NCBI RefSeq assembly: GCF_013488225.1
Contig: NZ_CP041241.1
Span: forward strand, 930,001 to 994,000
Source: Sinorhizobium mexicanum
GTDB taxonomy: Bacteria; Pseudomonadota; Alphaproteobacteria; Rhizobiales; Rhizobiaceae
Length of the DNA stretch: 64,000 nucleotides
Direction: 5' to 3'
Shown here: positions 1-64,000 of the stretch, in pieces
How positions within the stretch are numbered: position 1 is the first letter of the stretch
Layout: the number at the start of each line of letters is the position of its first letter
Notes under the pieces: generated by a model
What the model was told of the DNA's origin: nothing
Databases searched by the model: none
The model's input: only the letters and a program-made list of their open reading frames with translations
Made by a program: the position numbers and the translations under genes

Positions 1-138
1 AATTTCAGCATCGCTTCGACCTTCCTTTCGGCATCACTGAACCTGTCGGACAAGCAAGCAGCATCCAGGATCGCAGAGCTTTTCGGCGGCTACGGCCCAC
101 CGAGCGACCAGCCCTACTACCTGCGCATCTCCCTCTGA
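1..138 (+). CDS. C-terminal fragment of an unidentified protein (5' end outside window)
   Basis: The first reading frame is open from the window edge for 45 codons and ends with TGA, with the last residues reading YYLRISL. The start lies upstream of the window, so neither length nor family can be judged. It is followed after 41 bases by the next plus-strand gene, which has its own strong ribosome binding site. The three genes at this edge may therefore form one transcript. I do not recognise the fragment. Confidence 0.5.
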   Translation, partial: NFSIASTFLSASLNLSDKQAASRIAELFGGYGPPSDQPYYLRISL

Positions 139-179
139 GCCGCAGACCCATTCAACATCCAAGTCAATGGAGGATACCG

Positions 180-641
180 ATGATTATTGCAGCCTGCACT
201 GACGATCCCATGGTCGAGGACATTGCCCGTGACGCCGCCAAAGGCAATCACCATGTTTTCGGCGAATGGTACAAAGTATTCGACAAGGACATTCCTGATC
301 TTCACCCGACCGAGGATCTGTTCATCGTGGCCCACGGCGCAGCCTTCGGGGACGAAGGCCAGCCCGTCATTGGCAGCAAGGGTGACGACTTCTACCTGAC
401 CGCGCGCGATCTAAACAAGAACCTGACGATCTTTTCCGAAGGGTACTCCGGCGGCGTCTACGTCTATGCCTGCCTTTCGGCGGCTCCGGGCGCCAGCGGC
501 CTGAGCTTTGTCCAGTCCTATAAGAAGCTGATTGGACCAAGCTTTCCGAAGATGACCGCCTGGGGCCAGACCGGCAAACCCAAAGGTCCCTTGCCGCCGC
601 CGACGGACAGGTCCTGGGTCGAAGCCCGCGACGGAAAATAG
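180..641 (+). CDS. Small protein with caspase-like (clan CD / C80-like) His-Cys pattern
   Basis: 153 residues, with GGAGG six bases before the ATG. No signal peptide or membrane segment is evident. Residues 46-53 form a hydrophobic strand ending in His-Gly (FIVAHG, His52). Residues 93-99 form a second strand ending in Ala-Cys (VYVYACL, Cys98). Clan CD cysteine peptidases (caspases, the C80 domain of RTX toxins, CHAT proteins) place their catalytic dyad in just this way: a strand then HG, and a later strand then a small residue and Cys. The protein is much shorter than a typical caspase domain, so a degenerate or inactive fold is possible. The Pro-rich tail (GPLPPPTD) is unlike a peptidase core. 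Peptidase activity is inference; a hypothetical protein with a chance motif is the alternative. It is followed by a small companion gene. Confidence 0.6.
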   Translation: MIIAACTDDPMVEDIARDAAKGNHHVFGEWYKVFDKDIPDLHPTEDLFIVAHGAAFGDEGQPVIGSKGDDFYLTARDLNKNLTIFSEGYSGGVYVYACLSAAPGASGLSFVQSYKKLIGPSFPKMTAWGQTGKPKGPLPPPTDRSWVEARDGK

Positions 642-722
642 GGCGCACCAAGACCGTTTCTGCCGGGGGTCCACGGCATTGCAAATCCACGTCATAGTCG
701 ATACCAGATGGAGGTAGGAATC

Positions 723-965
723 ATGCCCAATTGGGAAAACGTCTCCGTTAAGACTGCCAACGGCGGAGACGAACTGCTGAAAGATGGGACCGGAAGCGGC
801 GGCGAGAAAGATTTCGCCTGCGGAAAATTCGGCTCGGAGAAGCGCCCGAAGAAAGGCGACAAATACCATATCACGGCGACGCCTGAAGAAGGAACTTTTG
901 CGATGGATTGGACCGCCACCTGCACGTTCTCGGGAGAGACGTCCGCGTTCAAAGTCCAGGACTAG
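723..965 (+). CDS. Small hypothetical protein, companion of the caspase-like ORF
   Basis: 80 residues from the ATG at 723, which has GGAGG eight bases upstream. The in-frame ATG at 708 overlaps that site and is unlikely to be used. The protein is hydrophilic and rich in Gly, Lys and Asp. It has two cysteines (in DFACGKF and TATCTF) and no signal peptide, and its alternating C-terminal residues suggest a small beta-sandwich. It follows the caspase-like gene by 81 bases on the same strand and ends just before two tandem hairpins, so the pair probably shares a transcript. I do not recognise the family. Confidence 0.6.
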   Translation: MPNWENVSVKTANGGDELLKDGTGSGGEKDFACGKFGSEKRPKKGDKYHITATPEEGTFAMDWTATCTFSGETSAFKVQD

Positions 966-980
966 AATATTCAACCGACG

Positions 981-1036
981 TGCCGACCCGCCACGGTCGG
1001 CATTCCACTCGGCCGCGCGGAGTTGTCTCCGCGCGG
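981..1036 (+). terminator. Two tandem perfect hairpins after the small-protein pair
   Basis: TGCCGACC (981-988) pairs with GGTCGGCA (995-1002) across a 6-base loop. CCGCGCGGAG (1013-1022) pairs with CTCCGCGCGG (1027-1036) across TTGT. They begin 15 bases after the stop at 965. There is no long T run, so termination is likely but not canonical. Confidence 0.5.
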
Positions 1037-1316
1037 CTCCTCGATGCTTACATGCGCCTGTTTATTGCTACCTGCTTCTGCACAGTGGCGCTTAGCCCGG
1101 CTCAACCTCCGCGCATGAGGATCCGCGTCGATACTGCACGAGTGAACTGAAGGCAAGCGACGGAAGGGCGGGGAGGCTGGATTTTCCCTTTAGAGGGGAG
1201 AGGGCCGAGCCCCGACCCAACCAATGGGCATACGAGGCGAAGGCGTAGCCGGAACCAGTTCGCGCACCGCTGACCGGTTAAAGGGGCGGCCGCAGGCGAC
1301 TTGGCATAGCCCCGTC
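1037..1316. other. Intergenic stretch with no recognisable gene
   Basis: Between the tandem hairpins and the 3' end of the minus-strand dehydrogenase I see only GC-rich sequence with short overlapping frames of poor composition. No repeat, tRNA or convincing small gene is visible. Confidence 0.5.
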
Positions 1317-2285
1317 TCACGGGGTTAAGATCAACTTGCCGGTCGTCCCGCGGCTGGCCATGTCGGCATGGGCGCGAGCAGCGTCGGCAAGAGGGTAAAT
1401 CCCGCCGATGCTCACCTTCAGCGACCCTTCCTCGATCCAGCGGAAAAGTTGGTGCGTGCGAGCGCGGAAGAGTTCGGCCGTGTGGATATGATCGAAGAAG
1501 GTCGCATATCCAATTTTGATGCTCTTCGGCAGGCTCATGATGTCGAGCGGTCCTGGACCGCCGAGCACCGGCCCATACCAGCAAAACGTGCCGGAGCGGC
1601 GAATTGCGGCCAGCGATCCGTTGAAGGTTGTGGGGCCGGAGCCGTCATAGACGACGTTAACTCCTTCGCCACCGGTCAGCCGCAGAACCTGATCGGCGAA
1701 TTGCCCTTTGATATCGACGATGACATGCTCTGCGCCGGCGTGCTTGGCGACCGCGATCTTGTCTTCGGACGAAACCCGACCAATCACGCGACCGCCACGC
1801 ATCCTGATGATCTGCGTTAGCAGCAGGCCAACCCCACCGGCGGCCGCATGAACAAGAGCGATGTCGCCCGGCTGCACGGAATAGAAATCGGTGGCGAAAT
1901 GGCTAGCCGTCAGTCCCTGCATCATCACCGACGCGGCTGTCCTATCATCGATGGCATCGGGAACCTTCACAAGGGACGTCGCCGGTATCGAGTGGCGCTC
2001 CGCATAGCTTCCCGGCGCATAGACCCAAGCGACGCGGTCGCCGACTGTAAAGTCGTTCACCCCCTCGCCGATGGCGAGCACCCGACCGGCACCTTCAACA
2101 CCGAGAATCTTTGGATTCGGCATGTCATTCCAGGCCATGCCCTGGCGCACACCTATGTCCATGAAGTTCACGCCGGCAGCGGCGATGTCGACCAGGACAT
2201 GTCCCGGTGTCACTAACGGCTCCGGCTGATCGACATATTTCATCGTGTCGGGTCCGCCGATCTCATTCATAACCACGGCCTTCAT
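1317..2285 (-). CDS. Zinc-independent MDR oxidoreductase (quinone oxidoreductase-like)
   Basis: 322 residues from the ATG at 2285, which is preceded by AAAGGAGTACGCA. It is a medium-chain dehydrogenase/reductase: an N-terminal GroES-like domain (starting MKAVVMNEIGG, with AAAGVNFMDIGVRQG near residues 38-52) is followed by a nucleotide-binding fold with VHAAAGGVGLLL. The cysteine cluster of structural-zinc alcohol dehydrogenases is missing, which places it with NADPH:quinone reductases and enoyl-reductase-like MDRs (Qor type). These are cytoplasmic enzymes reducing quinones or electrophilic alkenes. It lies directly downstream of a TetR gene on the same strand with a 52-base gap, so it is probably cotranscribed with and controlled by that regulator. 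An upstream in-frame extension to 2480 overlaps the TetR gene and has no ribosome binding site. Confidence 0.85.
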   Translation of the reverse strand: MKAVVMNEIGGPDTMKYVDQPEPLVTPGHVLVDIAAAGVNFMDIGVRQGMAWNDMPNPKILGVEGAGRVLAIGEGVNDFTVGDRVAWVYAPGSYAERHSIPATSLVKVPDAIDDRTAASVMMQGLTASHFATDFYSVQPGDIALVHAAAGGVGLLLTQIIRMRGGRVIGRVSSEDKIAVAKHAGAEHVIVDIKGQFADQVLRLTGGEGVNVVYDGSGPTTFNGSLAAIRRSGTFCWYGPVLGGPGPLDIMSLPKSIKIGYATFFDHIHTAELFRARTHQLFRWIEEGSLKVSIGGIYPLADAARAHADMASRGTTGKLILTP

Positions 2286-2337
2286 TGCGTACTCCTTTCT
2301 TGACGGATCATTCCAAAAACGGTCAAAATTTTTTCGC

Positions 2338-2904
2338 CTATGTGATTGCGCGAAGGGCCAGCCGCGCAAGGGATCGCAAATGCTCGCGGCTTGCCCCGCC
2401 GCGAGCGGCGATCCGCATGCCAGCGATACTAGCAAAGAGGAAATTCGCGACCTCCTCGGCAGACAGTGTTTTTTCCACATCCCCCGTCGCCTGGGCCTCG
2501 CCTATACGCTCGCGCGCGGCCTCCTTCAGTCGACGGTCTGCGGCATATTGAAGTGCCGTCAGTTCCGGCCGGCTCTGGCCGAATTCGCAGATCGAGCTGA
2601 CACCGAGGCAGGCCTGCGCGGCAATTTCGGCGACGCGCTCCATCATCGCCCTTAAACCATCCAGGGCGTGTGGTTGGCTGCGCAGCATGGCGATGTGAGC
2701 GTTGACCTCTCCGGCCGAATAGCGTTCCACGGCAAGACAATAGAGTTTCCATTTGTCGCCGAAGGTGTCGTAGAGGCTCTGCCTGCCGATCTTCATTGCC
2801 CGGACGAGCATCTCCGTGGACGTGCCTTCGAAGCCATGTTCGCGAAACACGCCGATTGCTGCATCCAGTGCGCGATCTCTGTCGAATTCCTTGGTCCGTG
2901 CCAT
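2338..2904 (-). CDS. TetR-family transcriptional repressor
   Basis: 188 residues from the ATG at 2904. The N-terminus is classical TetR: MARTKEFDRDRALDAAIGVF, then an HTH around residues 27-47 (STEMLVRAMKIGRQSLYDTFGDK without a gap). The C-terminal ligand and dimer domain is of the TetR_C type (CEFGQSRPEL). It is upstream of the MDR oxidoreductase on the same strand and is likely its regulator. That arrangement is common for electrophile or quinone sensing; the ligand is unknown. The alternative ATG at 2913 lies inside the apparent -10 element, which argues for the start at 2904 and a very short or absent leader. Confidence 0.85.
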   Translation of the reverse strand: MARTKEFDRDRALDAAIGVFREHGFEGTSTEMLVRAMKIGRQSLYDTFGDKWKLYCLAVERYSAGEVNAHIAMLRSQPHALDGLRAMMERVAEIAAQACLGVSSICEFGQSRPELTALQYAADRRLKEAARERIGEAQATGDVEKTLSAEEVANFLFASIAGMRIAARGGASREHLRSLARLALRAIT

Positions 2905-2910
2905 GGACGT

Positions 2911-2939
2911 CATCTAGGAATATTGGACTGATCTGTCAA
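2911..2939 (-). promoter_or_regulatory. Sigma70-like promoter of the TetR gene
   Basis: Read on the minus strand: TTGACA (2939-2934), a 17-base spacer, then TAGATG (2916-2911). The expected start point is at or next to the ATG at 2904, so the message would be leaderless or nearly so. Confidence 0.4.
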
Positions 2940-3000
2940 GAATAGAGTTACGATTTGCGGAGGAGGCTGTGACATCAGCGGAATGCACCGGAGAATCGGG

Positions 3001-3978
3001 CTACCGACGTTTCATTGCTCGGAAGCCGGATGGCGATATTCCCGTCCAGCGCTTGAACGCGCGCGTGAAATGGGCGGGATCGCTGTAGCCTACCCTGAAG
3101 CCGATCTCGGTCATGCTATGAACGCCTTCGCCGATCAATCGGATCGCCTCACTGCGACGAGTCTCGTCGAGCAACTCCTCGAAATCGACGCCGCAAAACT
3201 TCAGGCGCCTCTGCAAGGTCCGGGTCGATACTCCAACGCTTCGTGCAAGTGCAGCCAGTTTAAGTTCCTGATCATCGGAGAGCCTGCTGCTGAGCAGCTT
3301 TGCCGCCTCGACCGTCGTGTTTAACGCGGTTGTCACCTTCGAAGGCCGATTTGTTGCATGTTTGAGAGGGAGATCGAGCAACTCACGGTCAAATTCGATC
3401 ATGTCATGCTCGCATCCCAGTTCGATGTTGGGTCCCAGAAATTCCTCAAGCGCTTGGGTTTCTTGCGTCTTCGACGCCGTCAATCGAACCCTTATTCCGG
3501 AGGGTTCGCCCGCCATGAGCGGCACTTTTCGTAGTACCGCGAGGCTCCCGAAGATGAACTGCCGGGGATCGAACTCGTAACGGTCAGCAAAGCGGAAGAC
3601 GATTCGAGCCGTTTTGCCTTCTGCAAGCAAGCGCACCTCCGATCCGCGGTGAATCGTCGGCGCGTTGGCGGTTGCGACCGCGCATGCAGCGGCCACGTTC
3701 TCTGCTGCCAGAACGGATTGCCCCCACACGCCGAGATCGCAGAGTTCGGTCATGAAGCCGACATGCGCGCCCGCGAACGGGTCCCCCGCAACATTCGCCA
3801 ACTCGTTTGCCATACGAAAACACTCGGCGCGGGGAAGCCAGCCATCCGCGTTCTGGAACACGTTTGGCGAGATGCCGACGCGTTCGCAGAACTCGATCGC
3901 CGAGACGTCGCGTTTAGCCAGATAGGGCGCAATTGTCAGGAACGTCCTGATTCTGATCGAGGGTGCGGGATTCAACAT
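3001..3978 (-). CDS. AraC-family transcriptional regulator
   Basis: 325 residues from the ATG at 3978; an in-frame TTG at 4008 is also possible, and neither has a clear ribosome binding site. The N-terminal two thirds resemble the arabinose-binding-like sensor of AraC regulators (PF12625 type). The C-terminal ~100 residues carry the double HTH: LAALARSVGVSTRTLQRRL and MTEIGFRVGYSDPAHFTRAF, ending with WTGISPSGFR. It is a cytoplasmic regulator. It diverges from the DUF2092 gene across a short gap (3979-4135), so it may control the envelope-protein run to its right. Its inducer is unknown. Confidence 0.9.
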   Translation of the reverse strand: MLNPAPSIRIRTFLTIAPYLAKRDVSAIEFCERVGISPNVFQNADGWLPRAECFRMANELANVAGDPFAGAHVGFMTELCDLGVWGQSVLAAENVAAACAVATANAPTIHRGSEVRLLAEGKTARIVFRFADRYEFDPRQFIFGSLAVLRKVPLMAGEPSGIRVRLTASKTQETQALEEFLGPNIELGCEHDMIEFDRELLDLPLKHATNRPSKVTTALNTTVEAAKLLSSRLSDDQELKLAALARSVGVSTRTLQRRLKFCGVDFEELLDETRRSEAIRLIGEGVHSMTEIGFRVGYSDPAHFTRAFKRWTGISPSGFRAMKRR

Positions 3979-4135
3979 CCGGGGAACAAAGTTGGCATGA
4001 AAAGGCAAGACGAAGTTCGCGCACTATAGCAGTATGCAACTTCTTTGGAAGGTCTTCGCGATAAAGTTGTCCGTAGCTAGCAAGTGTTCTCCGGCGTTTG
4101 GGTCGGTGCGAGAACTTGGTTCTTTAGGTGAGCAG

Positions 4136-4935
4136 ATGAGTGGACCCATACCGAGATGGTCTGGTGCGGCACGGCGCCGGTGCATGCTAGTTCTGACGGT
4201 CGCAGTCAGCGCGGCTGCGTGGACGGCTGCCGCGCAAGACAGGATCGATCCGGAGGCCGATCGGATTCTGGCTGCGATGAGCGAAAATCTCAAATCGATG
4301 CCGACACTTCGGGTCGACTACGATGCGGATCAGGAAGTCCTCAACCTTCAGGGCCAGAAGATCCAGTACAGCGCATCCGGCTCCATTGTACTCGACCGCG
4401 CGAAGGGTTTCCGGATGAAGCGCATGGGGCCTTTTGCCGAGGCGGAGGTGATATTTGACGGCAAGACCATATCGCTCCATGACAAAGTCGGGAACGCTTA
4501 CGCGCAACTGCAAAGTCCCGGTCCCGGCGTTGAAGACGCGACGGAGGAGCTTCGCGCCGCTACCGGACTTGATGCTCCGGGGGCCGATCTGTTGGCGAGC
4601 GACCCCTATGCCGTCCTCAGCGACGGCGTGACCGACGGAACCGTAGTTGGAACGGCCTTCGTCAACGGGTCGAATGTGACCATCTCGCCTTCAGAGCGGA
4701 TCTCGTCGACTGGCAAATCTGGATCAGCAAAGGCAGTAAACCGTTGCCCCTCAAATATGTCATCACGACCAAATGGGTGACGGGGGCGCCGCAGTATTCG
4801 CTGCGGCTCAGCAACTGGAAGTGGGATGGGCTCGAAGCCGCCCAGTTTAACTTCACGCCGCCAGCGGACGCCGCCAAGCTCGAACACGGTCACGCCGATG
4901 TAACCGGCGAACTTTCGCTGGAGGCTGACCAATGA
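4136..4935 (+). pseudogene. DUF2092 periplasmic protein, broken by a single-base frameshift
   Basis: The first part, from the ATG at 4136, has a secretion signal (CMLVLTVAVSAAAWTAAAQ) and a DUF2092 body (ILAAMSENLKSMPTLRVDYD, then GPFAEAEVIFDGKTI). In frame 4136 the protein derails after VGTAFVNG and stops near 4780. From 4670 the +1 frame continues the family sequence exactly (VECDHLAFRADLVDWQIWI, then PLKYVITTKW) to the stop at 4933-4935. The break lies at the GGG run 4667-4669, where one base appears lost. DUF2092 proteins are LolA/LolB-like periplasmic proteins of unknown function. The stop overlaps the next ATG (ATGA at 4932), so translational coupling is broken too unless this is a sequencing error. 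Confidence 0.8.
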
Positions 4936-5258
4936 AGATGCGCAAGCTGCACCGCAAAGCCCTTTCAGTTGTAATAGCTTGTCTAGCCATGCTCGCGGCA
5001 GGCGATCTCATTCCCATGCAATTCGGCTCGTTCGTATCCGAGGCGCAGGCGATCGTCGGGCGACCATTAACACCCGGCAGCGTTGCTGGTGTCGCCCGCC
5101 GTACCACGCGCCGCGTCATCCGCCGCTCCTCGGTGTATGTCGCCGCTCTTCCTGCCGGCTGCGTCAGGACCAGCGTCAGCGGCGCTGTCGTGTGGCGTTG
5201 TGGCGGGGCTTACTACCAACCTTATGGCGACCGTTACGTCGTCGTCTACATCGACTGA
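4932..5258 (+). CDS. Small secreted protein downstream of DUF2092
   Basis: 108 residues. The start ATG overlaps the DUF2092 stop as ATGA, which marks a translationally coupled pair. The N-terminus is a signal peptide (KALSVVIACLAMLAAGDLI) with likely cleavage near AQA at about residues 38-40. The mature part is short and basic (VARRTTRRVIRRSSVYV), has two Cys (AGCVRTS, VWRCGG), and ends in a Tyr/Val-rich strand (YVVVYID). I know no function. The coupling suggests an envelope role shared with DUF2092. Confidence 0.75.
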   Translation: MKMRKLHRKALSVVIACLAMLAAGDLIPMQFGSFVSEAQAIVGRPLTPGSVAGVARRTTRRVIRRSSVYVAALPAGCVRTSVSGAVVWRCGGAYYQPYGDRYVVVYID

Positions 5259-5302
5259 ACTGGACGCATTTCGTCACAAATCGATTTTTTCGGAGGGATA
5301 GA

Positions 5303-6745
5303 ATGAACATTACGCGCCGTGACTTGACGGTGGCCGGTCTCGGCCTGATGGCAGCTGGCTCCATAGTTTCGCCGGCGACCGCCCGCGATGGGCTGGTAGC
5401 GAATTTGCCAGAGGGTCTCGACGAGTTCGCATTGGCCGTGGAGGCCTACATCTATGCCTATCCTCTTGTGACAATGGAGATCACCAGACGCGTGATCACC
5501 AACGTCGCCGAGCCGGAAGGAAGCCGCGGCCCGATGGGGCACGTCATCAAGCTGCGCCAATACCCGGACGCCAAGTTCCGTGACGTGACGGCGCCCAATG
5601 CCGATACGCTCTACACGACCGCCTTCTTTGACGTGGGTGATGAGCCCTGGGTGGTTAGCCTGCCAGACCTGAAAGATCGCTATGCCTTGTTTCCGATGCT
5701 CGATGGCTGGACGACCGTGTTCGACGTTCCCGGAAAGCGGACGACGGGCACAGGGGCGCAGACTTTCGTGGTCACAGGTCCCGGATGGGAAGGCACGCTC
5801 CCGGAGGGTGTTAAGCAATACAAGTCTCCGACAAGCATCGTCTGGTTGCTTGGGCGCATCTACTGCACTGGTACCCCGGAAGACTACGCCGAAGTCCACA
5901 AGCTGCAGGATGAAGTGAAGCTCTATCCCTTGAGCGCATGGGGGAAGGACTGGACGGCACCCAAGGGCAAGGCAGATCCGGCGATCGACATGAAGACCGC
6001 CGTTCGCGAGCAAGTCAACAATATGGATGCCATCGAATACTTTACGCTGTTCGCCGAGCTCCTGAAACGAAATCCGCCTACCGCAGCGGATGCGCCTGTG
6101 GTCGCCAAGCTCGCGGAATTGGGCATTGTTCCTGGCCAGGACTTCGACAGGACCAAGTTCGATCCAGCCTTTGCGAAGCGCGTGCCGCAGGTCGGCTTTG
6201 CCCGCATCATGATGCATTTCAAATTCAGCGATGGCGACGTTCAGGACATCGATGGCTGGGGCTTCACGACGAAGACCGGTATCTACGGCACCAACTATGT
6301 CCAGCGCGCCTTGATCACCGCGATCGGACTCGGGGCAAACCGGCCGCAGGATGCGATCTACCCCACCTCGCGGAAAGCCGACAGCGGCGTGATCAAGCGG
6401 GCATACAATGGATCCGAGAAATACGCACTGACATTCAAGAAGGGTCTTACACCGCCGGTCGCAGGTTTCTGGTCTTTGACCATGTATGATGCGGACTACT
6501 TCTTTGTCGACAATCCCCTGAATCGTTACTCGATCAGCGCAAGGCAACCGCTCAAGGCCAATCCGGATGGCTCGATCGACCTGTTGATCCAGCATGAATC
6601 CCCCGGACCGGACATGGAATCAAACTGGCTGCCAGCGCCCAAGGGAAATTTTATCCTCATGATGCGCCTGTATTGGCCTAACGAGAGCAATCCCTCCATC
6701 ATCGATGGGTCCTGGACGATACCGCCAGTCAGAAAGGTGAGCTGA
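5303..6745 (+). CDS. DUF1254/DUF1214 protein with Tat-like signal
   Basis: 480 residues from the ATG at 5303, with CGGAGGG six to seven bases upstream. The N-terminus has a twin-arginine motif (TRRDLTVAGLGLMAAG) and an AxA site (ATA), so export by Tat is likely. The body shows the DUF1254 domain (EAYIYAYPLVTMEITRR; RDVTAPNADTLYTTAFFDV) followed by DUF1214 (GFWSLTMYDADYFFVDN; ending with WTIPPVRKV). The family is periplasmic and poorly characterised, so no reaction can be assigned. It follows the small secreted protein on the same strand and precedes an MscS-type channel. An in-frame extension to 4979 overlaps the previous gene and is not credible. Confidence 0.9.
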   Translation: MNITRRDLTVAGLGLMAAGSIVSPATARDGLVANLPEGLDEFALAVEAYIYAYPLVTMEITRRVITNVAEPEGSRGPMGHVIKLRQYPDAKFRDVTAPNADTLYTTAFFDVGDEPWVVSLPDLKDRYALFPMLDGWTTVFDVPGKRTTGTGAQTFVVTGPGWEGTLPEGVKQYKSPTSIVWLLGRIYCTGTPEDYAEVHKLQDEVKLYPLSAWGKDWTAPKGKADPAIDMKTAVREQVNNMDAIEYFTLFAELLKRNPPTAADAPVVAKLAELGIVPGQDFDRTKFDPAFAKRVPQVGFARIMMHFKFSDGDVQDIDGWGFTTKTGIYGTNYVQRALITAIGLGANRPQDAIYPTSRKADSGVIKRAYNGSEKYALTFKKGLTPPVAGFWSLTMYDADYFFVDNPLNRYSISARQPLKANPDGSIDLLIQHESPGPDMESNWLPAPKGNFILMMRLYWPNESNPSIIDGSWTIPPVRKVS

Positions 6746-6798
6746 TATCGCTAAGAAGGTCCGCATCCACTCTGGATGATCAGTTGCACCCGGGAACT

Positions 6799-6836
6799 GA
6801 GGCGGCTCCTAACCGCCTCGTTCGCGGGCTTTTCTG
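6799..6836 (+). terminator. Possible terminator after the DUF1254 gene
   Basis: GAGGCGG (6799-6805) pairs perfectly with CCGCCTC (6813-6819) across a 7-base loop. A weak T tract (CTTTTCT) follows about 10 bases later. It sits 54 bases after the DUF1254 stop. Confidence 0.4.
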
Positions 6837-7010
6837 CGCGCCGGCGAACGCGGTAGATCATGTCTCTGCCGCAGGTCACATGCCTCACCGGCTGCCAAGA
6901 GGAAGGGATTACCTATAGAGTCTCGGAATATCGAGCTTGCGCCACTGGCGAGTCGAGCTTGAATCAACCTTGGCATCTCCAGGTCTGCCATCCCGTTGCG
7001 GTGAAGCTCT

Positions 7011-8933
7011 ATGTCCTTCGTTCGGTTCTTGTTGCCATTGCTGGTCTTGTGTTTCTGTCTGTCTGGTGCGGCAACATTGCGTGCACAAGTAACGACAGAG
7101 AAAGCTCTCGAGAATGCGGCTCCAGTGCTGCTGATCGAAGAGTGGGAAGGGCGCTCGCGTAGCCGTCTTAACGCACTGCTCTCTGCAGTGCCGCGCGTAG
7201 GCAATGAACTCTCCCGCGTCGCGTCCGGGCTACGGCAAGAGGCGCGCAGCAGCGGTCTGGCACCTGCAGTACTCATGCTCGGCATCATTGCAGGCATTGC
7301 TTTTGGCGCTGAGTGGTTCGTCCGCCGCGCAGTGCGAGACTCCCCTTTGCCCAAGCGCCCTTTGACGCGAGTCCACGCGGAGTTCTTGCCGCTATTGGCA
7401 TTCACGGCGACAGTTGCCGTCCTCTTTCTCCTTTTCGCGTGGCCGCCGCTGTCACGCGTGGTCGTGTTCCATGCTCTCCTCGCAATGATCGCCTATCGAT
7501 TCGTGATCGTGCTTTGCCGGCTCGCATTGTTTATGTCGGTACTATCGGCTCGGGCCTATTCACGAGTCCGCATGTTCGCTGCGGTGGCCTTCGTGGCGGT
7601 GGCGTTCTCGGCTGTGTGCGAGCGACTCAGCGTTGACCCCGATGTCCGTTCAGTTCTGGCAATTGGATTTTCGGTCCTGCTGTTGCTGATCTCCATCGAC
7701 GGAATTTGGCGCAACGGCCCGGACGACGGACAGCCCCCGCAGAGCCGCGCCGCCCGTGCAATCGGGATCACCGGAGCCGTCTTGCTCTGGCTGCTCTGGT
7801 GCGGTGGCTTCGTGGCGCTGTTCTGGCTTGGAATAATGCTCATCGTTGTGCCGCGCGCCTTGTCGGCAACCGACAGTGTGGTCCATGTGTGGGCGGCATC
7901 ACGCGGAGATGGAGAGCGTGCTTCAGACCCTAAGACCGTGCTGCTCGCGCGGGGCACGCGGGCGATCGTTATTATCGCGGCGGTCGATTGGGTCGGATTC
8001 GTCTGGCGACATAATTTCCAGTTCCTCGCCGGTCACATGACCCTGGCCCAGACGATCATCGGCGGGGCATTCAACAGCATCGTCATCCTGCTGCTCATCG
8101 ACCTCTCTTGGCAACTGGCGAATGCTTATATTACCCGCAAGCTCAGTGATCGCGGCGATGAAGCAGCGCTCACACCGAATGAGGCCGCACGACAAAGCCG
8201 GCTTCGCACCTTGCTGCCCGTTTTCCGCAACGGCCTGGCGGCGGGGCTTCTCTCTGTAGCCGTTCTTACAGTGCTTTCGCAGATGGGGGTTGAAATCGGC
8301 CCATTAATCGCAGGCGCGGGCGTCTTCGGCGTTGCAATCGGCTTCGGCTCACAGACCCTCGTCAAGGACATTGTCAGCGGCATTTTCTACCTTCTGGATG
8401 ATGCATTCCGCGTCGGCGAATACATCGAGGCGGGAAGCTACACGGGTGTCGTGGAATCCTTCAGCCTTCGTTCCGTGCGACTGCGACACCACCGTGGCCC
8501 CATCTTCACCGTACCCTTCGGTTCGCTTGGTGCGATCAAGAATGCGAGCCGCGACTGGACCGTCGATAAGTTCCGCATCCGTGTCCCCTTCAAAACCGAC
8601 CTCGATCGCGTGCGCCAACTCATCAAGGATATCGGCAGGCAGTTGCAGGGGGATCCGGAATTCGGCTCGTTCTTTATCGAGCCACTCAAGCTCAAGGGCG
8701 TGGAGCAGATCGGCGAATACGGCATCGAACTCGGCGTAGCCTTTACCTGCAAGCCAGGAGAACAGACGATGATCCGTCGAAAGGCTTACGCAATGCTGAT
8801 GCAGGCCTTCCGTGACAACGGGATCGACTTCGCCCAGCCGACGGTCCAAGTCAGCGGAGATGACAAGGACACAGCCGCCGCTCTCGCGGCGCGTCAGCTT
8901 CCAGGAACGACCGCAACGCCAAGTCCGGGCTGA
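7011..8933 (+). CDS. MscS-family mechanosensitive ion channel
   Basis: 640 residues. An N-terminal hydrophobic signal (LLPLLVLCFCLSGAATLRAQ) is followed by a periplasmic segment and several membrane spans. The conserved MscS core lies at about residues 400-600: a Gly/Ala-rich pore helix (GVAIGFGSQTLVKDIVSGIF), then the beta domain (FRVGEYIEAGSYTGVVES; VPFGSLGAIKNASRDW) and the alpha/beta cytoplasmic domain. The length and multi-TM N-terminus match the larger YbiO-type members. These inner-membrane channels open under membrane tension to release osmolytes. The start has only a weak ribosome binding site. It lies in the run of envelope genes with no shared promoter evident. Confidence 0.9.
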   Translation: MSFVRFLLPLLVLCFCLSGAATLRAQVTTEKALENAAPVLLIEEWEGRSRSRLNALLSAVPRVGNELSRVASGLRQEARSSGLAPAVLMLGIIAGIAFGAEWFVRRAVRDSPLPKRPLTRVHAEFLPLLAFTATVAVLFLLFAWPPLSRVVVFHALLAMIAYRFVIVLCRLALFMSVLSARAYSRVRMFAAVAFVAVAFSAVCERLSVDPDVRSVLAIGFSVLLLLISIDGIWRNGPDDGQPPQSRAARAIGITGAVLLWLLWCGGFVALFWLGIMLIVVPRALSATDSVVHVWAASRGDGERASDPKTVLLARGTRAIVIIAAVDWVGFVWRHNFQFLAGHMTLAQTIIGGAFNSIVILLLIDLSWQLANAYITRKLSDRGDEAALTPNEAARQSRLRTLLPVFRNGLAAGLLSVAVLTVLSQMGVEIGPLIAGAGVFGVAIGFGSQTLVKDIVSGIFYLLDDAFRVGEYIEAGSYTGVVESFSLRSVRLRHHRGPIFTVPFGSLGAIKNASRDWTVDKFRIRVPFKTDLDRVRQLIKDIGRQLQGDPEFGSFFIEPLKLKGVEQIGEYGIELGVAFTCKPGEQTMIRRKAYAMLMQAFRDNGIDFAQPTVQVSGDDKDTAAALAARQLPGTTATPSPG

Positions 8934-9103
8934 CGAAGGCGGGGAGAACTGCAGCGATCGGCTCCTGCGATTATCCACGGTTGGGCAGATGATTTGAATT
9001 GGCGGATTTCGGAAGCCGGCGTGGCATCAAATGGCAAGCGACGCGATTGCGCTTCCTGTAACGCTGTAATCGAGCGTTGTGGCCGTGAGGGTCAGGGGGA
9101 AGC

Positions 9104-10417
9104 GTGACTCTGGAATCGACTTCGGAAACAGTCGCTGCCGAACGCACCCGCGTAGGCACGATCTTCACCGCTTGCCGAGCCTCTTCTATGGGGGCATGGC
9201 TGCACTTGCCGGGTGTCGTGGGCTTGAGCCTGGCGTTGCTCGCTGCATGCGCAGGTCGACCGACTGGGGTGCTGGAGCCGGTAGCGGCCGTTCCATCAGC
9301 CGCACAAGTTGAGATGCTGGTCACGACGACCCGAGGCCGGGCAGAAACACCGGGCGAGATGTTCAGCGGCGAGCGCGCGCCCAGCCCGACCTTCGCGGAC
9401 ATCACGGTGTCGATTCCGCCAGGCACCGTCCGTAAGGCGGGCGAAGTCGCCTGGCCACGCAAGCTGCCGCCTAATGCCGCGACGGATTTCGCGACGGTCA
9501 AGGCCGAGGAGATCGAGCGCATTGCCGCCGAGAAGTGGTTGAGCAGTCATGTGCGCAAGAGCCCGGACGGCAGCGTCCTCGTCTTTATCCACGGGTTCAA
9601 CAACCATTTCGAGGATGCAGTCTTCCGTTTCGCGCAGATCATGCACGATTCGGGCGCGCACAGTGTGCCGGTGCTCGCGACGTGGCCGTCACGCGGGAGT
9701 CTGCTTGCCTATGGCTACGATCGCGAGAGCACCAACTATACGCGAAACGCGGTAGAACGTTTGTTCCAGTACCTGGCTCATGATTCCGAGGTCAAGGAAG
9801 TCTCGATTCTGGCCCATTCCATGGGCAACTGGCTGGCGCTGGAATCCTTGCGCCAGATGGCCATCCGCAATGACGGACTTCCGGCCAAGTTCAAGAACGT
9901 CATGTTGGCAGCGCCTGACGTCGACGTCGACGTTTTCAGATCGCAGATTGCCGACATGGGCAAGCGACGACCGCGCTTTACGCTCTTCGTCTCTCGTGAC
10001 GACCGTGCGCTCGCAGTTTCTCGTCGCGTCTGGGGCAATGTCTCCCGGTTGGGAGCGATCGATCCGGAGCAATCGCCCTACAAAGAGGAACTGGCGGCGA
10101 ACAACATCTCCGTCATCGATCTCACCAAGATCAAGGAGGGTGACAGTCTCCATCACACCAAGTTCGCGGAATCGCCTGAGATCGTCCAACTGATTGGTAA
10201 CCGTCTCTCCGACGGCCAGACTTTGACCGACAGCAGGCTCGGCCTTGGCGATCACATCGTGGCCGCGACAGCCGGGGCTGCGCAGACCGTTGGAACCGCC
10301 GCGGGCCTGGTGGTTTCGGCGCCGGCTGCAATAGTCGATCAAAACACCCGGCAGAACTACGCTCACCATATCGAGGCACTCGTCGGCCCCGCCGATGGGA
10401 GCAAACATGGCCGCTAG
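9104..10417 (+). CDS. DUF900 alpha/beta hydrolase with lipoprotein-like N-terminus
   Basis: 437 residues from the GTG at 9104, which has CAGGGGGAAG just upstream; an ATG at 9188 lacks a site. A hydrophobic segment ends in LALLAACAG, a plausible lipobox, so the protein is probably anchored in the periplasm. The hydrolase domain (PF05990, DUF900) shows VFIHGFNNHFEDAVFRFAQI at the oxyanion strand and the nucleophile elbow AHSMGN. A later Asp (APDVDVD) and His (SLHHTKFAE) could complete a triad. The substrate is unknown; members are annotated only as esterase or lipase-like. It follows the channel gene by about 170 bases on the same strand. Confidence 0.85.
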   Translation: MTLESTSETVAAERTRVGTIFTACRASSMGAWLHLPGVVGLSLALLAACAGRPTGVLEPVAAVPSAAQVEMLVTTTRGRAETPGEMFSGERAPSPTFADITVSIPPGTVRKAGEVAWPRKLPPNAATDFATVKAEEIERIAAEKWLSSHVRKSPDGSVLVFIHGFNNHFEDAVFRFAQIMHDSGAHSVPVLATWPSRGSLLAYGYDRESTNYTRNAVERLFQYLAHDSEVKEVSILAHSMGNWLALESLRQMAIRNDGLPAKFKNVMLAAPDVDVDVFRSQIADMGKRRPRFTLFVSRDDRALAVSRRVWGNVSRLGAIDPEQSPYKEELAANNISVIDLTKIKEGDSLHHTKFAESPEIVQLIGNRLSDGQTLTDSRLGLGDHIVAATAGAAQTVGTAAGLVVSAPAAIVDQNTRQNYAHHIEALVGPADGSKHGR

Positions 10418-10581
10418 CGAGTGCCGGAAAAGAAGCAGTGCGACGTCTGGAGACTGTAGCCGATAGCCCGACAGCAAACGGCATCCATTGTGCATTTGAC
10501 CAACCGGCGGTCCTCAACCGGGTCTGAACCGGGGCCGCGAAGCGAGATCGGTCGCGACAGCGACCGCTATTGGGAGATATC

Positions 10582-11372
10582 ATGAAGATTTGCGTCATTC
10601 GTACGCTCGCCGCAATTGGAACTTGCCTCGTTGCCGGAAGCGCCAGGGCCGCGGACATCTATTCCCCGATGACGCCGGAGGTTCAGCAGACGACCACCGA
10701 AAGCGGATGGAGCTTTTCCTTTGCTCCCTATTTCTGGGCGGCCGGATTGTCAGGAGACGTAGCGCAGTTCGGGCTGCCGGCGGTGGATGTCGATGCCAGC
10801 TTCAGCGACCTCTTCGACCATCTCGAGTTCGGTGCGATGGCGACAGGCGAAGCCCGCAACGGTCCGTACAGCATCTTCGGTGATGTGATCTATACGAAGA
10901 TTTCAGGGCAGGACGGAACACCAACAGGCGTTCTTGCCGCGGACGTCGAGCTCACATCCGAGACCTTCGCCGGGCTGCTCGGCGCAGGATACTCTGTCTT
11001 CGAGAGCGGTGCAGCGCAGTTTGACATCGTCGGTGGCCTGCGCGTGTGGTCCGTTGAGAGTGAGCTTTCCTTCCACGGCGGTATTCTCGATGGGCGCTCC
11101 AGAAAAGACGATGCCACCTGGGTGGACGGTCTGGCCGGCTTTCGCGGTACCTATTCGCTCACACCCGAATCTACCTCACCGGATGGGGGCTCGTCGGTGC
11201 CGGTGGCGCCGATCTCGATTGGGACGTAGCCGCAGCGGTCGGCTATCGGTTCAGCAACAGCGTATCCGCCGTTGCCGGCTACCGTGCATTAGGAGTGGAT
11301 TACAGCGATGACGGATTCGTCTTCGATGTCGTCCAGCAGGGACCTGTTCTCGGGCTCGTGCTACGCTTTTAG
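10582..11372 (+). pseudogene. Outer-membrane beta-barrel protein, broken by a single-base frameshift
   Basis: The ATG at 10582 has GGGAG seven bases before it. A signal peptide (TLAAIGTCLVAGSARA) is followed by barrel strands such as SFSFAPYFWAAGLSGDV. Reading proceeds normally to GTYSLTPE. In that frame it then becomes non-barrel sequence ending at 11229. Shifted by one base from 11168, the barrel resumes (IYLTGWGLVGAGGADLDWD, then VAAAVGYRFSNSV) and ends at the TAG of 11370-11372 with VLGLVLRF, a typical terminal-Phe signature for outer-membrane insertion. One A is apparently missing at GAATC (11167-11171). It may be a true pseudogene or a sequencing error; the intact form would be about 263 residues. 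Confidence 0.8.
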
Positions 11373-11479
11373 GAATTACCCGTATCCTCGCCCGGCGCTG
11401 TTCATGCTTGAGGCGCCATTGGCAGATGGGGTGTCCACCGGGCAAGACAAACAGCAAAAAAAGGTGTCGATTGGAAGTG

Positions 11480-11512
11480 GCGATCGCACGGGGGGGTGCC
11501 CCGTGCGATCGC
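11480..11512. terminator. Strong 14-bp hairpin between convergent genes
   Basis: GCGATCGCACGGGG (11480-11493) pairs perfectly with CCCCGTGCGATCGC (11499-11512) across GGGTG. It ends seven bases before the xylonate dehydratase stop. A T7 run lies about 15 bases beyond it on the minus strand. It probably separates the barrel gene from the dehydratase operon. Confidence 0.6.
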
Positions 11513-11519
11513 GAGATCG

Positions 11520-13304
11520 TCAGTGGTTGTGCCGCGGCGGGGTCTTGGAGATCTGGCGGAAAGCCTCCGCATCCCGGATCGTCGCGCCGTCGGCGAGCTC
11601 CGTCACGGTCTGGCGGTAGATCATCTGCCAGGGGGTGGCGTCACCCGGTACCTTCGGAATACCCTCGGCCTTGCGGCGCTCGATCTCGGCACCGTCCACC
11701 AACATGTCGCAGAGGCCTTCGTTGAAGTCGATGCGGATGGTGTCGCCTGTGCGTACCCAGGCGAGGCCGCCGCCGGCCGCGCTTTCGGGCGAGGCGTTCA
11801 GGATCGACGGGCTGTCGGCCGTGCCGGACTGGCGGCCGTCGCCGATCGTCGGAAGGCTCATGATGCCGCGTTTCAGCAGGTGATCCGGCGGCTGCATGTT
11901 GACCACTTCGGCCGAGCCCGGCCAGCCCTTGGGACCGGCTCCGCGGATCACCAGGATGCAGTTCTCGTCGATGTCGAGGGAGGGGTCATTGATCCGCTTG
12001 TGGTAGTCCTCTGACCCGTCGAAGACGATGGCGCGACCCTCGAACACGCCCTCGCGTCCCGGCTCCTGCAGGTAGCGCTGGCGGAAGCTGTCAGAAACGA
12101 CGCTCATCTTCATGATTGCGAAGTCGAAGAGATTACCCTTGAGGACGAGGAAGCCCGCGCGTTCGCGCAGCGGCTCGCCAAAAGCCCTGATCACTTCACG
12201 GTCGTCGGATTCGCGGCCTTCGAGGTTTTCTGCCATGGTCTTGCCGGTCACCGTCGGACAGCCGCCGTCGATCTTGCCGGCCCTGAGCAGTTCCCACATG
12301 ATGGCGGGCACACCGCCGGCACGGTGGAAACGTTCGCCGAGATAGGCACCCGCCGGCTGGACATTGGCGAGGAGGGGTATGTCATAGCCATGAACCTGCC
12401 AATCGTCCGGCTTGAGCGTCACGCCCGCGTGCTTGGCCATTGCCATCAGGTGCGGCTGGGCATTGGTCGAGCCGCCGATGGCGGAGTTGACCTTGATCGC
12501 GTTCAGGAATGCCTCGCGCGTCAGGATGTCGGACGGCTTGACGTCGTCCAATACGAGCTCGACGGCGCGGCGGCCGGTGCGATAGGCCATCTGGCCGCGC
12601 TCGCGGTAGGCTGCCGGAATCGCCGCACAGCCGGTCAGTGACATGCCGAGCGCTTCGGCCATGGCATTCATCGTGGACGCCGTGCCCATGGTGTTGCAAT
12701 GGCCGACCGAGGGAGCCGAATCGAGGGCCGCTTCGAGGAACTGCTCGCGGGTTATTTCGCCGGCGGCATACTTGCGGCGCGAACGCCAGATCACGGTGCC
12801 GGAGCCGACGAGATCGCCGTCGTTCCAGCCGTCGAGCATCGGTCCGCCGGAGAAGACAATTGCCGGAATGTCGACAGTCGAGGCGGCCATCAGTGCAGAC
12901 GGGGTGGTCTTGTCGCAGCCGGTGGTCAGGATCACGCCGTCGAGCGGATAGCCGTAGAGGATCTCGACCAGTCCGAGATAGGCGAGATTGCGGTCGAGCG
13001 CGGCGGTCGGCCTCTTGCAGTTCTCGAACAGCGGATGGGTCGGGAATTCGATCGGAATGCCGCCCGCATCGCGGATGCCGTCGCGCAGGCGCTTCGCCAG
13101 TTCCAGGTGGTGGCGGTTGCAGGGATTAAGGTCGCTGCCCGACTGCGCGATGCCGATAATCGGTTTGCCGGACCGCAGCTCTTCCGGCGTGGTGCCGTAG
13201 TTCATGAAGCGCTCCAGGTAGAGCGCGGTCAGGTCCAGGTGCTCGGGGTTATCGAACCAGTCCTGTGAGCGCAGCCGTCGGGTGGCCTTGTTGTCGTCGG
13301 TCAT
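11520..13304 (-). CDS. xylD: D-xylonate dehydratase (IlvD/Edd family, XylD-like)
   Basis: 594 residues. It dehydrates a pentonate to 2-keto-3-deoxy-pentonate using an iron-sulfur cluster and magnesium. The pattern follows Caulobacter XylD closely as I remember it: RLRSQDWFDNPEHLDLTALY at the start, cluster cysteines in GSDLNPCNRHH, TTGCDKTTPS and VGHCNTMGTAST, the C-terminal block VIRGAGPKGWPGSAEVVN, and a PRHNH ending. The length equals that of XylD and exceeds other pentonate dehydratases such as the ~580-residue L-arabinonate enzyme. The ATG overlaps the stop of the upstream dehydrogenase (ATGA), with GGAAGGAAG in front. It is third gene of the denD-like operon. Another pentonate or hexonate remains possible as substrate. 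Confidence 0.85.
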   Translation of the reverse strand: MTDDNKATRRLRSQDWFDNPEHLDLTALYLERFMNYGTTPEELRSGKPIIGIAQSGSDLNPCNRHHLELAKRLRDGIRDAGGIPIEFPTHPLFENCKRPTAALDRNLAYLGLVEILYGYPLDGVILTTGCDKTTPSALMAASTVDIPAIVFSGGPMLDGWNDGDLVGSGTVIWRSRRKYAAGEITREQFLEAALDSAPSVGHCNTMGTASTMNAMAEALGMSLTGCAAIPAAYRERGQMAYRTGRRAVELVLDDVKPSDILTREAFLNAIKVNSAIGGSTNAQPHLMAMAKHAGVTLKPDDWQVHGYDIPLLANVQPAGAYLGERFHRAGGVPAIMWELLRAGKIDGGCPTVTGKTMAENLEGRESDDREVIRAFGEPLRERAGFLVLKGNLFDFAIMKMSVVSDSFRQRYLQEPGREGVFEGRAIVFDGSEDYHKRINDPSLDIDENCILVIRGAGPKGWPGSAEVVNMQPPDHLLKRGIMSLPTIGDGRQSGTADSPSILNASPESAAGGGLAWVRTGDTIRIDFNEGLCDMLVDGAEIERRKAEGIPKVPGDATPWQMIYRQTVTELADGATIRDAEAFRQISKTPPRHNH

Positions 13305-14212
13305 TGATCTTCCTTCCGTTCGCTCCCGTTGACCTTCTCCAGATGCAAGAGAAGCGCGCTGTGATCCTTTTCGCCGCCGCCATCGGCGACGAAGTCACGG
13401 AATTCGTTGCGTACCATGGCCGTCAACGGCAATTCCAGATCCAGGAGGTCGGCCATGGCGGCAACCGCATCCAGATCCTTCAATTGCAGCCGGGAGGGAC
13501 CGCCGGGAGCAAAGGTGCGGTTGACCATGCGGGCGCCGTGCAGGTCAAGAATCCGGCTCTCGGCGAAGCCGCCGCGAATGGCGTCGCGGAACCTGCCGCG
13601 ATCCGCGCCGCTGGCTTCCACGAGGATCATCGCCTCGGCAACCGCGCCGATCGTGATGGCGACAATCTGCTGGTTGGCCAGCTTGCAGATCTGGCCGGCG
13701 CCGGCAGGACCGACATGCGTGACGCGGCCTAGCGCGGCAAAGACGTCCGTAAGGCCGGCGATAACCTCGGCCTGGCCGCCGGCCATGATGGCAAGCGTCC
13801 CGGCTTCGGCCCCGACGACGCCGCCGGAAACCGGCGCATCGACGTGGGCGACGTCGAGCTCAGCGAGGTGGGCGGCGTGATCGCGGGCGACCGGCGGGGC
13901 GATCGACGAGGAATCGACGACGATCGCGCCGGCCTTCAGGACTTCCGCGACGCCGGTTTCGAACAGAACCTGGCCGACCGCGTTTCCGTCACTCAGCATG
14001 GTGAAGACGATGTCGGCATCACGTGCAGCGTCGGCGGCCGTGGCCGCGAGGCTCGCACCGTCGGCCGCCAGGGCTTCGGCCTTGGAGGCGTCACGGTTCC
14101 AGACCGTGACGGGAAAACCTGCCTTCAGCAGGCGACGCGCCATCGGCGCGCCCATAAGCCCGGTGCCGAGAAAGGCAATGCGGCGGGATGCAGTCCCTCT
14201 GTCCGCGGTCAT
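13301..14212 (-). CDS. Beta-hydroxyacid dehydrogenase (3-HIBADH / L-threonate dehydrogenase-like)
   Basis: 303 residues. Rossmann motif FLGTGLMGAPMARRL (about residues 14-28), substrate motif DAPVSGGVVGAEAGTLAIM, and catalytic lysine region GAGQICKLANQQIV are all present. These define the 3-hydroxyisobutyrate dehydrogenase / tartronate semialdehyde reductase / L-threonate dehydrogenase family, NAD(P)-dependent cytoplasmic enzymes. The start ATG overlaps the stop of the denD-like gene (TGATGA), and the stop overlaps the xylD start, so the three genes are tightly coupled. In sugar-acid clusters such genes often encode LtnD, which oxidises L-threonate. The denD neighbour makes that attractive, but GlxR/GarR-type activity cannot be excluded. 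Confidence 0.85.
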   Translation of the reverse strand: MTADRGTASRRIAFLGTGLMGAPMARRLLKAGFPVTVWNRDASKAEALAADGASLAATAADAARDADIVFTMLSDGNAVGQVLFETGVAEVLKAGAIVVDSSSIAPPVARDHAAHLAELDVAHVDAPVSGGVVGAEAGTLAIMAGGQAEVIAGLTDVFAALGRVTHVGPAGAGQICKLANQQIVAITIGAVAEAMILVEASGADRGRFRDAIRGGFAESRILDLHGARMVNRTFAPGGPSRLQLKDLDAVAAMADLLDLELPLTAMVRNEFRDFVADGGGEKDHSALLLHLEKVNGSERKEDQ

Positions 14213-15195
14213 CAGAACTTGCCTCCCAGTTCGTCCTCTATGTGGACCTTGATGATCTCGTCGAAGGATTTTTCAGCGGTGAAGCCGAGTTCGATCGCGC
14301 GTTTGGCTTCGAAGCCGGGCGCCCAGCCGGCGCACATGCGCATGATCATCTCGTCGGGCTCGCGGCGGATGAGCGACACGGCCTTCTCGCCGGCGACGCG
14401 GCGCAGAGCCTCGATCTGTTCGCCAACGGTGGCGCTGAGGCCCGGCATGGAAAGGTTGCGGCGCGGGCCGACCTTTTCGACGTCGATGGTCGCGCCGTGG
14501 ATCAGGAAACCGACGGCCGAGCGCGGCGAGGCGTGCCAGTGGCGGACATCCTCGGACACCGGAAGTACGGCTTCCTGACCGACCAGCGGCTCGCGCAGGA
14601 TGTTGGAGAAGAAGCCGGAGGCAGCCTTGTTCGGCTTACCCGGACGGATGCAGATAGTCGGAAGGCGGATCCCGATGCCGTCGAAGAAACCGCGACGCGA
14701 ATAGTCCGACAGCAAGAGTTCGCAGATCGCCTTCTGGGTGCCGTAGCTGGTCAGCGGCGTGGTGTGGAACTCGTCCGGGATCGGATAGGGCAGGGGAGCG
14801 CCGAAGACGGCGATCGACGAGGTGAAGACGACGCGCGGCTTGTAGCCGTCCTGGCCGTGGGCGATGCGGATCGCGTCGAACAGGTAACGGGTCCCGTCGA
14901 GGTTGATTCGGTAGCCCTTGTCGAAGTCGAGTTCGGCTTCGCCCGACACGATGGCGGCGAGGTGGAAGATCACGTCCGGTCGTCTGGCGACGAGGCGCTC
15001 GGCTTCGCCGACAGACGAAAGGTCGACGGTTTCGAGGACGGCCTTGCCGGTGAAAGCCGCTGGGGCTTCCGGGGTGACGACGTCGACCAGCGTCATCATG
15101 TCGATGGCGCGGCCGTCGAGGTTTCCGTCCTTTGCAAGCCGTGCCGCGAGCTTGCGACCCACCATGCCGGCGGCGCCGATGATCAGAATGTGCAT
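14212..15195 (-). CDS. denD: D-erythronate dehydrogenase (DenD-like SDR)
   Basis: 327 residues from the ATG at 15195, which has GGAGGTAATCAC before it. It is an extended-type short-chain dehydrogenase: GAAGMVGRKLAARL glycine motif, then the DenD-like blocks PDVIFHLAAIVSGEAE, FTSSIAVFGAPLPYPIPDE (catalytic Ser) and TPLTSYGTQKAICELLL (YxxxK). DenD oxidises D-erythronate to 2-keto-D-erythronate with NAD in the four-carbon acid sugar pathway. No OtnK, OtnI or OtnC partner is in the window. It is first gene of an operon reading left and divergent from the FAD-linked dehydrogenase. The family call is strong; exact substrate is inferred. Confidence 0.85.
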   Translation of the reverse strand: MHILIIGAAGMVGRKLAARLAKDGNLDGRAIDMMTLVDVVTPEAPAAFTGKAVLETVDLSSVGEAERLVARRPDVIFHLAAIVSGEAELDFDKGYRINLDGTRYLFDAIRIAHGQDGYKPRVVFTSSIAVFGAPLPYPIPDEFHTTPLTSYGTQKAICELLLSDYSRRGFFDGIGIRLPTICIRPGKPNKAASGFFSNILREPLVGQEAVLPVSEDVRHWHASPRSAVGFLIHGATIDVEKVGPRRNLSMPGLSATVGEQIEALRRVAGEKAVSLIRREPDEMIMRMCAGWAPGFEAKRAIELGFTAEKSFDEIIKVHIEDELGGKF

Positions 15196-15270
15196 GTGAT
15201 TACCTCCTCCATGCTTTCGTTCCCACCCTCCGACAAAGATGCGAACCATTCAGCCGAAAAAAAGACATTG

Positions 15271-15291
15271 TAAGGTTGTCGGATAACCTTA
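15271..15291. promoter_or_regulatory. Putative GntR operator in the divergent promoter
   Basis: TAAGGTT (15271-15277) and AACCTTA (15285-15291) are perfect 7-base arms around GTCGGAT. The core GTTGTCGGATAACC resembles a second site at 17702-17715, and both flank the GntR gene's operon. FadR-type GntR proteins favour palindromes of this shape. Confidence 0.45.
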
Positions 15292-15383
15292 TATGATGCG
15301 TTTGAAAACAGAATAGTTGGCATCCCGCACAGGTCGTCACAGTTTCGGCTGGGTCCCTGGAGCGCCGCGGCCGGGAGGGACAC

Positions 15384-16811
15384 GTGAGCGTGAGCATCCA
15401 GTCATATCAGGAGAGATTCGTGGAAGCCCTCGGGGCGGACCTGGTTCTCCTCGGGGAAGAGATAGCGCGCTATTGTCGCGACTGGCACGGCGATGTGACC
15501 ACCGGAGCGATCGCGGTCCTTCGTCCGCGCTCCACCGACGACGTCTCGAAGGCGGTGCGCGTCTGCGCCGAACTCGGCGTCGCGATCGTGCCGCAGGGCG
15601 GCAACACTGGCCTCGTGCTGGGAGCTACGCCGGATGCGCCGGAAACCCAGGTCGTGCTCAGCCTCGAGCGCATGAATGCCATCCGCCGGCTTGACGTCGA
15701 CGATTTTTCCGCTGTCGTCGAGGCGGGCGCCATTCTGTCCGAATTCAAGGACAAGGTCGAGCAAGCTGGAATGTTCTTCCCGCTGGCGCTCGGTGCGCAG
15801 GGGTCCTGCCGAATCGGCGGCAATGTCTCCACTAATGCCGGCGGCATCAATGTCTTGCGCTACGGCATGACGCGCGAACTGGTGCTGGGGCTGGAAGTCG
15901 TCCTGCCCGACGGTTCGGTGTTCGACGGGTTGTCGACGCTGCGCAAGGACAATCGCGGCATTGATCTGAAGCAGTTGTTCATCGGCGCTGAAGGTACGCT
16001 CGGGATCATCACGGCAGTCGCGGTGAAACTTACGCCGATGCCGGATCAGGCGGCCACCGCGCTCCTGGGATTGAATGCGCTCGACGACGTGATCGCGCTC
16101 TACCGCCGCGCCCGTCGCGACTGCTGCGACCTTCTGTCGGCCTTCGAGTTCATGCCGCCGCTCGCATTCACACTTGCGCGCGAGGCGATGCCGGACCTTG
16201 CCATGCCGATGTCGGGGGACCACACCGCCTATGCGCTGCTCGAAATCTCGGGCTCGGGGCTGGTCGACGTGTCGGATCTGATGGAACGTTTCCTCGAAGG
16301 TGTCATGGGCGACGGTCTCGTGGTCGACGGCGTGGTCGCCACGTCGAAGGCGCAGGCGCGCAATCTGTGGCTTTTCCGCGAGGGCATGAACGAGGGGCAG
16401 GCGAAGCGCGGTCCGCACTTGCGCACCGATGTCTCTGTTCCGCTTTCGCGGCTCGCCGATTTCGTGCGTGATGCTGAGAAGGCCGTCTACGACGCGCTTC
16501 CGGAATGCGTCTGCGTCTCCTACGGCCACGTCGGCGACGGCAACGTGCACCTGAATGTGCTGCCGCCGGGTGACCTGCCGCGCAGTGAGATCGATACGCG
16601 GATCTACAAGGCCAAGAAGATCATCAACGAAGTGCTCGACCGCTATCACGGCTCGATCAGCGCCGAGCACGGCATCGGTCGCTTGAAGAAGTCCGACTTC
16701 GACACGCGTCTGTCCGAGGTTCGGCGCAAGCTGCTGACCGCGGCGAAGACGGCGATCGATCCGGATCTTCGGATGAATCCCGGTTGCCAATTGAGTTTCG
16801 CGAGGGATTGA
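15384..16811 (+). CDS. FAD-linked D-2-hydroxyacid dehydrogenase (GlcD/D2HGDH-like)
   Basis: 475 residues from the GTG at 15384, which has GGGAGG five bases upstream; a second GTG lies two codons later. The N-terminal FAD-binding PCMH domain shows VPQGGNTGLVLGA, GSCRIGGNVSTNAGGINVLR and GAEGTLGIITAV. The C-terminal oxidase domain shows YGHVGDGNVHLNV (metal-binding His residues) and SAEHGIGRLKKSD. The family oxidises D-2-hydroxy acids such as D-lactate, glycolate or D-2-hydroxyglutarate and passes electrons to the respiratory chain. It leads the plus-strand operon with GntR, a XylX-like dehydratase and a TRAP importer. The substrate here is more likely a sugar-derived hydroxyacid; this is inference. 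Confidence 0.85.
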   Translation: MSVSIQSYQERFVEALGADLVLLGEEIARYCRDWHGDVTTGAIAVLRPRSTDDVSKAVRVCAELGVAIVPQGGNTGLVLGATPDAPETQVVLSLERMNAIRRLDVDDFSAVVEAGAILSEFKDKVEQAGMFFPLALGAQGSCRIGGNVSTNAGGINVLRYGMTRELVLGLEVVLPDGSVFDGLSTLRKDNRGIDLKQLFIGAEGTLGIITAVAVKLTPMPDQAATALLGLNALDDVIALYRRARRDCCDLLSAFEFMPPLAFTLAREAMPDLAMPMSGDHTAYALLEISGSGLVDVSDLMERFLEGVMGDGLVVDGVVATSKAQARNLWLFREGMNEGQAKRGPHLRTDVSVPLSRLADFVRDAEKAVYDALPECVCVSYGHVGDGNVHLNVLPPGDLPRSEIDTRIYKAKKIINEVLDRYHGSISAEHGIGRLKKSDFDTRLSEVRRKLLTAAKTAIDPDLRMNPGCQLSFARD

Positions 16812-16854
16812 GAGACAAACCCCACGTGACGCGGAGGAGGCGGGCGTAAAGACG

Positions 16855-17562
16855 ATGGAATTCGGACATATCAGGCGAAGCGAGCATCTGCCGGCACGCA
16901 TTGCGGCTCAGATTGCGCGCGACATCACCGAAGGCCGGATGCGCCCCGGCGAAAAGCTGCCGACCGAACACTTTCTGGCCAAGGCACTGGGCGTGAGCCG
17001 GTCCGTGGTGCGCGAGGCGATTGCCCAGTTGCGCAACGAAGGACTGGTCGAGACGCGCCAGGGTGTCGGCGCCTTCGTCACCGAGCCCCACGCACGGCCG
17101 ATCCGCATCGAGCAGGATGATCTGGCCAACCGCCAAAGTTTCCGCGACCTTTTTCAGTTGCGGGTGCCGCTGGAGATCGAGGCTGCGGGCCTGGCCGCGC
17201 TGCACCATACGGCCGACGATCTCGCGCGTATCGACGATGCGCTAACCAGTATGAGCGGCGCGGAAAAGTGGACGGCGGAAGGCATCGTCGCCGACCTTGC
17301 GTTTCATCGCGCGGTCGCGGCCGCCACTGGAAACGAGTACTTCTCGGTCTTCCTTGGCTTCATCGCGGAGCGGATCAGTCTGGCGATCGACGCAGCGCGG
17401 GCGGTCGCAGTTCTTGAGGAGATCGTCGAGGTGACGATCGAGGAGCATATCGTCGTGCGCGATGCCATTGCCAGCCGGGATCCGAAGCGGGCGAGGGAGG
17501 CAATGAGGATGCATATACTGGGGGCGGCGAGGCGACTCGACCTGACGCTTGAGGCCTATTAA
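16855..17562 (+). CDS. GntR-family regulator (FadR/FCD subfamily)
   Basis: 235 residues. The winged HTH at the N-terminus reads LPTEHFLAKALGVSRSVVRE then LVETRQGVGAFV. The C-terminal FCD domain carries metal and ligand-binding residues in DLAFHRAVAAATGN and a later EEHIVVRDAI. It is a ligand-responsive repressor, expected to sense a sugar acid or its keto product. It lies between the FAD-linked dehydrogenase and the XylX-like gene, 43 bases after the former. Similar palindromic sequences precede the divergent operons (15271-15291) and the XylX-like gene (17699-17714), which suggests it controls both arms. Confidence 0.9.
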   Translation: MEFGHIRRSEHLPARIAAQIARDITEGRMRPGEKLPTEHFLAKALGVSRSVVREAIAQLRNEGLVETRQGVGAFVTEPHARPIRIEQDDLANRQSFRDLFQLRVPLEIEAAGLAALHHTADDLARIDDALTSMSGAEKWTAEGIVADLAFHRAVAAATGNEYFSVFLGFIAERISLAIDAARAVAVLEEIVEVTIEEHIVVRDAIASRDPKRAREAMRMHILGAARRLDLTLEAY

Positions 17563-17698
17563 GGACGCATTTTATCAATATCGAGCCCCGAACGGTCGAG
17601 AGTCTTCGGTGGTGAGAATCTCAATCGTGGTGGCTTTCTGAACAAGCCGTCATTTGGACGCTGGACAGTGCGACGGAGTCCGATTAAAACGATTGAGC

Positions 17699-17714
17699 GA
17701 TGTTGTCAGACATC
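17699..17714. promoter_or_regulatory. Second putative GntR operator before the XylX-like gene
   Basis: GATGT (17699-17703) and ACATC (17710-17714) flank TGTCAG. The core GTTGTCAGACATCC matches the 15.28-kb site at 11 of 14 positions. It lies 59 bases before the next gene. Confidence 0.4.
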
Positions 17715-17772
17715 CAGACAATAAGGCAAGGCAGCGGGAGGTCGCTGCCTGGGAGACATTCGAAAAGGGAGG

Positions 17773-18939
17773 ATGGACTTGGTTTCCAGGCATTCACTAT
17801 CCGCGGCCGCAATCTTGCCGGAAGACGCAGCGCAGGCCGTTCTGGTCGGGCGTGTGTGGTCGAAGGCCGTCGATGGCCCTTGCCCGGTGCTGCTGCGCGA
17901 GGGGCGCTTGCTTGACCTGACAACGATCGCCGCCACCGTTTCCTTCCTGTTCGAGCAGGATGGGCTGGTCGGCAGGCTGAAATCCGCGACCGGTCTTGCC
18001 GATCTAGGCTCTCTTGATGATTTCCTCTCCGGCAAGGCGGGCGAGCTTCTGGCGCCGATCGACCTTCAGTCGATCAAGGCGGCCGGCGTCACCTTCGCCG
18101 ACAGCATGCTCGAGCGCGTGATCGAGGAGCAGGCCAAGGGCGATTCCTCCCGGGCACTCGAAATCCGCGAACGGCTGGCGCCGGTGCTCGGCGACAGCTT
18201 GCGCGGTCTCGTCGCCGGTTCGGAGCAGGCGGCGAAGGTCAAGGCGCTGCTGCAGGACATGAACCTCTGGTCGCAGTATCTCGAAGTCGGAATCGGCCCC
18301 GACGCCGAAATCTTTACGAAGTCGCAGCCCATGTCGTCAGTCGGCTGTGGCGACACGGTCGGAATTCATCCGATCTCGCAGTGGAATAATCCCGAGCCCG
18401 AAGTCGTGCTCGCAGTCCGTTCTGACGGCACGATCCTCGGCGCGACGCTCGGCAACGACGTGAACCTTCGTGATGTCGAAGGCCGTTCTGCCCTGCTGCT
18501 CGGCAAGGCGAAGGACAACAATGCGTCCTGCGCGATCGGCCCGTTCATTCGCCTGTTCGACGAGAGCTTCACCATCGACGACCTGCGCAAGGTTCGCGTC
18601 TCGCTGCTGGTCAAGGGCGAGGACGGTTTCGAGATGGCCGGCGAAAGCCCGATGGAAGCGATCAGCCGCAGCCCGGAAAACCTGGTGTCGCAACTGCGCA
18701 ATCGCAATCACCAGTATCCGGACGGAGCGGTGCTCTTCCTCGGCACGATGTTCGCGCCGGTCAAGGATCGCCGTGGCGCCGGACAGGGCTTCACGCACGA
18801 ACTGGGCGATCGGGTGGAAATATCGACGCCGAAGCTTGGGCGTCTGGTGAACTGGGTTGATCGCTGCGATGCCTGCCCGGAATGGACCTTCGGGGTCGGC
18901 GCCCTCATTCGAAATCTTGCCAAGCGCGGCCTCTTGTAA
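17773..18939 (+). CDS. xylX: 2-keto-3-deoxy-pentonate dehydratase (FAH family, XylX-like)
   Basis: 388 residues from the ATG at 17773. That ATG directly abuts AGGGAGG, so the in-frame TTG at 17779, six bases beyond the site, may be the true start. The protein follows the XylX pattern of the Weimberg pathway: AAGVTFADSMLERVIEEQA, LWSQYLEVGIGPDAEIFTK, WNNPEPEVVL (metal-binding Glu), and GNDVNLRDVEGRSALLLGKA. XylX converts 2-keto-3-deoxy-D-xylonate to alpha-ketoglutarate semialdehyde. With xylD on the divergent operon this gives two successive steps. The last enzyme, alpha-ketoglutarate semialdehyde dehydrogenase, is not in the window. A TRAP importer follows on the same strand. Confidence 0.8.
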   Translation: MDLVSRHSLSAAAILPEDAAQAVLVGRVWSKAVDGPCPVLLREGRLLDLTTIAATVSFLFEQDGLVGRLKSATGLADLGSLDDFLSGKAGELLAPIDLQSIKAAGVTFADSMLERVIEEQAKGDSSRALEIRERLAPVLGDSLRGLVAGSEQAAKVKALLQDMNLWSQYLEVGIGPDAEIFTKSQPMSSVGCGDTVGIHPISQWNNPEPEVVLAVRSDGTILGATLGNDVNLRDVEGRSALLLGKAKDNNASCAIGPFIRLFDESFTIDDLRKVRVSLLVKGEDGFEMAGESPMEAISRSPENLVSQLRNRNHQYPDGAVLFLGTMFAPVKDRRGAGQGFTHELGDRVEISTPKLGRLVNWVDRCDACPEWTFGVGALIRNLAKRGLL

Positions 18940-18959
18940 AGCAACCGGGAGAGGAACGA

Positions 18960-19493
18960 GTGCAAAAGGCAATTGATCTATTCTACAGGGTTCTCGAAAT
19001 CCTGCTGATCGTCCTCATGTCAGGAATGGCGATCATGGTTTTCGTGAACGTCGTCATGCGTTACGCGATGAATTCCGGCCTTACGGTGTCGGACGAGCTG
19101 GCGCGTTATTTCTTCGTCTGGGTAACCTTCATAGGCGCCGTCGTGACGTTCCGCGAACACGGGCACCTGGGCGTTGAAACGCTGGTCGCGGTTCTCGGCC
19201 GCAAGGGCCGCATCGTCTGCATGATCCTGAGCAACCTGGTGATCATCGGCTGTTCGGCGATCTTCTTCTGGGGCACCTGGAAGCAGTTGCCGATCAACTG
19301 GAGCATGAAGGCGCCTGTGACCGGCCTGTCGATGGGCTTCGTCTACGGCATCGGCTTCTTTAGCGGCGCCGGCTGCGTGATCATAGCGCTTGAACGTCTT
19401 GTTCGTCTCCTCACCGGTCGCGTGACCCAGGAAGAAATTGAGGCTTTCGCTGGCGAAAACCTCACTCTCGAACAGATGGCGGAGCGTAGCTGA
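18960..19493 (+). CDS. dctQ: TRAP transporter small membrane subunit (DctQ)
   Basis: 177 residues from the GTG at 18960, preceded by GGGAGAGG. It has four hydrophobic spans, including ILLIVLMSGMAIMVFVNVVM, and the family motif SDELARYFFVWVTFIGAV. DctQ bridges the large permease and the binding protein in tripartite, ion-driven C4-dicarboxylate-type transport. Its gene begins 20 bases after the XylX-like stop, and its stop overlaps the next ATG. The substrate is probably a sugar acid, judged from the operon. Confidence 0.85.
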   Translation: MQKAIDLFYRVLEILLIVLMSGMAIMVFVNVVMRYAMNSGLTVSDELARYFFVWVTFIGAVVTFREHGHLGVETLVAVLGRKGRIVCMILSNLVIIGCSAIFFWGTWKQLPINWSMKAPVTGLSMGFVYGIGFFSGAGCVIIALERLVRLLTGRVTQEEIEAFAGENLTLEQMAERS

Positions 19494-20770
19494 TGACCCT
19501 TTTCGTTTTTGTTGGTTCCCTGCTCGGAGCCATGGCGATCGGGGTGCCGGTTGCATTTTCGCTAATGTTCTGCGGCGTCGTGCTCATGTGGTACATGGGG
19601 ATGTTCAACACCCAGATCATCGCCCAGAACATGATCGCCGGGGCTGACACCTTCACCCTGCTCGCGATTCCCTTCTTCATTCTGGCGGGCGAACTGATGA
19701 ACGCCGGTGGCCTGTCGCGCCGCATCATCGATTTCGCCATCGCCTGCGTTGGCCACATTCGTGGCGGTCTCGGCATCGTGGCGATCGTCGCCGCGCTGAT
19801 CATGGCCAGCATTTCCGGCTCCGCGGCCGCGGACACCGCCGCGCTCGCCGCCATCCTCATTCCGATGATGGCCAAGGCGGGCTACAATGTCCCGCGTTCC
19901 GCCGGCCTCATCGCCGCCGGCGGCATCATTGCCCCGGTCATTCCGCCGTCCATGGCTTTCATCGTCTTCGGCGTCGCCGCCAACGTTTCGATCACGCAAC
20001 TCTTCATGGCGGGCATCGTTCCCGGCCTCATGATGGGCTTTGCGTTGATCGCCACCTGGCTGATCGTGGTGCGCAAGGACAAGGTCGAGGCGCTTCCGCG
20101 CGCTTCGATGAAGGAACGCCTCCATGTGACCGGCCGGGCACTCTGGGCGCTCGGCATGCCGGTCATCATTCTCGGCGGCATCAAGGCGGGCATGGTCACC
20201 CCCACGGAAGCGGCCGTGATCGCCGCGGCCTACGCGCTCTTCGTCGGCCTGTTCATCTACCGTGAGCTGACGTGGAAAGAGCTTCCGCGCGTGATCCTGC
20301 AGGCAGCGAAGACGACGTCCGTGATCATGTTCCTGGTGTGCGCCGCGCTGGTTTCCGCCTGGTTGATCACCGCCGCGAACATTCCGGGCGAGATCACCGG
20401 CTTGATCGAACCGCTGATCGACCGTCCGATCCTGCTAATGTTCGTAATCATGATCCTGGTGCTGATCGTCGGCACCGCTCTGGACCTGACGCCGACAATC
20501 CTAATCCTGACGCCGGTACTCATGCCGATCATCAAGCAGGCGGGCATCGACCCGGTCTACTTCGGCGTCTTGTTCATCATGAACAACTGCATTGGTCTTC
20601 TGACCCCGCCGGTCGGCGTCGTTCTCAATGTCGTCAGCGGCGTCGGCCGTATCCCGCTCGGAAAGGTCACGGTGGGTGTGTGGCCGTTCCTCGCGGCGCA
20701 GGCGATTGTACTCTTTCTCCTGGTCCTGTTCCCGGACCTGGTCATCGTACCGGCGCGCTGGCTGCATTGA
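19493..20770 (+). CDS. dctM: TRAP transporter large permease subunit (DctM)
   Basis: 425 residues, hydrophobic throughout with about a dozen spans. Conserved DctM motifs include IPFFILAGELMNAGGLSRR, ASISGSAAADTAALAAILIP, GGIIAPVIPPSMAFIVFG and the C-terminal TPPVGVVLNVVSG. It is the sodium-coupled transport channel. The start ATG overlaps the DctQ stop (TGATG), so the two subunits are translationally coupled. The order dctQ-dctM-dctP differs from the common P-Q-M order. Confidence 0.95.
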   Translation: MTLFVFVGSLLGAMAIGVPVAFSLMFCGVVLMWYMGMFNTQIIAQNMIAGADTFTLLAIPFFILAGELMNAGGLSRRIIDFAIACVGHIRGGLGIVAIVAALIMASISGSAAADTAALAAILIPMMAKAGYNVPRSAGLIAAGGIIAPVIPPSMAFIVFGVAANVSITQLFMAGIVPGLMMGFALIATWLIVVRKDKVEALPRASMKERLHVTGRALWALGMPVIILGGIKAGMVTPTEAAVIAAAYALFVGLFIYRELTWKELPRVILQAAKTTSVIMFLVCAALVSAWLITAANIPGEITGLIEPLIDRPILLMFVIMILVLIVGTALDLTPTILILTPVLMPIIKQAGIDPVYFGVLFIMNNCIGLLTPPVGVVLNVVSGVGRIPLGKVTVGVWPFLAAQAIVLFLLVLFPDLVIVPARWLH

Positions 20771-20819
20771 CAGCCGGAACGTCCAACCTTCTCACTCAGC
20801 AATCCATTGGGAGGAAAAT

Positions 20820-21824
20820 ATGAGAAAACTTCTACTCGCCACGACTGCCATCGCTTTCGCCTGCACGGCTTCGGCTCCGGCATTCGCGGAATTCAATGAC
20901 CGCAACATCCGTGTTTCCAACGGCATCAACGCCGATCATCCGGTCGGCAACGGCATCGAAGCCATGCAGAAGTGCCTGGACGAAAAGTCCGGCGGCAAGC
21001 TCAAGCTGACCGCTTTCTGGGGCGGCGCGCTCGGCGGCGACCTGCAGGCAACCCAGGCGCTCCGTTCGGGCGTTCAGGAAGCTGTCGTGACCTCGTCGTC
21101 GCCGCTCGTCGGCATCGAGCCGGCCCTCGGCGTCTTCGACCTGCCGTTCCTCTTCGCCAATGCCGAGGAAGCCTACAAGGTTCTCGACGGCAAGTTCGGC
21201 AAGATGATGGACGAGAAGCTGGCAGCCGTCGGCCTCGTCAACCTTGCTTATTGGGAAAACGGCTTCCGTAACCTGTCGAACTCCGTTCGTCCGGTCACCA
21301 AGTGGGAAGACTTCGAGGGTCTGAAGGTTCGCGTCATGCAGAACAACATCTTCCTCGACACCTTCCAGAACCTTGGTGCGAACGCCACGCCGATGGCCTT
21401 CGGCGAAGTGTTCTCGGCTCTCGAAACCAAAACGATCGACGCCCAGGAAAACCCCTATGTGACGATCGACACCTCGAAGTTCTTCGAAGTGCAGAAGTAC
21501 ATCACCGAGACCAACCACGCCTACACGCCGTTCCTCTTCCTGTTCTCGAAGGCCATCTTCGACACCTACACCCCGGAAGAGCAGGCGGCCCTTCGTGAAT
21601 GCGCGGTCGTCGGCCGCGACGTCGAGCGTCAGGTCATCGCCGACCTGAACAAGAAGTCGCTGGAGAAGATCAAGGCTGCCGGCCTCGAAGTGAACGTCCT
21701 GTCTCCGGAAGAACAGGCCCGCATCCGCGAGAAGTCGATGGTTGTCTACCAGAAGCACATGGACGAGATCGGTGCTGATGTGGTGGACGCAGTCCTTGCC
21801 GAACTCACCGAGATCCGCAAGTAG
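20820..21824 (+). CDS. dctP: TRAP transporter substrate-binding protein (DctP family)
   Basis: 334 residues from the ATG at 20820, after GGGAGGAAAAT. Signal peptide LLLATTAIAFACTASAPAFA is cleaved before EFNDRN, giving a periplasmic protein. Family features include FWGGALGGDLQATQALRSG and the WEDFEGLKVRVMQ region holding the arginine that binds a carboxylate, followed by GANATPMAFGEVFSALE. It captures an organic acid for DctQM. Given xylD, xylX and denD nearby, a pentonate or tetronate is a reasonable guess. It is last in the operon and is followed by a RIME-like repeat and a terminator. Confidence 0.9.
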   Translation: MRKLLLATTAIAFACTASAPAFAEFNDRNIRVSNGINADHPVGNGIEAMQKCLDEKSGGKLKLTAFWGGALGGDLQATQALRSGVQEAVVTSSSPLVGIEPALGVFDLPFLFANAEEAYKVLDGKFGKMMDEKLAAVGLVNLAYWENGFRNLSNSVRPVTKWEDFEGLKVRVMQNNIFLDTFQNLGANATPMAFGEVFSALETKTIDAQENPYVTIDTSKFFEVQKYITETNHAYTPFLFLFSKAIFDTYTPEEQAALRECAVVGRDVERQVIADLNKKSLEKIKAAGLEVNVLSPEEQARIREKSMVVYQKHMDEIGADVVDAVLAELTEIRK

Positions 21825-21833
21825 TCTCCCTAC

Positions 21834-21937
21834 TGCATGGCTCCTTAAATCGTAGCCGATTTAAGATTTGAAACATGCGGCAATTCAAAGTGCTACAGCG
21901 TCCTTGGCGCGTCTGATAAGACGCGCGGCGCTGTAGC
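21834..21937 (+). repeat. RIME-like rhizobial palindromic repeat, copy 1
   Basis: A ~104-bp element made of two palindromic modules. The first is TTAAATCG-TAGC-CGATTTAA (21845-21864) bounded by imperfect GCATG/CATGC ends. The second has GCTACAGCG (21892-21900) pairing with CGCTGTAGC (21929-21937) and an inner CGCGTCT-GATA-AGACGCG (21908-21925). This layout matches Rhizobium-specific intergenic mosaic elements. It lies in the 3' untranslated region of dctP. Confidence 0.75.
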
Positions 21938-21965
21938 GGCGGTCTTCGGCACCGCGCCAAATAGA

Positions 21966-22003
21966 GAAGCCCGCAGCGGAGACCGCTGCGGGCTTCTTTC
22001 TTA
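21966..22003 (+). terminator. Rho-independent terminator of the TRAP operon
   Basis: GAAGCCCGCAGCGG (21966-21979) pairs perfectly with CCGCTGCGGGCTTC (21983-21996) across AGA and is followed by TTTCTTA. The gene beyond it is convergent, so it may work in both directions. Confidence 0.85.
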
Positions 22004-22144
22004 TGTTGTATCTCCCGAAGAGGCCGGCGCCGGCTTTGGCATACCTATCGCGTCGTTCAGCCTGAACAGCATCTTCCGAGCAGCGGAGCGCTGGCGAAGG
22101 CGGCGAGCAAGAGCTGCCGCCGACGCTCCACTGGCTTGCCGTCG

Positions 22145-23347
22145 TCAGATGCTCGAGGCGTCGGACATGCGGCGGCTGACCGTGAACGTCTTCTCGATCT
22201 CGGGATGAAGCTCCATGCCAAGCCCCGGACCCGGGGGAACCGTGATCATTCCGTTCTTCACCTCCGGCAGTGCGGTGACCAGATCGCGATACCAGGTGTT
22301 GTAGAAGGCGCGCACGCTTTCCTGGACCAGCGCATTGGGTGCATTGAGCGACAGATGGGTCGAGGCGCAGAGCACCACCGGGCCGGTGCAGTCATGCGGA
22401 GCGACGGGCAGGTGCCAGGCTTCGGCCATCGACGCGATCTTGCGGGCTTCCGAGAGCCCGCCGCACCACGATATGTCGAGCATGACGATGCCGGCCGCGC
22501 CGGTCTCGAGGTAGTCGCGGAAACCCCACCGGGTGGCGAGCGTTTCGGACGCCGAGATCGGGGCCGGGGAGACCTCGGCATAGCGCTTCAGGCTCGAAAG
22601 GCTATCCATCTTGATCGGATCTTCATGCCAGAAGGTGTTGAAGGGAGCGAGCGCCTTGGCGATCTGCATGGCCGGCAGCAACTGCCACATGGAGTGGAAT
22701 TCGACCATGATGTCCATCTTGTCGCCAACGGCCGCGCGGATCTTTTCGAACGGAACGAGCGCCTGCTTGAGGTCGGGGACCGAGATGTACTGGCCGCGCG
22801 TCTTTTCGGCGGCCGCGTCGAACGGCCAGATCTTCATGGCTGTGATGCCATCTTCGAGCAGCGACAACGCCAGTTCGTCCGCGCGGTGCAGAAAACCGTT
22901 CAGGTCGTCATAGTCCTTGCCGGTCGAAAGACCGTAGTTGGAGGTCGTCTGACCGGTCGCCTTCTTGATGTATTCGGTGCCGGCGCAGGTGTTGTAGGTG
23001 CGGATCTCGCGGCGCGTGAAGCCGCCGAGAAGCTGGGCGATCGGCTGCCCGGTTACCTTTCCGAAAATGTCCCAGAGCGCGATGTCGAAGGCGGAGTTGC
23101 CGCGTACTTCGGCGCCGGAGGAGCGGAAACCGATATAGCCGACGAGGTCGGCCGCGAGGCGGTCGATCTCCAGCGGATCACGGCCGATCACGCGGGGCGC
23201 GATGTATTCGTGGACGTAGGCTTCGACGGTCTCCGCGCCAAAGAAGGTTTCCCCGAGGCCGGTTATGCCTTCGTCGGTGTGCATGAGCAGCCAGAGGAGA
23301 TTGGCGCGCTCGGCGACGCGCACGGTTTCGAGACCTGTGATTTTCAT
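22145..23347 (-). CDS. Enolase-superfamily sugar-acid dehydratase (MR/MLE family)
   Basis: 400 residues, with GGAGTTCAC before the ATG. It has the N-terminal capping domain and a C-terminal barrel of the mandelate racemase/muconate lactonizing family. Likely metal ligands are in IMVEFH, WHEDPIK and SASETLA. A catalytic base is suggested by VAPHDCTGP, and the KIWPFDAAAEKTRG loop supplies barrel-strand residues. Such proteins usually dehydrate aldonic or aldaric acids. I cannot name the substrate from sequence. It forms an operon with the GntR gene upstream (20-base gap) and is convergent with the TRAP operon. Confidence 0.85.
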   Translation of the reverse strand: MKITGLETVRVAERANLLWLLMHTDEGITGLGETFFGAETVEAYVHEYIAPRVIGRDPLEIDRLAADLVGYIGFRSSGAEVRGNSAFDIALWDIFGKVTGQPIAQLLGGFTRREIRTYNTCAGTEYIKKATGQTTSNYGLSTGKDYDDLNGFLHRADELALSLLEDGITAMKIWPFDAAAEKTRGQYISVPDLKQALVPFEKIRAAVGDKMDIMVEFHSMWQLLPAMQIAKALAPFNTFWHEDPIKMDSLSSLKRYAEVSPAPISASETLATRWGFRDYLETGAAGIVMLDISWCGGLSEARKIASMAEAWHLPVAPHDCTGPVVLCASTHLSLNAPNALVQESVRAFYNTWYRDLVTALPEVKNGMITVPPGPGLGMELHPEIEKTFTVSRRMSDASSI

Positions 23348-23367
23348 GTGAACTCCACTTTGTTGGT

Positions 23368-24084
23368 TCAGGTCAGGCCGGCACGGGCGAGAGCCCTGAG
23401 GCTCTGGTCGAAATGCCGGTCCATGAGGGTCGAGGCCGCCTCAGGATCGCCGGCGGCGATCGCCTCGGCGAGGTCGAGGTGCAGCCGGTTCATGGCTTCG
23501 CGTTCGTCGTCGGTCGCGCGGGCCTTCCAGCCGATCGGCCAGCTCTCGACGATCACGCCCTGAAAGGCGCCGATCATGAGGGCGAAGACGGGGTTCTTCG
23601 AGGCGCGCGCGATCACCAGATGAAATGCGAGGTCGTTTTCCATGACGACGGCCGGTTGGTCGAGGCGGTTCTGCATGGCGCGAGCAAGTCCGAGGATCTC
23701 GTCCGCCTCCTTATCGGTGCGCAGCAGGGCAGCGAGCGCGGCTGTCCGTCCCTCGATTGTGCGGCGCGCGTCATAGATCTGGCGGGTATCGATCTGGTCG
23801 GTGAACAGGCCGTGCCGGAAGGTCATGGCGATGGAACTGTCGTCGAGTTCGGCGACAGTGGGCCGCTTGCCGGCGCCGAGATCGATCAGTCGCATCGCGG
23901 CGAGCGAACGCAGAGCCTCGCGAACCACGGTGCGGGAAACGTTGAGGCTCTCCGTCAGGGCCGCCTCGGAGGGCAGGCGGTCCCCCGGCCTCAGCTGACT
24001 TTCGCGGATGAAGGCGGATATCTGCGAGACCGCGCCCGCGACGAGGTCGCCGGAAGACGGAGTAGTCGGTAACGTCTCGCTCAT
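23368..24084 (-). CDS. GntR-family regulator (FadR/FCD subfamily)
   Basis: 238 residues. The N-terminal winged HTH reads LPSEAALTESLNVSRTVVRE then LIDLGAGKRPTVAEL. An FCD ligand domain follows, with DLAFHLVIARASKNPVF. It probably represses its own operon with the adjacent enolase-superfamily dehydratase in the absence of a sugar acid. A composite palindrome 15 bases upstream of the start may be its operator. It is distinct in sequence from the GntR at 16.9 kb. Confidence 0.9.
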   Translation of the reverse strand: MSETLPTTPSSGDLVAGAVSQISAFIRESQLRPGDRLPSEAALTESLNVSRTVVREALRSLAAMRLIDLGAGKRPTVAELDDSSIAMTFRHGLFTDQIDTRQIYDARRTIEGRTAALAALLRTDKEADEILGLARAMQNRLDQPAVVMENDLAFHLVIARASKNPVFALMIGAFQGVIVESWPIGWKARATDDEREAMNRLHLDLAEAIAAGDPEAASTLMDRHFDQSLRALARAGLT

Positions 24085-24098
24085 TCTCTATCCTATGA

Positions 24099-24133
24099 CT
24101 TTTGGAAACCTGTATTATAAGTTTGCGCAAAAG
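24099..24133. promoter_or_regulatory. Composite palindrome upstream of the GntR-dehydratase operon
   Basis: CTTTTG (24099-24104) and CAAAAG (24128-24133) enclose AAAC (24106-24109) and GTTT (24121-24124). The centre is AT-rich (TATTATAA). It lies just before the GntR start and could be its autoregulatory site. Confidence 0.35.
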
Positions 24134-24198
24134 CCAATAGCAATGGGATAGGGGCTGGGGCGGCGACGCGCCACCCCTTCCGTCAAATCTCATCTCGA

Positions 24199-24360
24199 TC
24201 AGACGTCGGCCCTGAAGGTCTGCTTCTGTGTGCCGAGTTCAACAACGTCGCCGGGCACCAGCTGGCGGGGGCGGCTTCATGTCCATGCCGATCCGCGGAG
24301 GCGTGCCGGTGGAGACTATGTCGCCAGGCCGCAGCGACATGAGCTGGCTTTTCCCGCTGG
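24199..24360 (-). pseudogene. C-terminal remnant of a fumarylacetoacetase-family hydrolase
   Basis: Read on the minus strand, one frame gives MSLRPGDIVSTGTPPRIG followed by MDMKPP. After a one-base shift another frame gives QLVPGDVVELGTQKQTF then RADV and the stop at 24199. These are the last ~50 residues of FAH-family proteins (2-hydroxyhepta-2,4-diene isomerase type). The upstream three quarters of the gene is absent; the VOC gene lies there instead. This is a decayed, truncated and frameshifted gene. Confidence 0.7.
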
Positions 24361-24384
24361 AAGCAGAGGTCCTCGATGGAAGGG

Positions 24385-24759
24385 TTAGGCCTCAGGTTCG
24401 TGGCAAACCGCTTCGATGTTGTGCCCGTCGGGACCAATGACGAAAGCTGCATAGTAGTTCGCGTGGTAGTGCGGGCGCAGACCAGGCGCACCATTGTCTT
24501 TGCCACCCGCCTCCAGAGCCGCGCGATAGAAAGCTTCGACGTGCTGGCGAGTCTCGGCCGTGAACGCCACGTGAAGATGCGCAGGCTTCTCCTCGGTTTG
24601 GTATAGGCACAATGAAACCTTACCGTCAGAGCTAAGCTCGACACCGTACGTCGGCGGCCCCTCCGAGACAACAGCTACGCCGAGCGGTTCGAGTGCCTTG
24701 AGGAAGAACGCCTTGCTGGCTTCATAGTCGCTGACGCCGAATTTGACGTGGTCAAACAT
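24385..24759 (-). CDS. VOC-family (glyoxalase/bleomycin-resistance-like) protein
   Basis: 124 residues, with CAGGAGAACTC before the ATG. The paired beta-alpha-beta-beta-beta modules begin FDHVKFGVSDYEASKAFFLKA and end NYYAAFVIGPDGHNIEAV. Metal ligands typical of the fold are His4, His62/64 and the last Glu. Members include dioxygenases, isomerases and antibiotic-binding proteins; no activity can be assigned. It is a single gene next to a FAH remnant, so the pair may mark an old insertion or deletion point. Confidence 0.8.
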   Translation of the reverse strand: MFDHVKFGVSDYEASKAFFLKALEPLGVAVVSEGPPTYGVELSSDGKVSLCLYQTEEKPAHLHVAFTAETRQHVEAFYRAALEAGGKDNGAPGLRPHYHANYYAAFVIGPDGHNIEAVCHEPEA

Positions 24760-24884
24760 GAGTTCTCCTGACGTGTGTGGGCCGACCTAACGGAGAGACA
24801 ACCGGCGCATGCTCCCTGCTGCCCACCTTGCAATGTCTGCGTGCGCTGCAACGCCTCCTTTGCGGCCGCTTTGCGGGTCAGACG

Positions 24885-24908
24885 TTAATGGCATGTCTCA
24901 GCCATTAA
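24885..24908. promoter_or_regulatory. Inverted repeat upstream of the VOC gene
   Basis: TTAATGGC (24885-24892) and GCCATTAA (24901-24908) are perfect arms around ATGTCTCA. The repeat lies about 126 bases before the VOC start on the minus strand. The rest of 24760-25020 shows nothing else I can support. Confidence 0.3.
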
Positions 24909-25020
24909 TGGCAAGGAGGCGGGGTCCAGTGGCGGCGCGCCTTTGGGTGAGCCCGCCTGGCCCGCAGCGTGAGCCGGCCATGGTGGAAAGCATCCGCCCT
25001 TACCGAACATTAATTTGGTA

Positions 25021-26103
25021 TCAAATATTCATCCTACGGCCATCTGCCGTGGATTCGAAGAAATGTATTTTCTTCGGCTCAGCGTGCAGCCAGATTTTCT
25101 CGCCAATCTTCAGGCGGGAGCGTTCCTTCACGACGACGGAGAGACGCGTGCCGCAACTTGCCATGATTACGATGGTTTCCGGCCCCGTGGACTCCACGAC
25201 CGACACAAGAGCGGGAAAGGCCCCACTATGGTTTTCCGGTACGATGGTCAAATCCTCCGGACGGATCGCCAGAACAGTTTCGACGCCCTTCGATGGGCCT
25301 GACCGGCCGGAAATCGGAATTGTCGTGCCATCGGATGCGACAAAGCAGGTCGTACCGGAATCACCTATTCGCCCGTCGATGAAATTCATGGCTGGCGAAC
25401 CAATAAAGCCGGCCACGAAGCGATTTGCCGGACGGTCGTAAAGGTCTAGCGGGTGGCCGACCTGTTCGATATGGCCGTCACGCATGACGACGATCTTGTC
25501 CGCCATGGTCATGGCTTCGATCTGGTCATGAGTGACATAGACGGTGGTGGCGCCGAGCCGCTGGTGCAGTTCCTTGATCTCCGCACGCATCTGCACCCTG
25601 AGCTTGGCATCTAGGTTGGACAGCGGTTCGTCGAACAGAAAGACCCGAGGGTTCCGGACGATTGCGCGCCCCATGGCGACCCGTTGGCGCTGGCCGCCAG
25701 AAAGCTGCTTCGGCTTTCTGTCGAGCAAAGGCTCGAGACCGAGAATCGAGGCCGCCCGCTCCACTGCCTTGTCGATTTCCGGTTGGGCCGTGCCGGCAAG
25801 TTTCAGGGCGAAACTCATGTTCTTGCGGACCGTCATATGCGGATAGAGCGCATATGACTGGAAGACCATGGCGATGTCGCGTTCCTTGGGACGGACCGTA
25901 TTGACGACGCGGCCGCCGATGCTGATCGTACCGTCCGAAATCTCCTCCAGTCCGGCGATCATCCTGAGCAGTGTCGATTTTCCGCAGCCTGAGGGGCCAA
26001 CCAGCACGACGAACTCGCCGTCCTCAACGGTCATATCGACCTCGTGCAGAGCCTGATAGGCGCCGTACCTTTTCACCAGTCCGTTCAATGCAACCTGAGC
26101 CAA
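25021..26103 (-). CDS. Sugar ABC importer ATPase, MalK/UgpC type (importer A)
   Basis: 360 residues from a TTG at 26103, seven bases after GGAGG; a TTG at 26109 nearly touches that site. Walker [10 protein letters not shown] (about 36-44), Q-loop [12 protein letters not shown], signature [13 protein letters not shown], Walker [17 protein letters not shown] and switch THDQIEAM are intact. The C-terminal ~130 residues form the regulatory OB-fold (TOBE) of MalK-type subunits. It powers uptake of a carbohydrate from the periplasm. It is last of the operon uxuA-like, binding protein, two permeases, ATPase. Confidence 0.9.
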   Translation of the reverse strand: MAQVALNGLVKRYGAYQALHEVDMTVEDGEFVVLVGPSGCGKSTLLRMIAGLEEISDGTISIGGRVVNTVRPKERDIAMVFQSYALYPHMTVRKNMSFALKLAGTAQPEIDKAVERAASILGLEPLLDRKPKQLSGGQRQRVAMGRAIVRNPRVFLFDEPLSNLDAKLRVQMRAEIKELHQRLGATTVYVTHDQIEAMTMADKIVVMRDGHIEQVGHPLDLYDRPANRFVAGFIGSPAMNFIDGRIGDSGTTCFVASDGTTIPISGRSGPSKGVETVLAIRPEDLTIVPENHSGAFPALVSVVESTGPETIVIMASCGTRLSVVVKERSRLKIGEKIWLHAEPKKIHFFESTADGRRMNI

Positions 26104-26131
26104 AATCAATCCTCCAATTCTTTGCTATCCG

Positions 26132-26959
26132 TCAGCCCTTGGTGGCGCCGGACATGAGACCCCCGACGAACATGCGTTGCATCACCAGGAAGATGAGCGC
26201 TATCGGCAGCGTCATCACGAACGATGCGGCCATGACCGCCCCCCAGTCCGTATCGAATTCGGTCGAGAACTCCGCCAGTCCGATCGGCAGCGTCTTCATT
26301 TCCTTTTCCGTGGCGAAGGAGAGGGCGAAGACGAACTCGTTCCAGGTGGCGACAAAGGAGTAGAGCGTCACCGCGATAATGCCCGGCGTGACGAGCGGCA
26401 GCGAGATGCGGAACAGAACACCGAGCTGGGACGCGCCGTCAATGATGGCCGCGTCCTCCAGCTCCTTCGGAATCCCCCGGAAATAACCCGTAAGCATCCA
26501 GACGCTCAACGGCAGTGTAAGAATGAGATAGACGAGGATCAGGCCGATATAGGTATTGATGAGCCCGAGGTAGTTCAGGACGATATAAAGCGGCACGATA
26601 ACGGTCGCCGTCGGCAGGAGCTGGCCGATCAGCACGAAAGCTAGCGCCGCCGACCGGCCGCGGAAATCGAAGCGCGCGAACCCATAGGCGGCGAAGATCG
26701 CGAAGACGAGCGCCAGGAAGGTAGAGCCGATCGAGATGATCAGGCTGTTGATAAAATACCGCGGGATATTCGACTGGAAGACAACGTTCTTGAAGTTCTC
26801 GAACGTCGGTGGGTCGGGCAGCCATTGCGGCGGGATCGTATAAAGCTGCGATAGCGGCTTGAACGCCGAGACTGCCATCCAGAGGAACGGGAAGACCGCG
26901 ACGATAACCAGCATCGCCACCGGCAGCGAGATAAGAAGTGTGCGGCGTCTGTCGCGCAT
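26132..26959 (-). CDS. Sugar ABC importer permease, MalG type (importer A)
   Basis: 275 residues with six predicted spans, starting with LLISLPVAMLVIVAVFPFLW. The EAA loop that docks on the ATPase reads ELEDAAIIDGASQLGVLFRI then LPLVTPGI. It is the CUT1-family inner membrane partner. The start is three bases past the previous permease stop, so the subunits are co-translated. Confidence 0.9.
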   Translation of the reverse strand: MRDRRRTLLISLPVAMLVIVAVFPFLWMAVSAFKPLSQLYTIPPQWLPDPPTFENFKNVVFQSNIPRYFINSLIISIGSTFLALVFAIFAAYGFARFDFRGRSAALAFVLIGQLLPTATVIVPLYIVLNYLGLINTYIGLILVYLILTLPLSVWMLTGYFRGIPKELEDAAIIDGASQLGVLFRISLPLVTPGIIAVTLYSFVATWNEFVFALSFATEKEMKTLPIGLAEFSTEFDTDWGAVMAASFVMTLPIALIFLVMQRMFVGGLMSGATKG

Positions 26960-26962
26960 GGC

Positions 26963-27823
26963 TCAGTCCTTTTCCTGCGCCGCGAAGACGCGCATGTAGA
27001 GTACGATGATCACCGAGATGAACAGGAAATAGAGCACCGAAAGTGCGGCCGCCCGGTTGAATTCGAAATACTCGAAGGCCTGAACGTAGATCTGGATCGG
27101 GAAGATCATCGAGCGGTTGGCGGGGCCGCCACCGGTAATGGAGTAAATGATCGTGATGCCATCCAGCGCCCATATCGTCAGGAGCAGTGTGATCGAGACG
27201 AGCACCGGCCGCAGTTGCGGCAGCATGATATGCCAGATCTCGTGCCAGAAATTCGCGCCGTCGACACGGACCGCCTCATAAAGTTCCTCCGGCACGGATT
27301 GCAGGCCGGCGAGTACCATGACCGCCACAAAAGGGAACATCTTCCAGGCGTTCACCGCGATGAGCGCAGGCATGACGGTGTTGGGATTGGTCAGCCAGCC
27401 GATCGGCTCGGAGATGACGCCGACCTGGGTCATTATATAGTTGATGATGCCGTAGTCGGTATGGAACATCCAAGCCCAGGTCATGGCTGCAACGATGCCG
27501 GGCACGACCCAGGGAATCAGCATGAGAGAGCGCACGAGTGAGCGGCCGGCAAAATGCTGATTGAGCAGGATGCCGGCTAGAATGCCCAGCAGAAGCTGGA
27601 ATACGACCGAACCGATCACATAGTAGGCGGTGTTGAAGAGGATCAGCCTCGTCGATGGCGCGCTGATCGCGACGTTAAAATTCCGCATGCCCGCGAAAGC
27701 GCCGTTCGCGTCCGTTACGCTGAGCTCGGCGGTCGACAGCATCGGATAGACGATTAGCGCTGCAAGAAGCAGCATGGTTGGCAGGATGAACCAGACGCCG
27801 GGGCTGATATTTCGGATTGTCAT
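26963..27823 (-). CDS. Sugar ABC importer permease, MalF type (importer A)
   Basis: 286 residues, six spans, beginning GVWFILPTMLLLAALIVYP. The EAA loop reads ELYEAVRVDGANFWHEIWHI then MLPQLRP, and the conserved TGGGPANRS follows. It forms the translocation channel with the 26.1-kb permease. The gene follows the binding protein after 78 bases in the same operon. Confidence 0.9.
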   Translation of the reverse strand: MTIRNISPGVWFILPTMLLLAALIVYPMLSTAELSVTDANGAFAGMRNFNVAISAPSTRLILFNTAYYVIGSVVFQLLLGILAGILLNQHFAGRSLVRSLMLIPWVVPGIVAAMTWAWMFHTDYGIINYIMTQVGVISEPIGWLTNPNTVMPALIAVNAWKMFPFVAVMVLAGLQSVPEELYEAVRVDGANFWHEIWHIMLPQLRPVLVSITLLLTIWALDGITIIYSITGGGPANRSMIFPIQIYVQAFEYFEFNRAAALSVLYFLFISVIIVLYMRVFAAQEKD

Positions 27824-27901
27824 GGAGATTCCGGATGTTGCGCGCCCCCACCAGATCGGCCAGGGCGCTCCACCTCAGTTCATGTGGACCGTTGGCAGGC
27901 T

Positions 27902-29152
27902 TCACTGCGACAACAGCGTCTCGATCTCGCTTGCGGCGGAATCCATGGCCTCCTGGACCGTGCTGCTCTGCAGCAGCGCTTCCTGGAGGTGGTTGTAGTA
28001 GATCTGGCCGATCTGTCCCCATTGGGGGATGGTCGGTTGCGGGCGGGCCTGTTTCAGCATCTCCTTATGCGCTTTCATAATCGGGTCGGCGAACCGTTTG
28101 TCGTCGAGGCCTGACATGGCGGCCGGGAACGTCGTCGTATAGAGGGCCTGGCGCTCGGGCTTCGACATGAAGGCGGCGAGCTTGATGGCGGCTTCCTTGT
28201 TCGGCGCATCCTTTGGAATGATGAAGTTCCAGCCGCCGAGTATGGCGGCGGTCTGTTTTCCTTCTGGATGGGGGAGCAGACCGACACCGATCTCGATGTC
28301 TGGTGCCGCCGCGCGGATGCGCTCGATGTCGGAGGTCGCACCCGGGATCATCGCTACGTTGCCGACCTGGAAGAGGCGGCGGAGGCCGTTGGAGTCGTTT
28401 TCCAGGGTCGATGGCGGCGATACCTTGTAGGTCGTGAAGAGATCGACATACAGCCTCACGCCCTCCACCGAGGCCGGCGAATTGACGATGACATCCTTGT
28501 TGTCCGGGCTGAGTATGCCGCCACCGTTCATCCACATGAACGGCAGCGAACGGAACAACGCATTGCCGGGTTGGTCCGCGCCACCGCCCGAAACCCCATA
28601 ACCGAAGACCTGTTGGCCCTTGCTGTTCGTACGGGTCAGCTTCTTGGCGTAGTCGACGAACTCCGTCCAGGTCTGCGGCGGCGTTTCCGGGTCGAGGCCT
28701 GCTTCCTTGAATGCGCCCTTGTTGTAGATCAGTGCATGGGCTTCCGCTTGGAAAGGCAGGCCGTAGAGCTGGCCTTCATAGGTTGCCGTATCGAGGCTTG
28801 CGGGGAGAATGTTGTCGAACTGAACGCCGGCCGCCGTCAACTTGTCGCGCAGAGGCTCGAGCTTACCGGTCTGGGCGAGCGGAACGTTGGCGCCGTTCTG
28901 AACGTCGATCAGGTCCGGCGTGCTGCCGGATTGCAGCGCGACGAGGATGCGGCTCTGAAGACCGCCTGCGACGTTCGCCTCGACGCGGATCTTCACGTCG
29001 GGGTTCTCCTTCATGAATTCGGCGGCGTAATCCTTCGCCTTCTGCTCGTTCCAGTTCATCGTCCACCAGACGAGGTCTGCTGCGCATGCCAGGCTTGCCT
29101 GCGAAAGCAGCAGGGCAAAGCCGGCTGCCAGTGTCGTCCTCATGCGTTTCAT
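27902..29152 (-). CDS. Sugar ABC importer substrate-binding protein (importer A)
   Basis: 416 residues, with GGGAGGAGAATAACC before the ATG. A signal peptide (TLAAGFALLLSQASLACA) leads to a periplasmic family-1 solute-binding protein: DLVWWTMNWNEQKAKDYA at the start, IDVQNGANVPLAQTG and YGLPFQAEAHALIYNKGAF in the lobes. It delivers a carbohydrate or sugar acid to the two permeases. It lies 37 bases after the uxuA-like gene on the same strand. This links import to a hexuronate-type dehydratase. Confidence 0.9.
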   Translation of the reverse strand: MKRMRTTLAAGFALLLSQASLACAADLVWWTMNWNEQKAKDYAAEFMKENPDVKIRVEANVAGGLQSRILVALQSGSTPDLIDVQNGANVPLAQTGKLEPLRDKLTAAGVQFDNILPASLDTATYEGQLYGLPFQAEAHALIYNKGAFKEAGLDPETPPQTWTEFVDYAKKLTRTNSKGQQVFGYGVSGGGADQPGNALFRSLPFMWMNGGGILSPDNKDVIVNSPASVEGVRLYVDLFTTYKVSPPSTLENDSNGLRRLFQVGNVAMIPGATSDIERIRAAAPDIEIGVGLLPHPEGKQTAAILGGWNFIIPKDAPNKEAAIKLAAFMSKPERQALYTTTFPAAMSGLDDKRFADPIMKAHKEMLKQARPQPTIPQWGQIGQIYYNHLQEALLQSSTVQEAMDSAASEIETLLSQ

Positions 29153-29189
29153 GGTTATTCTCCTCCCTAGATTCGTCAGAAACGGACGC

Positions 29190-30323
29190 TCAAACCGCCT
29201 CCCTGGTCATCGCGTCCGAGATGGAAACCGGCGTCTTCGACGCGCCGAGCAGATGCGCCTGGGCGACGAGCGCGCGCATGTAGCCGATGGTGTAGGCCAT
29301 GCCGGCGTGCCAGGGCGCGTTGCTGTGAACATCCGGCACGTGGTCAGGAACCATGATGCCGTCGAAGTCCTCGTCCCGCAGGATACGGATGATCTCGGCC
29401 ATATCGACGTCGCCGTTGTCGATGAAGGTCTCCTCGTAATGGGGAACCTTGCCGCGCACGTTGCGGAAATGGACATAGGCGATCTTTTTCGCACGGGCGA
29501 AGCGGCGCGTCGCCTCGTAGACGTTGCCCGTCGTCATCTCCTGAAGGGAACCGATGCAAAATTCCAGTGCATTCGCGGAACTGTCGACAATCGAAGCCAG
29601 CCGGTCGTATTTCGATGGCTGGTTGACGAGGCGCGCGGTGCCACGCAGCGTCTCCACCGGCGGATCGTCGGGATGGGCGGCCAGCCGCACGCCCGCCGCT
29701 TCGGCCACCGGCACCAGTTCCTTCAAGAACCATTCGAGCCGCTGCCAAAGTTCCGCGTCGGAAACCGTCAGCGGTGGCGCACCCGCGACGGCCTGGCGAT
29801 AGCGCATGTTCCACACCATGCCGTCCGGGATCGGCGCCTGCGCGTCGAAGCTCGACGTATCGAAGACGGACGTCACGGCACCACCGCGGCCGACTGGCAG
29901 GCGCCGCCAGCCCCAGACACCGGCAATCGAGAAGTTATAGCCGATGATCTTGATCCCGGCGCGGGCGGCATCCTCGATGAGCCTTTTCAGTCCATCCATC
30001 TGCCGCACCTTGTTCGGTCCATCCAGCAGGATGTCGGACCAGAAATTCGGCGCGAAATTCTCCATCGCAGCAATTTTCAGGCCGTACTCGCCGAGCATGT
30101 CGGCGACGCTCTTCATGTAGTCGTAGCTCCAGAGCGTCTCAGCGCTGCAATCGCCGAGGATTGGTCCCGGTCGGCCACCGGCAAGATAGGGAGCCGGGTC
30201 TTCGACGCGACTGTAACGGCCGAGATGAACGACGACGTCCTCTATGCCGAGCTGCTGCGCAAACTTGGCGTTGTCGCGGTTCAGCCGTTCGCCCGATAGC
30301 GTCATCCCAACTCGGATGGGCAT
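29190..30323 (-). CDS. Mannonate dehydratase family protein (UxuA-like)
   Basis: 377 residues, with AAAGGAGGAATGC before the ATG. The TIM-barrel family (PF03786) is shown by IKIIGYNFSIAGVWGW, LAAHPDDPP (metal ligands), FCIGSLQEM and VHFRNVRGKVPHYEE. Canonical UxuA dehydrates D-mannonate to 2-keto-3-deoxygluconate using a divalent metal. Divergent members act on other acids or have no known substrate, so the exact reaction is uncertain. It is first gene of the importer A operon, whose promoter carries paired palindromes shared with two other promoters. Confidence 0.8.
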   Translation of the reverse strand: MPIRVGMTLSGERLNRDNAKFAQQLGIEDVVVHLGRYSRVEDPAPYLAGGRPGPILGDCSAETLWSYDYMKSVADMLGEYGLKIAAMENFAPNFWSDILLDGPNKVRQMDGLKRLIEDAARAGIKIIGYNFSIAGVWGWRRLPVGRGGAVTSVFDTSSFDAQAPIPDGMVWNMRYRQAVAGAPPLTVSDAELWQRLEWFLKELVPVAEAAGVRLAAHPDDPPVETLRGTARLVNQPSKYDRLASIVDSSANALEFCIGSLQEMTTGNVYEATRRFARAKKIAYVHFRNVRGKVPHYEETFIDNGDVDMAEIIRILRDEDFDGIMVPDHVPDVHSNAPWHAGMAYTIGYMRALVAQAHLLGASKTPVSISDAMTREAV

Positions 30324-30348
30324 GCATTCCTCCTTTGCACCCCGTATC

Positions 30349-30407
30349 GTTCAAATATGAACTTTTGCTGTTCTAATAAGAATGAGTTGCGATTTATGAT
30401 CTGTCAA
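30349..30407 (-). promoter_or_regulatory. Promoter and paired operators of the uxuA-like/importer A operon
   Basis: Read on the minus strand: TTGACA (30407-30402), 17 bases, CATTCT (30384-30379). Operator one is ATTCTTATTAGAAC (30383-30370), overlapping the -10. Operator two is GTTCATATTTGAAC (30362-30349). Their centres are 21 bp apart, so both lie on the same DNA face. This geometry recurs at 32.86-32.92 kb and 41.69-41.75 kb. Confidence 0.7.
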
Positions 30408-30545
30408 GCGGTATCGGGCGAGAAAGTGACGGCGCAAAAGGCTGCGGTAAAACCCGAGACCGTTCTCGTCCTCGCGGGCAAAGGGAGGATTGCCGCGGCG
30501 CCAACCGACACCACGTAAATGCGGAGTTGTGCATAAGCCCCGAGC

Positions 30546-30648
30546 GCTACAGCGCCGCCCGTCTTGTCAGACACGCAAAGGTCTGTAGCACTTTGATTTT
30601 CTGCATGTTTTTGTCCCTTGATCGGCTACGGTCAAAGGGGACATGCAG
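30546..30648 (-). repeat. RIME-like rhizobial palindromic repeat, copy 2 (inverted)
   Basis: This reads as the reverse complement of the 21.8-kb copy: GCTACAGCG (30546-30554) and CTGTAGC (30583-30589) bound the first module. The second module is bounded by TGCATGT (30602-30608) and ACATGCA (30641-30647). The second module is more diverged (CCCTTGA, TCAAAGGG). It fills most of the gap between the uxuA-like promoter and the enolase-superfamily gene. Confidence 0.7.
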
Positions 30649-30750
30649 TACGGCATCCCGCGTTCAAATCGGGTCGATGAAAGCCGATAAGATGCTTAGA
30701 ATCAAAGCGCTAGAGCCACTTTCTTGCGTTTATGTCGAACGCACGGCGCT

Positions 30751-31947
30751 CTATTCGAAGAAGTTGCGGTCCTCGTCCGCGAGATAGACAACAGCCTTGT
30801 CGACGATAAAGTCGACGCCCATTCCCGGCCTGTCCCAGACGTCCACAAATCCGTCCCTGACGATGGGGTTCGGCAGGCCTTCAACGATTTCGTACCACCA
30901 GTCCGGTTCGCCCATCGGTATTTCGAAGGCGATGTAGTTCTGGGGGAGGGTGGCGGACACCTGCACGAGCGCGGCAAGTCCAAGCAGACCGTTGGCCGTT
31001 CCATGCGGCGCGAACAGCAGCCCATGGATCTCGGCATATTCCGCGACGCGCTTCAGTTCGGCGATGCCGCCGACATCGCATGGATCGGGCCCGAGAATAT
31101 TGACGGCACGGGTTTCGATGAGTTCGCGAAAGTTCTGGCGCAGATAGATCTGCTCGCCAGTATGGATCGGCGTCGACGTGCTTGTGGTGAGATCGCGGTA
31201 GGCCGGCGCGCCGACGTAGGGCGACTGGTCGCCGGTGAGGATATCCTCGATCCACATTAGATTGAGCGGCTCCACGGCCTTTGCGAATTTCTTCGCATCC
31301 GGCAGCGTCCAGCCTGGGCCGCAATCGAGAGCGAGCCCTACCTTGTCACCGGTAACCTCCTTCATCGCCTCGACGCAGGCGACGACATGATTAAAGCCCT
31401 TCTCCGTGAGATAGCCAGTATCCCTTAGTCCAGGCATCGGCTTTGTCGTGACCTCGCCGTAGTGAAAATCCGGTACCTGGCGAGCCATGGGGCTGTGGAA
31501 TGCGATCGGCTGCTTGATGATGGTGAAGCCTTCGGGCGAAGCCATCATCTTCCTGCAGTCGGCGGCATAATCCTCCGGTCCCCAGCCGGCCATCGGAAAG
31601 CGGACCCCACCGTTATAGACCCGAACCCTGTCACGCACCTTGCCGCCGAGCAGTTTGTAGACAGGGATGCCCGCGGCCTTGCCGGCGAGATCCCAGCAGG
31701 CCATCTCGATGGCGCTGATGGCGCTGCCCCATGGCTTGAACGCGCCGCGGTGGCGTATGCGCAGCATGACGCGCTCCACGTTGGTCGGATCCATGCCGAG
31801 GATCATATCGCGCAGGAGCAGGACGTGTTCCCTGGCGTAGGGTTTCCAGAACTCGATTTGCCCATAGCCGGACAGACCCTCGTCAGTGACAAGCCGCACG
31901 ACCGGGTGGCGCCCGAAAAGCGCGCATTTGACATCGATGATCTTCAA
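30751..31947 (-). CDS. Enolase-superfamily sugar-acid dehydratase (MR/MLE family)
   Basis: 398 residues from a TTG at 31947, preceded by GGGGGAGGACGAA; longer frames overlap iclR and have no site. The capping domain includes GSAISAIEMACWDLAGKAAG. Barrel metal ligands are likely in VGLALDCGPG, MWIEDILTG and IHTGEQIYL, with APHGTANGLLG supplying the catalytic His region. This looks like an acid-sugar dehydratase of the mandelate racemase or mannonate dehydratase subgroups. The substrate is not resolvable by eye. It follows iclR by 35 bases on the same strand and shares its regulon. Confidence 0.85.
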   Translation of the reverse strand: MKIIDVKCALFGRHPVVRLVTDEGLSGYGQIEFWKPYAREHVLLLRDMILGMDPTNVERVMLRIRHRGAFKPWGSAISAIEMACWDLAGKAAGIPVYKLLGGKVRDRVRVYNGGVRFPMAGWGPEDYAADCRKMMASPEGFTIIKQPIAFHSPMARQVPDFHYGEVTTKPMPGLRDTGYLTEKGFNHVVACVEAMKEVTGDKVGLALDCGPGWTLPDAKKFAKAVEPLNLMWIEDILTGDQSPYVGAPAYRDLTTSTSTPIHTGEQIYLRQNFRELIETRAVNILGPDPCDVGGIAELKRVAEYAEIHGLLFAPHGTANGLLGLAALVQVSATLPQNYIAFEIPMGEPDWWYEIVEGLPNPIVRDGFVDVWDRPGMGVDFIVDKAVVYLADEDRNFFE

Positions 31948-31982
31948 ATTCGTCCTCCCCCTGCCACCGGCCGGTGGCATGC

Positions 31983-32771
31983 TCAGATATCCGGAATACC
32001 GCTGGAAATTTCGGCGGCCGACTCGACCACCAGGTCGCGCAGCCTGTCGCGCTCGTCGTTTTCCTTGTCGGCAGCCAGGTAGGGGATGCTCAATGCCGCA
32101 ATCACCCTTCCCGATGGTGCCGTGATGGGCGCCGCGATCGCCCAGACGCTGCCGCCGTGTTCGCCGCGGTCGCTTGCCCATCCCTGCTTGCGGATGCGGT
32201 TGAGTTCCGTCGAAAGCTTGGCCGGGTCCGTTATGGTGCGGGGCGTGTACTTCTGGAGCGGCGTTGCGAGGAACTTGGCTATCGCCTCGGGGGTCATATG
32301 GGCGAGCAGCAGCTTGCTGGCTGCGCCGGCATGAAGAGGAAAGGCCTGTCCGACTGCCGGATTGAGGGCGTATTGGCCCTGTCCGGCAAAGGCTGCGACC
32401 ACGACCACCGCCTGGTTGTCGAGTACGGAGAGCTTGTTGGCCTCGCCGGTCAAGTCGGCCAGCTTCTTCATGGCGGGCTGCGCTACGGCCAAGAGATCGA
32501 ACGTCGCTTCGGAGCGGACCTTGGAGGCGAGGCTGAGCAGGCGTGGCCCCAGGACATAAGTCCCATCGAGCCGGCGCTGGACCACGTTGTGGGCGTGCAG
32601 CGTGTTCAGAATACGATAGACCGTGCTACGCGGCACAGAAAGTTGCTCGGAAAGACCGCGAATGGTTTCGCCGGCAGGCTGCAGCTCCAGCGAGGACAGG
32701 ATCTCCATCATCCGCTCGAGCACCGGGACGCCGTTCTTGTCCTTGTCGTCTTGGCTGTTTTCGTCGCTCAT
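31983..32771 (-). CDS. IclR-family transcriptional regulator
   Basis: 262 residues from the ATG at 32771, with GAAGGATATTTG before it. The N-terminal winged HTH reads TIRGLSEQLSVPRSTVYRIL. The C-terminal effector domain carries NKLSVLDNQAVVVV, FPLHAGAASKLLLAHM and IAAPITAPSGRVIAALSI. IclR proteins bind sugar or aromatic acids, commonly as dimers of dimers on tandem palindromes. Paired sites of that kind precede the uxuA-like operon, the rraA-like operon and importer C; a weaker pair lies in front of this gene. The assignment of these sites to this protein is inference from position. Confidence 0.9.
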   Translation of the reverse strand: MSDENSQDDKDKNGVPVLERMMEILSSLELQPAGETIRGLSEQLSVPRSTVYRILNTLHAHNVVQRRLDGTYVLGPRLLSLASKVRSEATFDLLAVAQPAMKKLADLTGEANKLSVLDNQAVVVVAAFAGQGQYALNPAVGQAFPLHAGAASKLLLAHMTPEAIAKFLATPLQKYTPRTITDPAKLSTELNRIRKQGWASDRGEHGGSVWAIAAPITAPSGRVIAALSIPYLAADKENDERDRLRDLVVESAAEISSGIPDI

Positions 32772-32824
32772 CAAATATCCTTCACCGTCATTCAGCTACG
32801 AATGAAATAAATTCCTATTTGGAG
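32769..32824 (-). promoter_or_regulatory. Degenerate operator pair and promoter before iclR
   Basis: ATTCAGCTACGAAT (32790-32803) fits the RTTC-N6-GAAY consensus exactly. ATTCCTATTTGGAG, 21 bp to the right (32811-32824), fits with two mismatches. On the minus strand a weak TTGCTC-17-CATTCG promoter puts the good site at the -10. This suggests autoregulation. Confidence 0.45.
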
Positions 32825-32862
32825 CAATACCCGATTTTTTCATCACCGACACCATTCCCTCA

Positions 32863-32921
32863 TTGACACCGTCTTTGTCAACATTCATTCTTAAATGAAT
32901 AATATCAGTTTAAATATGAAC
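32863..32921 (+). promoter_or_regulatory. Promoter and paired operators of the rraA-like/SMP-30 operon
   Basis: TTGACA (32863-32868), 17 bases, CATTCT (32886-32891). Operator one is ATTCTTAAATGAAT (32887-32900), overlapping the -10. Operator two is GTTTAAATATGAAC (32908-32921), one mismatch from consensus. Centres are 21 bp apart, as at the other two promoters. The leader to the next ATG is about 200 bases with no further signal that I can identify. Confidence 0.7.
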
Positions 32922-33112
32922 GGATGCGACTGGTGGGGCCAGTCCGGAGGAGGGATGACATTGAAATAGTTCGATGGCGACGCCAAGCCGCGCCTGCCGT
33001 TCCGACCGCTGGAGCGCCGGCGGGGGATGCCGCGGCTTCAAGATTTTCAACCGCATGAACATTTTTCAGCCTCTCCGCCGGACCGGCGAAGACGAAACAC
33101 AGGAAAACATCC

Positions 33113-33853
33113 ATGATTCAGACACAGGACATCAAACGGCCGCCGCGCGAATGGGTCGAGGCGATCAAGGAAATCGGCGCCGCCACGTCCTCCAGCCAGC
33201 TGAGCAAGATGGGCATTCGCAATACGCATATCTGCGGCCCGATCTCCCGCCGGGAAGGGCAAGTGATGTGTGGGCCGGCGCTCACCCTGCAGTTCGTACC
33301 CAAGCGCGAGGACCTTCAGGACGCGGACGAGTACGCCCAGCCGGAAAAGCAGTTGCACAGGCACGTCCTATACCACACCCAGCCGGGTGACGTTGTGGTG
33401 GTGGATGCGCGCGGCGACATGAAGAGCGGCATCTTCGGGGAGATGATGCTCACCTATTTCCAGGGTAAGGGCGGTGCCGGCGTAGTGATCGACGGGTGCC
33501 TGCGAGACTATCCGAACGCCAAGCACCTCGATCTCGGTATGTGGATCCGCGGGCTGACGCCGAACTTCCACACCCAGACGGATCTCATGCCCTGGGGCGT
33601 CAACGTGCCGATCTCCTGCGGCGGCGTGTTCGTCATGCCGGGCGACATCATTATCGCCGATGACGACGGTGCGGTCGTCGTACCCGTTTCGCATGCGGAA
33701 GAGCTGATCAGACGCGCATCGACCCACCACGAATGGGAGGAATTCTCCAAGGAGAAGCTGCTCGCCGGCGGCGAGCTCAAGCGTTACTACCCGCTACATG
33801 ACGACGCACGGCCCGAATACGAGGAGTGGCTGCGCAACAAAAACGCGAAGTGA
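33113..33853 (+). CDS. RraA-like family protein (possible aldolase/decarboxylase)
   Basis: 246 residues. The RraA fold is indicated by PGDVVVVDARGDMKSGIFGE, GAGVVIDGCLRDYPNAKHL and CGGVFVMPGDIIIADDDGA. The Arg-Asp pair in CLRD corresponds to the catalytic residues of class II pyruvate aldolases and oxaloacetate decarboxylases in this family. Proteins annotated as RNase E regulators outside gammaproteobacteria are usually such enzymes. Placed before a lactonase-like gene and behind IclR-type operators, it could cleave or decarboxylate a keto acid made by the neighbouring dehydratases. The gene has an acidic mid-region (DLQDADEYAQPEKQLHR) longer than minimal RraA. Confidence 0.8.
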   Translation: MIQTQDIKRPPREWVEAIKEIGAATSSSQLSKMGIRNTHICGPISRREGQVMCGPALTLQFVPKREDLQDADEYAQPEKQLHRHVLYHTQPGDVVVVDARGDMKSGIFGEMMLTYFQGKGGAGVVIDGCLRDYPNAKHLDLGMWIRGLTPNFHTQTDLMPWGVNVPISCGGVFVMPGDIIIADDDGAVVVPVSHAEELIRRASTHHEWEEFSKEKLLAGGELKRYYPLHDDARPEYEEWLRNKNAK

Positions 33854-33864
33854 GGCCGTCTCCC

Positions 33865-34761
33865 ATGGAAAAAGCGACACTCGATGAGGGGACGTTCAGC
33901 CTGGTGTGCGACTGCCGGTCGCAACTCGGTGAAAGCCCGGTCTGGAGCGAGACCGAACAGGTGCTCTACTTCGTCGACATCCGCGGCCCGTCGATCAATC
34001 GCTTCGACCCCGCGACCGGCGAACTCCAGCGCTTCATGCAGTCCGAAGAGATCGGCTGTATCGGCCTTGTCCGTGGCGGTGGGTTCATTGCCGGCCTGCG
34101 ATCCGGCATCTGGCGGCTCGACTCTCGGGGCAAGCCGATCCTGAAGCTTGCGGATAACCCGGAAGGCACCGAAACGAGCCGCTTCAACGATGGTCGCGTC
34201 GGTCCGGACGGACGGTTCTATGCGGGCACGGTGGATGAGAGCAGGCAGCAAGCGGCAAAGCTATACCGCTATGACAGCAATGGACTTGCGCCGCTGATGG
34301 AGGGGCTCATGACCTCCAATGGCCTTGCGTTCTCGCCGGACGGCAGGACGCTTTACCATGTAGACTCTCCCGTTTCGAAGGTTACGGCGCATGATTTCGA
34401 CAAATCGGCGGGTGCGATTTCAGGCGGACGTGTGTTGATCGAAATACCCGACAACCCGGCGGCGCGGCCGGACGGAAGCACGATAGATGCGGAAGGCTGC
34501 TATTGGGTGGCGATCTTCGGCGCAGCCTTGGTCCGACGCTTCTCGCCGACGGGCGAGTTGATGGCCGAATATCCTGTGCCGGTGAAGTGCCCCACGATGC
34601 CTGCCTTCGGCGGCCCGGACAGGCGCACTCTGTTCGTGACGACAGCGGGGAGCCGCAGACCTCCGGAGGAAATGGCCCAATTCCCCACATCCGGCAGCCT
34701 GTTTGCCATGCGGGCACCGGTTGCAGGCGTGCCGGAGCCATTCTTCGACGAAGACATCTGA
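33865..34761 (+). CDS. SMP-30/gluconolactonase family protein
   Basis: 298 residues from the ATG at 33865, eleven bases past the rraA-like stop. A six-bladed propeller is indicated by LGESPVWSETEQVLYFVDI (metal Glu), SRFNDGRVGPDGRFYAGT (Asn, Asp) and LMTSNGLAFSPDGRTLYHVD (Asp). These are the calcium or zinc ligands of SMP-30 lactonases, which hydrolyse aldonolactones to aldonates. No signal peptide is seen, so it is cytoplasmic. In this operon it likely opens a sugar lactone ahead of the dehydratases. An upstream in-frame start inside the previous gene is unlikely. Confidence 0.9.
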   Translation: MEKATLDEGTFSLVCDCRSQLGESPVWSETEQVLYFVDIRGPSINRFDPATGELQRFMQSEEIGCIGLVRGGGFIAGLRSGIWRLDSRGKPILKLADNPEGTETSRFNDGRVGPDGRFYAGTVDESRQQAAKLYRYDSNGLAPLMEGLMTSNGLAFSPDGRTLYHVDSPVSKVTAHDFDKSAGAISGGRVLIEIPDNPAARPDGSTIDAEGCYWVAIFGAALVRRFSPTGELMAEYPVPVKCPTMPAFGGPDRRTLFVTTAGSRRPPEEMAQFPTSGSLFAMRAPVAGVPEPFFDEDI

Positions 34762-34806
34762 CGAAAAGCCGGTCGTGAGGCCGGTTTCTTTCACGATCTG
34801 GCGGAA

Positions 34807-34838
34807 GGCCGGCCACCCGAGTGGCCGGCCGTTCTTCT
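34807..34838. terminator. Hairpin between convergent genes
   Basis: GGCCGGCCAC (34807-34816) pairs perfectly with GTGGCCGGCC (34821-34830) across CCGA, followed by GTTCTTCT. It separates the SMP-30 gene from the convergent aldo/keto reductase and ends six bases before the latter's stop. Confidence 0.7.
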
Positions 34839-35817
34839 ATTCGAAGCCCATGATCTTGTGGGGCACATAGTGCTCCGTCAATTCCTTCAGGTCTTCCGGC
34901 GTCAGCTTGATCGTGACCGCCTCCGCGGCATCGACGATCTGGCTCTCGCGGCTGACGCCGACGATCGGAGCCGCAACGGCCGGGTTGGACAGAAGCCAGG
35001 CTATGGCGATGCGGGCGCGGGGCACGCCATGGCGCCTGGCGACATTGGCGACGGCATTGATGACCTTCGCATCGGCCTCTTCCGTATCGCCGTAGAGGAC
35101 CGGCCGCAGGATGTCGGTGCCCTTGCGCAGCGAGTCATGCCCGTCCTCGCGGGCGAGAAGGCCGCGGGCAAGGGGGCTCCACGGGATGAGGCCGACACCT
35201 TCGGCCGCGCAAAGCGGCACCATTTCCCGCTCTTCCTCGCGGTTGAGCAGGTTGTAGTGGTTCTGCATCGAGATGAAGCGCGCCCAACCCTTGCGGTCCG
35301 AAAGGTAGAGCGACTTGGCAAACTTCCAGGCATGCATGGAAGAGGCGCCGATATAGCGAACCTTTCCGATCTTCACGAGATCCGTCAGAGCTTCGAGTGT
35401 CTCTTCGATCGGCGTTACCGGATCCCAGCGATGAATCTGGTAGAGATCCACGTAGTCGGTGCCGAGGCGCCGCAGGCTATGATCGATTTCCTGCATGATC
35501 GCCTTGCGCGAGAGTCCCTTTGCATTCGGGCCGTCGCGCAGCGGAGAATTGATCTTGGTTGCCAGCACGATCTCATCGCGCTTGGCGAAGTCCTTGAGGG
35601 CGCGGCCGACAATCTCCTCGCTGGAGCCGTTGGAGTAGATGTTGGCCGTGTCGAAGAAATTGACGCCGAGCTCGATCGCCTTCTTGATCAGCGGGCGGCT
35701 GTCCTCTTCTACGAGTGTCCATTTCGGATTGCCGCGATCGGGTTCGCCGAAGGTCATGCATCCGAGGCAGATGCGCGAGACCTCGAGCCCCGAATTCCCC
35801 AGTCTGGTATATTCCAT
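34837..35817 (-). CDS. Aldo/keto reductase
   Basis: 326 residues from the ATG at 35817. The (beta/alpha)8 reductase shows LGNSGLEVSRICLGCMTFG, FFDTANIYSNGSSEE (catalytic Asp and Tyr), VLATKIN (Lys) and YVDLYQIHRWD (His). The cofactor end includes PIVGVSRESQIVDA. It reduces or oxidises a carbonyl sugar or aldehyde with NADP(H). It follows the glyoxalase gene by 14 bases on the same strand. The pairing suggests aldehyde or methylglyoxal handling linked to keto-sugar catabolism. A long frame up to 36360 is an artefact overlapping that gene. Confidence 0.9.
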   Translation of the reverse strand: MEYTRLGNSGLEVSRICLGCMTFGEPDRGNPKWTLVEEDSRPLIKKAIELGVNFFDTANIYSNGSSEEIVGRALKDFAKRDEIVLATKINSPLRDGPNAKGLSRKAIMQEIDHSLRRLGTDYVDLYQIHRWDPVTPIEETLEALTDLVKIGKVRYIGASSMHAWKFAKSLYLSDRKGWARFISMQNHYNLLNREEEREMVPLCAAEGVGLIPWSPLARGLLAREDGHDSLRKGTDILRPVLYGDTEEADAKVINAVANVARRHGVPRARIAIAWLLSNPAVAAPIVGVSRESQIVDAAEAVTIKLTPEDLKELTEHYVPHKIMGFE

Positions 35818-35831
35818 CGTCAAGACTCCGA

Positions 35832-36248
35832 TTATTTGCTTTCCTGGATAAGTTCGATGCGATAGCCATCCGGATCGTCGACGAAGGCGATCGCGGTGGT
35901 ACCGAATTTGACCGGGCCGGGCTCGCGAACGATCTTGACCCCTTCGTTCCGCATGGCCTCGCAGGCGGCGTAGATATCCGGCACGCCGACGGCGAGATGG
36001 CCGAAGCCATTGCCCTTTTCGTAGCTCTCGACGCCGTAGTTGTAGGTCAATTCGATCATCGGATCGGTCTTTTCGGCACCGTAGCCGATGAAGACGTTGG
36101 TGTAGTTGCCTTCCGGCACATCGATCGTGCGGATGACCTCCATGCCGAAGTGCTTGGAGTAGAAGTCGATCGATCGCTGCAGATCGCCGACACGGATCAT
36201 CGTGTGCATGATCCTCGGTGGCTTGGCAGTTTGGGTGGCTGTTGCCAT
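35832..36248 (-). CDS. gloA: Lactoylglutathione lyase-like protein (glyoxalase I)
   Basis: 138 residues, with AGAGGAGACAGACA before the ATG. It matches glyoxalase I: MHTMIRVGDLQRSIDFYSKH (metal His15), NVFIGYGAEKTDPMIELTYN (metal Glu), GFGHLAVGVPDI (metal His) and AFVDDPDGYRIELIQ (metal Glu). The enzyme isomerises the hemithioacetal of methylglyoxal and glutathione. It is cotranscribed with the aldo/keto reductase and divergent from the SDR at 36.4 kb. It may detoxify by-products of triose or tetrose metabolism. Confidence 0.9.
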   Translation of the reverse strand: MATATQTAKPPRIMHTMIRVGDLQRSIDFYSKHFGMEVIRTIDVPEGNYTNVFIGYGAEKTDPMIELTYNYGVESYEKGNGFGHLAVGVPDIYAACEAMRNEGVKIVREPGPVKFGTTAIAFVDDPDGYRIELIQESK

Positions 36249-36418
36249 TGTCTGTCTCCTCTATGGTGGATAGGTCGGCTACGTCGTAGCCGATGGTGAA
36301 AAAATCTTTCCAAAACAAAAACTTACCCTGGAAACGGAGAACTTTGTTATGTAAAACCATTCATATGTTGCGGAATGCAATAACAGCGTTGCCGCATGGT
36401 CCGGATGGAGGAACGGCT

Positions 36419-37201
36419 ATGGATTTGAAAGGTAAGGTGGCGCTTGTGACGGGTGCGGGCTCCGGCATCGGAAAGGCGTCGGCGCTCATGCTGGCTGCTC
36501 GAGGCGCAAGGGTCGCGGTGCTGAGCAGGACCGGGAGCGAGATACTGAAGGCGAAGGAGGAGATCGAGGCCGCTGGCGGCGAGGCGCTGGCGCTCACCGG
36601 CGATGTCAGCCTCGAGGACGACATGAAAGGCGCGGTTGAAACGCTCGTCTCGGCCTGGGGACGGCTCGACATCGTGGTCGCTAATGCCGGCATCAACGGC
36701 GTATGGGCGCCGATCGACGATCTGCAGCCGCATGAATGGGACAAGACGATCGCCGTCAATCTGCGCGGCACCTACCTCACCATTCATTGCGTCGTGCCGC
36801 ACCTGAAGCTTGCCGGCGGCGGCTCGATCGTCGTCGTTTCCTCGATCAATGGTACCCGGACCTTCACGACCGCCGGCGCGACGGCATATTCCGCCACCAA
36901 GGCGGCGCAGCTTGCCATGGTACAGCAGCTCGCGCTTGAGCTCGGAAAATCCCGCATCCGCATCAACGCGGTCTGCCCCGGCCTGATCACCACCAACATT
37001 CCCGACAGCACGATCAAACGCAATCAGGACGCCGCACGCATTCCGGTCGTCTGGCCGGAGGGCGATATTCCGATCACCGGCGGCAAGGCGGGCACGAGCG
37101 AGGACGTCGCCGAAATCATAGCATTCCTGGCGTCCGACCACGCACGCCACATCACCGGATCGCCGGTCTGGATCGACGGTGGCCAGAGCCTGCTGCGGTG
37201 A
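36419..37201 (+). CDS. Short-chain dehydrogenase/reductase
   Basis: 260 residues from the ATG at 36419, after GGAGGAACGGCT. Classical SDR motifs are complete: VALVTGAGSGIGKA (cofactor), NAGIN, VVSSING (catalytic Ser) and AYSATKAAQL (Tyr and Lys). The C-terminus ends with SPVWIDGGQSLL. An Arg after beta 2 (VLSRTG) hints at NADP use. It is probably a polyol or sugar dehydrogenase. It diverges from gloA across 36249-36418, where I see no convincing operator, and ends 32 bases before the convergent importer B ATPase. Confidence 0.9.
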   Translation: MDLKGKVALVTGAGSGIGKASALMLAARGARVAVLSRTGSEILKAKEEIEAAGGEALALTGDVSLEDDMKGAVETLVSAWGRLDIVVANAGINGVWAPIDDLQPHEWDKTIAVNLRGTYLTIHCVVPHLKLAGGGSIVVVSSINGTRTFTTAGATAYSATKAAQLAMVQQLALELGKSRIRINAVCPGLITTNIPDSTIKRNQDAARIPVVWPEGDIPITGGKAGTSEDVAEIIAFLASDHARHITGSPVWIDGGQSLLR

Positions 37202-37233
37202 CAGCGGCAGGCAACGCCGGAGACGGCGGGGGC

Positions 37234-38319
37234 TCACAATCGGTCCCCCGCCTCGTCAAACAGCGATGCCTGGGCGATGTTCACGTAGATGTCGGTAGGG
37301 GCGCCGATCGAGGCTGCCTGATCCGAAGAAATCCGCATCGAAAAATTCTCGCCGGCGAGCATGCCCCAGAGGAGTGTATCCGGCCCCATCGACTCCTCGA
37401 TCGTAAAGGTGGCCTCCAGTCTTGCGGAATGCTGTTCCGATGGACGCAACTGGGCCTGTTCGGGACGCAACCCCAGCGTCGCCTCTTGTCTGTCGTGAAA
37501 CGGTCGGGAGAACTCATAAGCGGTCAGGTCGATCTCACTGCCGTCCGCAAGGCGGAAGCTGGTGCCGGCGTCTTTTCGGACCAGAGTTCCGGGGAGGAAG
37601 TTCATCTGCGGGGATCCGACGAAGCCCGCAACAAAGCGATTGACGGGGCGCTGGTAGATTTCCTTGGGCGTCGCGAGCTGCTGGATGACGCCCTTGTGCA
37701 TGACCGCGATGCGGTCGGCGAGCGTCAATGCCTCCACTTGGTCGTGGGTGACGAAGATCATCGTCGAGCCCAGGCGCTTGTGCAGCCGCTTGATTTCGAC
37801 GCGCAGTTCCGTCCGCAGCTTGGCATCGAGGTTCGAAAGCGGTTCGTCGAAGAGCAGCACCTTTGCGTCGCGCACAAGCGCGCGGCCGATCGCGACACGC
37901 TGGCGCTGTCCGCCTGAAAGCTGCGCCGGCTGGCGCTGCAGCAGCGGCTCGAGCTGGAGGATGCGCGCTGCTTCCGAGACGCGCCGGGCGATCTCGGCTT
38001 TCGGCATTCCCGACATTTTCAGCCCGAAGGAAAGGTTTCCTTCCACCGTGAGGCGCGGATAAAGGGCATAGGACTGGAAGACCATGCCGATGCCGCGTTC
38101 ATGCGGTTCGGACCAGGTGACATTGCGGCCACCGATCCAGATCTGACCCTCGGCGATGTCGAGAAGCCCGGCGATGGCGTTGAGCAGTGTGGACTTTCCG
38201 CAGCCGGAAGGACCGAGAAGCACGAGGAATTCGCCTTCTTCCACTTCGAGATCGAGCGTTTCGAGCACGTTCAAGACACCGAAGGAGATCTGCAGATTCC
38301 GAATGGAAACGCTGGACAT
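37234..38319 (-). CDS. Sugar ABC importer ATPase, MalK/UgpC type (importer B)
   Basis: 361 residues. Walker [10 protein letters not shown] (about 36-44), Q-loop FQSYALYPRLTV, signature [13 protein letters not shown], Walker [16 protein letters not shown] and THDQVEAL are intact. A C-terminal MalK-type regulatory domain follows. It is the last gene of importer B, seven bases downstream of the permease gene. Its sequence is clearly different from the importer A and D ATPases, so this is not a recent duplication. Confidence 0.9.
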   Translation of the reverse strand: MSSVSIRNLQISFGVLNVLETLDLEVEEGEFLVLLGPSGCGKSTLLNAIAGLLDIAEGQIWIGGRNVTWSEPHERGIGMVFQSYALYPRLTVEGNLSFGLKMSGMPKAEIARRVSEAARILQLEPLLQRQPAQLSGGQRQRVAIGRALVRDAKVLLFDEPLSNLDAKLRTELRVEIKRLHKRLGSTMIFVTHDQVEALTLADRIAVMHKGVIQQLATPKEIYQRPVNRFVAGFVGSPQMNFLPGTLVRKDAGTSFRLADGSEIDLTAYEFSRPFHDRQEATLGLRPEQAQLRPSEQHSARLEATFTIEESMGPDTLLWGMLAGENFSMRISSDQAASIGAPTDIYVNIAQASLFDEAGDRL

Positions 38320-38325
38320 GAATGC

Positions 38326-39243
38326 TTACCCTTTGACTGCGCCAGCGGCGATGCCGCGCACGAACCAGCGGCCCGAAACGAAATAGACGATGAGGGGGAC
38401 GGCGGCGGTCATGATGGTGGCCGCCATGTTGACGTTGTAGGCGATCTCACCCTCGGTCGGCGCGACGAGGTTGGTGAGTTGCACCGTCATCGGGCGGTTG
38501 GCGAGGCCACCGAAGGTGAGCCCCATGATGAAGTCGTTCCAGATTCCGGTGACCTGCAGGATGACCGCCACCACCAGCATGGGGATCGACATCGGCAGCA
38601 TCAAACGGAAGAAGATCGAGAAGAACCGCCCGCCATCGACGCGTGCAGCCTTGAAGAGGTCGATCGGTATCCCCGCATAATAGTTGCGGAAGAGCAGAGT
38701 GATCACCGGCAGGCCGAAGATGACATGCGTCAGAACCAGTGCATAGATCGTGCTGAACAGGCCCGTCGCTGAATAGATGCGCACCAGCGGATAGATGAAG
38801 ACCTGATAGGGCAGGAAGGCGCCGAGCAGGAGAGCGGCAAACAGCAGATTGGCAAAGCGGACGCGCCAGAATGAGAGTGCATAGCCCGTTAGCGCGCCGA
38901 CGAAGATCGAGCAGAACACCGACGGCACAAGTATTTTCACGGAGTTCCAGAACCCTGGGCTGATGCCGCGGCAATCGAGACCGGTGCATGCGCTGGACCA
39001 TGCCTTTGCCCAGGGCTCGAACGTTACGGTCGTGGGCAGAGAAAAAAGACCGCCAAGGCGGATTTCCTCCATCGGCTTGATCGAGGTGATGATCATCACG
39101 TAGAGCGGCAGCAGGAAGAACAATGCGGAAATGACGAGAAAGGCATAGATGCCGATACGGGCGGGACCGATGCTTTTGGGAGCTCGGCCGCTTGGACCTT
39201 CGCCCATGCGCACGTGGTGGATCTTTGCCGGAGGAGTGCTCAT
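38326..39243 (-). CDS. Sugar ABC importer permease, MalG type (importer B)
   Basis: 305 residues with an unusually long cytoplasmic N-terminus (about 28 residues) before the first span, IGIYAFLVISALFFLLPLYV. The EAA loop reads DLFKAARVDGGRFFSIFFRL then MLPMSIP. An insertion with two Cys (SACTGLDCRG) lies in the first periplasmic loop and resembles glucose-type (GtsC-like) permeases. It overlaps functionally with the upstream permease gene, four bases away. Confidence 0.85.
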   Translation of the reverse strand: MSTPPAKIHHVRMGEGPSGRAPKSIGPARIGIYAFLVISALFFLLPLYVMIITSIKPMEEIRLGGLFSLPTTVTFEPWAKAWSSACTGLDCRGISPGFWNSVKILVPSVFCSIFVGALTGYALSFWRVRFANLLFAALLLGAFLPYQVFIYPLVRIYSATGLFSTIYALVLTHVIFGLPVITLLFRNYYAGIPIDLFKAARVDGGRFFSIFFRLMLPMSIPMLVVAVILQVTGIWNDFIMGLTFGGLANRPMTVQLTNLVAPTEGEIAYNVNMAATIMTAAVPLIVYFVSGRWFVRGIAAGAVKG

Positions 39244-39247
39244 CGGC

Positions 39248-40129
39248 TCAGTCCTTCCGCTTTTCGGCGCGGAAATATTCCGCGTAGAGCCAAGGGGTAA
39301 GGGCGCAGAGCAACGTGATCAGCAGCGTCGTCGCGGCGGCAGTTGCAAGCCCGATGTTCTGGCGCTGGAAAAGGTAGTCCATCACGAATTTCGCCGGCAC
39401 GTCGGACGAGAATCCCGGCCCGCCCCCGGTCAGCACCAGCACAAGGTCGTAGAGTTTGACGACACCGAGAGAAAGGAGAACGGTTGCGCTGATGAAGCTC
39501 GGCCGCAGGATCGGCACGACGATGTGCCAGTAGAACCGCCAGGGCTTCACGCCATCGATGCGCGAGGCCTTCCAGAGATCCGGATCGATGCCGCGAAGCC
39601 CCGCAAGCATGATCGCCATCACGAGTCCGGCCGCGTGCCAGACGGCGGCGAGAACGACGCAATAGATTGCCGTTTCCTTCCGGATGATCCAGTCGAAGCG
39701 GAAGTTCTCGAAGCCCCAGCCGCGAACGGTCTGCTCGATGCCGAGTGTCGGGTTCAGGATCCACTGCCACACAAGGCCGGTGACGATGAAGCTCATGGCA
39801 TAGGGATAAAGAATGATGGTGCGCAGAAACCCCTCGGCGCGGATGCGTTGATCCAGGGCGACGGCAAGCAGGAAGCCCAACGCGAGCGAGATGGCGATCA
39901 TCAGCACGCCGAAGATCACCATGTTCTGGATTGACGTTAGCCAGCGCTCGGTGCCGAAGAGGCGCACATACTGGCTGAAGCCTGCAAAACGGGCGACGGG
40001 CAACATCCGGGAATCGGTGAAGGAAATGCCAACTGTCCAGATGATCGTGCCAATATAGGCAAACACGACGATCAGGATCGCGGGCGTCAGGCCAGCATAA
40101 ACGCTCCAGCGGATTGGACGCTGCTTCAT
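39248..40129 (-). CDS. Sugar ABC importer permease, MalF type (importer B)
   Basis: 293 residues from the ATG at 40129; a longer frame to 40231 runs into the binding protein. Six spans begin YAGLTPAILIVVFAYIGTII. The EAA loop reads DLWKASRIDGVKPWRFYWHI then VVPILRP, and TGGGPGFSSDVPAKFV follows. It pairs with the 38.3-kb permease. The gene lies 70 bases after the binding-protein stop. Confidence 0.9.
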   Translation of the reverse strand: MKQRPIRWSVYAGLTPAILIVVFAYIGTIIWTVGISFTDSRMLPVARFAGFSQYVRLFGTERWLTSIQNMVIFGVLMIAISLALGFLLAVALDQRIRAEGFLRTIILYPYAMSFIVTGLVWQWILNPTLGIEQTVRGWGFENFRFDWIIRKETAIYCVVLAAVWHAAGLVMAIMLAGLRGIDPDLWKASRIDGVKPWRFYWHIVVPILRPSFISATVLLSLGVVKLYDLVLVLTGGGPGFSSDVPAKFVMDYLFQRQNIGLATAAATTLLITLLCALTPWLYAEYFRAEKRKD

Positions 40130-40199
40130 CGGAATTTCCCGGACAATGCGTAAGAAAAAGCGAGTGGCAGTGTCCTGCCGCTCGCGTGGCTGGAAGTTT

Positions 40200-41441
40200 C
40201 TATTCCTGGAACTCGGAGAGCACGGCCGCATACTTGTCGGCGAACTCGTCCGGCGTTTCTGAAGGCGTCGCCCAATATTCGACCACGACGTCGGCGAGCG
40301 AATTCAGCATGTCGGCGCCAGCCAGCCAGTCTGGGCCTGCAAGCTGCTTGCCCGGGTCCTTGAGCACCTCAAGACCCACCTTGGAGCAGGCATCGAGGCC
40401 GGACGTGTCAACGTCATTGCGGACCGGCATGGAACCCTTGAGGTTGTTGAATTTGACCTGCACATCCTTGTCCAGCATGACTTCCGCCATGAGGGCCTGC
40501 GCCTTGGCGGCTGCTTCCGACCCGCCTTTCGGCATGATGAAGACATTGGAATCCATCAGGAAGTTCTGCTGGCCGAGCCCGAGAACGCAACCATAGTCCT
40601 TGCCCGCAACCCAGCCGGCGGCGGTGAACTCGCCTTTTTCCCAGTCGCCCATGATATGCATAGCCGCCTTGCCGGTGGTCAGCATCGACGCGGCCTCGTT
40701 GAAGGAACGGTTCGGCGTGCCGGGATCCGTATAGCTCCGGATCTTCGCATAAGTTTCGGCGACGCGTTTGAACTCCGGCGTCTTGGTCGCTTCCGGGTTC
40801 TTGTCGCGGAAGATCGAGAGGTAGAGATCGCGACCGCCGGCTCCCGCGAGCACGCCATTGAAGAGCTGGTGCTGCTGCCAGGGCTGTGCGCCGAATGCGA
40901 GCGGGATGATGCCGCCGGCCTTGAACCTGTCGGCCGCGGCGAAGAATTCCTCCCAGGTCGTCGGTTCCTGGACGCCGAATTTCTCGAACAGTGCCTTGTT
41001 GTACCAGAGCCAGTTCGGTGTCTGCAGGTTCACCGGCACGGCATAGATGTGCCCGTCTCGGCTTACGGCCTCCAGCACGTCGGCGGGAAGCGACTTCTTC
41101 CAGTCACCGGCCGCGGCAACGTTATCGAGATTGTTGAGCAGTCCCTGGTCGGCAAGTTCGCCGAACTGCTTGCCGGCATTCATCATCATCACCGTCGGCG
41201 GGTTGCCGCCAACGATCCGGTTGATCCCGGTTGGCTTCGCGACGTCACCGTTGACGATTGCGTTGTCCACCCATTCCCCGCCGGCAGCGTTGAACGCATC
41301 GGCAAAGACCTTCACCGCCTTCGACTGCGCTTCCGTTGTCCACCAATGCAGTACCTCGGCCTTCTCGGCGGCAAAAGCGGATTGAGCCAGTGCGAGCGCC
41401 AGGGCGCTTGCGCCAATCAAGGCGCGATATCTCTGCAGCAT
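40200..41441 (-). CDS. Sugar ABC importer substrate-binding protein (importer B)
   Basis: 413 residues from the ATG at 41441, after GGGAGGAGACAAGA. The signal peptide is LIGASALALALAQSAFA. The mature part has VLHWWTTEAQSKAVKVFADA and NLQTPNWLWYNKALFEKFG, typical of glucose or disaccharide-binding family-1 proteins (GtsA-like). It is the first gene of the importer B operon. Upstream, 41442-41826 holds an IclR-type promoter with paired operators and, nearer the gene, a 33-bp palindrome overlapping a second promoter. Confidence 0.9.
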   Translation of the reverse strand: MLQRYRALIGASALALALAQSAFAAEKAEVLHWWTTEAQSKAVKVFADAFNAAGGEWVDNAIVNGDVAKPTGINRIVGGNPPTVMMMNAGKQFGELADQGLLNNLDNVAAAGDWKKSLPADVLEAVSRDGHIYAVPVNLQTPNWLWYNKALFEKFGVQEPTTWEEFFAAADRFKAGGIIPLAFGAQPWQQHQLFNGVLAGAGGRDLYLSIFRDKNPEATKTPEFKRVAETYAKIRSYTDPGTPNRSFNEAASMLTTGKAAMHIMGDWEKGEFTAAGWVAGKDYGCVLGLGQQNFLMDSNVFIMPKGGSEAAAKAQALMAEVMLDKDVQVKFNNLKGSMPVRNDVDTSGLDACSKVGLEVLKDPGKQLAGPDWLAGADMLNSLADVVVEYWATPSETPDEFADKYAAVLSEFQE

Positions 41442-41543
41442 TCTTGTCTCCTCCCATAGCGGTCCCGACACGCTGAGTTGGCAGCGCCCGGGCTTTAGTC
41501 GAACCTGTCGCGGATAAGGTTCTCCTCCTCCTCGTCCGTAGGC

Positions 41544-41604
41544 AGCGTATGCTCCAATCGCCTTTTTAGTCAACATTTACCGCAATAATATTGCGGTAAA
41601 TGTT
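41544..41604 (-). promoter_or_regulatory. 33-bp palindrome overlapping a proximal promoter of importer B
   Basis: AACATTTACCGCAAT (41572-41586) and ATTGCGGTAAATGTT (41590-41604) are perfect 15-base arms around AAT. On the minus strand the palindrome ends inside TTGACT (41573-41568), which is followed by 18 bases and TACGCT (41549-41544). It is a strong operator candidate for the LacI protein encoded just upstream. Confidence 0.6.
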
Positions 41605-41689
41605 TAGGCTGTTAGGTTCGCTCTCGCGCCGCGTCATCCATCGCGCTTCCTAATCCCCCGGATGCGGCGTTCCGTGCGGTCCCGATGTA

Positions 41690-41748
41690 GGTCAAATATG
41701 AACGACAACAATTCGAATTAGAATTGCAAGCGTGTCGGAGATTGTCAA
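41690..41748 (-). promoter_or_regulatory. Distal promoter with paired IclR-type operators before importer B
   Basis: On the minus strand: TTGACA (41748-41743), 17 bases, AATTCT (41725-41720). Operator one is ATTCTAATTCGAAT (41724-41711), over the -10. Operator two is GTTCATATTTGACC (41703-41690), one mismatch. Centres are 21 bp apart. The layout matches the uxuA-like and rraA-like promoters. Confidence 0.65.
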
Positions 41749-41826
41749 GGCCAAACAACCGCGCAACCGGGTCTCGTGAAACCGAGGCAGATTTGGCAGG
41801 AAAGGGCGCGGGCGGGCGCGATCAAG

Positions 41827-42855
41827 TCACCCGGCCGCTTCAAGAACGCGCGCAAGCCAATCGGTCTTGCCCGCCTGCGCTGCGGATTCGCGCTCGATGA
41901 TTTCGGAAACCAGTGCGAGCCGCACCGGCGGCCGATTGCGGGCTTCGGCGCTTGCCATGCGCTCGGCGATGCAGCGCACCATGGCGGCGCCCATCTCCAC
42001 CTGCGGCGTTCTGACCGTGGTCAGCCGCGGCGACATATGGGTGGCGGAGGCGAAGTCATTGAAGCCCACGACCGAAACGTCTTCCGGGACCCGGATGCCG
42101 AGGCGCAGCAGTTCGGATATTACAGCGATTGCAATCCCGTCATGGGCACAAAAGAGTGCCGTCGGTTCCTTGCCGGAGCGAAGATACCGGAAGAAGGCGC
42201 TGCGGAATCCTTGCGATTCGTCGAAGACGATATCGTCCACCACGGCGTCTTCGACGGTCGAGGCGCCATCACGGAAGCCGCGAAAGCGTTCCGCGCGGCC
42301 CATGGGCGTTGCGCTGCCATGCACGAATGCCATGTTGCGGTGGCCGAGGCCGGCCAACATCCGTGCAACCGCGTAGCCGGATTCCCAGTCGGCACCCACG
42401 ACCTGGTCGATCCGCTCCATCGGGCTCGCATAACTCGCACAGACGACCGGCAGGCCGGTTCGCGCGGCAAGGGCGGACCATTCGGATGGGCGGGGCACCG
42501 CCAGTATGATGCCGACGATTGACGAATCCAGCGGCGCTGCGTCGTTGAGATGGCGCGCCTGACGGGGAAGAATCGCAAATCCGAGCTTCTCTCCCTCCTG
42601 TTCCGCGCCGTGCATGATGTTGAGCCAAAGCTCGCTGCTGACAGGATCGATCTCCTGCCGAACGAAGAGAATGTGCCCTGCCGTGTAGTTGACGTCCTGG
42701 TTGACGCGATAACCCATTGAATGGGCAGCCCTGATCACGCGGTTCCGGGTTGCCTCCCCAACGCCGGGTTTTCCGGACAGGGCGCGCGACACGGAAAACT
42801 TCGAAAGACCGAGACTGTCGGCAAGATCCTGAATGGTAACGCGGTTGGAAGCCAT
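41827..42855 (-). CDS. LacI-family transcriptional regulator
   Basis: 342 residues from the ATG at 42855. The HTH with hinge reads VTIQDLADSLGLSKFSVSRA then LSGKPGVGEATRNRV. The periplasmic-binding-like sensor shows HILFVRQEIDPVSSELW, GIILAVPRPSEW and DVSVVGFNDFASATHMSP. It probably senses a sugar. It lies between the importer B operon (same strand, downstream) and the divergent Rieske-led cluster. It is placed to control either side: a 33-bp palindrome precedes importer B and an inverted repeat lies in the divergent gap. Confidence 0.9.
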   Translation of the reverse strand: MASNRVTIQDLADSLGLSKFSVSRALSGKPGVGEATRNRVIRAAHSMGYRVNQDVNYTAGHILFVRQEIDPVSSELWLNIMHGAEQEGEKLGFAILPRQARHLNDAAPLDSSIVGIILAVPRPSEWSALAARTGLPVVCASYASPMERIDQVVGADWESGYAVARMLAGLGHRNMAFVHGSATPMGRAERFRGFRDGASTVEDAVVDDIVFDESQGFRSAFFRYLRSGKEPTALFCAHDGIAIAVISELLRLGIRVPEDVSVVGFNDFASATHMSPRLTTVRTPQVEMGAAMVRCIAERMASAEARNRPPVRLALVSEIIERESAAQAGKTDWLARVLEAAG

Positions 42856-42924
42856 GGCCAAACTCTGTTCTTTGTCGGTTTTGTTGTGACGCAGGAGAGG
42901 CTTAACGTCAAGTCATGCGGCAAA

Positions 42925-42957
42925 TTGCAAAACAATGTTGCGCTCCGTGTTTTGTAA
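42925..42957. promoter_or_regulatory. Inverted repeat in the lacI/Rieske divergent gap
   Basis: TTGCAAAACA (42925-42934) and TGTTTTGTAA (42948-42957) pair at nine of ten positions around a 13-base spacer. It lies 80 bases before the Rieske start and 70 bases before the lacI start. It does not obviously match the importer B palindrome. Confidence 0.35.
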
Positions 42958-43036
42958 TGTTAGCTTCCGCTCCTAACAAGATCAAAGGTCCGGCTCTCGG
43001 TGGAGGACCGTCCGGGTGCCGTTCCGGGAGGAAATC

Positions 43037-43450
43037 GTGGCGAGGCACATAGTCGCCGCTCTGGCGGAGATCCCTCCGGGATCGCAGAAGCTTGTCCATG
43101 TCAAGGGGCGGTCCATCGCCGTCTTCAACGTCAACGGCGAACTGTTCGGCATTTCCGACACCTGCCCTCACCAGGGCGGCAGCCTCGCAGCCGGCGCGAC
43201 CGTTGGGCTGACGACCTCAACGGAACCGGGAAAGTTCTGTCATTCCCGTCCGGGAGAGTTCGTCCGCTGCCCATGGCACAGCTGGGAATTCGATTTGCGC
43301 ACCGGGAAATCCTGGTGTGATCCGCGGAAATTCCGGGCGAGGCCCTACGACCTGAGTGTCGAGTCCGGCGAGGCACTGGTCGCAGGTCCGTATGTCGCCG
43401 AGACGTTCGGTGTCTCCGTCGAGGACCAGTACGTCGTCGTGGAGCTCTAG
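43037..43450 (+). CDS. Stand-alone Rieske [2Fe-2S] protein
   Basis: 137 residues from the GTG at 43037, six bases after GGGAGG; an in-frame GTG at 43016 overlaps that site. The cluster ligands are in DTCPHQGG (Cys-x-His) and VRCPWHSWEFDL (Cys-x2-His), separated by a loop with extra residues (TVGLTTSTEPGKFCHSRPGE). The protein is soluble, like Rieske ferredoxins that feed electrons to oxygenases or reductases. No oxygenase alpha subunit lies in the window. It leads a long plus-strand cluster, with the first amidohydrolase 34 bases away. Confidence 0.9.
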   Translation: MARHIVAALAEIPPGSQKLVHVKGRSIAVFNVNGELFGISDTCPHQGGSLAAGATVGLTTSTEPGKFCHSRPGEFVRCPWHSWEFDLRTGKSWCDPRKFRARPYDLSVESGEALVAGPYVAETFGVSVEDQYVVVEL

Positions 43451-43484
43451 GTCGCCACCAAGTCCGGAATGAGGAGGTTCCGTC

Positions 43485-44549
43485 TTGTCGATTTCCGATG
43501 CCATCGATTGCGATATTCATCCAGGGGTGCCAACGATCAAGGCGCTGCTGCCCTACATGAACGACTATTGGCGGGAGGCGTTCATTGCGCGGGGGCAGGA
43601 TAATTTCCAGCCGGCAAGCTACCTGCCGAACTCGCCGATCGCCTGCCGGTCCGACTGGCGCGATGGCGACGCCATTCCAGGCAGCAACTTCGATCTCCTG
43701 CAAAAGCATGCGCTGGATGGCTTCAGCGCCCGCTTTGCGATCTGTAATGTCCTTTACGGCGGGTCTTTCTCGATCAGCGAAACGATGGGCGCCGCCATCT
43801 GCTCGGCAGTCAATGACTGGGTGAGGGCGGCATGGCTGGCTCGCGATCCGCGGCTGCGCGCGTCGATCGTGGTGCCGACCCAGAACCCGCGGCTTGCGGT
43901 CGAGGAAATCGAACGGTTGGCGGGGGATCGTCGTTTCGTGCAGATCCTCATGCCGGTGGCGCTCGACATGATGCTCGGCAAGCAGCATTACTGGCCGATT
44001 TTCGAGGCGGCGACCCGTCACGATTTACCGATCGGTCTCCACGCCGGCAGCCTTTACCGTTACGCCCCGACGACGAATGGCTGGCCGAGCCATTATCTGC
44101 AGGACTATGTCAGCAACAATCATGCGTTCGAAAGCCAGCTTCTCAGCCTCATTTCCCAGGGCGTGTTCGTCAAGTTTCCCGAGTTGAAGATCGTTTTGAT
44201 CGAAAGCGGCGTGACGTGGCTTCCAGGCTTCCTCTGGCGCGCGCGCAAGACATGGCGCGCGGTGCGTCCGGAAGTGCCGTGGGTGGACGAATCCCCGATC
44301 GAGATCGTGCGCCGGCACGTGCGCCTCACGGCCCAGCCCATCGATGGCCCCGGCGATCCGGCAATCCTTGAGCGGGTGCTGAACCAGATCGGCTCGGACG
44401 ACATGCTGCTCTTCGCCACCGACTACCCGCACTGGCAGTTCGACGCCGATCGCGTGCTTCCCGAGGGCGTATCGGCTCGCCTCATCGAGAAGATGACGCA
44501 CGACAATCCGCTCGCCACTTATCCGAGACTGAGGGAGACGATCCAATGA
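43485..44549 (+). CDS. Amidohydrolase-2 family metal-dependent enzyme, first of a pair
   Basis: 354 residues from a TTG at 43485, after AGGAGGTTCCGTC. TIM-barrel amidohydrolase (PF04909, the ACMSD/lactonase group): Asp10-x-His12 in AIDCDIHPG, His186 in LPIGLHAGSL, and Asp313 in LLFATDYPHWQFD. The first metal motif is DxH rather than HxH. Members decarboxylate or hydrolyse carbon-carbon or lactone bonds. Its stop overlaps the start of a second, related amidohydrolase (ATGA). The two share the DCDIHP and ATDYPHW blocks and probably act as a heteromer or on successive substrates; this is inference. Confidence 0.85.
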   Translation: MSISDAIDCDIHPGVPTIKALLPYMNDYWREAFIARGQDNFQPASYLPNSPIACRSDWRDGDAIPGSNFDLLQKHALDGFSARFAICNVLYGGSFSISETMGAAICSAVNDWVRAAWLARDPRLRASIVVPTQNPRLAVEEIERLAGDRRFVQILMPVALDMMLGKQHYWPIFEAATRHDLPIGLHAGSLYRYAPTTNGWPSHYLQDYVSNNHAFESQLLSLISQGVFVKFPELKIVLIESGVTWLPGFLWRARKTWRAVRPEVPWVDESPIEIVRRHVRLTAQPIDGPGDPAILERVLNQIGSDDMLLFATDYPHWQFDADRVLPEGVSARLIEKMTHDNPLATYPRLRETIQ

Positions 44550-45658
44550 CCCCGGCCGATCAAATCCTTGAGCGACCGGTACAGGGCGCCGCGAGGCTTC
44601 AGTTCGTCGACTGCGATATCCATCCGTCGCTGAAGCACAAAAAGGCGTTGCACCCCTATCTCGAGAAGCGTTGGCGCGATCACCTCGACACCTATGGCAG
44701 CCTGGCGCATTGCGTCTATGCCGGACGAGGCGGCCCCTATCCGCGCTTCACGCCCGAGACAGCGCGCCGCGACGCGTGGCCGCCGAACGGAAACCCGCCC
44801 GGTTCTGACCTGGAATTTATGCAGGTCCAGCATCTCGACGCGCACAACGTCAAGTTCGGCATCCTGCAACCGATCGTCGGCGCCAACAATGCCCGCAACA
44901 CGGACCTGTCGGCAGCGCTCTGCACGGCCACCAACGACTGGCAGGTGGACGAGTTTACTTCGAAGGACAGACGGCTGAAGGCATCGATCCACATCGGCGC
45001 GGAGGATGCCGAACTTGCCGTCGAGGAAATCGAGCGTCGTGCCGGAGACCGGAATTTCGCGCAGATCCAGCTCGGTTCGCGCTCCCTTGAGCCGATCGGC
45101 CGCAAGCGCTACTGGCCGATCTTCGAGGCGGCCGAGCGCAACGACCTGCCGGTCGGCTTCCATGTCGGCGGCCCGTCGCCCTATGCACCGTCGCCAAGCG
45201 GCTGGCCCGATTACTATATCGAAGATCATCATGTGTTGACCCACAGCGCCCATGCGCAGGTTGCGAGCATGATCCTCGAAGGCGTCTTCGAGCTTTTCCC
45301 GAAGCTCCGCATCGTCATGATCGAGGCCGGCTTTGCCTGGGTGCCATCGCTTGGCTGGCGGCTCGACAATCATTGGCGGAAGATGCGAAGCGAAACGCCG
45401 CTCTGCAAAAGGCCGCCCTCCGAATATCTCAGGCAGAACGTCTGGTTCACCACCCAGCCCGCCGAAGAGCCGGAGCACCGCGAAGACCTGCGCCTGCTCT
45501 TCGACCTCATCGGTTTCGACCGCATGATGTTTGCGACCGACTATCCGCATTGGGACTTCGACGATCCACAGCGAGCGATCGTGATGCCGATGACCGCCGC
45601 CGAGCGGCAAATGCTGTTCCATGACAACGCCATGAATTTCTATGCCAATCTCGATTGA
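44546..45658 (+). CDS. Amidohydrolase-2 family metal-dependent enzyme, second of a pair
   Basis: 370 residues. The same fold as the gene before it: Asp24-x-His26 in VDCDIHPSLKHKKALHPYL, a later His in LPVGFHVGGPSPYAPS, and Asp in MMFATDYPHWDFDDP. The C-terminal end differs (MLFHDNAMNFYANL), as do the substrate-facing loops. It is translationally coupled to the first amidohydrolase and 12 bases upstream of dhaK. A lactonase, decarboxylase or C-C hydrolase role is possible. The unusual pairing is the informative part. Confidence 0.85.
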   Translation: MTPADQILERPVQGAARLQFVDCDIHPSLKHKKALHPYLEKRWRDHLDTYGSLAHCVYAGRGGPYPRFTPETARRDAWPPNGNPPGSDLEFMQVQHLDAHNVKFGILQPIVGANNARNTDLSAALCTATNDWQVDEFTSKDRRLKASIHIGAEDAELAVEEIERRAGDRNFAQIQLGSRSLEPIGRKRYWPIFEAAERNDLPVGFHVGGPSPYAPSPSGWPDYYIEDHHVLTHSAHAQVASMILEGVFELFPKLRIVMIEAGFAWVPSLGWRLDNHWRKMRSETPLCKRPPSEYLRQNVWFTTQPAEEPEHREDLRLLFDLIGFDRMMFATDYPHWDFDDPQRAIVMPMTAAERQMLFHDNAMNFYANLD

Positions 45659-45670
45659 AAGACCTGTTTC

Positions 45671-46669
45671 ATGAAGAAGCTCATCAACGATCCTGCACAT
45701 TATGTCGACGAAACCCTCGATGGCCTGACGCTCGCATTTCCGTCGCTCGTGCGCGACGGCGCGGCTGGCCGTGTCATACGGCGCGCGGAGGGCGTGACCA
45801 GAGGGAAGGTTGGCATCGCTTCTGGTGGCGGTTTCGGCCATCTGCCACTTTTCACCGGCTATGTTGGCCGTGGCCTCATCGATAGCTGCGCGATCGGCAA
45901 CGTTTTCGAGGGCCCAAACATCGACAGCTGCGTAGATGCGATCCGACTCGCCGATGGTGGTCGGGGTGTGCTGCGGCTTTACGGCAATTACGGCGGCGAC
46001 AGGATGAATTTCGATATGGCCGGCGAGGTGCTCGAGGACGAAGGCATCCGTTGCACGACCGTGCTCGGCACCGACGACATCGCCAGTGGCGGGCCAGACG
46101 AAATCGGCCGTCGGCGCGGTGTGGCCGGGTTGATCTATGCCTACAAGGCTGCCGGAGCCTCTGCCGACAGAGGGGCCGACCTGGAGGAGGTGACTCGGAT
46201 CGCCGCAAAAGCGGTCGCTGCGACCCGCACGATCGGTGTCGGGCTTGCTCCCTGCCGGCTGCCGTCGGCCGCAAAGCCGAGCTTCGAGCTTGCGGAAGAC
46301 GAGATTGAAATGGGGATCGGTATCCACGGTGAACCGGGCATATGGCGCGACAAACTCAGGAGCGCGGATGCGATCGCCGACGAAATGGTCGATCGGTTGC
46401 TGGCCGATCTGCCCGCGCAGACAGGCGGCGAGGTCTCGGTTCTGGTCAACGGTCTCGGCGCCACCCCTCAGGAGGAACTCTTCATCCTTTATCGGCGGGT
46501 CAGGAAACGGCTTGACGATGCGGGCGTGAACGTCGTTCAGCCGCTCGTCGGCAACTACGTGACTTCGATGGAAATGCAGGGAGCATCGGTCAGCCTCTTC
46601 CATCTGGACGAGGAATTGAAGACGCTGCTGCGCGCCCCGGCCGAATGCCCGTTCTGGAGGGTCGACTGA
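45671..46669 (+). CDS. dhaK: Dihydroxyacetone kinase DhaK-type subunit (possible keto-tetrose kinase)
   Basis: 332 residues. DhaK binds the ketose covalently: His57 in SGGGFGHLPL, Asp110 in NYGGDRMNFDMA, and the hemiaminal-forming His219 in GIGIHGEPG are all in place. The canonical substrate loop GHEPAHAG is changed to GHLPLFTG, so a substrate other than dihydroxyacetone is plausible. The DhaK/DhaL pair without a PTS DhaM suggests an ATP-dependent kinase, as in L- or D-erythrulose kinases. The stop overlaps dhaL (TGATG). Confidence 0.85.
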   Translation: MKKLINDPAHYVDETLDGLTLAFPSLVRDGAAGRVIRRAEGVTRGKVGIASGGGFGHLPLFTGYVGRGLIDSCAIGNVFEGPNIDSCVDAIRLADGGRGVLRLYGNYGGDRMNFDMAGEVLEDEGIRCTTVLGTDDIASGGPDEIGRRRGVAGLIYAYKAAGASADRGADLEEVTRIAAKAVAATRTIGVGLAPCRLPSAAKPSFELAEDEIEMGIGIHGEPGIWRDKLRSADAIADEMVDRLLADLPAQTGGEVSVLVNGLGATPQEELFILYRRVRKRLDDAGVNVVQPLVGNYVTSMEMQGASVSLFHLDEELKTLLRAPAECPFWRVD

Positions 46670-47301
46670 TGGAACTGACGGTTTTCCAGATCGCCGAGGG
46701 CGTCAGCCGCGCCACCCGGGCCATGGCCGGCCTGGAGCAGGAATTGAACGCCGCAGACGCGAAGCTGGGTGATGGCGACACGGGCTCCATGCTCGCCCGC
46801 GTTATTGGCGCCATGGCGGCATCGGAGCCGCAAGCGGCAAGATCGGTGAGCGACGTCTTCGGCAGGCTTGCCCGCGCCGGCATGTCGGCAACGGGCTCCA
46901 GCCTGGGGACGCTTTTCGCCAGTTCGCTCCTGGCTCTGTCGAAGCAGACAAGAGAATGGGAACGCGTCGATTGGGAGGACCTTTCCGGTCTCCTTGCCGC
47001 GGCGCGCGACGGGATGATGGCGAGGGGCAACGCCAAGCTCGGCGACAAGACGGTGCTGGACGCGCTGGATGCCGTTGCTGCCGCGGTGGCCGGAAAGGTT
47101 GATGCCGAAGGAGCTGCGCGTGCCGCCCGGGAGGCGGTCGACCGGGTTATACTTGAGTTCCGCGGCCGGCCTTGTCGTATGGGGCGGGCAAAGTTCTTTG
47201 CCGAGAAAAGTGTGGGTCTCGACGATCCCGGCATGTTGGCCTTTGCCGCGTTGACAAAGGCGGTGGCGAAAATCCCCGCAAAGCGCAACCTAACACCCTA
47301 A
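46669..47301 (+). CDS. dhaL: Dihydroxyacetone kinase DhaL-type nucleotide-binding subunit
   Basis: 210 residues from the ATG at 46669 (overlap with dhaK). The two-magnesium, nucleotide-binding aspartates are Asp30, Asp35 and Asp37 in NAADAKLGDGDTGS. The family usually has GDGDHG, so His is replaced by Thr38. The second block GNAKLGDKTVLDALDAV is present. It binds ATP and phosphorylates the ketose held by DhaK. After this gene the spacing opens to 233 bases before the ABC importer genes, where repeats suggest a second promoter. Confidence 0.85.
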   Translation: MELTVFQIAEGVSRATRAMAGLEQELNAADAKLGDGDTGSMLARVIGAMAASEPQAARSVSDVFGRLARAGMSATGSSLGTLFASSLLALSKQTREWERVDWEDLSGLLAAARDGMMARGNAKLGDKTVLDALDAVAAAVAGKVDAEGAARAAREAVDRVILEFRGRPCRMGRAKFFAEKSVGLDDPGMLAFAALTKAVAKIPAKRNLTP

Positions 47302-47393
47302 CAAGCTTAGCACTCCACCGCGCTATCAACGTATTTTTACGCAAGGCGAGTTGCCGGTGACGGCGATTTCTCCCCATAGCCACCGGGAAAGCG

Positions 47394-47485
47394 TAGGTAA
47401 AGCTAAAGAAAATAACAGAACGCGAATTTCTGCTTGCATTGTGTTAGGTAAATGGTTTGAGTGTTGATGCTGGACGTTAGGTAAA
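47394..47485 (+). promoter_or_regulatory. Three TAGGTAAA direct repeats before importer D
   Basis: TAGGTAAA occurs at 47394-47401, 47445-47452 and 47478-47485. The last two extend to GTTAGGTAAAYGG. They lie in the 233-base gap between dhaL and the first permease, so they may be regulator sites for an internal promoter. Confidence 0.4.
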
Positions 47486-47534
47486 CGGAAGGCGACGGAG
47501 GGTCTGGAGGGACCCGCTGTAGGAGGAGGAAAAA

Positions 47535-48482
47535 ATGGTGGCTCAACAGTTCGAGCCGACAGGCGGATATGTCGACATGGTCGGCGAGGACGCCATGTCC
47601 GAGCGTCGCAATGCGTGGATCAAATTTCAGGACCGGATGTTCGTACCGCTGACGACCGTTCCGACGATCATCGCGAGCCTTCTCGTCTTCGGCATCCCGC
47701 TCACTTTCTCGTTGTTGCTGAGCTTTCAGGGCTGGACAATCGACAGCGCGCTGCTGGCCGGCAGATTCGTCGGTCTCGCCAACTACGAGGATCTCTTCAC
47801 CGATACGCTGTTTCGGTCGAGCCTCCTGCTGACGATTGGCTACACGCTCTCGACAGTGACGCTGGAACTCCTGTGCGGTCTTGGCGTGGCACTTCTTCTC
47901 AACAGCCGCGTGCCTTTCGTGCGCATCTTCCGCACCGCGCTCATCATTCCCATGATGATCACGCCGATCGTGGCCGCACTGACCTGGAAGCTGCTGCTCG
48001 ATCCAAGCTACGGGCTGGTCAACGCCATCCTAGGCACCAAGACGGTCTGGCTCGGAGACCCCAATCTGGCACTGATTGCCGTCGGCATCGTCAACATCTG
48101 GCAGAACACGCCGTTCGTCGCGATCCTGCTGCTCGCCGGTCTGCAGTCGCTGCCGAGCGAGCCGGTCGAGGCGGCCGCTGTGGATGGCGCGAACTCCTGG
48201 CAGACCTTCCGCCATGTGACACTGCCACTCCTTATGCCCTATGTGGTCGTGGCAGTGCTTCTCCGCACGATCTTCGAGTTCCGCTCCTTCGAGAACATCT
48301 GGGTGATGACGGGCGGTGGCCCGGCGAATGCGACAAAGCTGCTCTCCGTCTACACCTTCGAGGCGTCGTTCCTGTCCTTCGACCTGACGCTCGCGGCTGC
48401 CTCGTCCTGGGTTATGCTCTTCATCGTGCTGATCTTCTGCGTTTTCTTCATCCTCGCCACCGAGCGGAAGGAGATCCAGTGA
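47535..48482 (+). CDS. Sugar ABC importer permease, MalF type (importer D)
   Basis: 315 residues, with GGAGGAGGAAAAA before the ATG. The first ~35 residues are cytoplasmic; six spans begin TIIASLLVFGIPLTFSLLL. The EAA loop reads EPVEAAAVDGANSWQTFRHV then TLPLLMP, and TGGGPANATKLLSVY follows. It is the first of permease, permease, binding protein, ATPase, an order unlike importers A and B. The later in-frame ATG at 47598 is a possible shorter start. Confidence 0.9.
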   Translation: MVAQQFEPTGGYVDMVGEDAMSERRNAWIKFQDRMFVPLTTVPTIIASLLVFGIPLTFSLLLSFQGWTIDSALLAGRFVGLANYEDLFTDTLFRSSLLLTIGYTLSTVTLELLCGLGVALLLNSRVPFVRIFRTALIIPMMITPIVAALTWKLLLDPSYGLVNAILGTKTVWLGDPNLALIAVGIVNIWQNTPFVAILLLAGLQSLPSEPVEAAAVDGANSWQTFRHVTLPLLMPYVVVAVLLRTIFEFRSFENIWVMTGGGPANATKLLSVYTFEASFLSFDLTLAAASSWVMLFIVLIFCVFFILATERKEIQ

Positions 48483-49327
48483 TGTCCGGTTTCGCCCGCG
48501 GCAAGCGCCGCAAGTTCATCAGCTACGTGCTGACCTACGCAGGCCTCGTAAGCCTTTTCCTGGTTTTCGTATTCCCGCTTCTATGGATCGTCGGTATCTC
48601 GCTCAAGACGCGCGAGCAGATCTTCACCAACCCGCCGGTGTTCTTCTGGATACCGACCTTTGAGAACTATGTGCACGTGCTGACGCAGTCGGACTTCCTG
48701 GCGTCCTTCGGCAATTCGCTCGTCGTCACGACGGCCTCGGTGACGCTTTCCCTGCTTATAGGCATCCCGGCGTCCTACACCTTCGCGCGCTTCCATTTTC
48801 GGGGCCGTGGTGTGGCGATGATCACGCTCCTGATCATGCGGATGCTGCCGCCGGTCGCGATCCTCCTTCCGCTCTTCGTGCTCTTCAAGGCAGTCGGACT
48901 GTCCAACACGCGCATTTCCGTCATCATCGCCTACACGACCTTCAGCCTGCCGCTGATCGTCTGGGTGATGAAGGACTATTTCGCCAACCTGCCGAAGGAG
49001 CTGGAGGAGGCCGCCTATATTGACGGCGCTTCCAGGATGCTCGCCTTCCGCAGAATCGTGCTGCCGCTCGCTCGGCCGGGCATTGTCACCGCCGCGATCC
49101 TGTCGCTGCTGCTCGCCTGGAACGACTTCATCTTCGCGGCGATCCTCACAAACAACGCGACGCGTACCTCGCCGGTGCTGCTCGCAAGCTATGCCGGTGG
49201 GGAGACCGGCACCAACTGGGGAGCGATCACCGCCTCGGGCGTGCTCGTCGTCATCCCCGTCATCATCTTCTCGCTGATCGTCCAGAAGCACCTAGTGCAG
49301 GGACTGTCGTCGGGAACCGTGAAGTGA
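48482..49327 (+). CDS. Sugar ABC importer permease, MalG type (importer D)
   Basis: 281 residues; the ATG overlaps the previous stop (TGATG). Spans begin YAGLVSLFLVFVFPLLWIVG. The EAA loop reads ELEEAAYIDGASRMLAFRRI then VLPLARPG. It is the CUT1 partner permease. A frame running through from 47615 in this phase is an artefact over the first permease. Confidence 0.9.
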   Translation: MSGFARGKRRKFISYVLTYAGLVSLFLVFVFPLLWIVGISLKTREQIFTNPPVFFWIPTFENYVHVLTQSDFLASFGNSLVVTTASVTLSLLIGIPASYTFARFHFRGRGVAMITLLIMRMLPPVAILLPLFVLFKAVGLSNTRISVIIAYTTFSLPLIVWVMKDYFANLPKELEEAAYIDGASRMLAFRRIVLPLARPGIVTAAILSLLLAWNDFIFAAILTNNATRTSPVLLASYAGGETGTNWGAITASGVLVVIPVIIFSLIVQKHLVQGLSSGTVK

Positions 49328-49353
49328 ATGTGTCTGCAGCAACGGAGGAGGAA

Positions 49354-50706
49354 ATGGGAATGGAGAAGAACAAGGGAACGTATGGCGGACCAGCTATCAG
49401 CCGCCGCAGCATGATGATCGGTTCGGCGGCGACCATCGCCGGCGCGGGGCTGATGAGCTCGTCGCTCTTCACGCCGGCGCTTGCCCAGAGCAAGCCGCAG
49501 AAGCTCACCGTACTCGGCGACAGCGCGCCGTGGAAGGGCACGATCGTTGAAGATGCCATTCCGGCCTTCACCAAGGAGACAGGCATCGAGGTCGAATATA
49601 TCCAGTTGCCGAACGAGCCGCTCATTACCCGCGCCCGCGCCGAACTGACCAGTGGCAGCACGACGAGCTTCGACGTCATGCAGATGGGCGCCTCGATGAT
49701 CGGCTGGATGCATCCGTATATGGAAGACGTCAACGAGCTCCTGAAGAAGGCTGGCGGGAAGTACGCCGCCGATTTCGGCATGGACGAATTCTCGCAGGCG
49801 TCGCTCGACCTCGCCAGCATCGACGGCGTCCTGCGCGGCGTGCCCTACCGCAGCACCACCTATATCCTGCACTACCAGCCGGCTCTCCTGGAAGCGGTCG
49901 GCATCAAGGCCCCGCCGACCACATTCGCCGAATATCTCGATGCGGCCCAGAAGCTGACCGAGGCAGGCAAGCCGAACCGTTTCGGTGTGGGCTACTGCGC
50001 CCGTCAGGGTGGGGCTATCGTCGATCATTTCGGTCCCTACCTTCTCTCGGCAGGCGGCGGCTTTTACGACAGCAAGACGAAGGACATCTGGATCAACAAT
50101 GCGAAGTCGCTGGCCGGCCTCGAATTCTACGCAAGCCTGCTCAACAAGCACAATGTGGTGCCGCAGGACGCGCTCACGTGGGAATGGGATGAAATCATCG
50201 CCAACGGCCAGAACGACCGTTACGCGATGGCGATCACGCTCAACGCCTCCGCTACCCCCATCAACAGGTCCGACAAGTCCAAGACCAAGGGCAAGTGGAA
50301 ATGGGCGATGGTTCCGGGTCTTGAGAGCGCGGCCGACAGCCGCTCCTCGCTCGGCGGCTGGAGTTTTGCGGTTCCGTCCAAGGGTGCTCATACCGGCTGG
50401 GCCTTCGAGTTCGTGCAGTTCATCACCAGCCGCGAATGGGCGAAGCGTTCGATGGAAAAGGGCAATGCCTCGGCGCGCCTTTCCGTCCTAACGGATCCGG
50501 AGGTCGTCAACACCTACGGCTTCACAGGCGTGATGGCCGACCAGCTGAAGACCGCAATCGCCAATCCGCGCGATGCGTTCTGGGGCGCCGTGGAGGCGCA
50601 GCTTCGCGCCGGTCTTTCCAAAACGCTGCTCGGTCAGGCGTCGCCGAAGGACGCGATGGACGAGGTCGCGACCGGCTGGGAGCGCACGATGCGCCGCGCG
50701 GGCTGA
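49354..50706 (+). CDS. Sugar ABC importer binding protein with Tat-like signal (importer D)
   Basis: 450 residues from the ATG at 49354, directly after GGAGGAGGAA; starts at 49324 and 49360 are alternatives. The leader has a twin-arginine motif ([18 protein letters not shown]) and an ALA-Q cleavage site, suggesting Tat export of a folded protein, unusual beside Sec-type importers A and B. The body is a family-1 binding protein ([39 protein letters not shown]). It supplies importer D, whose substrate should feed the Rieske/amidohydrolase/DhaKL enzymes or the enolase-superfamily gene. Confidence 0.85.
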
Positions 50707-50765
50707 TCGAATTGCCGGGCGGAATATCGCCCGCCCGGCTTGTCCCATATAGAAAGGAGAGGACC

Positions 50766-51842
50766 ATGGCTTCCGTTCAGATGACAGAGGTCAGGAAGAG
50801 CTTCGGCGCCGTGGATGTCATCCATGGTATCGATCTCAAGATCGAGGATGGCGCCTTCGTGGCGTTGGTCGGTCCGTCCGGCTGCGGGAAGTCGACCCTT
50901 CTGCGGATGATCGCGGGGCTCGAGGAAACGTCGGGCGGAGAAATCGCCATCGGTAATCGGGTGGTCAACGATCTGACGCCTCGCGAGCGTAATATCGCGA
51001 TGGTTTTCCAGAATTATGCGCTCTATCCGCATATGACGGTTGCGGAAAACATGGGCTTCAATCTGAAGCTCGCCAAGAAGCCGCAGGCCGAGATCGATGC
51101 TCGCGTGAGCGAAGCGGCCAGGATGCTCGGCCTCACCCCGCTGCTCGACCGCCGCCCCTCGCAACTGTCCGGGGGACAGCGCCAGCGCGTCGCCATGGGG
51201 CGCGCCGTGGTGCGCAAACCGCAAGTCTTCCTGTTCGACGAGCCTCTATCCAACCTCGACGCCAAACTGCGCGTCCAAATGCGTTCCGAGATTAAGGGCC
51301 TGCACCAGAAGGTCAGGACAACTTCCATCTATGTCACCCACGACCAGATCGAGGCAATGACGCTCGCGGACCATATCGTCGTCATGCATGGCGGCCGCAT
51401 CGAGCAGCAGGGACATCCGATGGAGCTTTATCGCAGGCCCGCCAACCTGTTCGTTGCGGGCTTTATCGGTACTCCGGCCATGAATTTCGTCGACGCCGTC
51501 GGTGGCAGCGACGATCGAGGTGCCTTGGCGAAGCTCGCGGGCGGCGAAGCGATCCGTGTCGATGGCGTGCGACTGGAAGAGGGCAGGCCGGTGACGCTCG
51601 GCTTCCGTCCAGAGCATCTCGCAACCCATGGTGCCGGCACGCGCCTTAAAGGCCCGGCGCGTTTCGTGGAGCCCACGGGGGCGCTGACGCATGTCACCTT
51701 CGATCTCGGCGGGCACAATATCGTTGCTGTCATCGATGGTGAGCATCAAGTGGCGACCGGCCAGGCTTTCGAGGCCTCGGTCGCGCCGGAACTCGTGCAT
51801 GTTTTTGATCGCCAGTCCGGGATGCGGCTGAACGCGGCCTAG
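50766..51842 (+). CDS. Sugar ABC importer ATPase, MalK/UgpC type (importer D)
   Basis: 358 residues from the ATG at 50766, after AGAAAGGAGAGGACC. Walker [10 protein letters not shown] (about 37-45), [41 protein letters not shown] and THDQIEAM are all intact, followed by a C-terminal regulatory domain. It energises importer D and resembles the importer A ATPase more than the importer B one. A longer frame from 50436 overlaps the binding protein. Confidence 0.9.
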
Positions 51843-51915
51843 GTGGAACATCGAGGCAAAAACCGACTTCAAGGGCCGGTTTCCCAAGGTCGGCCTTCAA
51901 ACCAGGAGATTGAAA

Positions 51916-53268
51916 GTGAACAAGCCCATCAACGCGGCCTCCACGCTAGAGGCGGTCGAGAATGCCGTGCGGACGCATTCTCGCCCCTCGGACATCCGTA
52001 TCACCGACATGCGCATCGCCGTCGTGACGGGGATATGCTATTACCCGATCATCCGCATCGACACCAATCAGGGCGTCTACGGGCTTGGCGAGGTTCGCGA
52101 TGGCGGGCATCCGGAAAGTGCGCTGCGGCTCAAGCATTTCCTGCTCGGCCAGAATCCCTGCAATGTCGACATGATCTTCAACGCGCTGCGGCTCTACGGC
52201 GGTGACGGGCGCGAAGGAGGCGGAGTTTCCGGCATCGAGATCGCGCTCTGGGATCTTGTCGGCAAGATCTACGGCGTGCCCTGCCACCAGTTCTTCGGAG
52301 GAAAGTATCGCGACAGCGTCCGCATCTACGGCGATACGCCTGCGCCCGCAGAGCTGACGCCCGAGGCCTACGCCAAGGCTGTCCGCGCGCGCGCCGACAT
52401 GGGTCTCACCTTCATCAAGTTCGACCTGCCGCCCAAGCTCTTCGAAACGACGGAAGGTGCGCTCATCGGCGCGGCTACGAAACACGAATACGATCTCGGC
52501 AGGAGCACCCGCGCGCCGGGCTCCGGACGCGGCGCCAAGATTTCGGAAAAGGGGATCGAAACCGCGGTCGAAATCGTGCGGGCGGTTCGTGCCGAGGTCG
52601 GCAGTGAGATCTCGCTCTGCGTCGATCATTTCGGCGAAGGCTACGTCACTGCGGATGAGGCGATCCGCATCGGCAAGGCGCTTGAACCGTTCAACCTTGC
52701 GTGGATCGAGGACCCGGTCATCTGGCACGATATCAAGGGACACAAGAAGGTTGCGGACGCCCTGCTGACGCCGGTCGCGGGCGGTGAGGATCTCTATCTT
52801 GTCGACGGTTTCCGCGAGGCGATCGAAACCCAGGCCTTCGATATCCTGCACCCCGATCTCCTGACGTCGGGCGGCATGCTGGAGACAAAGCGCATCGCCG
52901 ACTACGGCGCGCGCTACGGCCTCGCTACCGCACTGCATTCGTGCTGCTCGCCGATCGGCTTCATGGCGAACGTCCACTGCGGTGCTGCGATCAACAGCCT
53001 GCTGGCGGTCGAACATCATGGCCTTGACGTGCCGTTTTGGGAGGAACTGGTTACGGGTCTCGATCCGAAATATCTCGACGAAGGCTACGTAAAGGTTCCT
53101 GATCTGCCAGGGCTTGGCATCGAACTCAATCTGGAGGCTGTAAAGGCCAACCTGCGCGAACCGGACGCACTGTTTCTGCCGACCGAGGAGTGGAACAAGC
53201 GTAAGGCAGGCTTCGAACGGGTCGAACCGCCGCGCTATCAGACCCAGCTTATCCGTGGTCGACGCTAG
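51916..53268 (+). CDS. Enolase-superfamily sugar-acid dehydratase (MR/MLE family)
   Basis: 450 residues from a GTG at 51916, seven bases after AGGAG; a TTG at 51910 sits too close to that site. It is longer than the usual ~400 because of an N-terminal extension and a mid-domain insertion (TKHEYDLGRSTRAPGSGRG). Metal ligands are probably in LCVDHFGEGYV, LAWIEDPVIWHD and AGGEDLYLV, with LHSCCSPIGFMANVHC near the active site. Sugar-acid dehydration is likely; the substrate is unknown. It lies 73 bases after the importer D ATPase on the same strand and closes the cluster. Confidence 0.85.
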   Translation: MNKPINAASTLEAVENAVRTHSRPSDIRITDMRIAVVTGICYYPIIRIDTNQGVYGLGEVRDGGHPESALRLKHFLLGQNPCNVDMIFNALRLYGGDGREGGGVSGIEIALWDLVGKIYGVPCHQFFGGKYRDSVRIYGDTPAPAELTPEAYAKAVRARADMGLTFIKFDLPPKLFETTEGALIGAATKHEYDLGRSTRAPGSGRGAKISEKGIETAVEIVRAVRAEVGSEISLCVDHFGEGYVTADEAIRIGKALEPFNLAWIEDPVIWHDIKGHKKVADALLTPVAGGEDLYLVDGFREAIETQAFDILHPDLLTSGGMLETKRIADYGARYGLATALHSCCSPIGFMANVHCGAAINSLLAVEHHGLDVPFWEELVTGLDPKYLDEGYVKVPDLPGLGIELNLEAVKANLREPDALFLPTEEWNKRKAGFERVEPPRYQTQLIRGRR

Positions 53269-53273
53269 CGTGA

Positions 53274-53305
53274 AGAAGGATACCCCCCGGCGACGGGTGT
53301 CTTTC
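53274..53305 (+). terminator. Likely terminator of the Rieske-led cluster
   Basis: GAAGGATACCC pairs with GGGTGTCTTTC (two G-U pairs) across CCCGGCGAC, starting about six bases after the stop at 53268. There is no strong T run. The next gene is convergent. Confidence 0.45.
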
Positions 53306-53459
53306 ACGGCGTTCAGCACTCGTATGAGTACTAAAGCCAAAGATTGGCAATGAGCGTTGGCTTAAGGAGGGCGGCAGGCGCGAGTCTTGGTCCAGCCGTG
53401 ATCACAAGTAGCGAAAGGAAGCGCGCCGTTTGAGATCCACGCGCTTCCCCAAGCTCGGT

Positions 53460-54461
53460 TCAGAGGGCCGCCTCGACTTTTTCAGCGACGTCCGCTGGCA
53501 CCCATTTCGACCAGATGTCCTTGTTCTGCTCTAGGAAGTGCTGAGCGCCCTCCTCGCCGGCCGCCTGATTTTCCGTCTGCCACGCCATGAGCTTGCCGAC
53601 GGTATCGTTACTCCAACCGCGCGTATTGAAATACGCCATGACTTCCGGGCTGGTTCGATCCGCGAATGCCTTGGTCACGACGGTATAGACCTTGTCGACA
53701 GGCCAGGCATTTACCTTGGGATCGGGGCATTCCAGGTTTGTGTTGCAGCGCTTCCATTCGGCGGCATCGTGCGGGACGGTTGGCTGCAGCATCACCATCT
53801 CATACTTTCCAAGCAACGCCGTCGGAGCCCAGTAGTATGTGATGAAACCTTCCTTGCGCTCGTAGGCCTTCGCAATGGCGCCGTCGAGGCCTGCCGCAGA
53901 GCCAGGATCGAGAAGCCTGAAGCCCCTTTCGCTCGCGTCGTATGCCTTGAACAACTGCGCGGTCACGATTGTCGCACCCCAGCCGGCAGCGCCGTTGAAG
54001 ATCACGCCCTTGCTCGCATCTTCCGGATCCGGAAACAATTCAGGATGTTTGAGCGCATCATCGATGGTCTTGATGTCGGGATGCGCATCTGCCAGATATT
54101 TTGGAATCCATAGGCCTTGAATGCCGCCATCCGGTAGCGCGGCCGCTCCCAGCACAATCTTCCCGTCAGCGACGCCACGCGGAACGATCTCAGGCAGGAG
54201 GTCGATCCACGTCTCCGACGACACGTCCGGATCCCCCTTTTCGACCATCGAGGTCGTAGTCGGCACAGTATCGCCGGGAACGGTTTGGACATTACAGCCG
54301 TAGCCGTTTTCCAGGATGAACTTGTCGACGAAGGTGAGCACTTCGGCGCTCTGGACGTTATGCACCGCAAGGGTGACGTCGCCGCAGTCGGCGGCATCTG
54401 CTGCGGTGATGCCCCATGGCAGCCCGAAGATCGTCGATGTCGAAAGCAGATACTTTTTCAT
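53460..54461 (-). CDS. Betaine/choline-type ABC substrate-binding protein (OpuAC family)
   Basis: 333 residues, with AAAAGGGGAACGAAAA before the ATG. A signal peptide ends near AADA. The OpuAC-type fold is seen in VTLAVHNVQSAEVLTFVDKF, VPTTTSMVEKGDPDVSSETW and ITYYWAPTALLGKYEMV, which holds aromatic residues of the quaternary-ammonium cage. It is periplasmic. No permease or ATPase is adjacent, so it works with components elsewhere. It is third gene of an operon with an enolase-superfamily enzyme and an MDR dehydrogenase, suggesting use of a betaine as a carbon source. Confidence 0.85.
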   Translation of the reverse strand: MKKYLLSTSTIFGLPWGITAADAADCGDVTLAVHNVQSAEVLTFVDKFILENGYGCNVQTVPGDTVPTTTSMVEKGDPDVSSETWIDLLPEIVPRGVADGKIVLGAAALPDGGIQGLWIPKYLADAHPDIKTIDDALKHPELFPDPEDASKGVIFNGAAGWGATIVTAQLFKAYDASERGFRLLDPGSAAGLDGAIAKAYERKEGFITYYWAPTALLGKYEMVMLQPTVPHDAAEWKRCNTNLECPDPKVNAWPVDKVYTVVTKAFADRTSPEVMAYFNTRGWSNDTVGKLMAWQTENQAAGEEGAQHFLEQNKDIWSKWVPADVAEKVEAAL

Positions 54462-54556
54462 TTTTCGTTCCCCTTTTCAGCGGCACACTTTCTTCACGCG
54501 GGCTGCCGCTTTTCGTTCGCGTGACTGGAATTCCGAGCCTCCGGTTGCCCCAAGGC

Positions 54557-55672
54557 CTAGGCGTAGCGCGCGACCGGCTGCCCGAGCACGTCGAGCCGCG
54601 GCGTTATCCCGAGGCCGGGGAGGGCAGGTGCCACGACACGTCCCTCAACCACGTCGTAGGACCCGTCAGCCGTTTTCACCGACACCATGTCGCGGCTCTC
54701 GAGGACACATCGAAGATTTCGCTCGGGCACCGTCTGGCCGAGATGCACGATCGCAGCAAATGCTATGTCGGAGCCGGTCGTCTCCTGGACACTGACGGTG
54801 TAGCCGGCGGCCAGGCACATATCCCGATGCCGACGACCTTTCGTGAGGCCTCCGTTCTTCGAGATCTTGAGGCCGATCCCCTCGGCCGCGTCGTCGCCGA
54901 TGAGTTGGGCGATCGAAGAATCGCTGGTTGCGAGCTCATCAAAGATGATCGGGACATTGGTGCGCCGCCGCAGCGACACGCATTCCCGCCAGGTCGCGCA
55001 GGGAGCCTCAAGCACGAAATCGAGACCAGACGGCAGCAGCCTGAGCATGCGCAACGCGTTTTCGACGAGCATTCCCCCATTTGCATCCACGATGAAGAAC
55101 TCGCCTGGCTGCTTGTCCGCCAGTGCGGCGGCGATGCGAGCGGCGTCGACCGCTGGCTCTCCGCCAATCTTGACGGAGTGGCCCACGTAGCCCATCGCCC
55201 GATGTTCGGCGACGCGCCTTCGCATGTCCTCTGGATCGCCCATGTAAATCGATGAAATGACCGGCATGCGGACATTTGTGCGTCCGCCCAAAAGGTCGCA
55301 AACCGGAAGCCCAACGGATTTCCCGAAGACGTCCCAGCAAGCAACGTCGATTGCGGTCTTCGCATGCTCGTGCCCGACAAGCGCCGCGTCCATGGTGTCA
55401 TTGATGCGGTCGACGCGCCGTGGATCGAGGCCGATCAGGTGAGGCGCAATTTCCGCGATGCCCGCGCGAACGCCGAGCGCGTGTGATGCGATGTAGGTCG
55501 ATCCAAACGGTGTGCTTTCGCCCCAGCCTTCAAGGCCGTTGTCGGTTGTCACCCTTACGATGGTAGCGTCGAAGCTGCGGTACTCCCGCCCGCCGGAAAG
55601 GGTGTAGACCCCACCTGCGTAGGGCAGATCCACCCGAAACACATCTATCTGTTTTATCTTAATGTCCGTCAT
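54557..55672 (-). CDS. Enolase-superfamily enzyme resembling hydroxyproline-betaine epimerase
   Basis: 371 residues from the ATG at 55672, after GGGAGAACC; a longer start overlaps the MDR gene. It has SHALGVRAGIAEIAPHLIGL and ALVGHEHAKTAIDVACWD as in HpbD-type enzymes. Acid-base and metal residues are likely in HSVKIGGEP (Lys), FIVDANGG (Asp), FVLEAPCATW (Glu), FDELATSD and GLKISKNGG (second Lys). HpbD racemises betaine stereocentres at C2. The adjacent betaine-type binding protein supports such a role. A proline or cis-3-hydroxyproline enzyme is the alternative. Confidence 0.75.
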   Translation of the reverse strand: MTDIKIKQIDVFRVDLPYAGGVYTLSGGREYRSFDATIVRVTTDNGLEGWGESTPFGSTYIASHALGVRAGIAEIAPHLIGLDPRRVDRINDTMDAALVGHEHAKTAIDVACWDVFGKSVGLPVCDLLGGRTNVRMPVISSIYMGDPEDMRRRVAEHRAMGYVGHSVKIGGEPAVDAARIAAALADKQPGEFFIVDANGGMLVENALRMLRLLPSGLDFVLEAPCATWRECVSLRRRTNVPIIFDELATSDSSIAQLIGDDAAEGIGLKISKNGGLTKGRRHRDMCLAAGYTVSVQETTGSDIAFAAIVHLGQTVPERNLRCVLESRDMVSVKTADGSYDVVEGRVVAPALPGLGITPRLDVLGQPVARYA

Positions 55673-55682
55673 GGTTCTCCCG

Positions 55683-56753
55683 TCACGTGATGGCAAGGAC
55701 AAGCTTTCCGCTGAACGTCTTTGAGATGAAGTCTTTCTGCGCCTCGACGATGTTTTCGAGCGGGTAGGTCTTGCTGATCACCGGACGGATCTCGCCTCGC
55801 TCCACGTAGCGCACGAGATTTTCGAAGACGACGTCGTCCTGAAACGTGCAGCCGAAGAAGCTCAGGTCCTTGAGATACAAGGTTCGCATATCGAGCTCCA
55901 CGATCGGGCCTGCGATCGCCCCAGCGACGGCATAGCGTCCGCCCTTCCTGAGCACCTCCAGGACCTCGGGAAACGCAGGACCGGCCGTGACGTCGATCGC
56001 GACGTCGACGCTCATGGTGCCTAGATTCTCGACCAGGCTTTCGTGCCGATCAACAATTCGGTCTGCGCCAAGACTGCGCACATGGGCCGCCTTTTCGTTC
56101 CCGGCGACGGCCGTCACGATCGCGCCACGACGCTTGGCCAACTGAACGGCGGCGGAGCCGACTCCACCCGAAGCGCCGGTGATGAGGACATGTTCACCGG
56201 CGCCGACATTTGCGCGGTGCATCATGCCCTCGGCGGTGGAGAACGCGCAGGGGAGGGAAGCAAGTTCGAGGTCGCTCCAATCGCAATCGACCCGAAACGT
56301 CTCGCGTGAAGGTGCTTTCGTATACTGAGCGAACGCGCCGTTGCACTCGGACCCGAACGTCCAGCATTCCATCGGTCGGTAATCGACATACGAGCGAAGC
56401 ATGTTGCGAACGATAACCCGTTCGCCGATCCGTCCCGGATCGACGTCCAATCCTACGGCAACGACGTGGCCGCAGCAGTCGGCACCCTGGATGCGGGGGA
56501 ATTTGATGGCTTCTCCAGACCAGCTCGCGTCCGTATCGCGCAGGTCTTCGATGCCCTGTGTCGCGCCATGGCCGGTTTCGCTCGTCACGACCTTCGAATA
56601 CCAGCCGATGCGCGTATTGATGTCGGTGTTGTTAACGGCGGCGCCCGCCACCCTGATGAGAACTTCGTTTCGATCCGGTTTCGGTACCGGAAGGTCATTG
56701 CGATACTCGAGCTTGTCGAATCCGCCGTGACCGACGAGGACGACCCCGCTCAT
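55683..56753 (-). CDS. MDR-family alcohol dehydrogenase-like oxidoreductase
   Basis: 356 residues from the ATG at 56753; a TTG at 56828 would extend it by 25 residues and neither has a good binding site. The N-terminal domain reads VVLVGHGGFDKLEYR and GAAVNNTDINTRIGWYS, and the cofactor fold LITGASGGVGSAAVQLA. It is an NAD(P)H-dependent enzyme of the quinone reductase/alcohol dehydrogenase superfamily. It is the first gene of the betaine-type operon and divergent from the LysR gene. The stop lies ten bases from the epimerase-like start, so the genes are cotranscribed. Confidence 0.85.
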   Translation of the reverse strand: MSGVVLVGHGGFDKLEYRNDLPVPKPDRNEVLIRVAGAAVNNTDINTRIGWYSKVVTSETGHGATQGIEDLRDTDASWSGEAIKFPRIQGADCCGHVVAVGLDVDPGRIGERVIVRNMLRSYVDYRPMECWTFGSECNGAFAQYTKAPSRETFRVDCDWSDLELASLPCAFSTAEGMMHRANVGAGEHVLITGASGGVGSAAVQLAKRRGAIVTAVAGNEKAAHVRSLGADRIVDRHESLVENLGTMSVDVAIDVTAGPAFPEVLEVLRKGGRYAVAGAIAGPIVELDMRTLYLKDLSFFGCTFQDDVVFENLVRYVERGEIRPVISKTYPLENIVEAQKDFISKTFSGKLVLAIT

Positions 56754-57124
56754 ACGTTCTGGAATTGCGGACAAACGAGTGTCGTCCGGGCGAAGAGAAG
56801 TTCTGTTCACCGTCTTGGATTCCCGCAATGTATATTCGTGATGTCGGTCATGCAGGCTGTGTCGGTCGTTGTCTCACTGGATGCTGACCGCCTGCCTTGT
56901 CCTTAAATCTGAGGCCATCCCGCCGTGAATGACAATGCGCTTAATTCTCATCCGCAATTGACTTCAGGTTCACTCAGTTCGTGACCGGCCTCTCTGTCCC
57001 GAGCACGACCTGGGGACTATCCGAACGTCCGGGTTCGGGCAGACCGGCCGGTCCGGGTGTGATATCTATCCGGATGTGCAATAAGACTTCAGGGATGCTT
57101 TCGCGGGGAGGTAGGTAATTCCCT
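56754..57124. other. Divergent promoter region without a gene
   Basis: This 371-base gap separates the MDR operon from lysR. I see an AT-richer patch at 56930-56965 (TTAATTCTCAT, CAATTGACTTCAGG) that could hold a promoter. I could not identify a convincing LysR T-N11-A box by eye. Confidence 0.3.
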
Positions 57125-58060
57125 ATGGTTCGTCGGTACTATGAGCTACCGTCGCTGACTGCGCTGGCCGTTTTCGAGGCCTCGGCGCGCCATTCCAGTC
57201 TCAAACTTGCTGCAAGCGAACTCAATGTAACGCCCAGTGCCGTCAGCAGGCAGATAAAGGCGATCGAAGAGGAGCTTGGCGTCCAGCTGTTTGTTCGTAG
57301 CGGAAAGGGCGTGACGCTGACTGCCGAAGGAGAAGAGCTCTACGACGTTCTTGCGAATTCGTTTTCGCGCATGTCCGATACTGCCAGATCCATCAAGCGA
57401 CGTGACAAAGCGCGAAACGTGAAGTTCGCCTGCAGCGACGTGTTCGCAACCATGTGGCTGATCCCGCAGATGCCCGATTTCTGGCGTCGCCATCCGGACA
57501 TAATGGTCGATCACTTGATCTCGGACGACATGCGGAACTTTCGCCGTGCCGAGGTCGAGCTCAGGATTCGCTTCGGGCCTGGTGCGTGGAGCGACGAGAC
57601 CTCCGAATTCCTGTTCGATGAATGCGTCTATCCCGTTTGCAGCCCCAACTTTGCGGCGCGCTTCGAAGGCGCAACCATGGCCGATCTTCCCGACTTGCCG
57701 CTGTTGGACGTCAACTGGGTTGGCCCTGACTGGGTTGGGTGGGAAGAAGCGCTTCGCCGGGCGGGCCTCCCTCACGCAGCGTTCGACGGAAAGCGGTTCG
57801 GAAAGTTCAACGTCGCCCTGCAAGCGGCGATGGCCGATCAGGGCGTGGTGATCGGCTGGCACCGCATCGTGGGCGACTTGGTCCAGCAAGGTACCCTGGT
57901 TCGTTTCACCGATCTGGTGATCCGTTCGCCGGGCGGATACTACTTAACGTGGAACTCACACCGCGAGCTCTCGTCTGCGACGCTGATTCTGCGAGAGTGG
58001 CTACGATCGATAGCGAAGGTCACGCGCAACAATCCATGTCCTGCCGCTACGATCGAATAG
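57125..58060 (+). CDS. LysR-family transcriptional regulator (GcvA-like)
   Basis: 311 residues. The HTH reads SSLKLAASELNVTPSAVSRQ then IKAIEEELGVQLFVR. The effector domain has VKFACSDVFATMWLIPQMPD and QAAMADQGVVIGWHRIVGD, matching the GcvA/AmpR-like branch. It diverges from the MDR/epimerase/betaine-binding operon and probably activates it in response to a pathway compound. A possible ribosome site (GGGGAGG) lies 13 bases from the ATG. Confidence 0.9.
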   Translation: MVRRYYELPSLTALAVFEASARHSSLKLAASELNVTPSAVSRQIKAIEEELGVQLFVRSGKGVTLTAEGEELYDVLANSFSRMSDTARSIKRRDKARNVKFACSDVFATMWLIPQMPDFWRRHPDIMVDHLISDDMRNFRRAEVELRIRFGPGAWSDETSEFLFDECVYPVCSPNFAARFEGATMADLPDLPLLDVNWVGPDWVGWEEALRRAGLPHAAFDGKRFGKFNVALQAAMADQGVVIGWHRIVGDLVQQGTLVRFTDLVIRSPGGYYLTWNSHRELSSATLILREWLRSIAKVTRNNPCPAATIE

Positions 58061-58099
58061 TGCGCCCCTTCGCCAACTGCAGTCAGGAACATGAGAAGC

Positions 58100-59689
<1,590 letters not shown>

Positions 59690-60201
59690 GGAGAGAATCC
59701 CGGATTGCAAGGCGAAGTGGCATTGCGATCTGGGCAGTATCCATGTTCAACCATCCTGTTGGTGCTGCGATGGTGGCTATCTAGGCAGCAAATGCGGAGG
59801 ATTCAAGGCGTCGGTGAGGCAGGGCAGCCTTGTAAATGGTCTGCTGAATCAGCTGGTTAATTCTCATTGTTCGCGGTTGGCGCTAAGGGAGATCGCATCA
59901 CGTTGCGGCCAATCCTCGAACCGCTGCAGTCAGCTGATCTGACTTTCTGTGCCGTCCCGCCCCTGGAGGGAACCGAGGCTACCGCCTTCGTCAACGAGCC
60001 AGCGGACATGTTGGCCTTGGCGGGGCGAGCGCGCAGCCCAAGGCGCCGCAGATCTCGCATAATTCTTTCCAGCAGCCGGTGGCCCCCACTTTAAAGTCGG
60101 AAACTTCCTGTCACACTAAGCGTTCTCCGGGGAGGAGAAGTAACCGCCCTTAACAAATGCGAATGCGCTAAAGCAGACCCGCTGCGGCAAAAGGGGAATC
60201 G
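59690..60201. other. Intergenic region of about 510 bp without a clear gene
   Basis: Between the ABC-F gene and kup I find only short frames in both directions with no family resemblance. The base composition is uneven, which may mean decayed coding sequence. The last ~140 bases should carry the kup promoter, but no strong -35/-10 pair stood out. Confidence 0.4.
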
Positions 60202-62103
60202 ATGACCGCGTCTCTCGATCATGTGCCTGCACAGGCAAGCAATTCGCGCCAATTCCTGGCGATGGTCCTCGGTTCGGTGGGGGTGGTATACGGCGACATT
60301 GGAACGAGCCCGCTCTATGCCTTCCGCGAAGCGCTTCGCCCGTTTGCGGCGGGCGGTGTCGGGCGCGAGGAGGTAGTCGGGCTCATTTCACTGGTGATCT
60401 GGACCCTGACGATGATCGTCACGTGCAAATATGTCCTGTTCCTGCTTCGTGCCGACAATGACGGGGAGGGTGGTACGCTCTCCCTGCTCGCCTTGCTCAT
60501 GAAAAGAGCATCAAGACATACGACCGGGATGTTCGTCGCAGGTATCCTGGGCGCCGCCCTTTTTATCGGCGATGCGATGATCACTCCGGCGCTTTCGGTG
60601 TTCTCGGCCGTTGAGGGGCTGAAGCTCGTCACGCCAACGCTTCAAGATTACGTTCTGCTCATCTCCGTCGCCATCATGGTGCTGCTGTTTGCAGTGCAGT
60701 CCCGCGGCACAAGCGCAGTATCGAGCTTCTTCGGCCCCGTCACTCTCGTCTGGTTCGTTGTCATGGGAGCTGCCGGTGTCGCCCATATCGGTGATGACAT
60801 GGCAATCCTCGCTGCATTCAATCCTATCTACGCTGTCACCTTCTTATGGAATGCCGGGCTCGTTGGCTTCATCGTGCTGGGCGCCATCTTCCTAACGGTG
60901 ACAGGAGCCGAGGCGCTTTATGCTGATCTCGGCCACTTCGGTCGCCAGCCTATCCAGGCGGCCTGGTTTGCAATCGTGTTTCCCGCGCTGACCTTGAACT
61001 ATCTCGGACAGGGCGCGATGGTGCTGTCACATCCCGACGCCATTTCGGATCCATTTTTCTTGATGTTCCCGAAATGGGCGCTGCTGCCGGTGGTAATCCT
61101 CGCCACTGCCGCAACAATCATCGCCAGCCAGTCAGTGATCACCGGAGCGTTTTCACTCGTACGGCAAGCGATCCACCTCGGATTCCTGCCAAGATTTGAG
61201 ATCTGTTACACCTCGGAGACGCAAACGGGGCAGATTTATTTGCCTTTGGTCAACTCCGCACTCCTCGCCGGCGTGCTTGTGCTCATGTTTGTATTCGGGA
61301 GTTCCGAAGCTCTTGCCCCGGCCTATGGTGTCTCAATTACCGGCGCCATGGTGATCGATACCATTCTCGCCTTCGCATTCCTCCGATACCTTTGGAACTG
61401 GCCCGTTTTGGCCGCGACCGCATTCCTGCTTCCTCTGTTCCTGCTCGAACTGGTTTTCCTCGGCGCCAACTTGTTCAAGCTCCACCATGGCGGCTACGTG
61501 CCCATCCTCTTCGCTGGCTCGTTGATGACGCTGATGTGGACCTGGCGAACAGGCGTTAGGCTCGTTCGCGAAAAGACGAGCCGCCAGGACGTCCCCCTTG
61601 AGCAGTTCATAACGGCGATCGAACGAAAATCCGAGCACGCCCCGGTCGACGTACCGGGAACGGCGATCTTTCTCACAGCGACACCTGACACCACCCCAGG
61701 CGTTCTCTTGCACAATCTCAAGCACAATCATGTGCTGCATGAGCAGAACGTCATCCTGACCATCAAGACCGCCAAAGTGCCGTATATTCCGGAAACGAAC
61801 CGCTACACGCTTACAAAGCTTACCGATCGGTTCAGCAGACTGGAGCTCAGATTCGGCTTCATGGATGATCCGAATGTGTCAAGGGCACTGGCGCGCTGCC
61901 GGAAGGAAGGCTTCAGGTTCGAGATCATGACGACGTCCTTCTATCTCGGACGGCGCAAGCTAGTCTCAGATCCCCTGTCAGGCATGCCGAAGTGGCAGGA
62001 CAAGCTTTTCATTGCAATGGCGGAATCGGCGATCGATCCGACCGATTACTTCCATCTTCCGGCAAACCGCGTTGTCGAAATGGGCGAGCAGGTAATCATC
62101 TAA
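60202..62103 (+). CDS. kup: KUP-type low-affinity potassium transporter
   Basis: 633 residues, with AAAAGGGGAATCG before the ATG. The K+/H+ symporter family is recognised by [54 protein letters not shown] and [16 protein letters not shown]. About twelve membrane spans occupy the first 450 residues and a hydrophilic C-terminal domain follows ([16 protein letters not shown]). The length is normal for Rhizobiales Kup proteins. It faces no operon partners; the DUF763 gene begins 92 bases later on the same strand. Confidence 0.95.
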
Positions 62104-62195
62104 TGGACGTTCCGTTTCCTATGAATCGGCGCAAAAGAGAACATTTTAGGAACTTCTCCCTGTCATAGCTAAGACTGCCGGTTTATAAGGAACGC

Positions 62196-63455
62196 ATGGT
62201 TCAAAGAGCAGGCAGTGCAGATCTCCCGCTTCATGGCGGCAAGGTTCCCCGATGGCTGGGCGACCGTATGACGAAGCTTGGCGCAGTCATCACGGAAGCA
62301 ATCGTGATCGAATATGGCCGCGACGAGTTTCTCCGGCGGTTGGCGCATCCTTTCTGGTTCCAGTCCTTTGGCTGCGTCATGGGCATGGATTGGCACTCTT
62401 CCGGAATCACAACCAGCGTCATCGGCGCTCTGAAGCGCGGTCTCGGGCCCCTTTCGCGGGAACTGGGTGTTCATGTGTGTGGAGGCCGTGGGCGAAATTC
62501 GAGGCAGACACCAGGCGAATTGATCAACATCGGCAACCGTGTCGGCATCGACGGCGGGCGTCTCGCAACCACCAGCCGGCTCGTCGCAAAGATTGACAGC
62601 GCAGCGGTTCAAGATGGATTCGATCTTTATCTGCACGGCTTCATCGTGGCCGACGACGGCAAATGGGTGGTCGTGCAGCAGGGCATGAATGGCGATAAGC
62701 GACAGGCTCGGCGCTACCACTGGCTATCCGAAGGCATTTCCAGTTTCGTCGATTCTCCCCATGCAGCGATAGAAGGAAGGCGCCAGGGCGAAATCGTCAA
62801 TCTCGCCGACAGGCGTGCCGCAGCATCGCGAGATAGTCAGCTTGACCTTCTGGCCTCTCTGGGGCCGGACCAAATCGTCCGCGAGATAGTGCGGATTGAC
62901 CCGAAGGCCAGAACGAAGGAAGTCGCGCAACCCCTGCTGCCGCACCTTATAATGCCGGCGCATCATGAGGTCAGAGAAGAAAACATCAACATGAAGCGGT
63001 TGCATGCAACGCTTGCGGCGGCCGCCGATCGCGGGCCTGAAGACTTCGAACAGCTCCTGCTCGTCCCTGGCGTCGGCGCGCGGACGGTCAACGCGCTCGC
63101 GATGGTCGCAGAAGTGGTGCATGGCGCGCCCTGCCGTTTTGCCGATCCCGCACGGTTCTCGCTTGCGCACGGTGGAAAGGATCGCCACCCGTTTCCCGTG
63201 CCGCTCAAAGTCTACGATCAGACGATCCAGGTCATGAAGTCGGCCGTGACCAAAGCGCGGCTGGGCCGTGATGAGGAGCTACAAGCGCTGAGACGCTTGG
63301 ACGATCAGGCCAGGCAATTGGAGAAATACGCTACTGGTCCAGATCTAAAAGAAATTGTCGCCGGGGAGTTCCGCCGGTCCCCCGAATGGGACGGTCGCAG
63401 CATCTTTGGTTGGGAGGCTCATCCTGAGCAGTCTGACGAGAAAGCACGCTCTTAG
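62196..63455 (+). CDS. DUF763 family protein with a helix-hairpin-helix motif
   Basis: 419 residues, with AAGGAAC before the ATG. The DUF763 signature is seen at the start (GSADLPLHGGKVPRWLGDRM), in the middle (DGKWVVVQQGMNGDKRQARR) and at the end (RFSLAHGGKDRHPFPVPLKV). Residues near 285-300 read LLLVPGVGARTVNALAMVAE, a helix-hairpin-helix that in other proteins binds DNA. The family is frequent in archaea, and its function is undefined as far as I know. A DNA-related role is inference. Confidence 0.85.
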   Translation: MVQRAGSADLPLHGGKVPRWLGDRMTKLGAVITEAIVIEYGRDEFLRRLAHPFWFQSFGCVMGMDWHSSGITTSVIGALKRGLGPLSRELGVHVCGGRGRNSRQTPGELINIGNRVGIDGGRLATTSRLVAKIDSAAVQDGFDLYLHGFIVADDGKWVVVQQGMNGDKRQARRYHWLSEGISSFVDSPHAAIEGRRQGEIVNLADRRAAASRDSQLDLLASLGPDQIVREIVRIDPKARTKEVAQPLLPHLIMPAHHEVREENINMKRLHATLAAAADRGPEDFEQLLLVPGVGARTVNALAMVAEVVHGAPCRFADPARFSLAHGGKDRHPFPVPLKVYDQTIQVMKSAVTKARLGRDEELQALRRLDDQARQLEKYATGPDLKEIVAGEFRRSPEWDGRSIFGWEAHPEQSDEKARS

Positions 63456-63604
63456 CGAGAGCGCGCGGTTCGGATAGACAAGGACATCGCTCGCGCCTTT
63501 TCCCATGAAAGCCGCGGTTGCAACGGTGCGCGAGATTTGCTCGCCCACGTGAGCACGCAGGCGTGAAGCTACGGCTGAATGCCAAGGCCGCTTGTCAAAA
63601 CAAA

Positions 63605-63913
63605 TCAAACTAAACGTGAAATCATGATCTGCATGTCTATGGCTCTGGCGTCCCTCACGTCGAAGGGCACGGCATAGTGCTTTGGCCGGCCGCAATATAG
63701 ACACACCGCAATGGCGGTGCATCCGCCCTCGGCAAGGACGCTGCGAGGAACAATGCTGAGGAATGCGAGAGGGACGGAGGCGGGGAGGGCCCTTGGCGTC
63801 AGGACGCCGGGGATGGCCGTCAACCCGCCGAGGTTCGAGTACATCGTCACCGGCATGTCGCCGGCTTCCGATCCGTCTTGGTCGAGTGGAACTTTGCCGC
63901 TCGACTCGCCCAT
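63605..63913 (-). CDS. Doubtful small ORF
   Basis: 102 residues with a reasonable mix of residues (CLYCGRPKHYAVPFDVRDA with two Cys). No ribosome binding site, family resemblance or neighbour supports it. A gene cannot be excluded because the window ends near its start. Downstream of 63913 I see nothing more that can be called. Confidence 0.3.
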   Translation of the reverse strand: MGESSGKVPLDQDGSEAGDMPVTMYSNLGGLTAIPGVLTPRALPASVPLAFLSIVPRSVLAEGGCTAIAVCLYCGRPKHYAVPFDVRDARAIDMQIMISRLV

Positions 63914-64000
63914 GGAACGAGCAAAGTGCGCCAGGAGCGGTTATTGCCAATCGAATACTCTAACCTCCCGGTGGGGCCGGAAACCGGCAGGCTGCTTCGA

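Follow-up and report, generated by a model that had tools for sequence, protein, structure and literature searches.

A Rieske ferredoxin and two amidohydrolase-fold proteins (AH1 and AH2) encoded side by side in Sinorhizobium mexicanum very probably form an amidohydrolase-related dinuclear oxygenase (ARO) of the AibG/H1/H2 type, and the genes around them suggest that this enzyme probably provides the entry step of a carbohydrate pathway, which would be controlled by a LacI-family regulator. The genes lie in a window of 64,000 nucleotides, the whole stretch of DNA that was analysed, to which all coordinates refer. As the original prediction had it, the ten genes of the set share one strand: all were present in the ORF list of the window on the + strand at 43037-53268. 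The curated Pfam cut-offs were passed by nine of nine scanned proteins, and the second permease was identified through homology instead. The operon and its regulator are as follows.

41827..42861, - strand: LacI-family regulator, divergent to the operon, conserved (PF00356/PF13377; 67% to Microvirga LacI)
43037..43450, + strand: Rieske [2Fe-2S] ferredoxin, AibG-like, motif C-P-H ... C-P-W-H (PF00355, 3.6e-13; homologue alignment)
43485..44549, + strand: AH1, AibH1-like partner subunit; six ligands kept, Gln at AibH2 position 342 (6m1w_A, 285 bits)
44546..45658, + strand: AH2, AibH2-like catalytic subunit; six ligands and Asp at position 342 (6m1w_B, 272 bits)
45671..46669, + strand: DhaK, ketose-binding kinase subunit (PF02733, 4.4e-109; alignments)
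46645..47301, + strand: DhaL, nucleotide-binding kinase subunit, GDGDTG motif (PF02734, 1.2e-26)
47535..48482, + strand: importer permease 1 (PF00528)
48479..49327, + strand: importer permease 2 (homology to the permeases of L035, L036 and L137)
49324..50706, + strand: solute-binding protein, twin-arginine signal ISRRSMMIG (PF01547, 2.4e-28; signal read by eye)
50766..51842, + strand: importer ATPase, UgpC/MalK type (NF008653, 491 bits versus a cut-off of 432)
51910..53268, + strand: MR/MLE enolase-superfamily enzyme, probable sugar-acid dehydratase (PF13378, 2.1e-50)

The Rieske ORF spans 43016-43450, and the GTG at 43037 is the start position in most aligned homologues. The AH1 and AH2 genes overlap by 4 nt, DhaL may start at 46672 instead of 46645, and the ATPase ORF (50436-51842) starts at about 50766 by homology. 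Among solved proteins, the trehalose/maltose-binding protein is nearest to the solute-binding protein.

The amidohydrolase-fold pair and its Rieske partner

The best solved matches of AH1 and AH2 are AibH1 and AibH2, respectively, in the structure of the Aib monooxygenase (6m1w). In AH2, the six metal ligands (D, H, H, E, D, H) are all present together with the second-sphere Asp, D342, while AH1 is without this Asp (Gln there), the same as AibH1. In an alignment whose row counts include genes fetched twice, D25, H27, H211, E265, D337, H340 and D342 were kept in 119/119 AH2-type rows; the six ligands were found in 117/117 AH1-type rows, 115 of which had neither Asp nor Glu at position 342. The tree splits AH1 and AibH1 from AH2, AibH2 and SfbO (support 100/99), and AH2 carries the ARO ligand motif DYPHxD, as does SfbO. 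Since the pair has the ligands of a dinuclear oxygenase and groups with AibH1 and AibH2, we assign it to the AROs, with Mn/Fe or diiron as the proposed cofactor.

The adjoining Rieske ferredoxin has the C-x-H ... C-x2-H pattern, and a Rieske match of at least 40% was present in 61 of 80 related loci; small Rieske neighbours are described as markers of AROs in two reports (PMC10811679, PMC10401708). The original prediction took this protein for a Rieske protein without an oxygenase and gave the pair a role in lactone or C-C cleavage. Ligands and grouping with AibH1/AibH2 point to the pair as the oxygenase in question; a lactonase (SMP-30) and an aldolase (RraA) exist as other genes about 10 kb upstream. 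A classical Rieske non-heme iron oxygenase was also considered and rejected, as no alpha-subunit Pfam family was found among 20 window proteins, including nine of the ten operon proteins.

Sugar genes and a possible route

The gene set reaches further upstream than originally predicted, at least to 33113, with the following genes.

33113..33853, + strand: RraA-type aldolase (PF03737, 1.3e-34; NF006093, 289 bits versus a cut-off of 208; 74% to Microvirga)
33826..34761, + strand: SMP-30/gluconolactonase-type lactonase (PF08450, 4.7e-79; 76% in L141, 95% in L148)
34837..35832, - strand: aldo/keto reductase, AKR (PF00248; 78% to Microvirga)
35832..36248, - strand: glyoxalase I, lactoylglutathione lyase (TIGR00068, 161 bits versus a cut-off of 120)
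36293..37201, + strand: SDR dehydrogenase (PF13561; 72% to Microvirga); real start probably downstream, near 36416

The RraA protein has the Arg-Asp motif known for its role in RraA-type aldolases, and family and motif together predict aldolase activity. The MR/MLE enzyme keeps the Asp/Glu/Glu ligands and His-Asp dyad whose roles in the enolase superfamily are established, and is a probable sugar-acid dehydratase. Its scores fell short of the cut-offs of all specific NCBIfam dehydratases listed, and identification as galactonate or mannonate dehydratase was dropped on these scores. MR, RraA, SMP-30, SDR and AKR together make up a complete non-phosphorylative set.

DhaK and DhaL scored below the equivalog cut-offs of the DhaK and DhaL models. 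The DhaK motifs GH, NYGGD and GIHGEPG and the DhaL motif GDGD are present in the alignments, and the residues with known roles in these subunits, the hemiaminal His and the Asp of DhaK and the metal-binding Asp residues of DhaL, are kept. DhaK relatives of 65-77% stood without an oxygenase in three of three clusters examined. In the fetched stretches of five of five loci with an MR homologue but without the oxygenase, four of which have RraA, DhaKL was not found, which hints that the oxygenase reaction supplies the DhaKL substrate.

From family membership, ligands, gene sets and conservation, which were read from the sequence, we infer reactions, step order, metals, regulation and substrate. 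A sugar-like compound would be imported by the ABC importer. Electrons from NADH would reach AH2 by way of a reductase, whose gene lies elsewhere here but next to DhaL in Microvirga, and of the Rieske ferredoxin, and AH2 would hydroxylate a C-H bond. The unstable product would break down, giving a sugar plus a short carbonyl fragment, and DhaKL would phosphorylate a C3 ketose or triose. The sugar may then be oxidised (SDR/AKR), its lactone opened (SMP-30) and the acid dehydrated (MR/MLE), with RraA finally cleaving the dehydrated acid, which would yield pyruvate along with a C3 (or similar) unit. Our preferred specific idea, though itself unlikely, is that the oxygenase step breaks a glyceryl-type ether and so releases dihydroxyacetone as the fragment; no gene of the island points specifically to a glyceryl ether. 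The same doubt attaches to the fuller proposal that a Mn/Fe or diiron ARO cleaves the ether or glycosidic linkage of a sugar conjugate, freeing dihydroxyacetone for DhaKL and a sugar. The single catabolic system of the original prediction is retained as to import, oxidation or dehydration and a C3 ketose kinase, and revised as to the cleaving role of the AH pair.

Neither PF00175 nor the reductases of two relatives brought up a reductase gene in the window, the operon included. The nearest matches in the same genome, at 37% (PDR type) and 38% (FAD type), both lie away from the operon, and in Microvirga terrae a PDR-family reductase directly follows DhaL.

DhaKL may instead act downstream in the same oxygenase and sugar pathway, phosphorylating glyceraldehyde or a ketone from the RraA aldolase, while the oxygenase removes a small group (e.g. 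by O-demethylation) or makes a keto-sugar that is reduced by the AKR. This reading is nested within the preferred explanation, so that their odds overlap, and we give it a substantial chance, somewhat short of even. The complete non-phosphorylative set favours it, as does the position of glyoxalase I, which the AKR and SDR genes flank in the window and three related loci (L035, L141 and L148), and a C3 product suits both RraA-family aldolases and triose kinases. It is opposed by the five oxygenase-free MR loci, in whose fetched stretches RraA mostly occurs and DhaKL was not found, and by the placement of the Microvirga DhaKL between AH2 and the reductase.

Conservation, a candidate operator and other readings

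A search for the gene order, which the original prediction had proposed, found it conserved, though in few genomes, and the refuting condition named there, a gene order not shared by other genomes, did not hold. Counting that of the window, five genomes keep the operon order, the others being, each with the divergent LacI gene, Xaviernesmea oryzae (L035; AH2 91%), Rhizobium mayense (L036; AH2 85%), Rhizobium sp. SSA_523 on a plasmid (L141; AH2 87%) and the same-genus genome G1173 (L147/L148; AH2 95%). This conservation is more than chance. In Microvirga terrae (L137; AH2 69%), annotated as Methylobacteriaceae, the order is partly rearranged, and a 16.4-kb stretch holds oxygenase, DhaKL, PDR-family reductase, importer, LacI, MR, RraA, AKR and SDR. 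Within the genus the system is sporadic, with AH2 at E<=1e-200 in two of 33 genomes, its own included. The importer-linked AH2s (15 rows) form one side of a branch with support 97/96.

A one-sided 18-mer motif was trained on hand-chosen sites before Rieske, permease, AKR, MR and binding-protein genes of R. mayense and Microvirga. It marks a candidate operator upstream of the importer genes.

47408..47451, strand not assigned: candidate operator, two inverted 18-mers (motif score)

The site at 47434 is strong (25.8 bits) and that at 47408 weak (11.1 bits), where the highest of 20 shuffles of 100-base blocks gave 17.9; weaker sites in the window were not above the shuffles. The motif also precedes the importer genes of the window, X. 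oryzae and L147, and is missing in SSA_523. A search for a palindromic LacI operator with central CG gave no consistent match, and one for a two-fold symmetric motif gave an unclear consensus, which left the one-sided form.

The genes may alternatively belong to separate units on one island, oxygenase with importer on the one hand and an MR/RraA/SMP-30/AKR/SDR sugar-acid pathway on the other. MR, RraA and a second MR/MLE gene do occur together without the oxygenase (L130, L132, L134), and ten Acetobacteraceae/Roseomonadaceae loci have importer and oxygenase without sugar-acid genes: matches of at least 40% to DhaK, DhaL, MR, RraA, AKR and SDR were found in none of the ten, and the Rieske gene is missing in five, some of these stretches being short. 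We nevertheless consider this improbable, since Microvirga again has MR, RraA, AKR, SDR, LacI, DhaKL and oxygenase side by side in a rearranged order, and a shared motif precedes several of the units; both were counted for one pathway.

Several observations weigh against the preferred explanation: the operon without a reductase, the Acetobacteraceae/Roseomonadaceae loci, the oxygenase-free DhaK relatives, and Mesorhizobium B2-1-8, where DhaKL and the oxygenase stand 8 kb apart, separated by an amino-acid importer and a reversed gene. To these may be added the missing motif in SSA_523, a Microvirga SMP-30 protein with no similarity to that of the window, and the R. mayense stretch, in which no SDR was seen.

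It is more doubtful still that the oxygenase acts on a non-sugar of the amino acid or sulfonate type, as in AibH1H2 and the surrogate reaction of SfbO. Published ARO substrates include Aib (PMC7782822) and sulfonate surrogates (PMC10811679), and those of PtmU3 are CoA-linked (PMC7782822). Against it, both importer and regulator (LacI) are sugar-type proteins, and AH2 has His and Leu at the positions of SfbO's two sulfate-binding Arg. Positions 232 and 235 were usable in this pocket comparison, and 280 was left out because the SfbO segment used did not show there the Tyr named in the paper; with two usable positions, substrate inference from the pocket was dropped. Finally, it is very improbable that AH1 and AH2 act as hydrolases or C-C lyases, as the Pfam family name and other PF04909 members (decarboxylases or hydrolases) might suggest, since ligand set, tree and Rieske partner speak against it, a lactonase or C-C lyase being rejected on the first two, and neither AH1 nor AH2 matched an NCBIfam model at E<=0.001.

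Known systems and implications

AibH1H2GF is the 2-aminoisobutyrate monooxygenase of Rhodococcus wratislaviensis (PMC7782822, PMC10401708). It has in common with the window two amidohydrolase-fold subunits, all metal ligands, a Rieske ferredoxin and the AH1/AH2 split; by gene content, the Microvirga version has a reductase gene as well. The window operon differs in having no reductase gene, and a sugar importer, LacI, DhaKL, MR/MLE, RraA, SMP-30 and AKR replace the Aib genes. SfbO and other AROs (PMC10811679) share the DYPHxD motif and small Rieske proteins alongside, whereas the two Arg that bind sulfate in SfbO are missing from the window AH2, which is paired with an AH1 subunit. Clusters L130 and L132-L134 resemble the window in their MR homologue (42-68%), RraA and sugar-type importer genes, but oxygenase and DhaKL are missing in the fetched stretches.

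Two known systems, the sulfoquinovose SMO pathway and rhizopine MocDEF, likewise begin the breakdown of a sugar-like compound with an oxygenase and have an importer and a reductase or Rieske partner; the SMO pathway, like the island, also includes an AKR. Their oxygenase folds are unrelated to that of the window, and we know of no DhaKL or RraA in either system. No paper about the full gene set turned up in the open-licence literature, judged from listings, in line with the original expectation that no such pathway is described.

The enzyme kind is already known, and the pathway context is new. AROs are a young enzyme class. A 2023 paper counts 555 uncharacterised AibH2-like proteins and finds few genes co-occurring with them that could point to a function (PMC10401708), and the 2024 ARO paper states that genomic data did not readily reveal the natural substrates of its candidates (PMC10811679); the window neighbourhood, by contrast, suggests a pathway. 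One ARO clade gains an importer, binding protein, regulator, kinase, dehydratase-type enzyme, aldolase and lactonase as context, and its native substrate can therefore be sought through the binding protein. If our reading is true, this would be an oxygenase-initiated carbohydrate pathway using the amidohydrolase fold. Should the proposed cleavage of an ether or glycosidic linkage by C-H hydroxylation also hold, it would be an oxygenolytic alternative to a glycosidase, with the sugar passing into a non-phosphorylative route.

A probable oxygenase within the predicted gene set

The original prediction of ten genes on one strand, joining a Rieske protein, two amidohydrolase-fold proteins (AH1 and AH2), DhaK, DhaL, an ABC importer and an MR/MLE enzyme (MR) of the enolase superfamily, was borne out at 43037–53268 (+). 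The AH1 and AH2 genes overlap by 4 nt, and the operon genes are closely spaced except for a 233-nt gap between the end of DhaL (47301) and the start of permease 1 (47535). Curated Pfam cut-offs were passed by all nine of the ten proteins that were scanned; the second permease, outside the Pfam scan, was assigned from homology.

Among solved proteins, the top matches of AH1 and AH2 were AibH1 (6m1w_A, 285 bits) and AibH2 (6m1w_B, 272 bits), respectively. In published work, AibH1H2 hydroxylates 2-aminoisobutyrate together with its Rieske ferredoxin (AibG) and reductase (AibF) (PMC7782822) and requires Mn, with a Mn/Fe cofactor assigned to AibH2 (PMC10401708); AibH1H2-related proteins adjoining small Rieske proteins were named AROs, amidohydrolase-related dinuclear oxygenases (PMC10811679), and the AibH1H2 facts are restated in a 2025 review (PMC12141560). 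Aligned with AibH1, AibH2 and SfbO, AH2 kept D25, H27, H211, E265, D337, H340 and D342, and AH1 kept the first six, the metal ligands, with Gln at 342, which is His in AibH1. Across related loci, all seven residues were kept in 119 of 119 AH2-type rows and the six ligands in 117 of 117 AH1-type rows, the latter with Gln (101), His (12), Tyr (2) or Asp (2) at 342; these labels are best BLAST matches, and some genes are counted twice. A tree of 72 rows separated AH1 and AibH1 (35 rows) from AH2, AibH2 and SfbO (37 rows) at 100/99, with AibH1, AibH2 and SfbO on long branches. Both AH1-type rows with Asp at 342 are one single-chain protein of the window's own genome, labelled AH1 by BLAST and placed by the tree on the AH2 side next to SfbO, a join flagged as possibly false. 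The window Rieske protein contains the motif C-x-H...C-x2-H, and with AH1 and AH2 it is predicted to constitute an ARO of the AibH1H2G type.

A second ARO of this genome (L115 8088–10670; C1, about 1768087–1770670) lies in a row of Rieske, single-chain ARO (Asp at 342) and PDR-type reductase genes, preceded by an amino-acid-type ABC importer and by amidase-like and aminotransferase-like genes (all three named by eye). Five loci (L056, L058, L059, L072 and L118) have the order AH1-AH2-AH1-AH2-Rieske close to ABC-importer genes; this tandem double pair with one Rieske gene occurs in Neorhizobium, Xaviernesmea, Rhizobium populisoli and one further genome.

Extent and distribution of the system

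The catabolic system extends beyond the ten predicted genes. A plasmid-borne cluster of Microvirga terrae (L137) encodes homologues of the window Rieske protein (58%), AH1 (68%), AH2 (69%), DhaK (78%), DhaL (54%), permeases (63% and 72%), binding protein (57%), ATPase (58%), MR (77%) and the divergent regulator LacI (67%); the Microvirga ATPase resembles another window ATPase, encoded at 25 kb, to about the same degree as that of the operon (58%). Homologues were also found there of three window genes outside the predicted set: RraA, an aldo/keto reductase (AKR) and an SDR. Microvirga encodes an SMP-30 protein as well, though with no similarity to that of the window.

Window genes beyond the predicted set
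33113–33853, RraA, 74% to the Microvirga homologue
33826–34761, SMP-30 lactonase, 76% in Rhizobium sp. SSA_523 (L141), 95% in the same-genus genome G1173 (L148)
34837–35832, AKR, 78% to the Microvirga homologue
36293–37201, SDR, 72% to the Microvirga homologue

Operon order and LacI are preserved in Xaviernesmea oryzae (L035), Rhizobium mayense (L036), SSA_523 and G1173 (L147/L148). RraA and AKR are present in R. mayense, SSA_523 and L148; AKR, glyoxalase and SDR were seen in X. oryzae, whose fetched stretch starts within the RraA-SDR region, and no SDR was seen in the fetched R. mayense stretch. To judge by these relatives, the window probably comes from a member of Rhizobiaceae. Within the genus, AH2 had matches at E<=1e-60 in 4 of 33 genomes and at E<=1e-200 in two, the window's own and G1173. 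In even samples of genomes rather than a census, and with the own genome included, AH2 was found in 27 of 397 genomes of the order (E<=1e-90) and 1 of 385 of the class (E<=1e-140), the window's own; MR was found in 6 of 394 family genomes and DhaK in 2 of 385 class genomes (both E<=1e-100).

The related set comprises at least 80 loci. Among the 80 listed, the same importer permease (at least 50%) occurred in 12, namely X. oryzae, R. mayense and ten Acetobacteraceae/Roseomonadaceae loci; DhaK, DhaL and MR (at least 40%) occurred only in the first two. A Rieske match (at least 40%) was present in 61 of the 80 and in just 5 of those ten, although certain stretches are short; this leaves half of the importer-linked loci beyond the window's group without a local Rieske gene. 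Five Acetobacteraceae loci (L037, L046, L049, L051 and L054) combine the importer with AH1-AH2 and have no Rieske gene within the stretch; their oxygenase electrons must therefore come from elsewhere. When Microvirga and Mesorhizobium B2-1-8 were included, a 97/96 branch set the 15 rows of importer-linked AH2s apart from 20 others, a count that leaves out eight rows inside the branch (flanks short or without importer) and two outside.

Several neighbouring clusters were observed. A second ABC importer between SDR and LacI (37234–41576, -) is kept in X. oryzae, SSA_523 and L148, and did not appear in what was fetched of R. mayense and Microvirga. The 24–32.8 kb region encodes a separate sugar-type ABC importer, a second MR/MLE enzyme (30751–32181), an IclR-type regulator and a 377-aa protein like UxuA-type mannonate dehydratase (the last two by eye); a homologue of this second enzyme lies beside or near the first MR homologue in L130, L132 and L134. 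A region at 53460–58060, syntenic in G1173, encodes a glycine-betaine-type binding protein, an MR/MLE enzyme, a zinc alcohol dehydrogenase and a LysR regulator (all named by eye).

A shared 18-mer motif

An 18-mer motif was trained on six sites of R. mayense and Microvirga (near TTACCTAACAAAACGCAA), where its scores follow by construction. The top window score was 25.8 bits at 47434, in the DhaL-importer gap (maximum of 20 shuffles, 17.9), and the same gap scored 22.5 in X. oryzae (shuffles 16.5) and 28.4 in L147 (shuffles 13.8). Since these three are closely related, their matches amount to one independent confirmation. The motif did not rise above shuffles in L148 (best 15.1; shuffles 16.0) or SSA_523 (12.5; shuffles 15.1), nor at the weaker window sites 42945 (16.1), in the LacI-Rieske gap, and 36337 (10.2), in the glyoxalase-SDR gap if SDR starts near 36416. 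The 18-mer may be a site bound by LacI.

Electron supply, DhaKL and the proposed pathway

No reductase was found within the window to serve as electron donor for the oxygenase. In Microvirga, a gene annotated as a PDR/VanB-family oxidoreductase lies immediately 3' of DhaL and is, by its type, a plausible counterpart of AibF. Candidate donors in the window's own genome are a PDR-type reductase adjoining another ARO (C1:1769818, 37% to the Microvirga reductase) and FAD-type reductases (best C4:669933, 38%). In Mesorhizobium B2-1-8, the importer-oxygenase cluster also contains a second Rieske-type ferredoxin and an HcaD-like FAD reductase (L138 11017–12562), an electron supply that differs from the PDR reductase of Microvirga.

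DhaKL is present in all five genomes carrying the operon, as follows from the operon definition; in Microvirga it sits between AH2 and the reductase, and in Mesorhizobium B2-1-8 it lies 8 kb from the oxygenase with other genes in between. None was found in the 12–19.5 kb fetched for each of five loci with an MR homologue (42–68%) and no oxygenase (L130–L134), of which four have RraA and three an orthologue of the second window MR/MLE gene. Against a tight link, no DhaK was found at the other ARO loci among the 80 listed, including Neorhizobium and the ten Acetobacteraceae/Roseomonadaceae importer loci, and the three clusters examined around DhaK relatives, in Shinella (77%), Azospirillum (73%) and Devosia (65%), contain dihydrodipicolinate-synthase-family genes and no oxygenase. 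We therefore lean, though only weakly, towards DhaKL acting on a C3 fragment that the oxygenase reaction releases. The DhaK relatives (65–77%) at L139, L140 and L142 accompany a dihydrodipicolinate-synthase-family enzyme, an IclR regulator and a tripartite tricarboxylate transporter, possibly a further undescribed DhaKL pathway.

As judged from sequence, the window encodes a sugar-type importer, an RraA aldolase, SMP-30, AKR and SDR, DhaKL with its predicted catalytic residues, and an MR/MLE enzyme with predicted metal ligands and a His-Asp dyad. An imported carbohydrate derivative would undergo O2-dependent hydroxylation, and the product would yield a sugar and a small carbonyl; the sugar would then be oxidised, its lactone opened, and the product dehydrated and split by aldol cleavage, and a C3 unit would be phosphorylated. 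Open-licence literature, judged from listings, yielded no description of an ARO in such a pathway context. The enzyme kind is already known; what may be new is this context.
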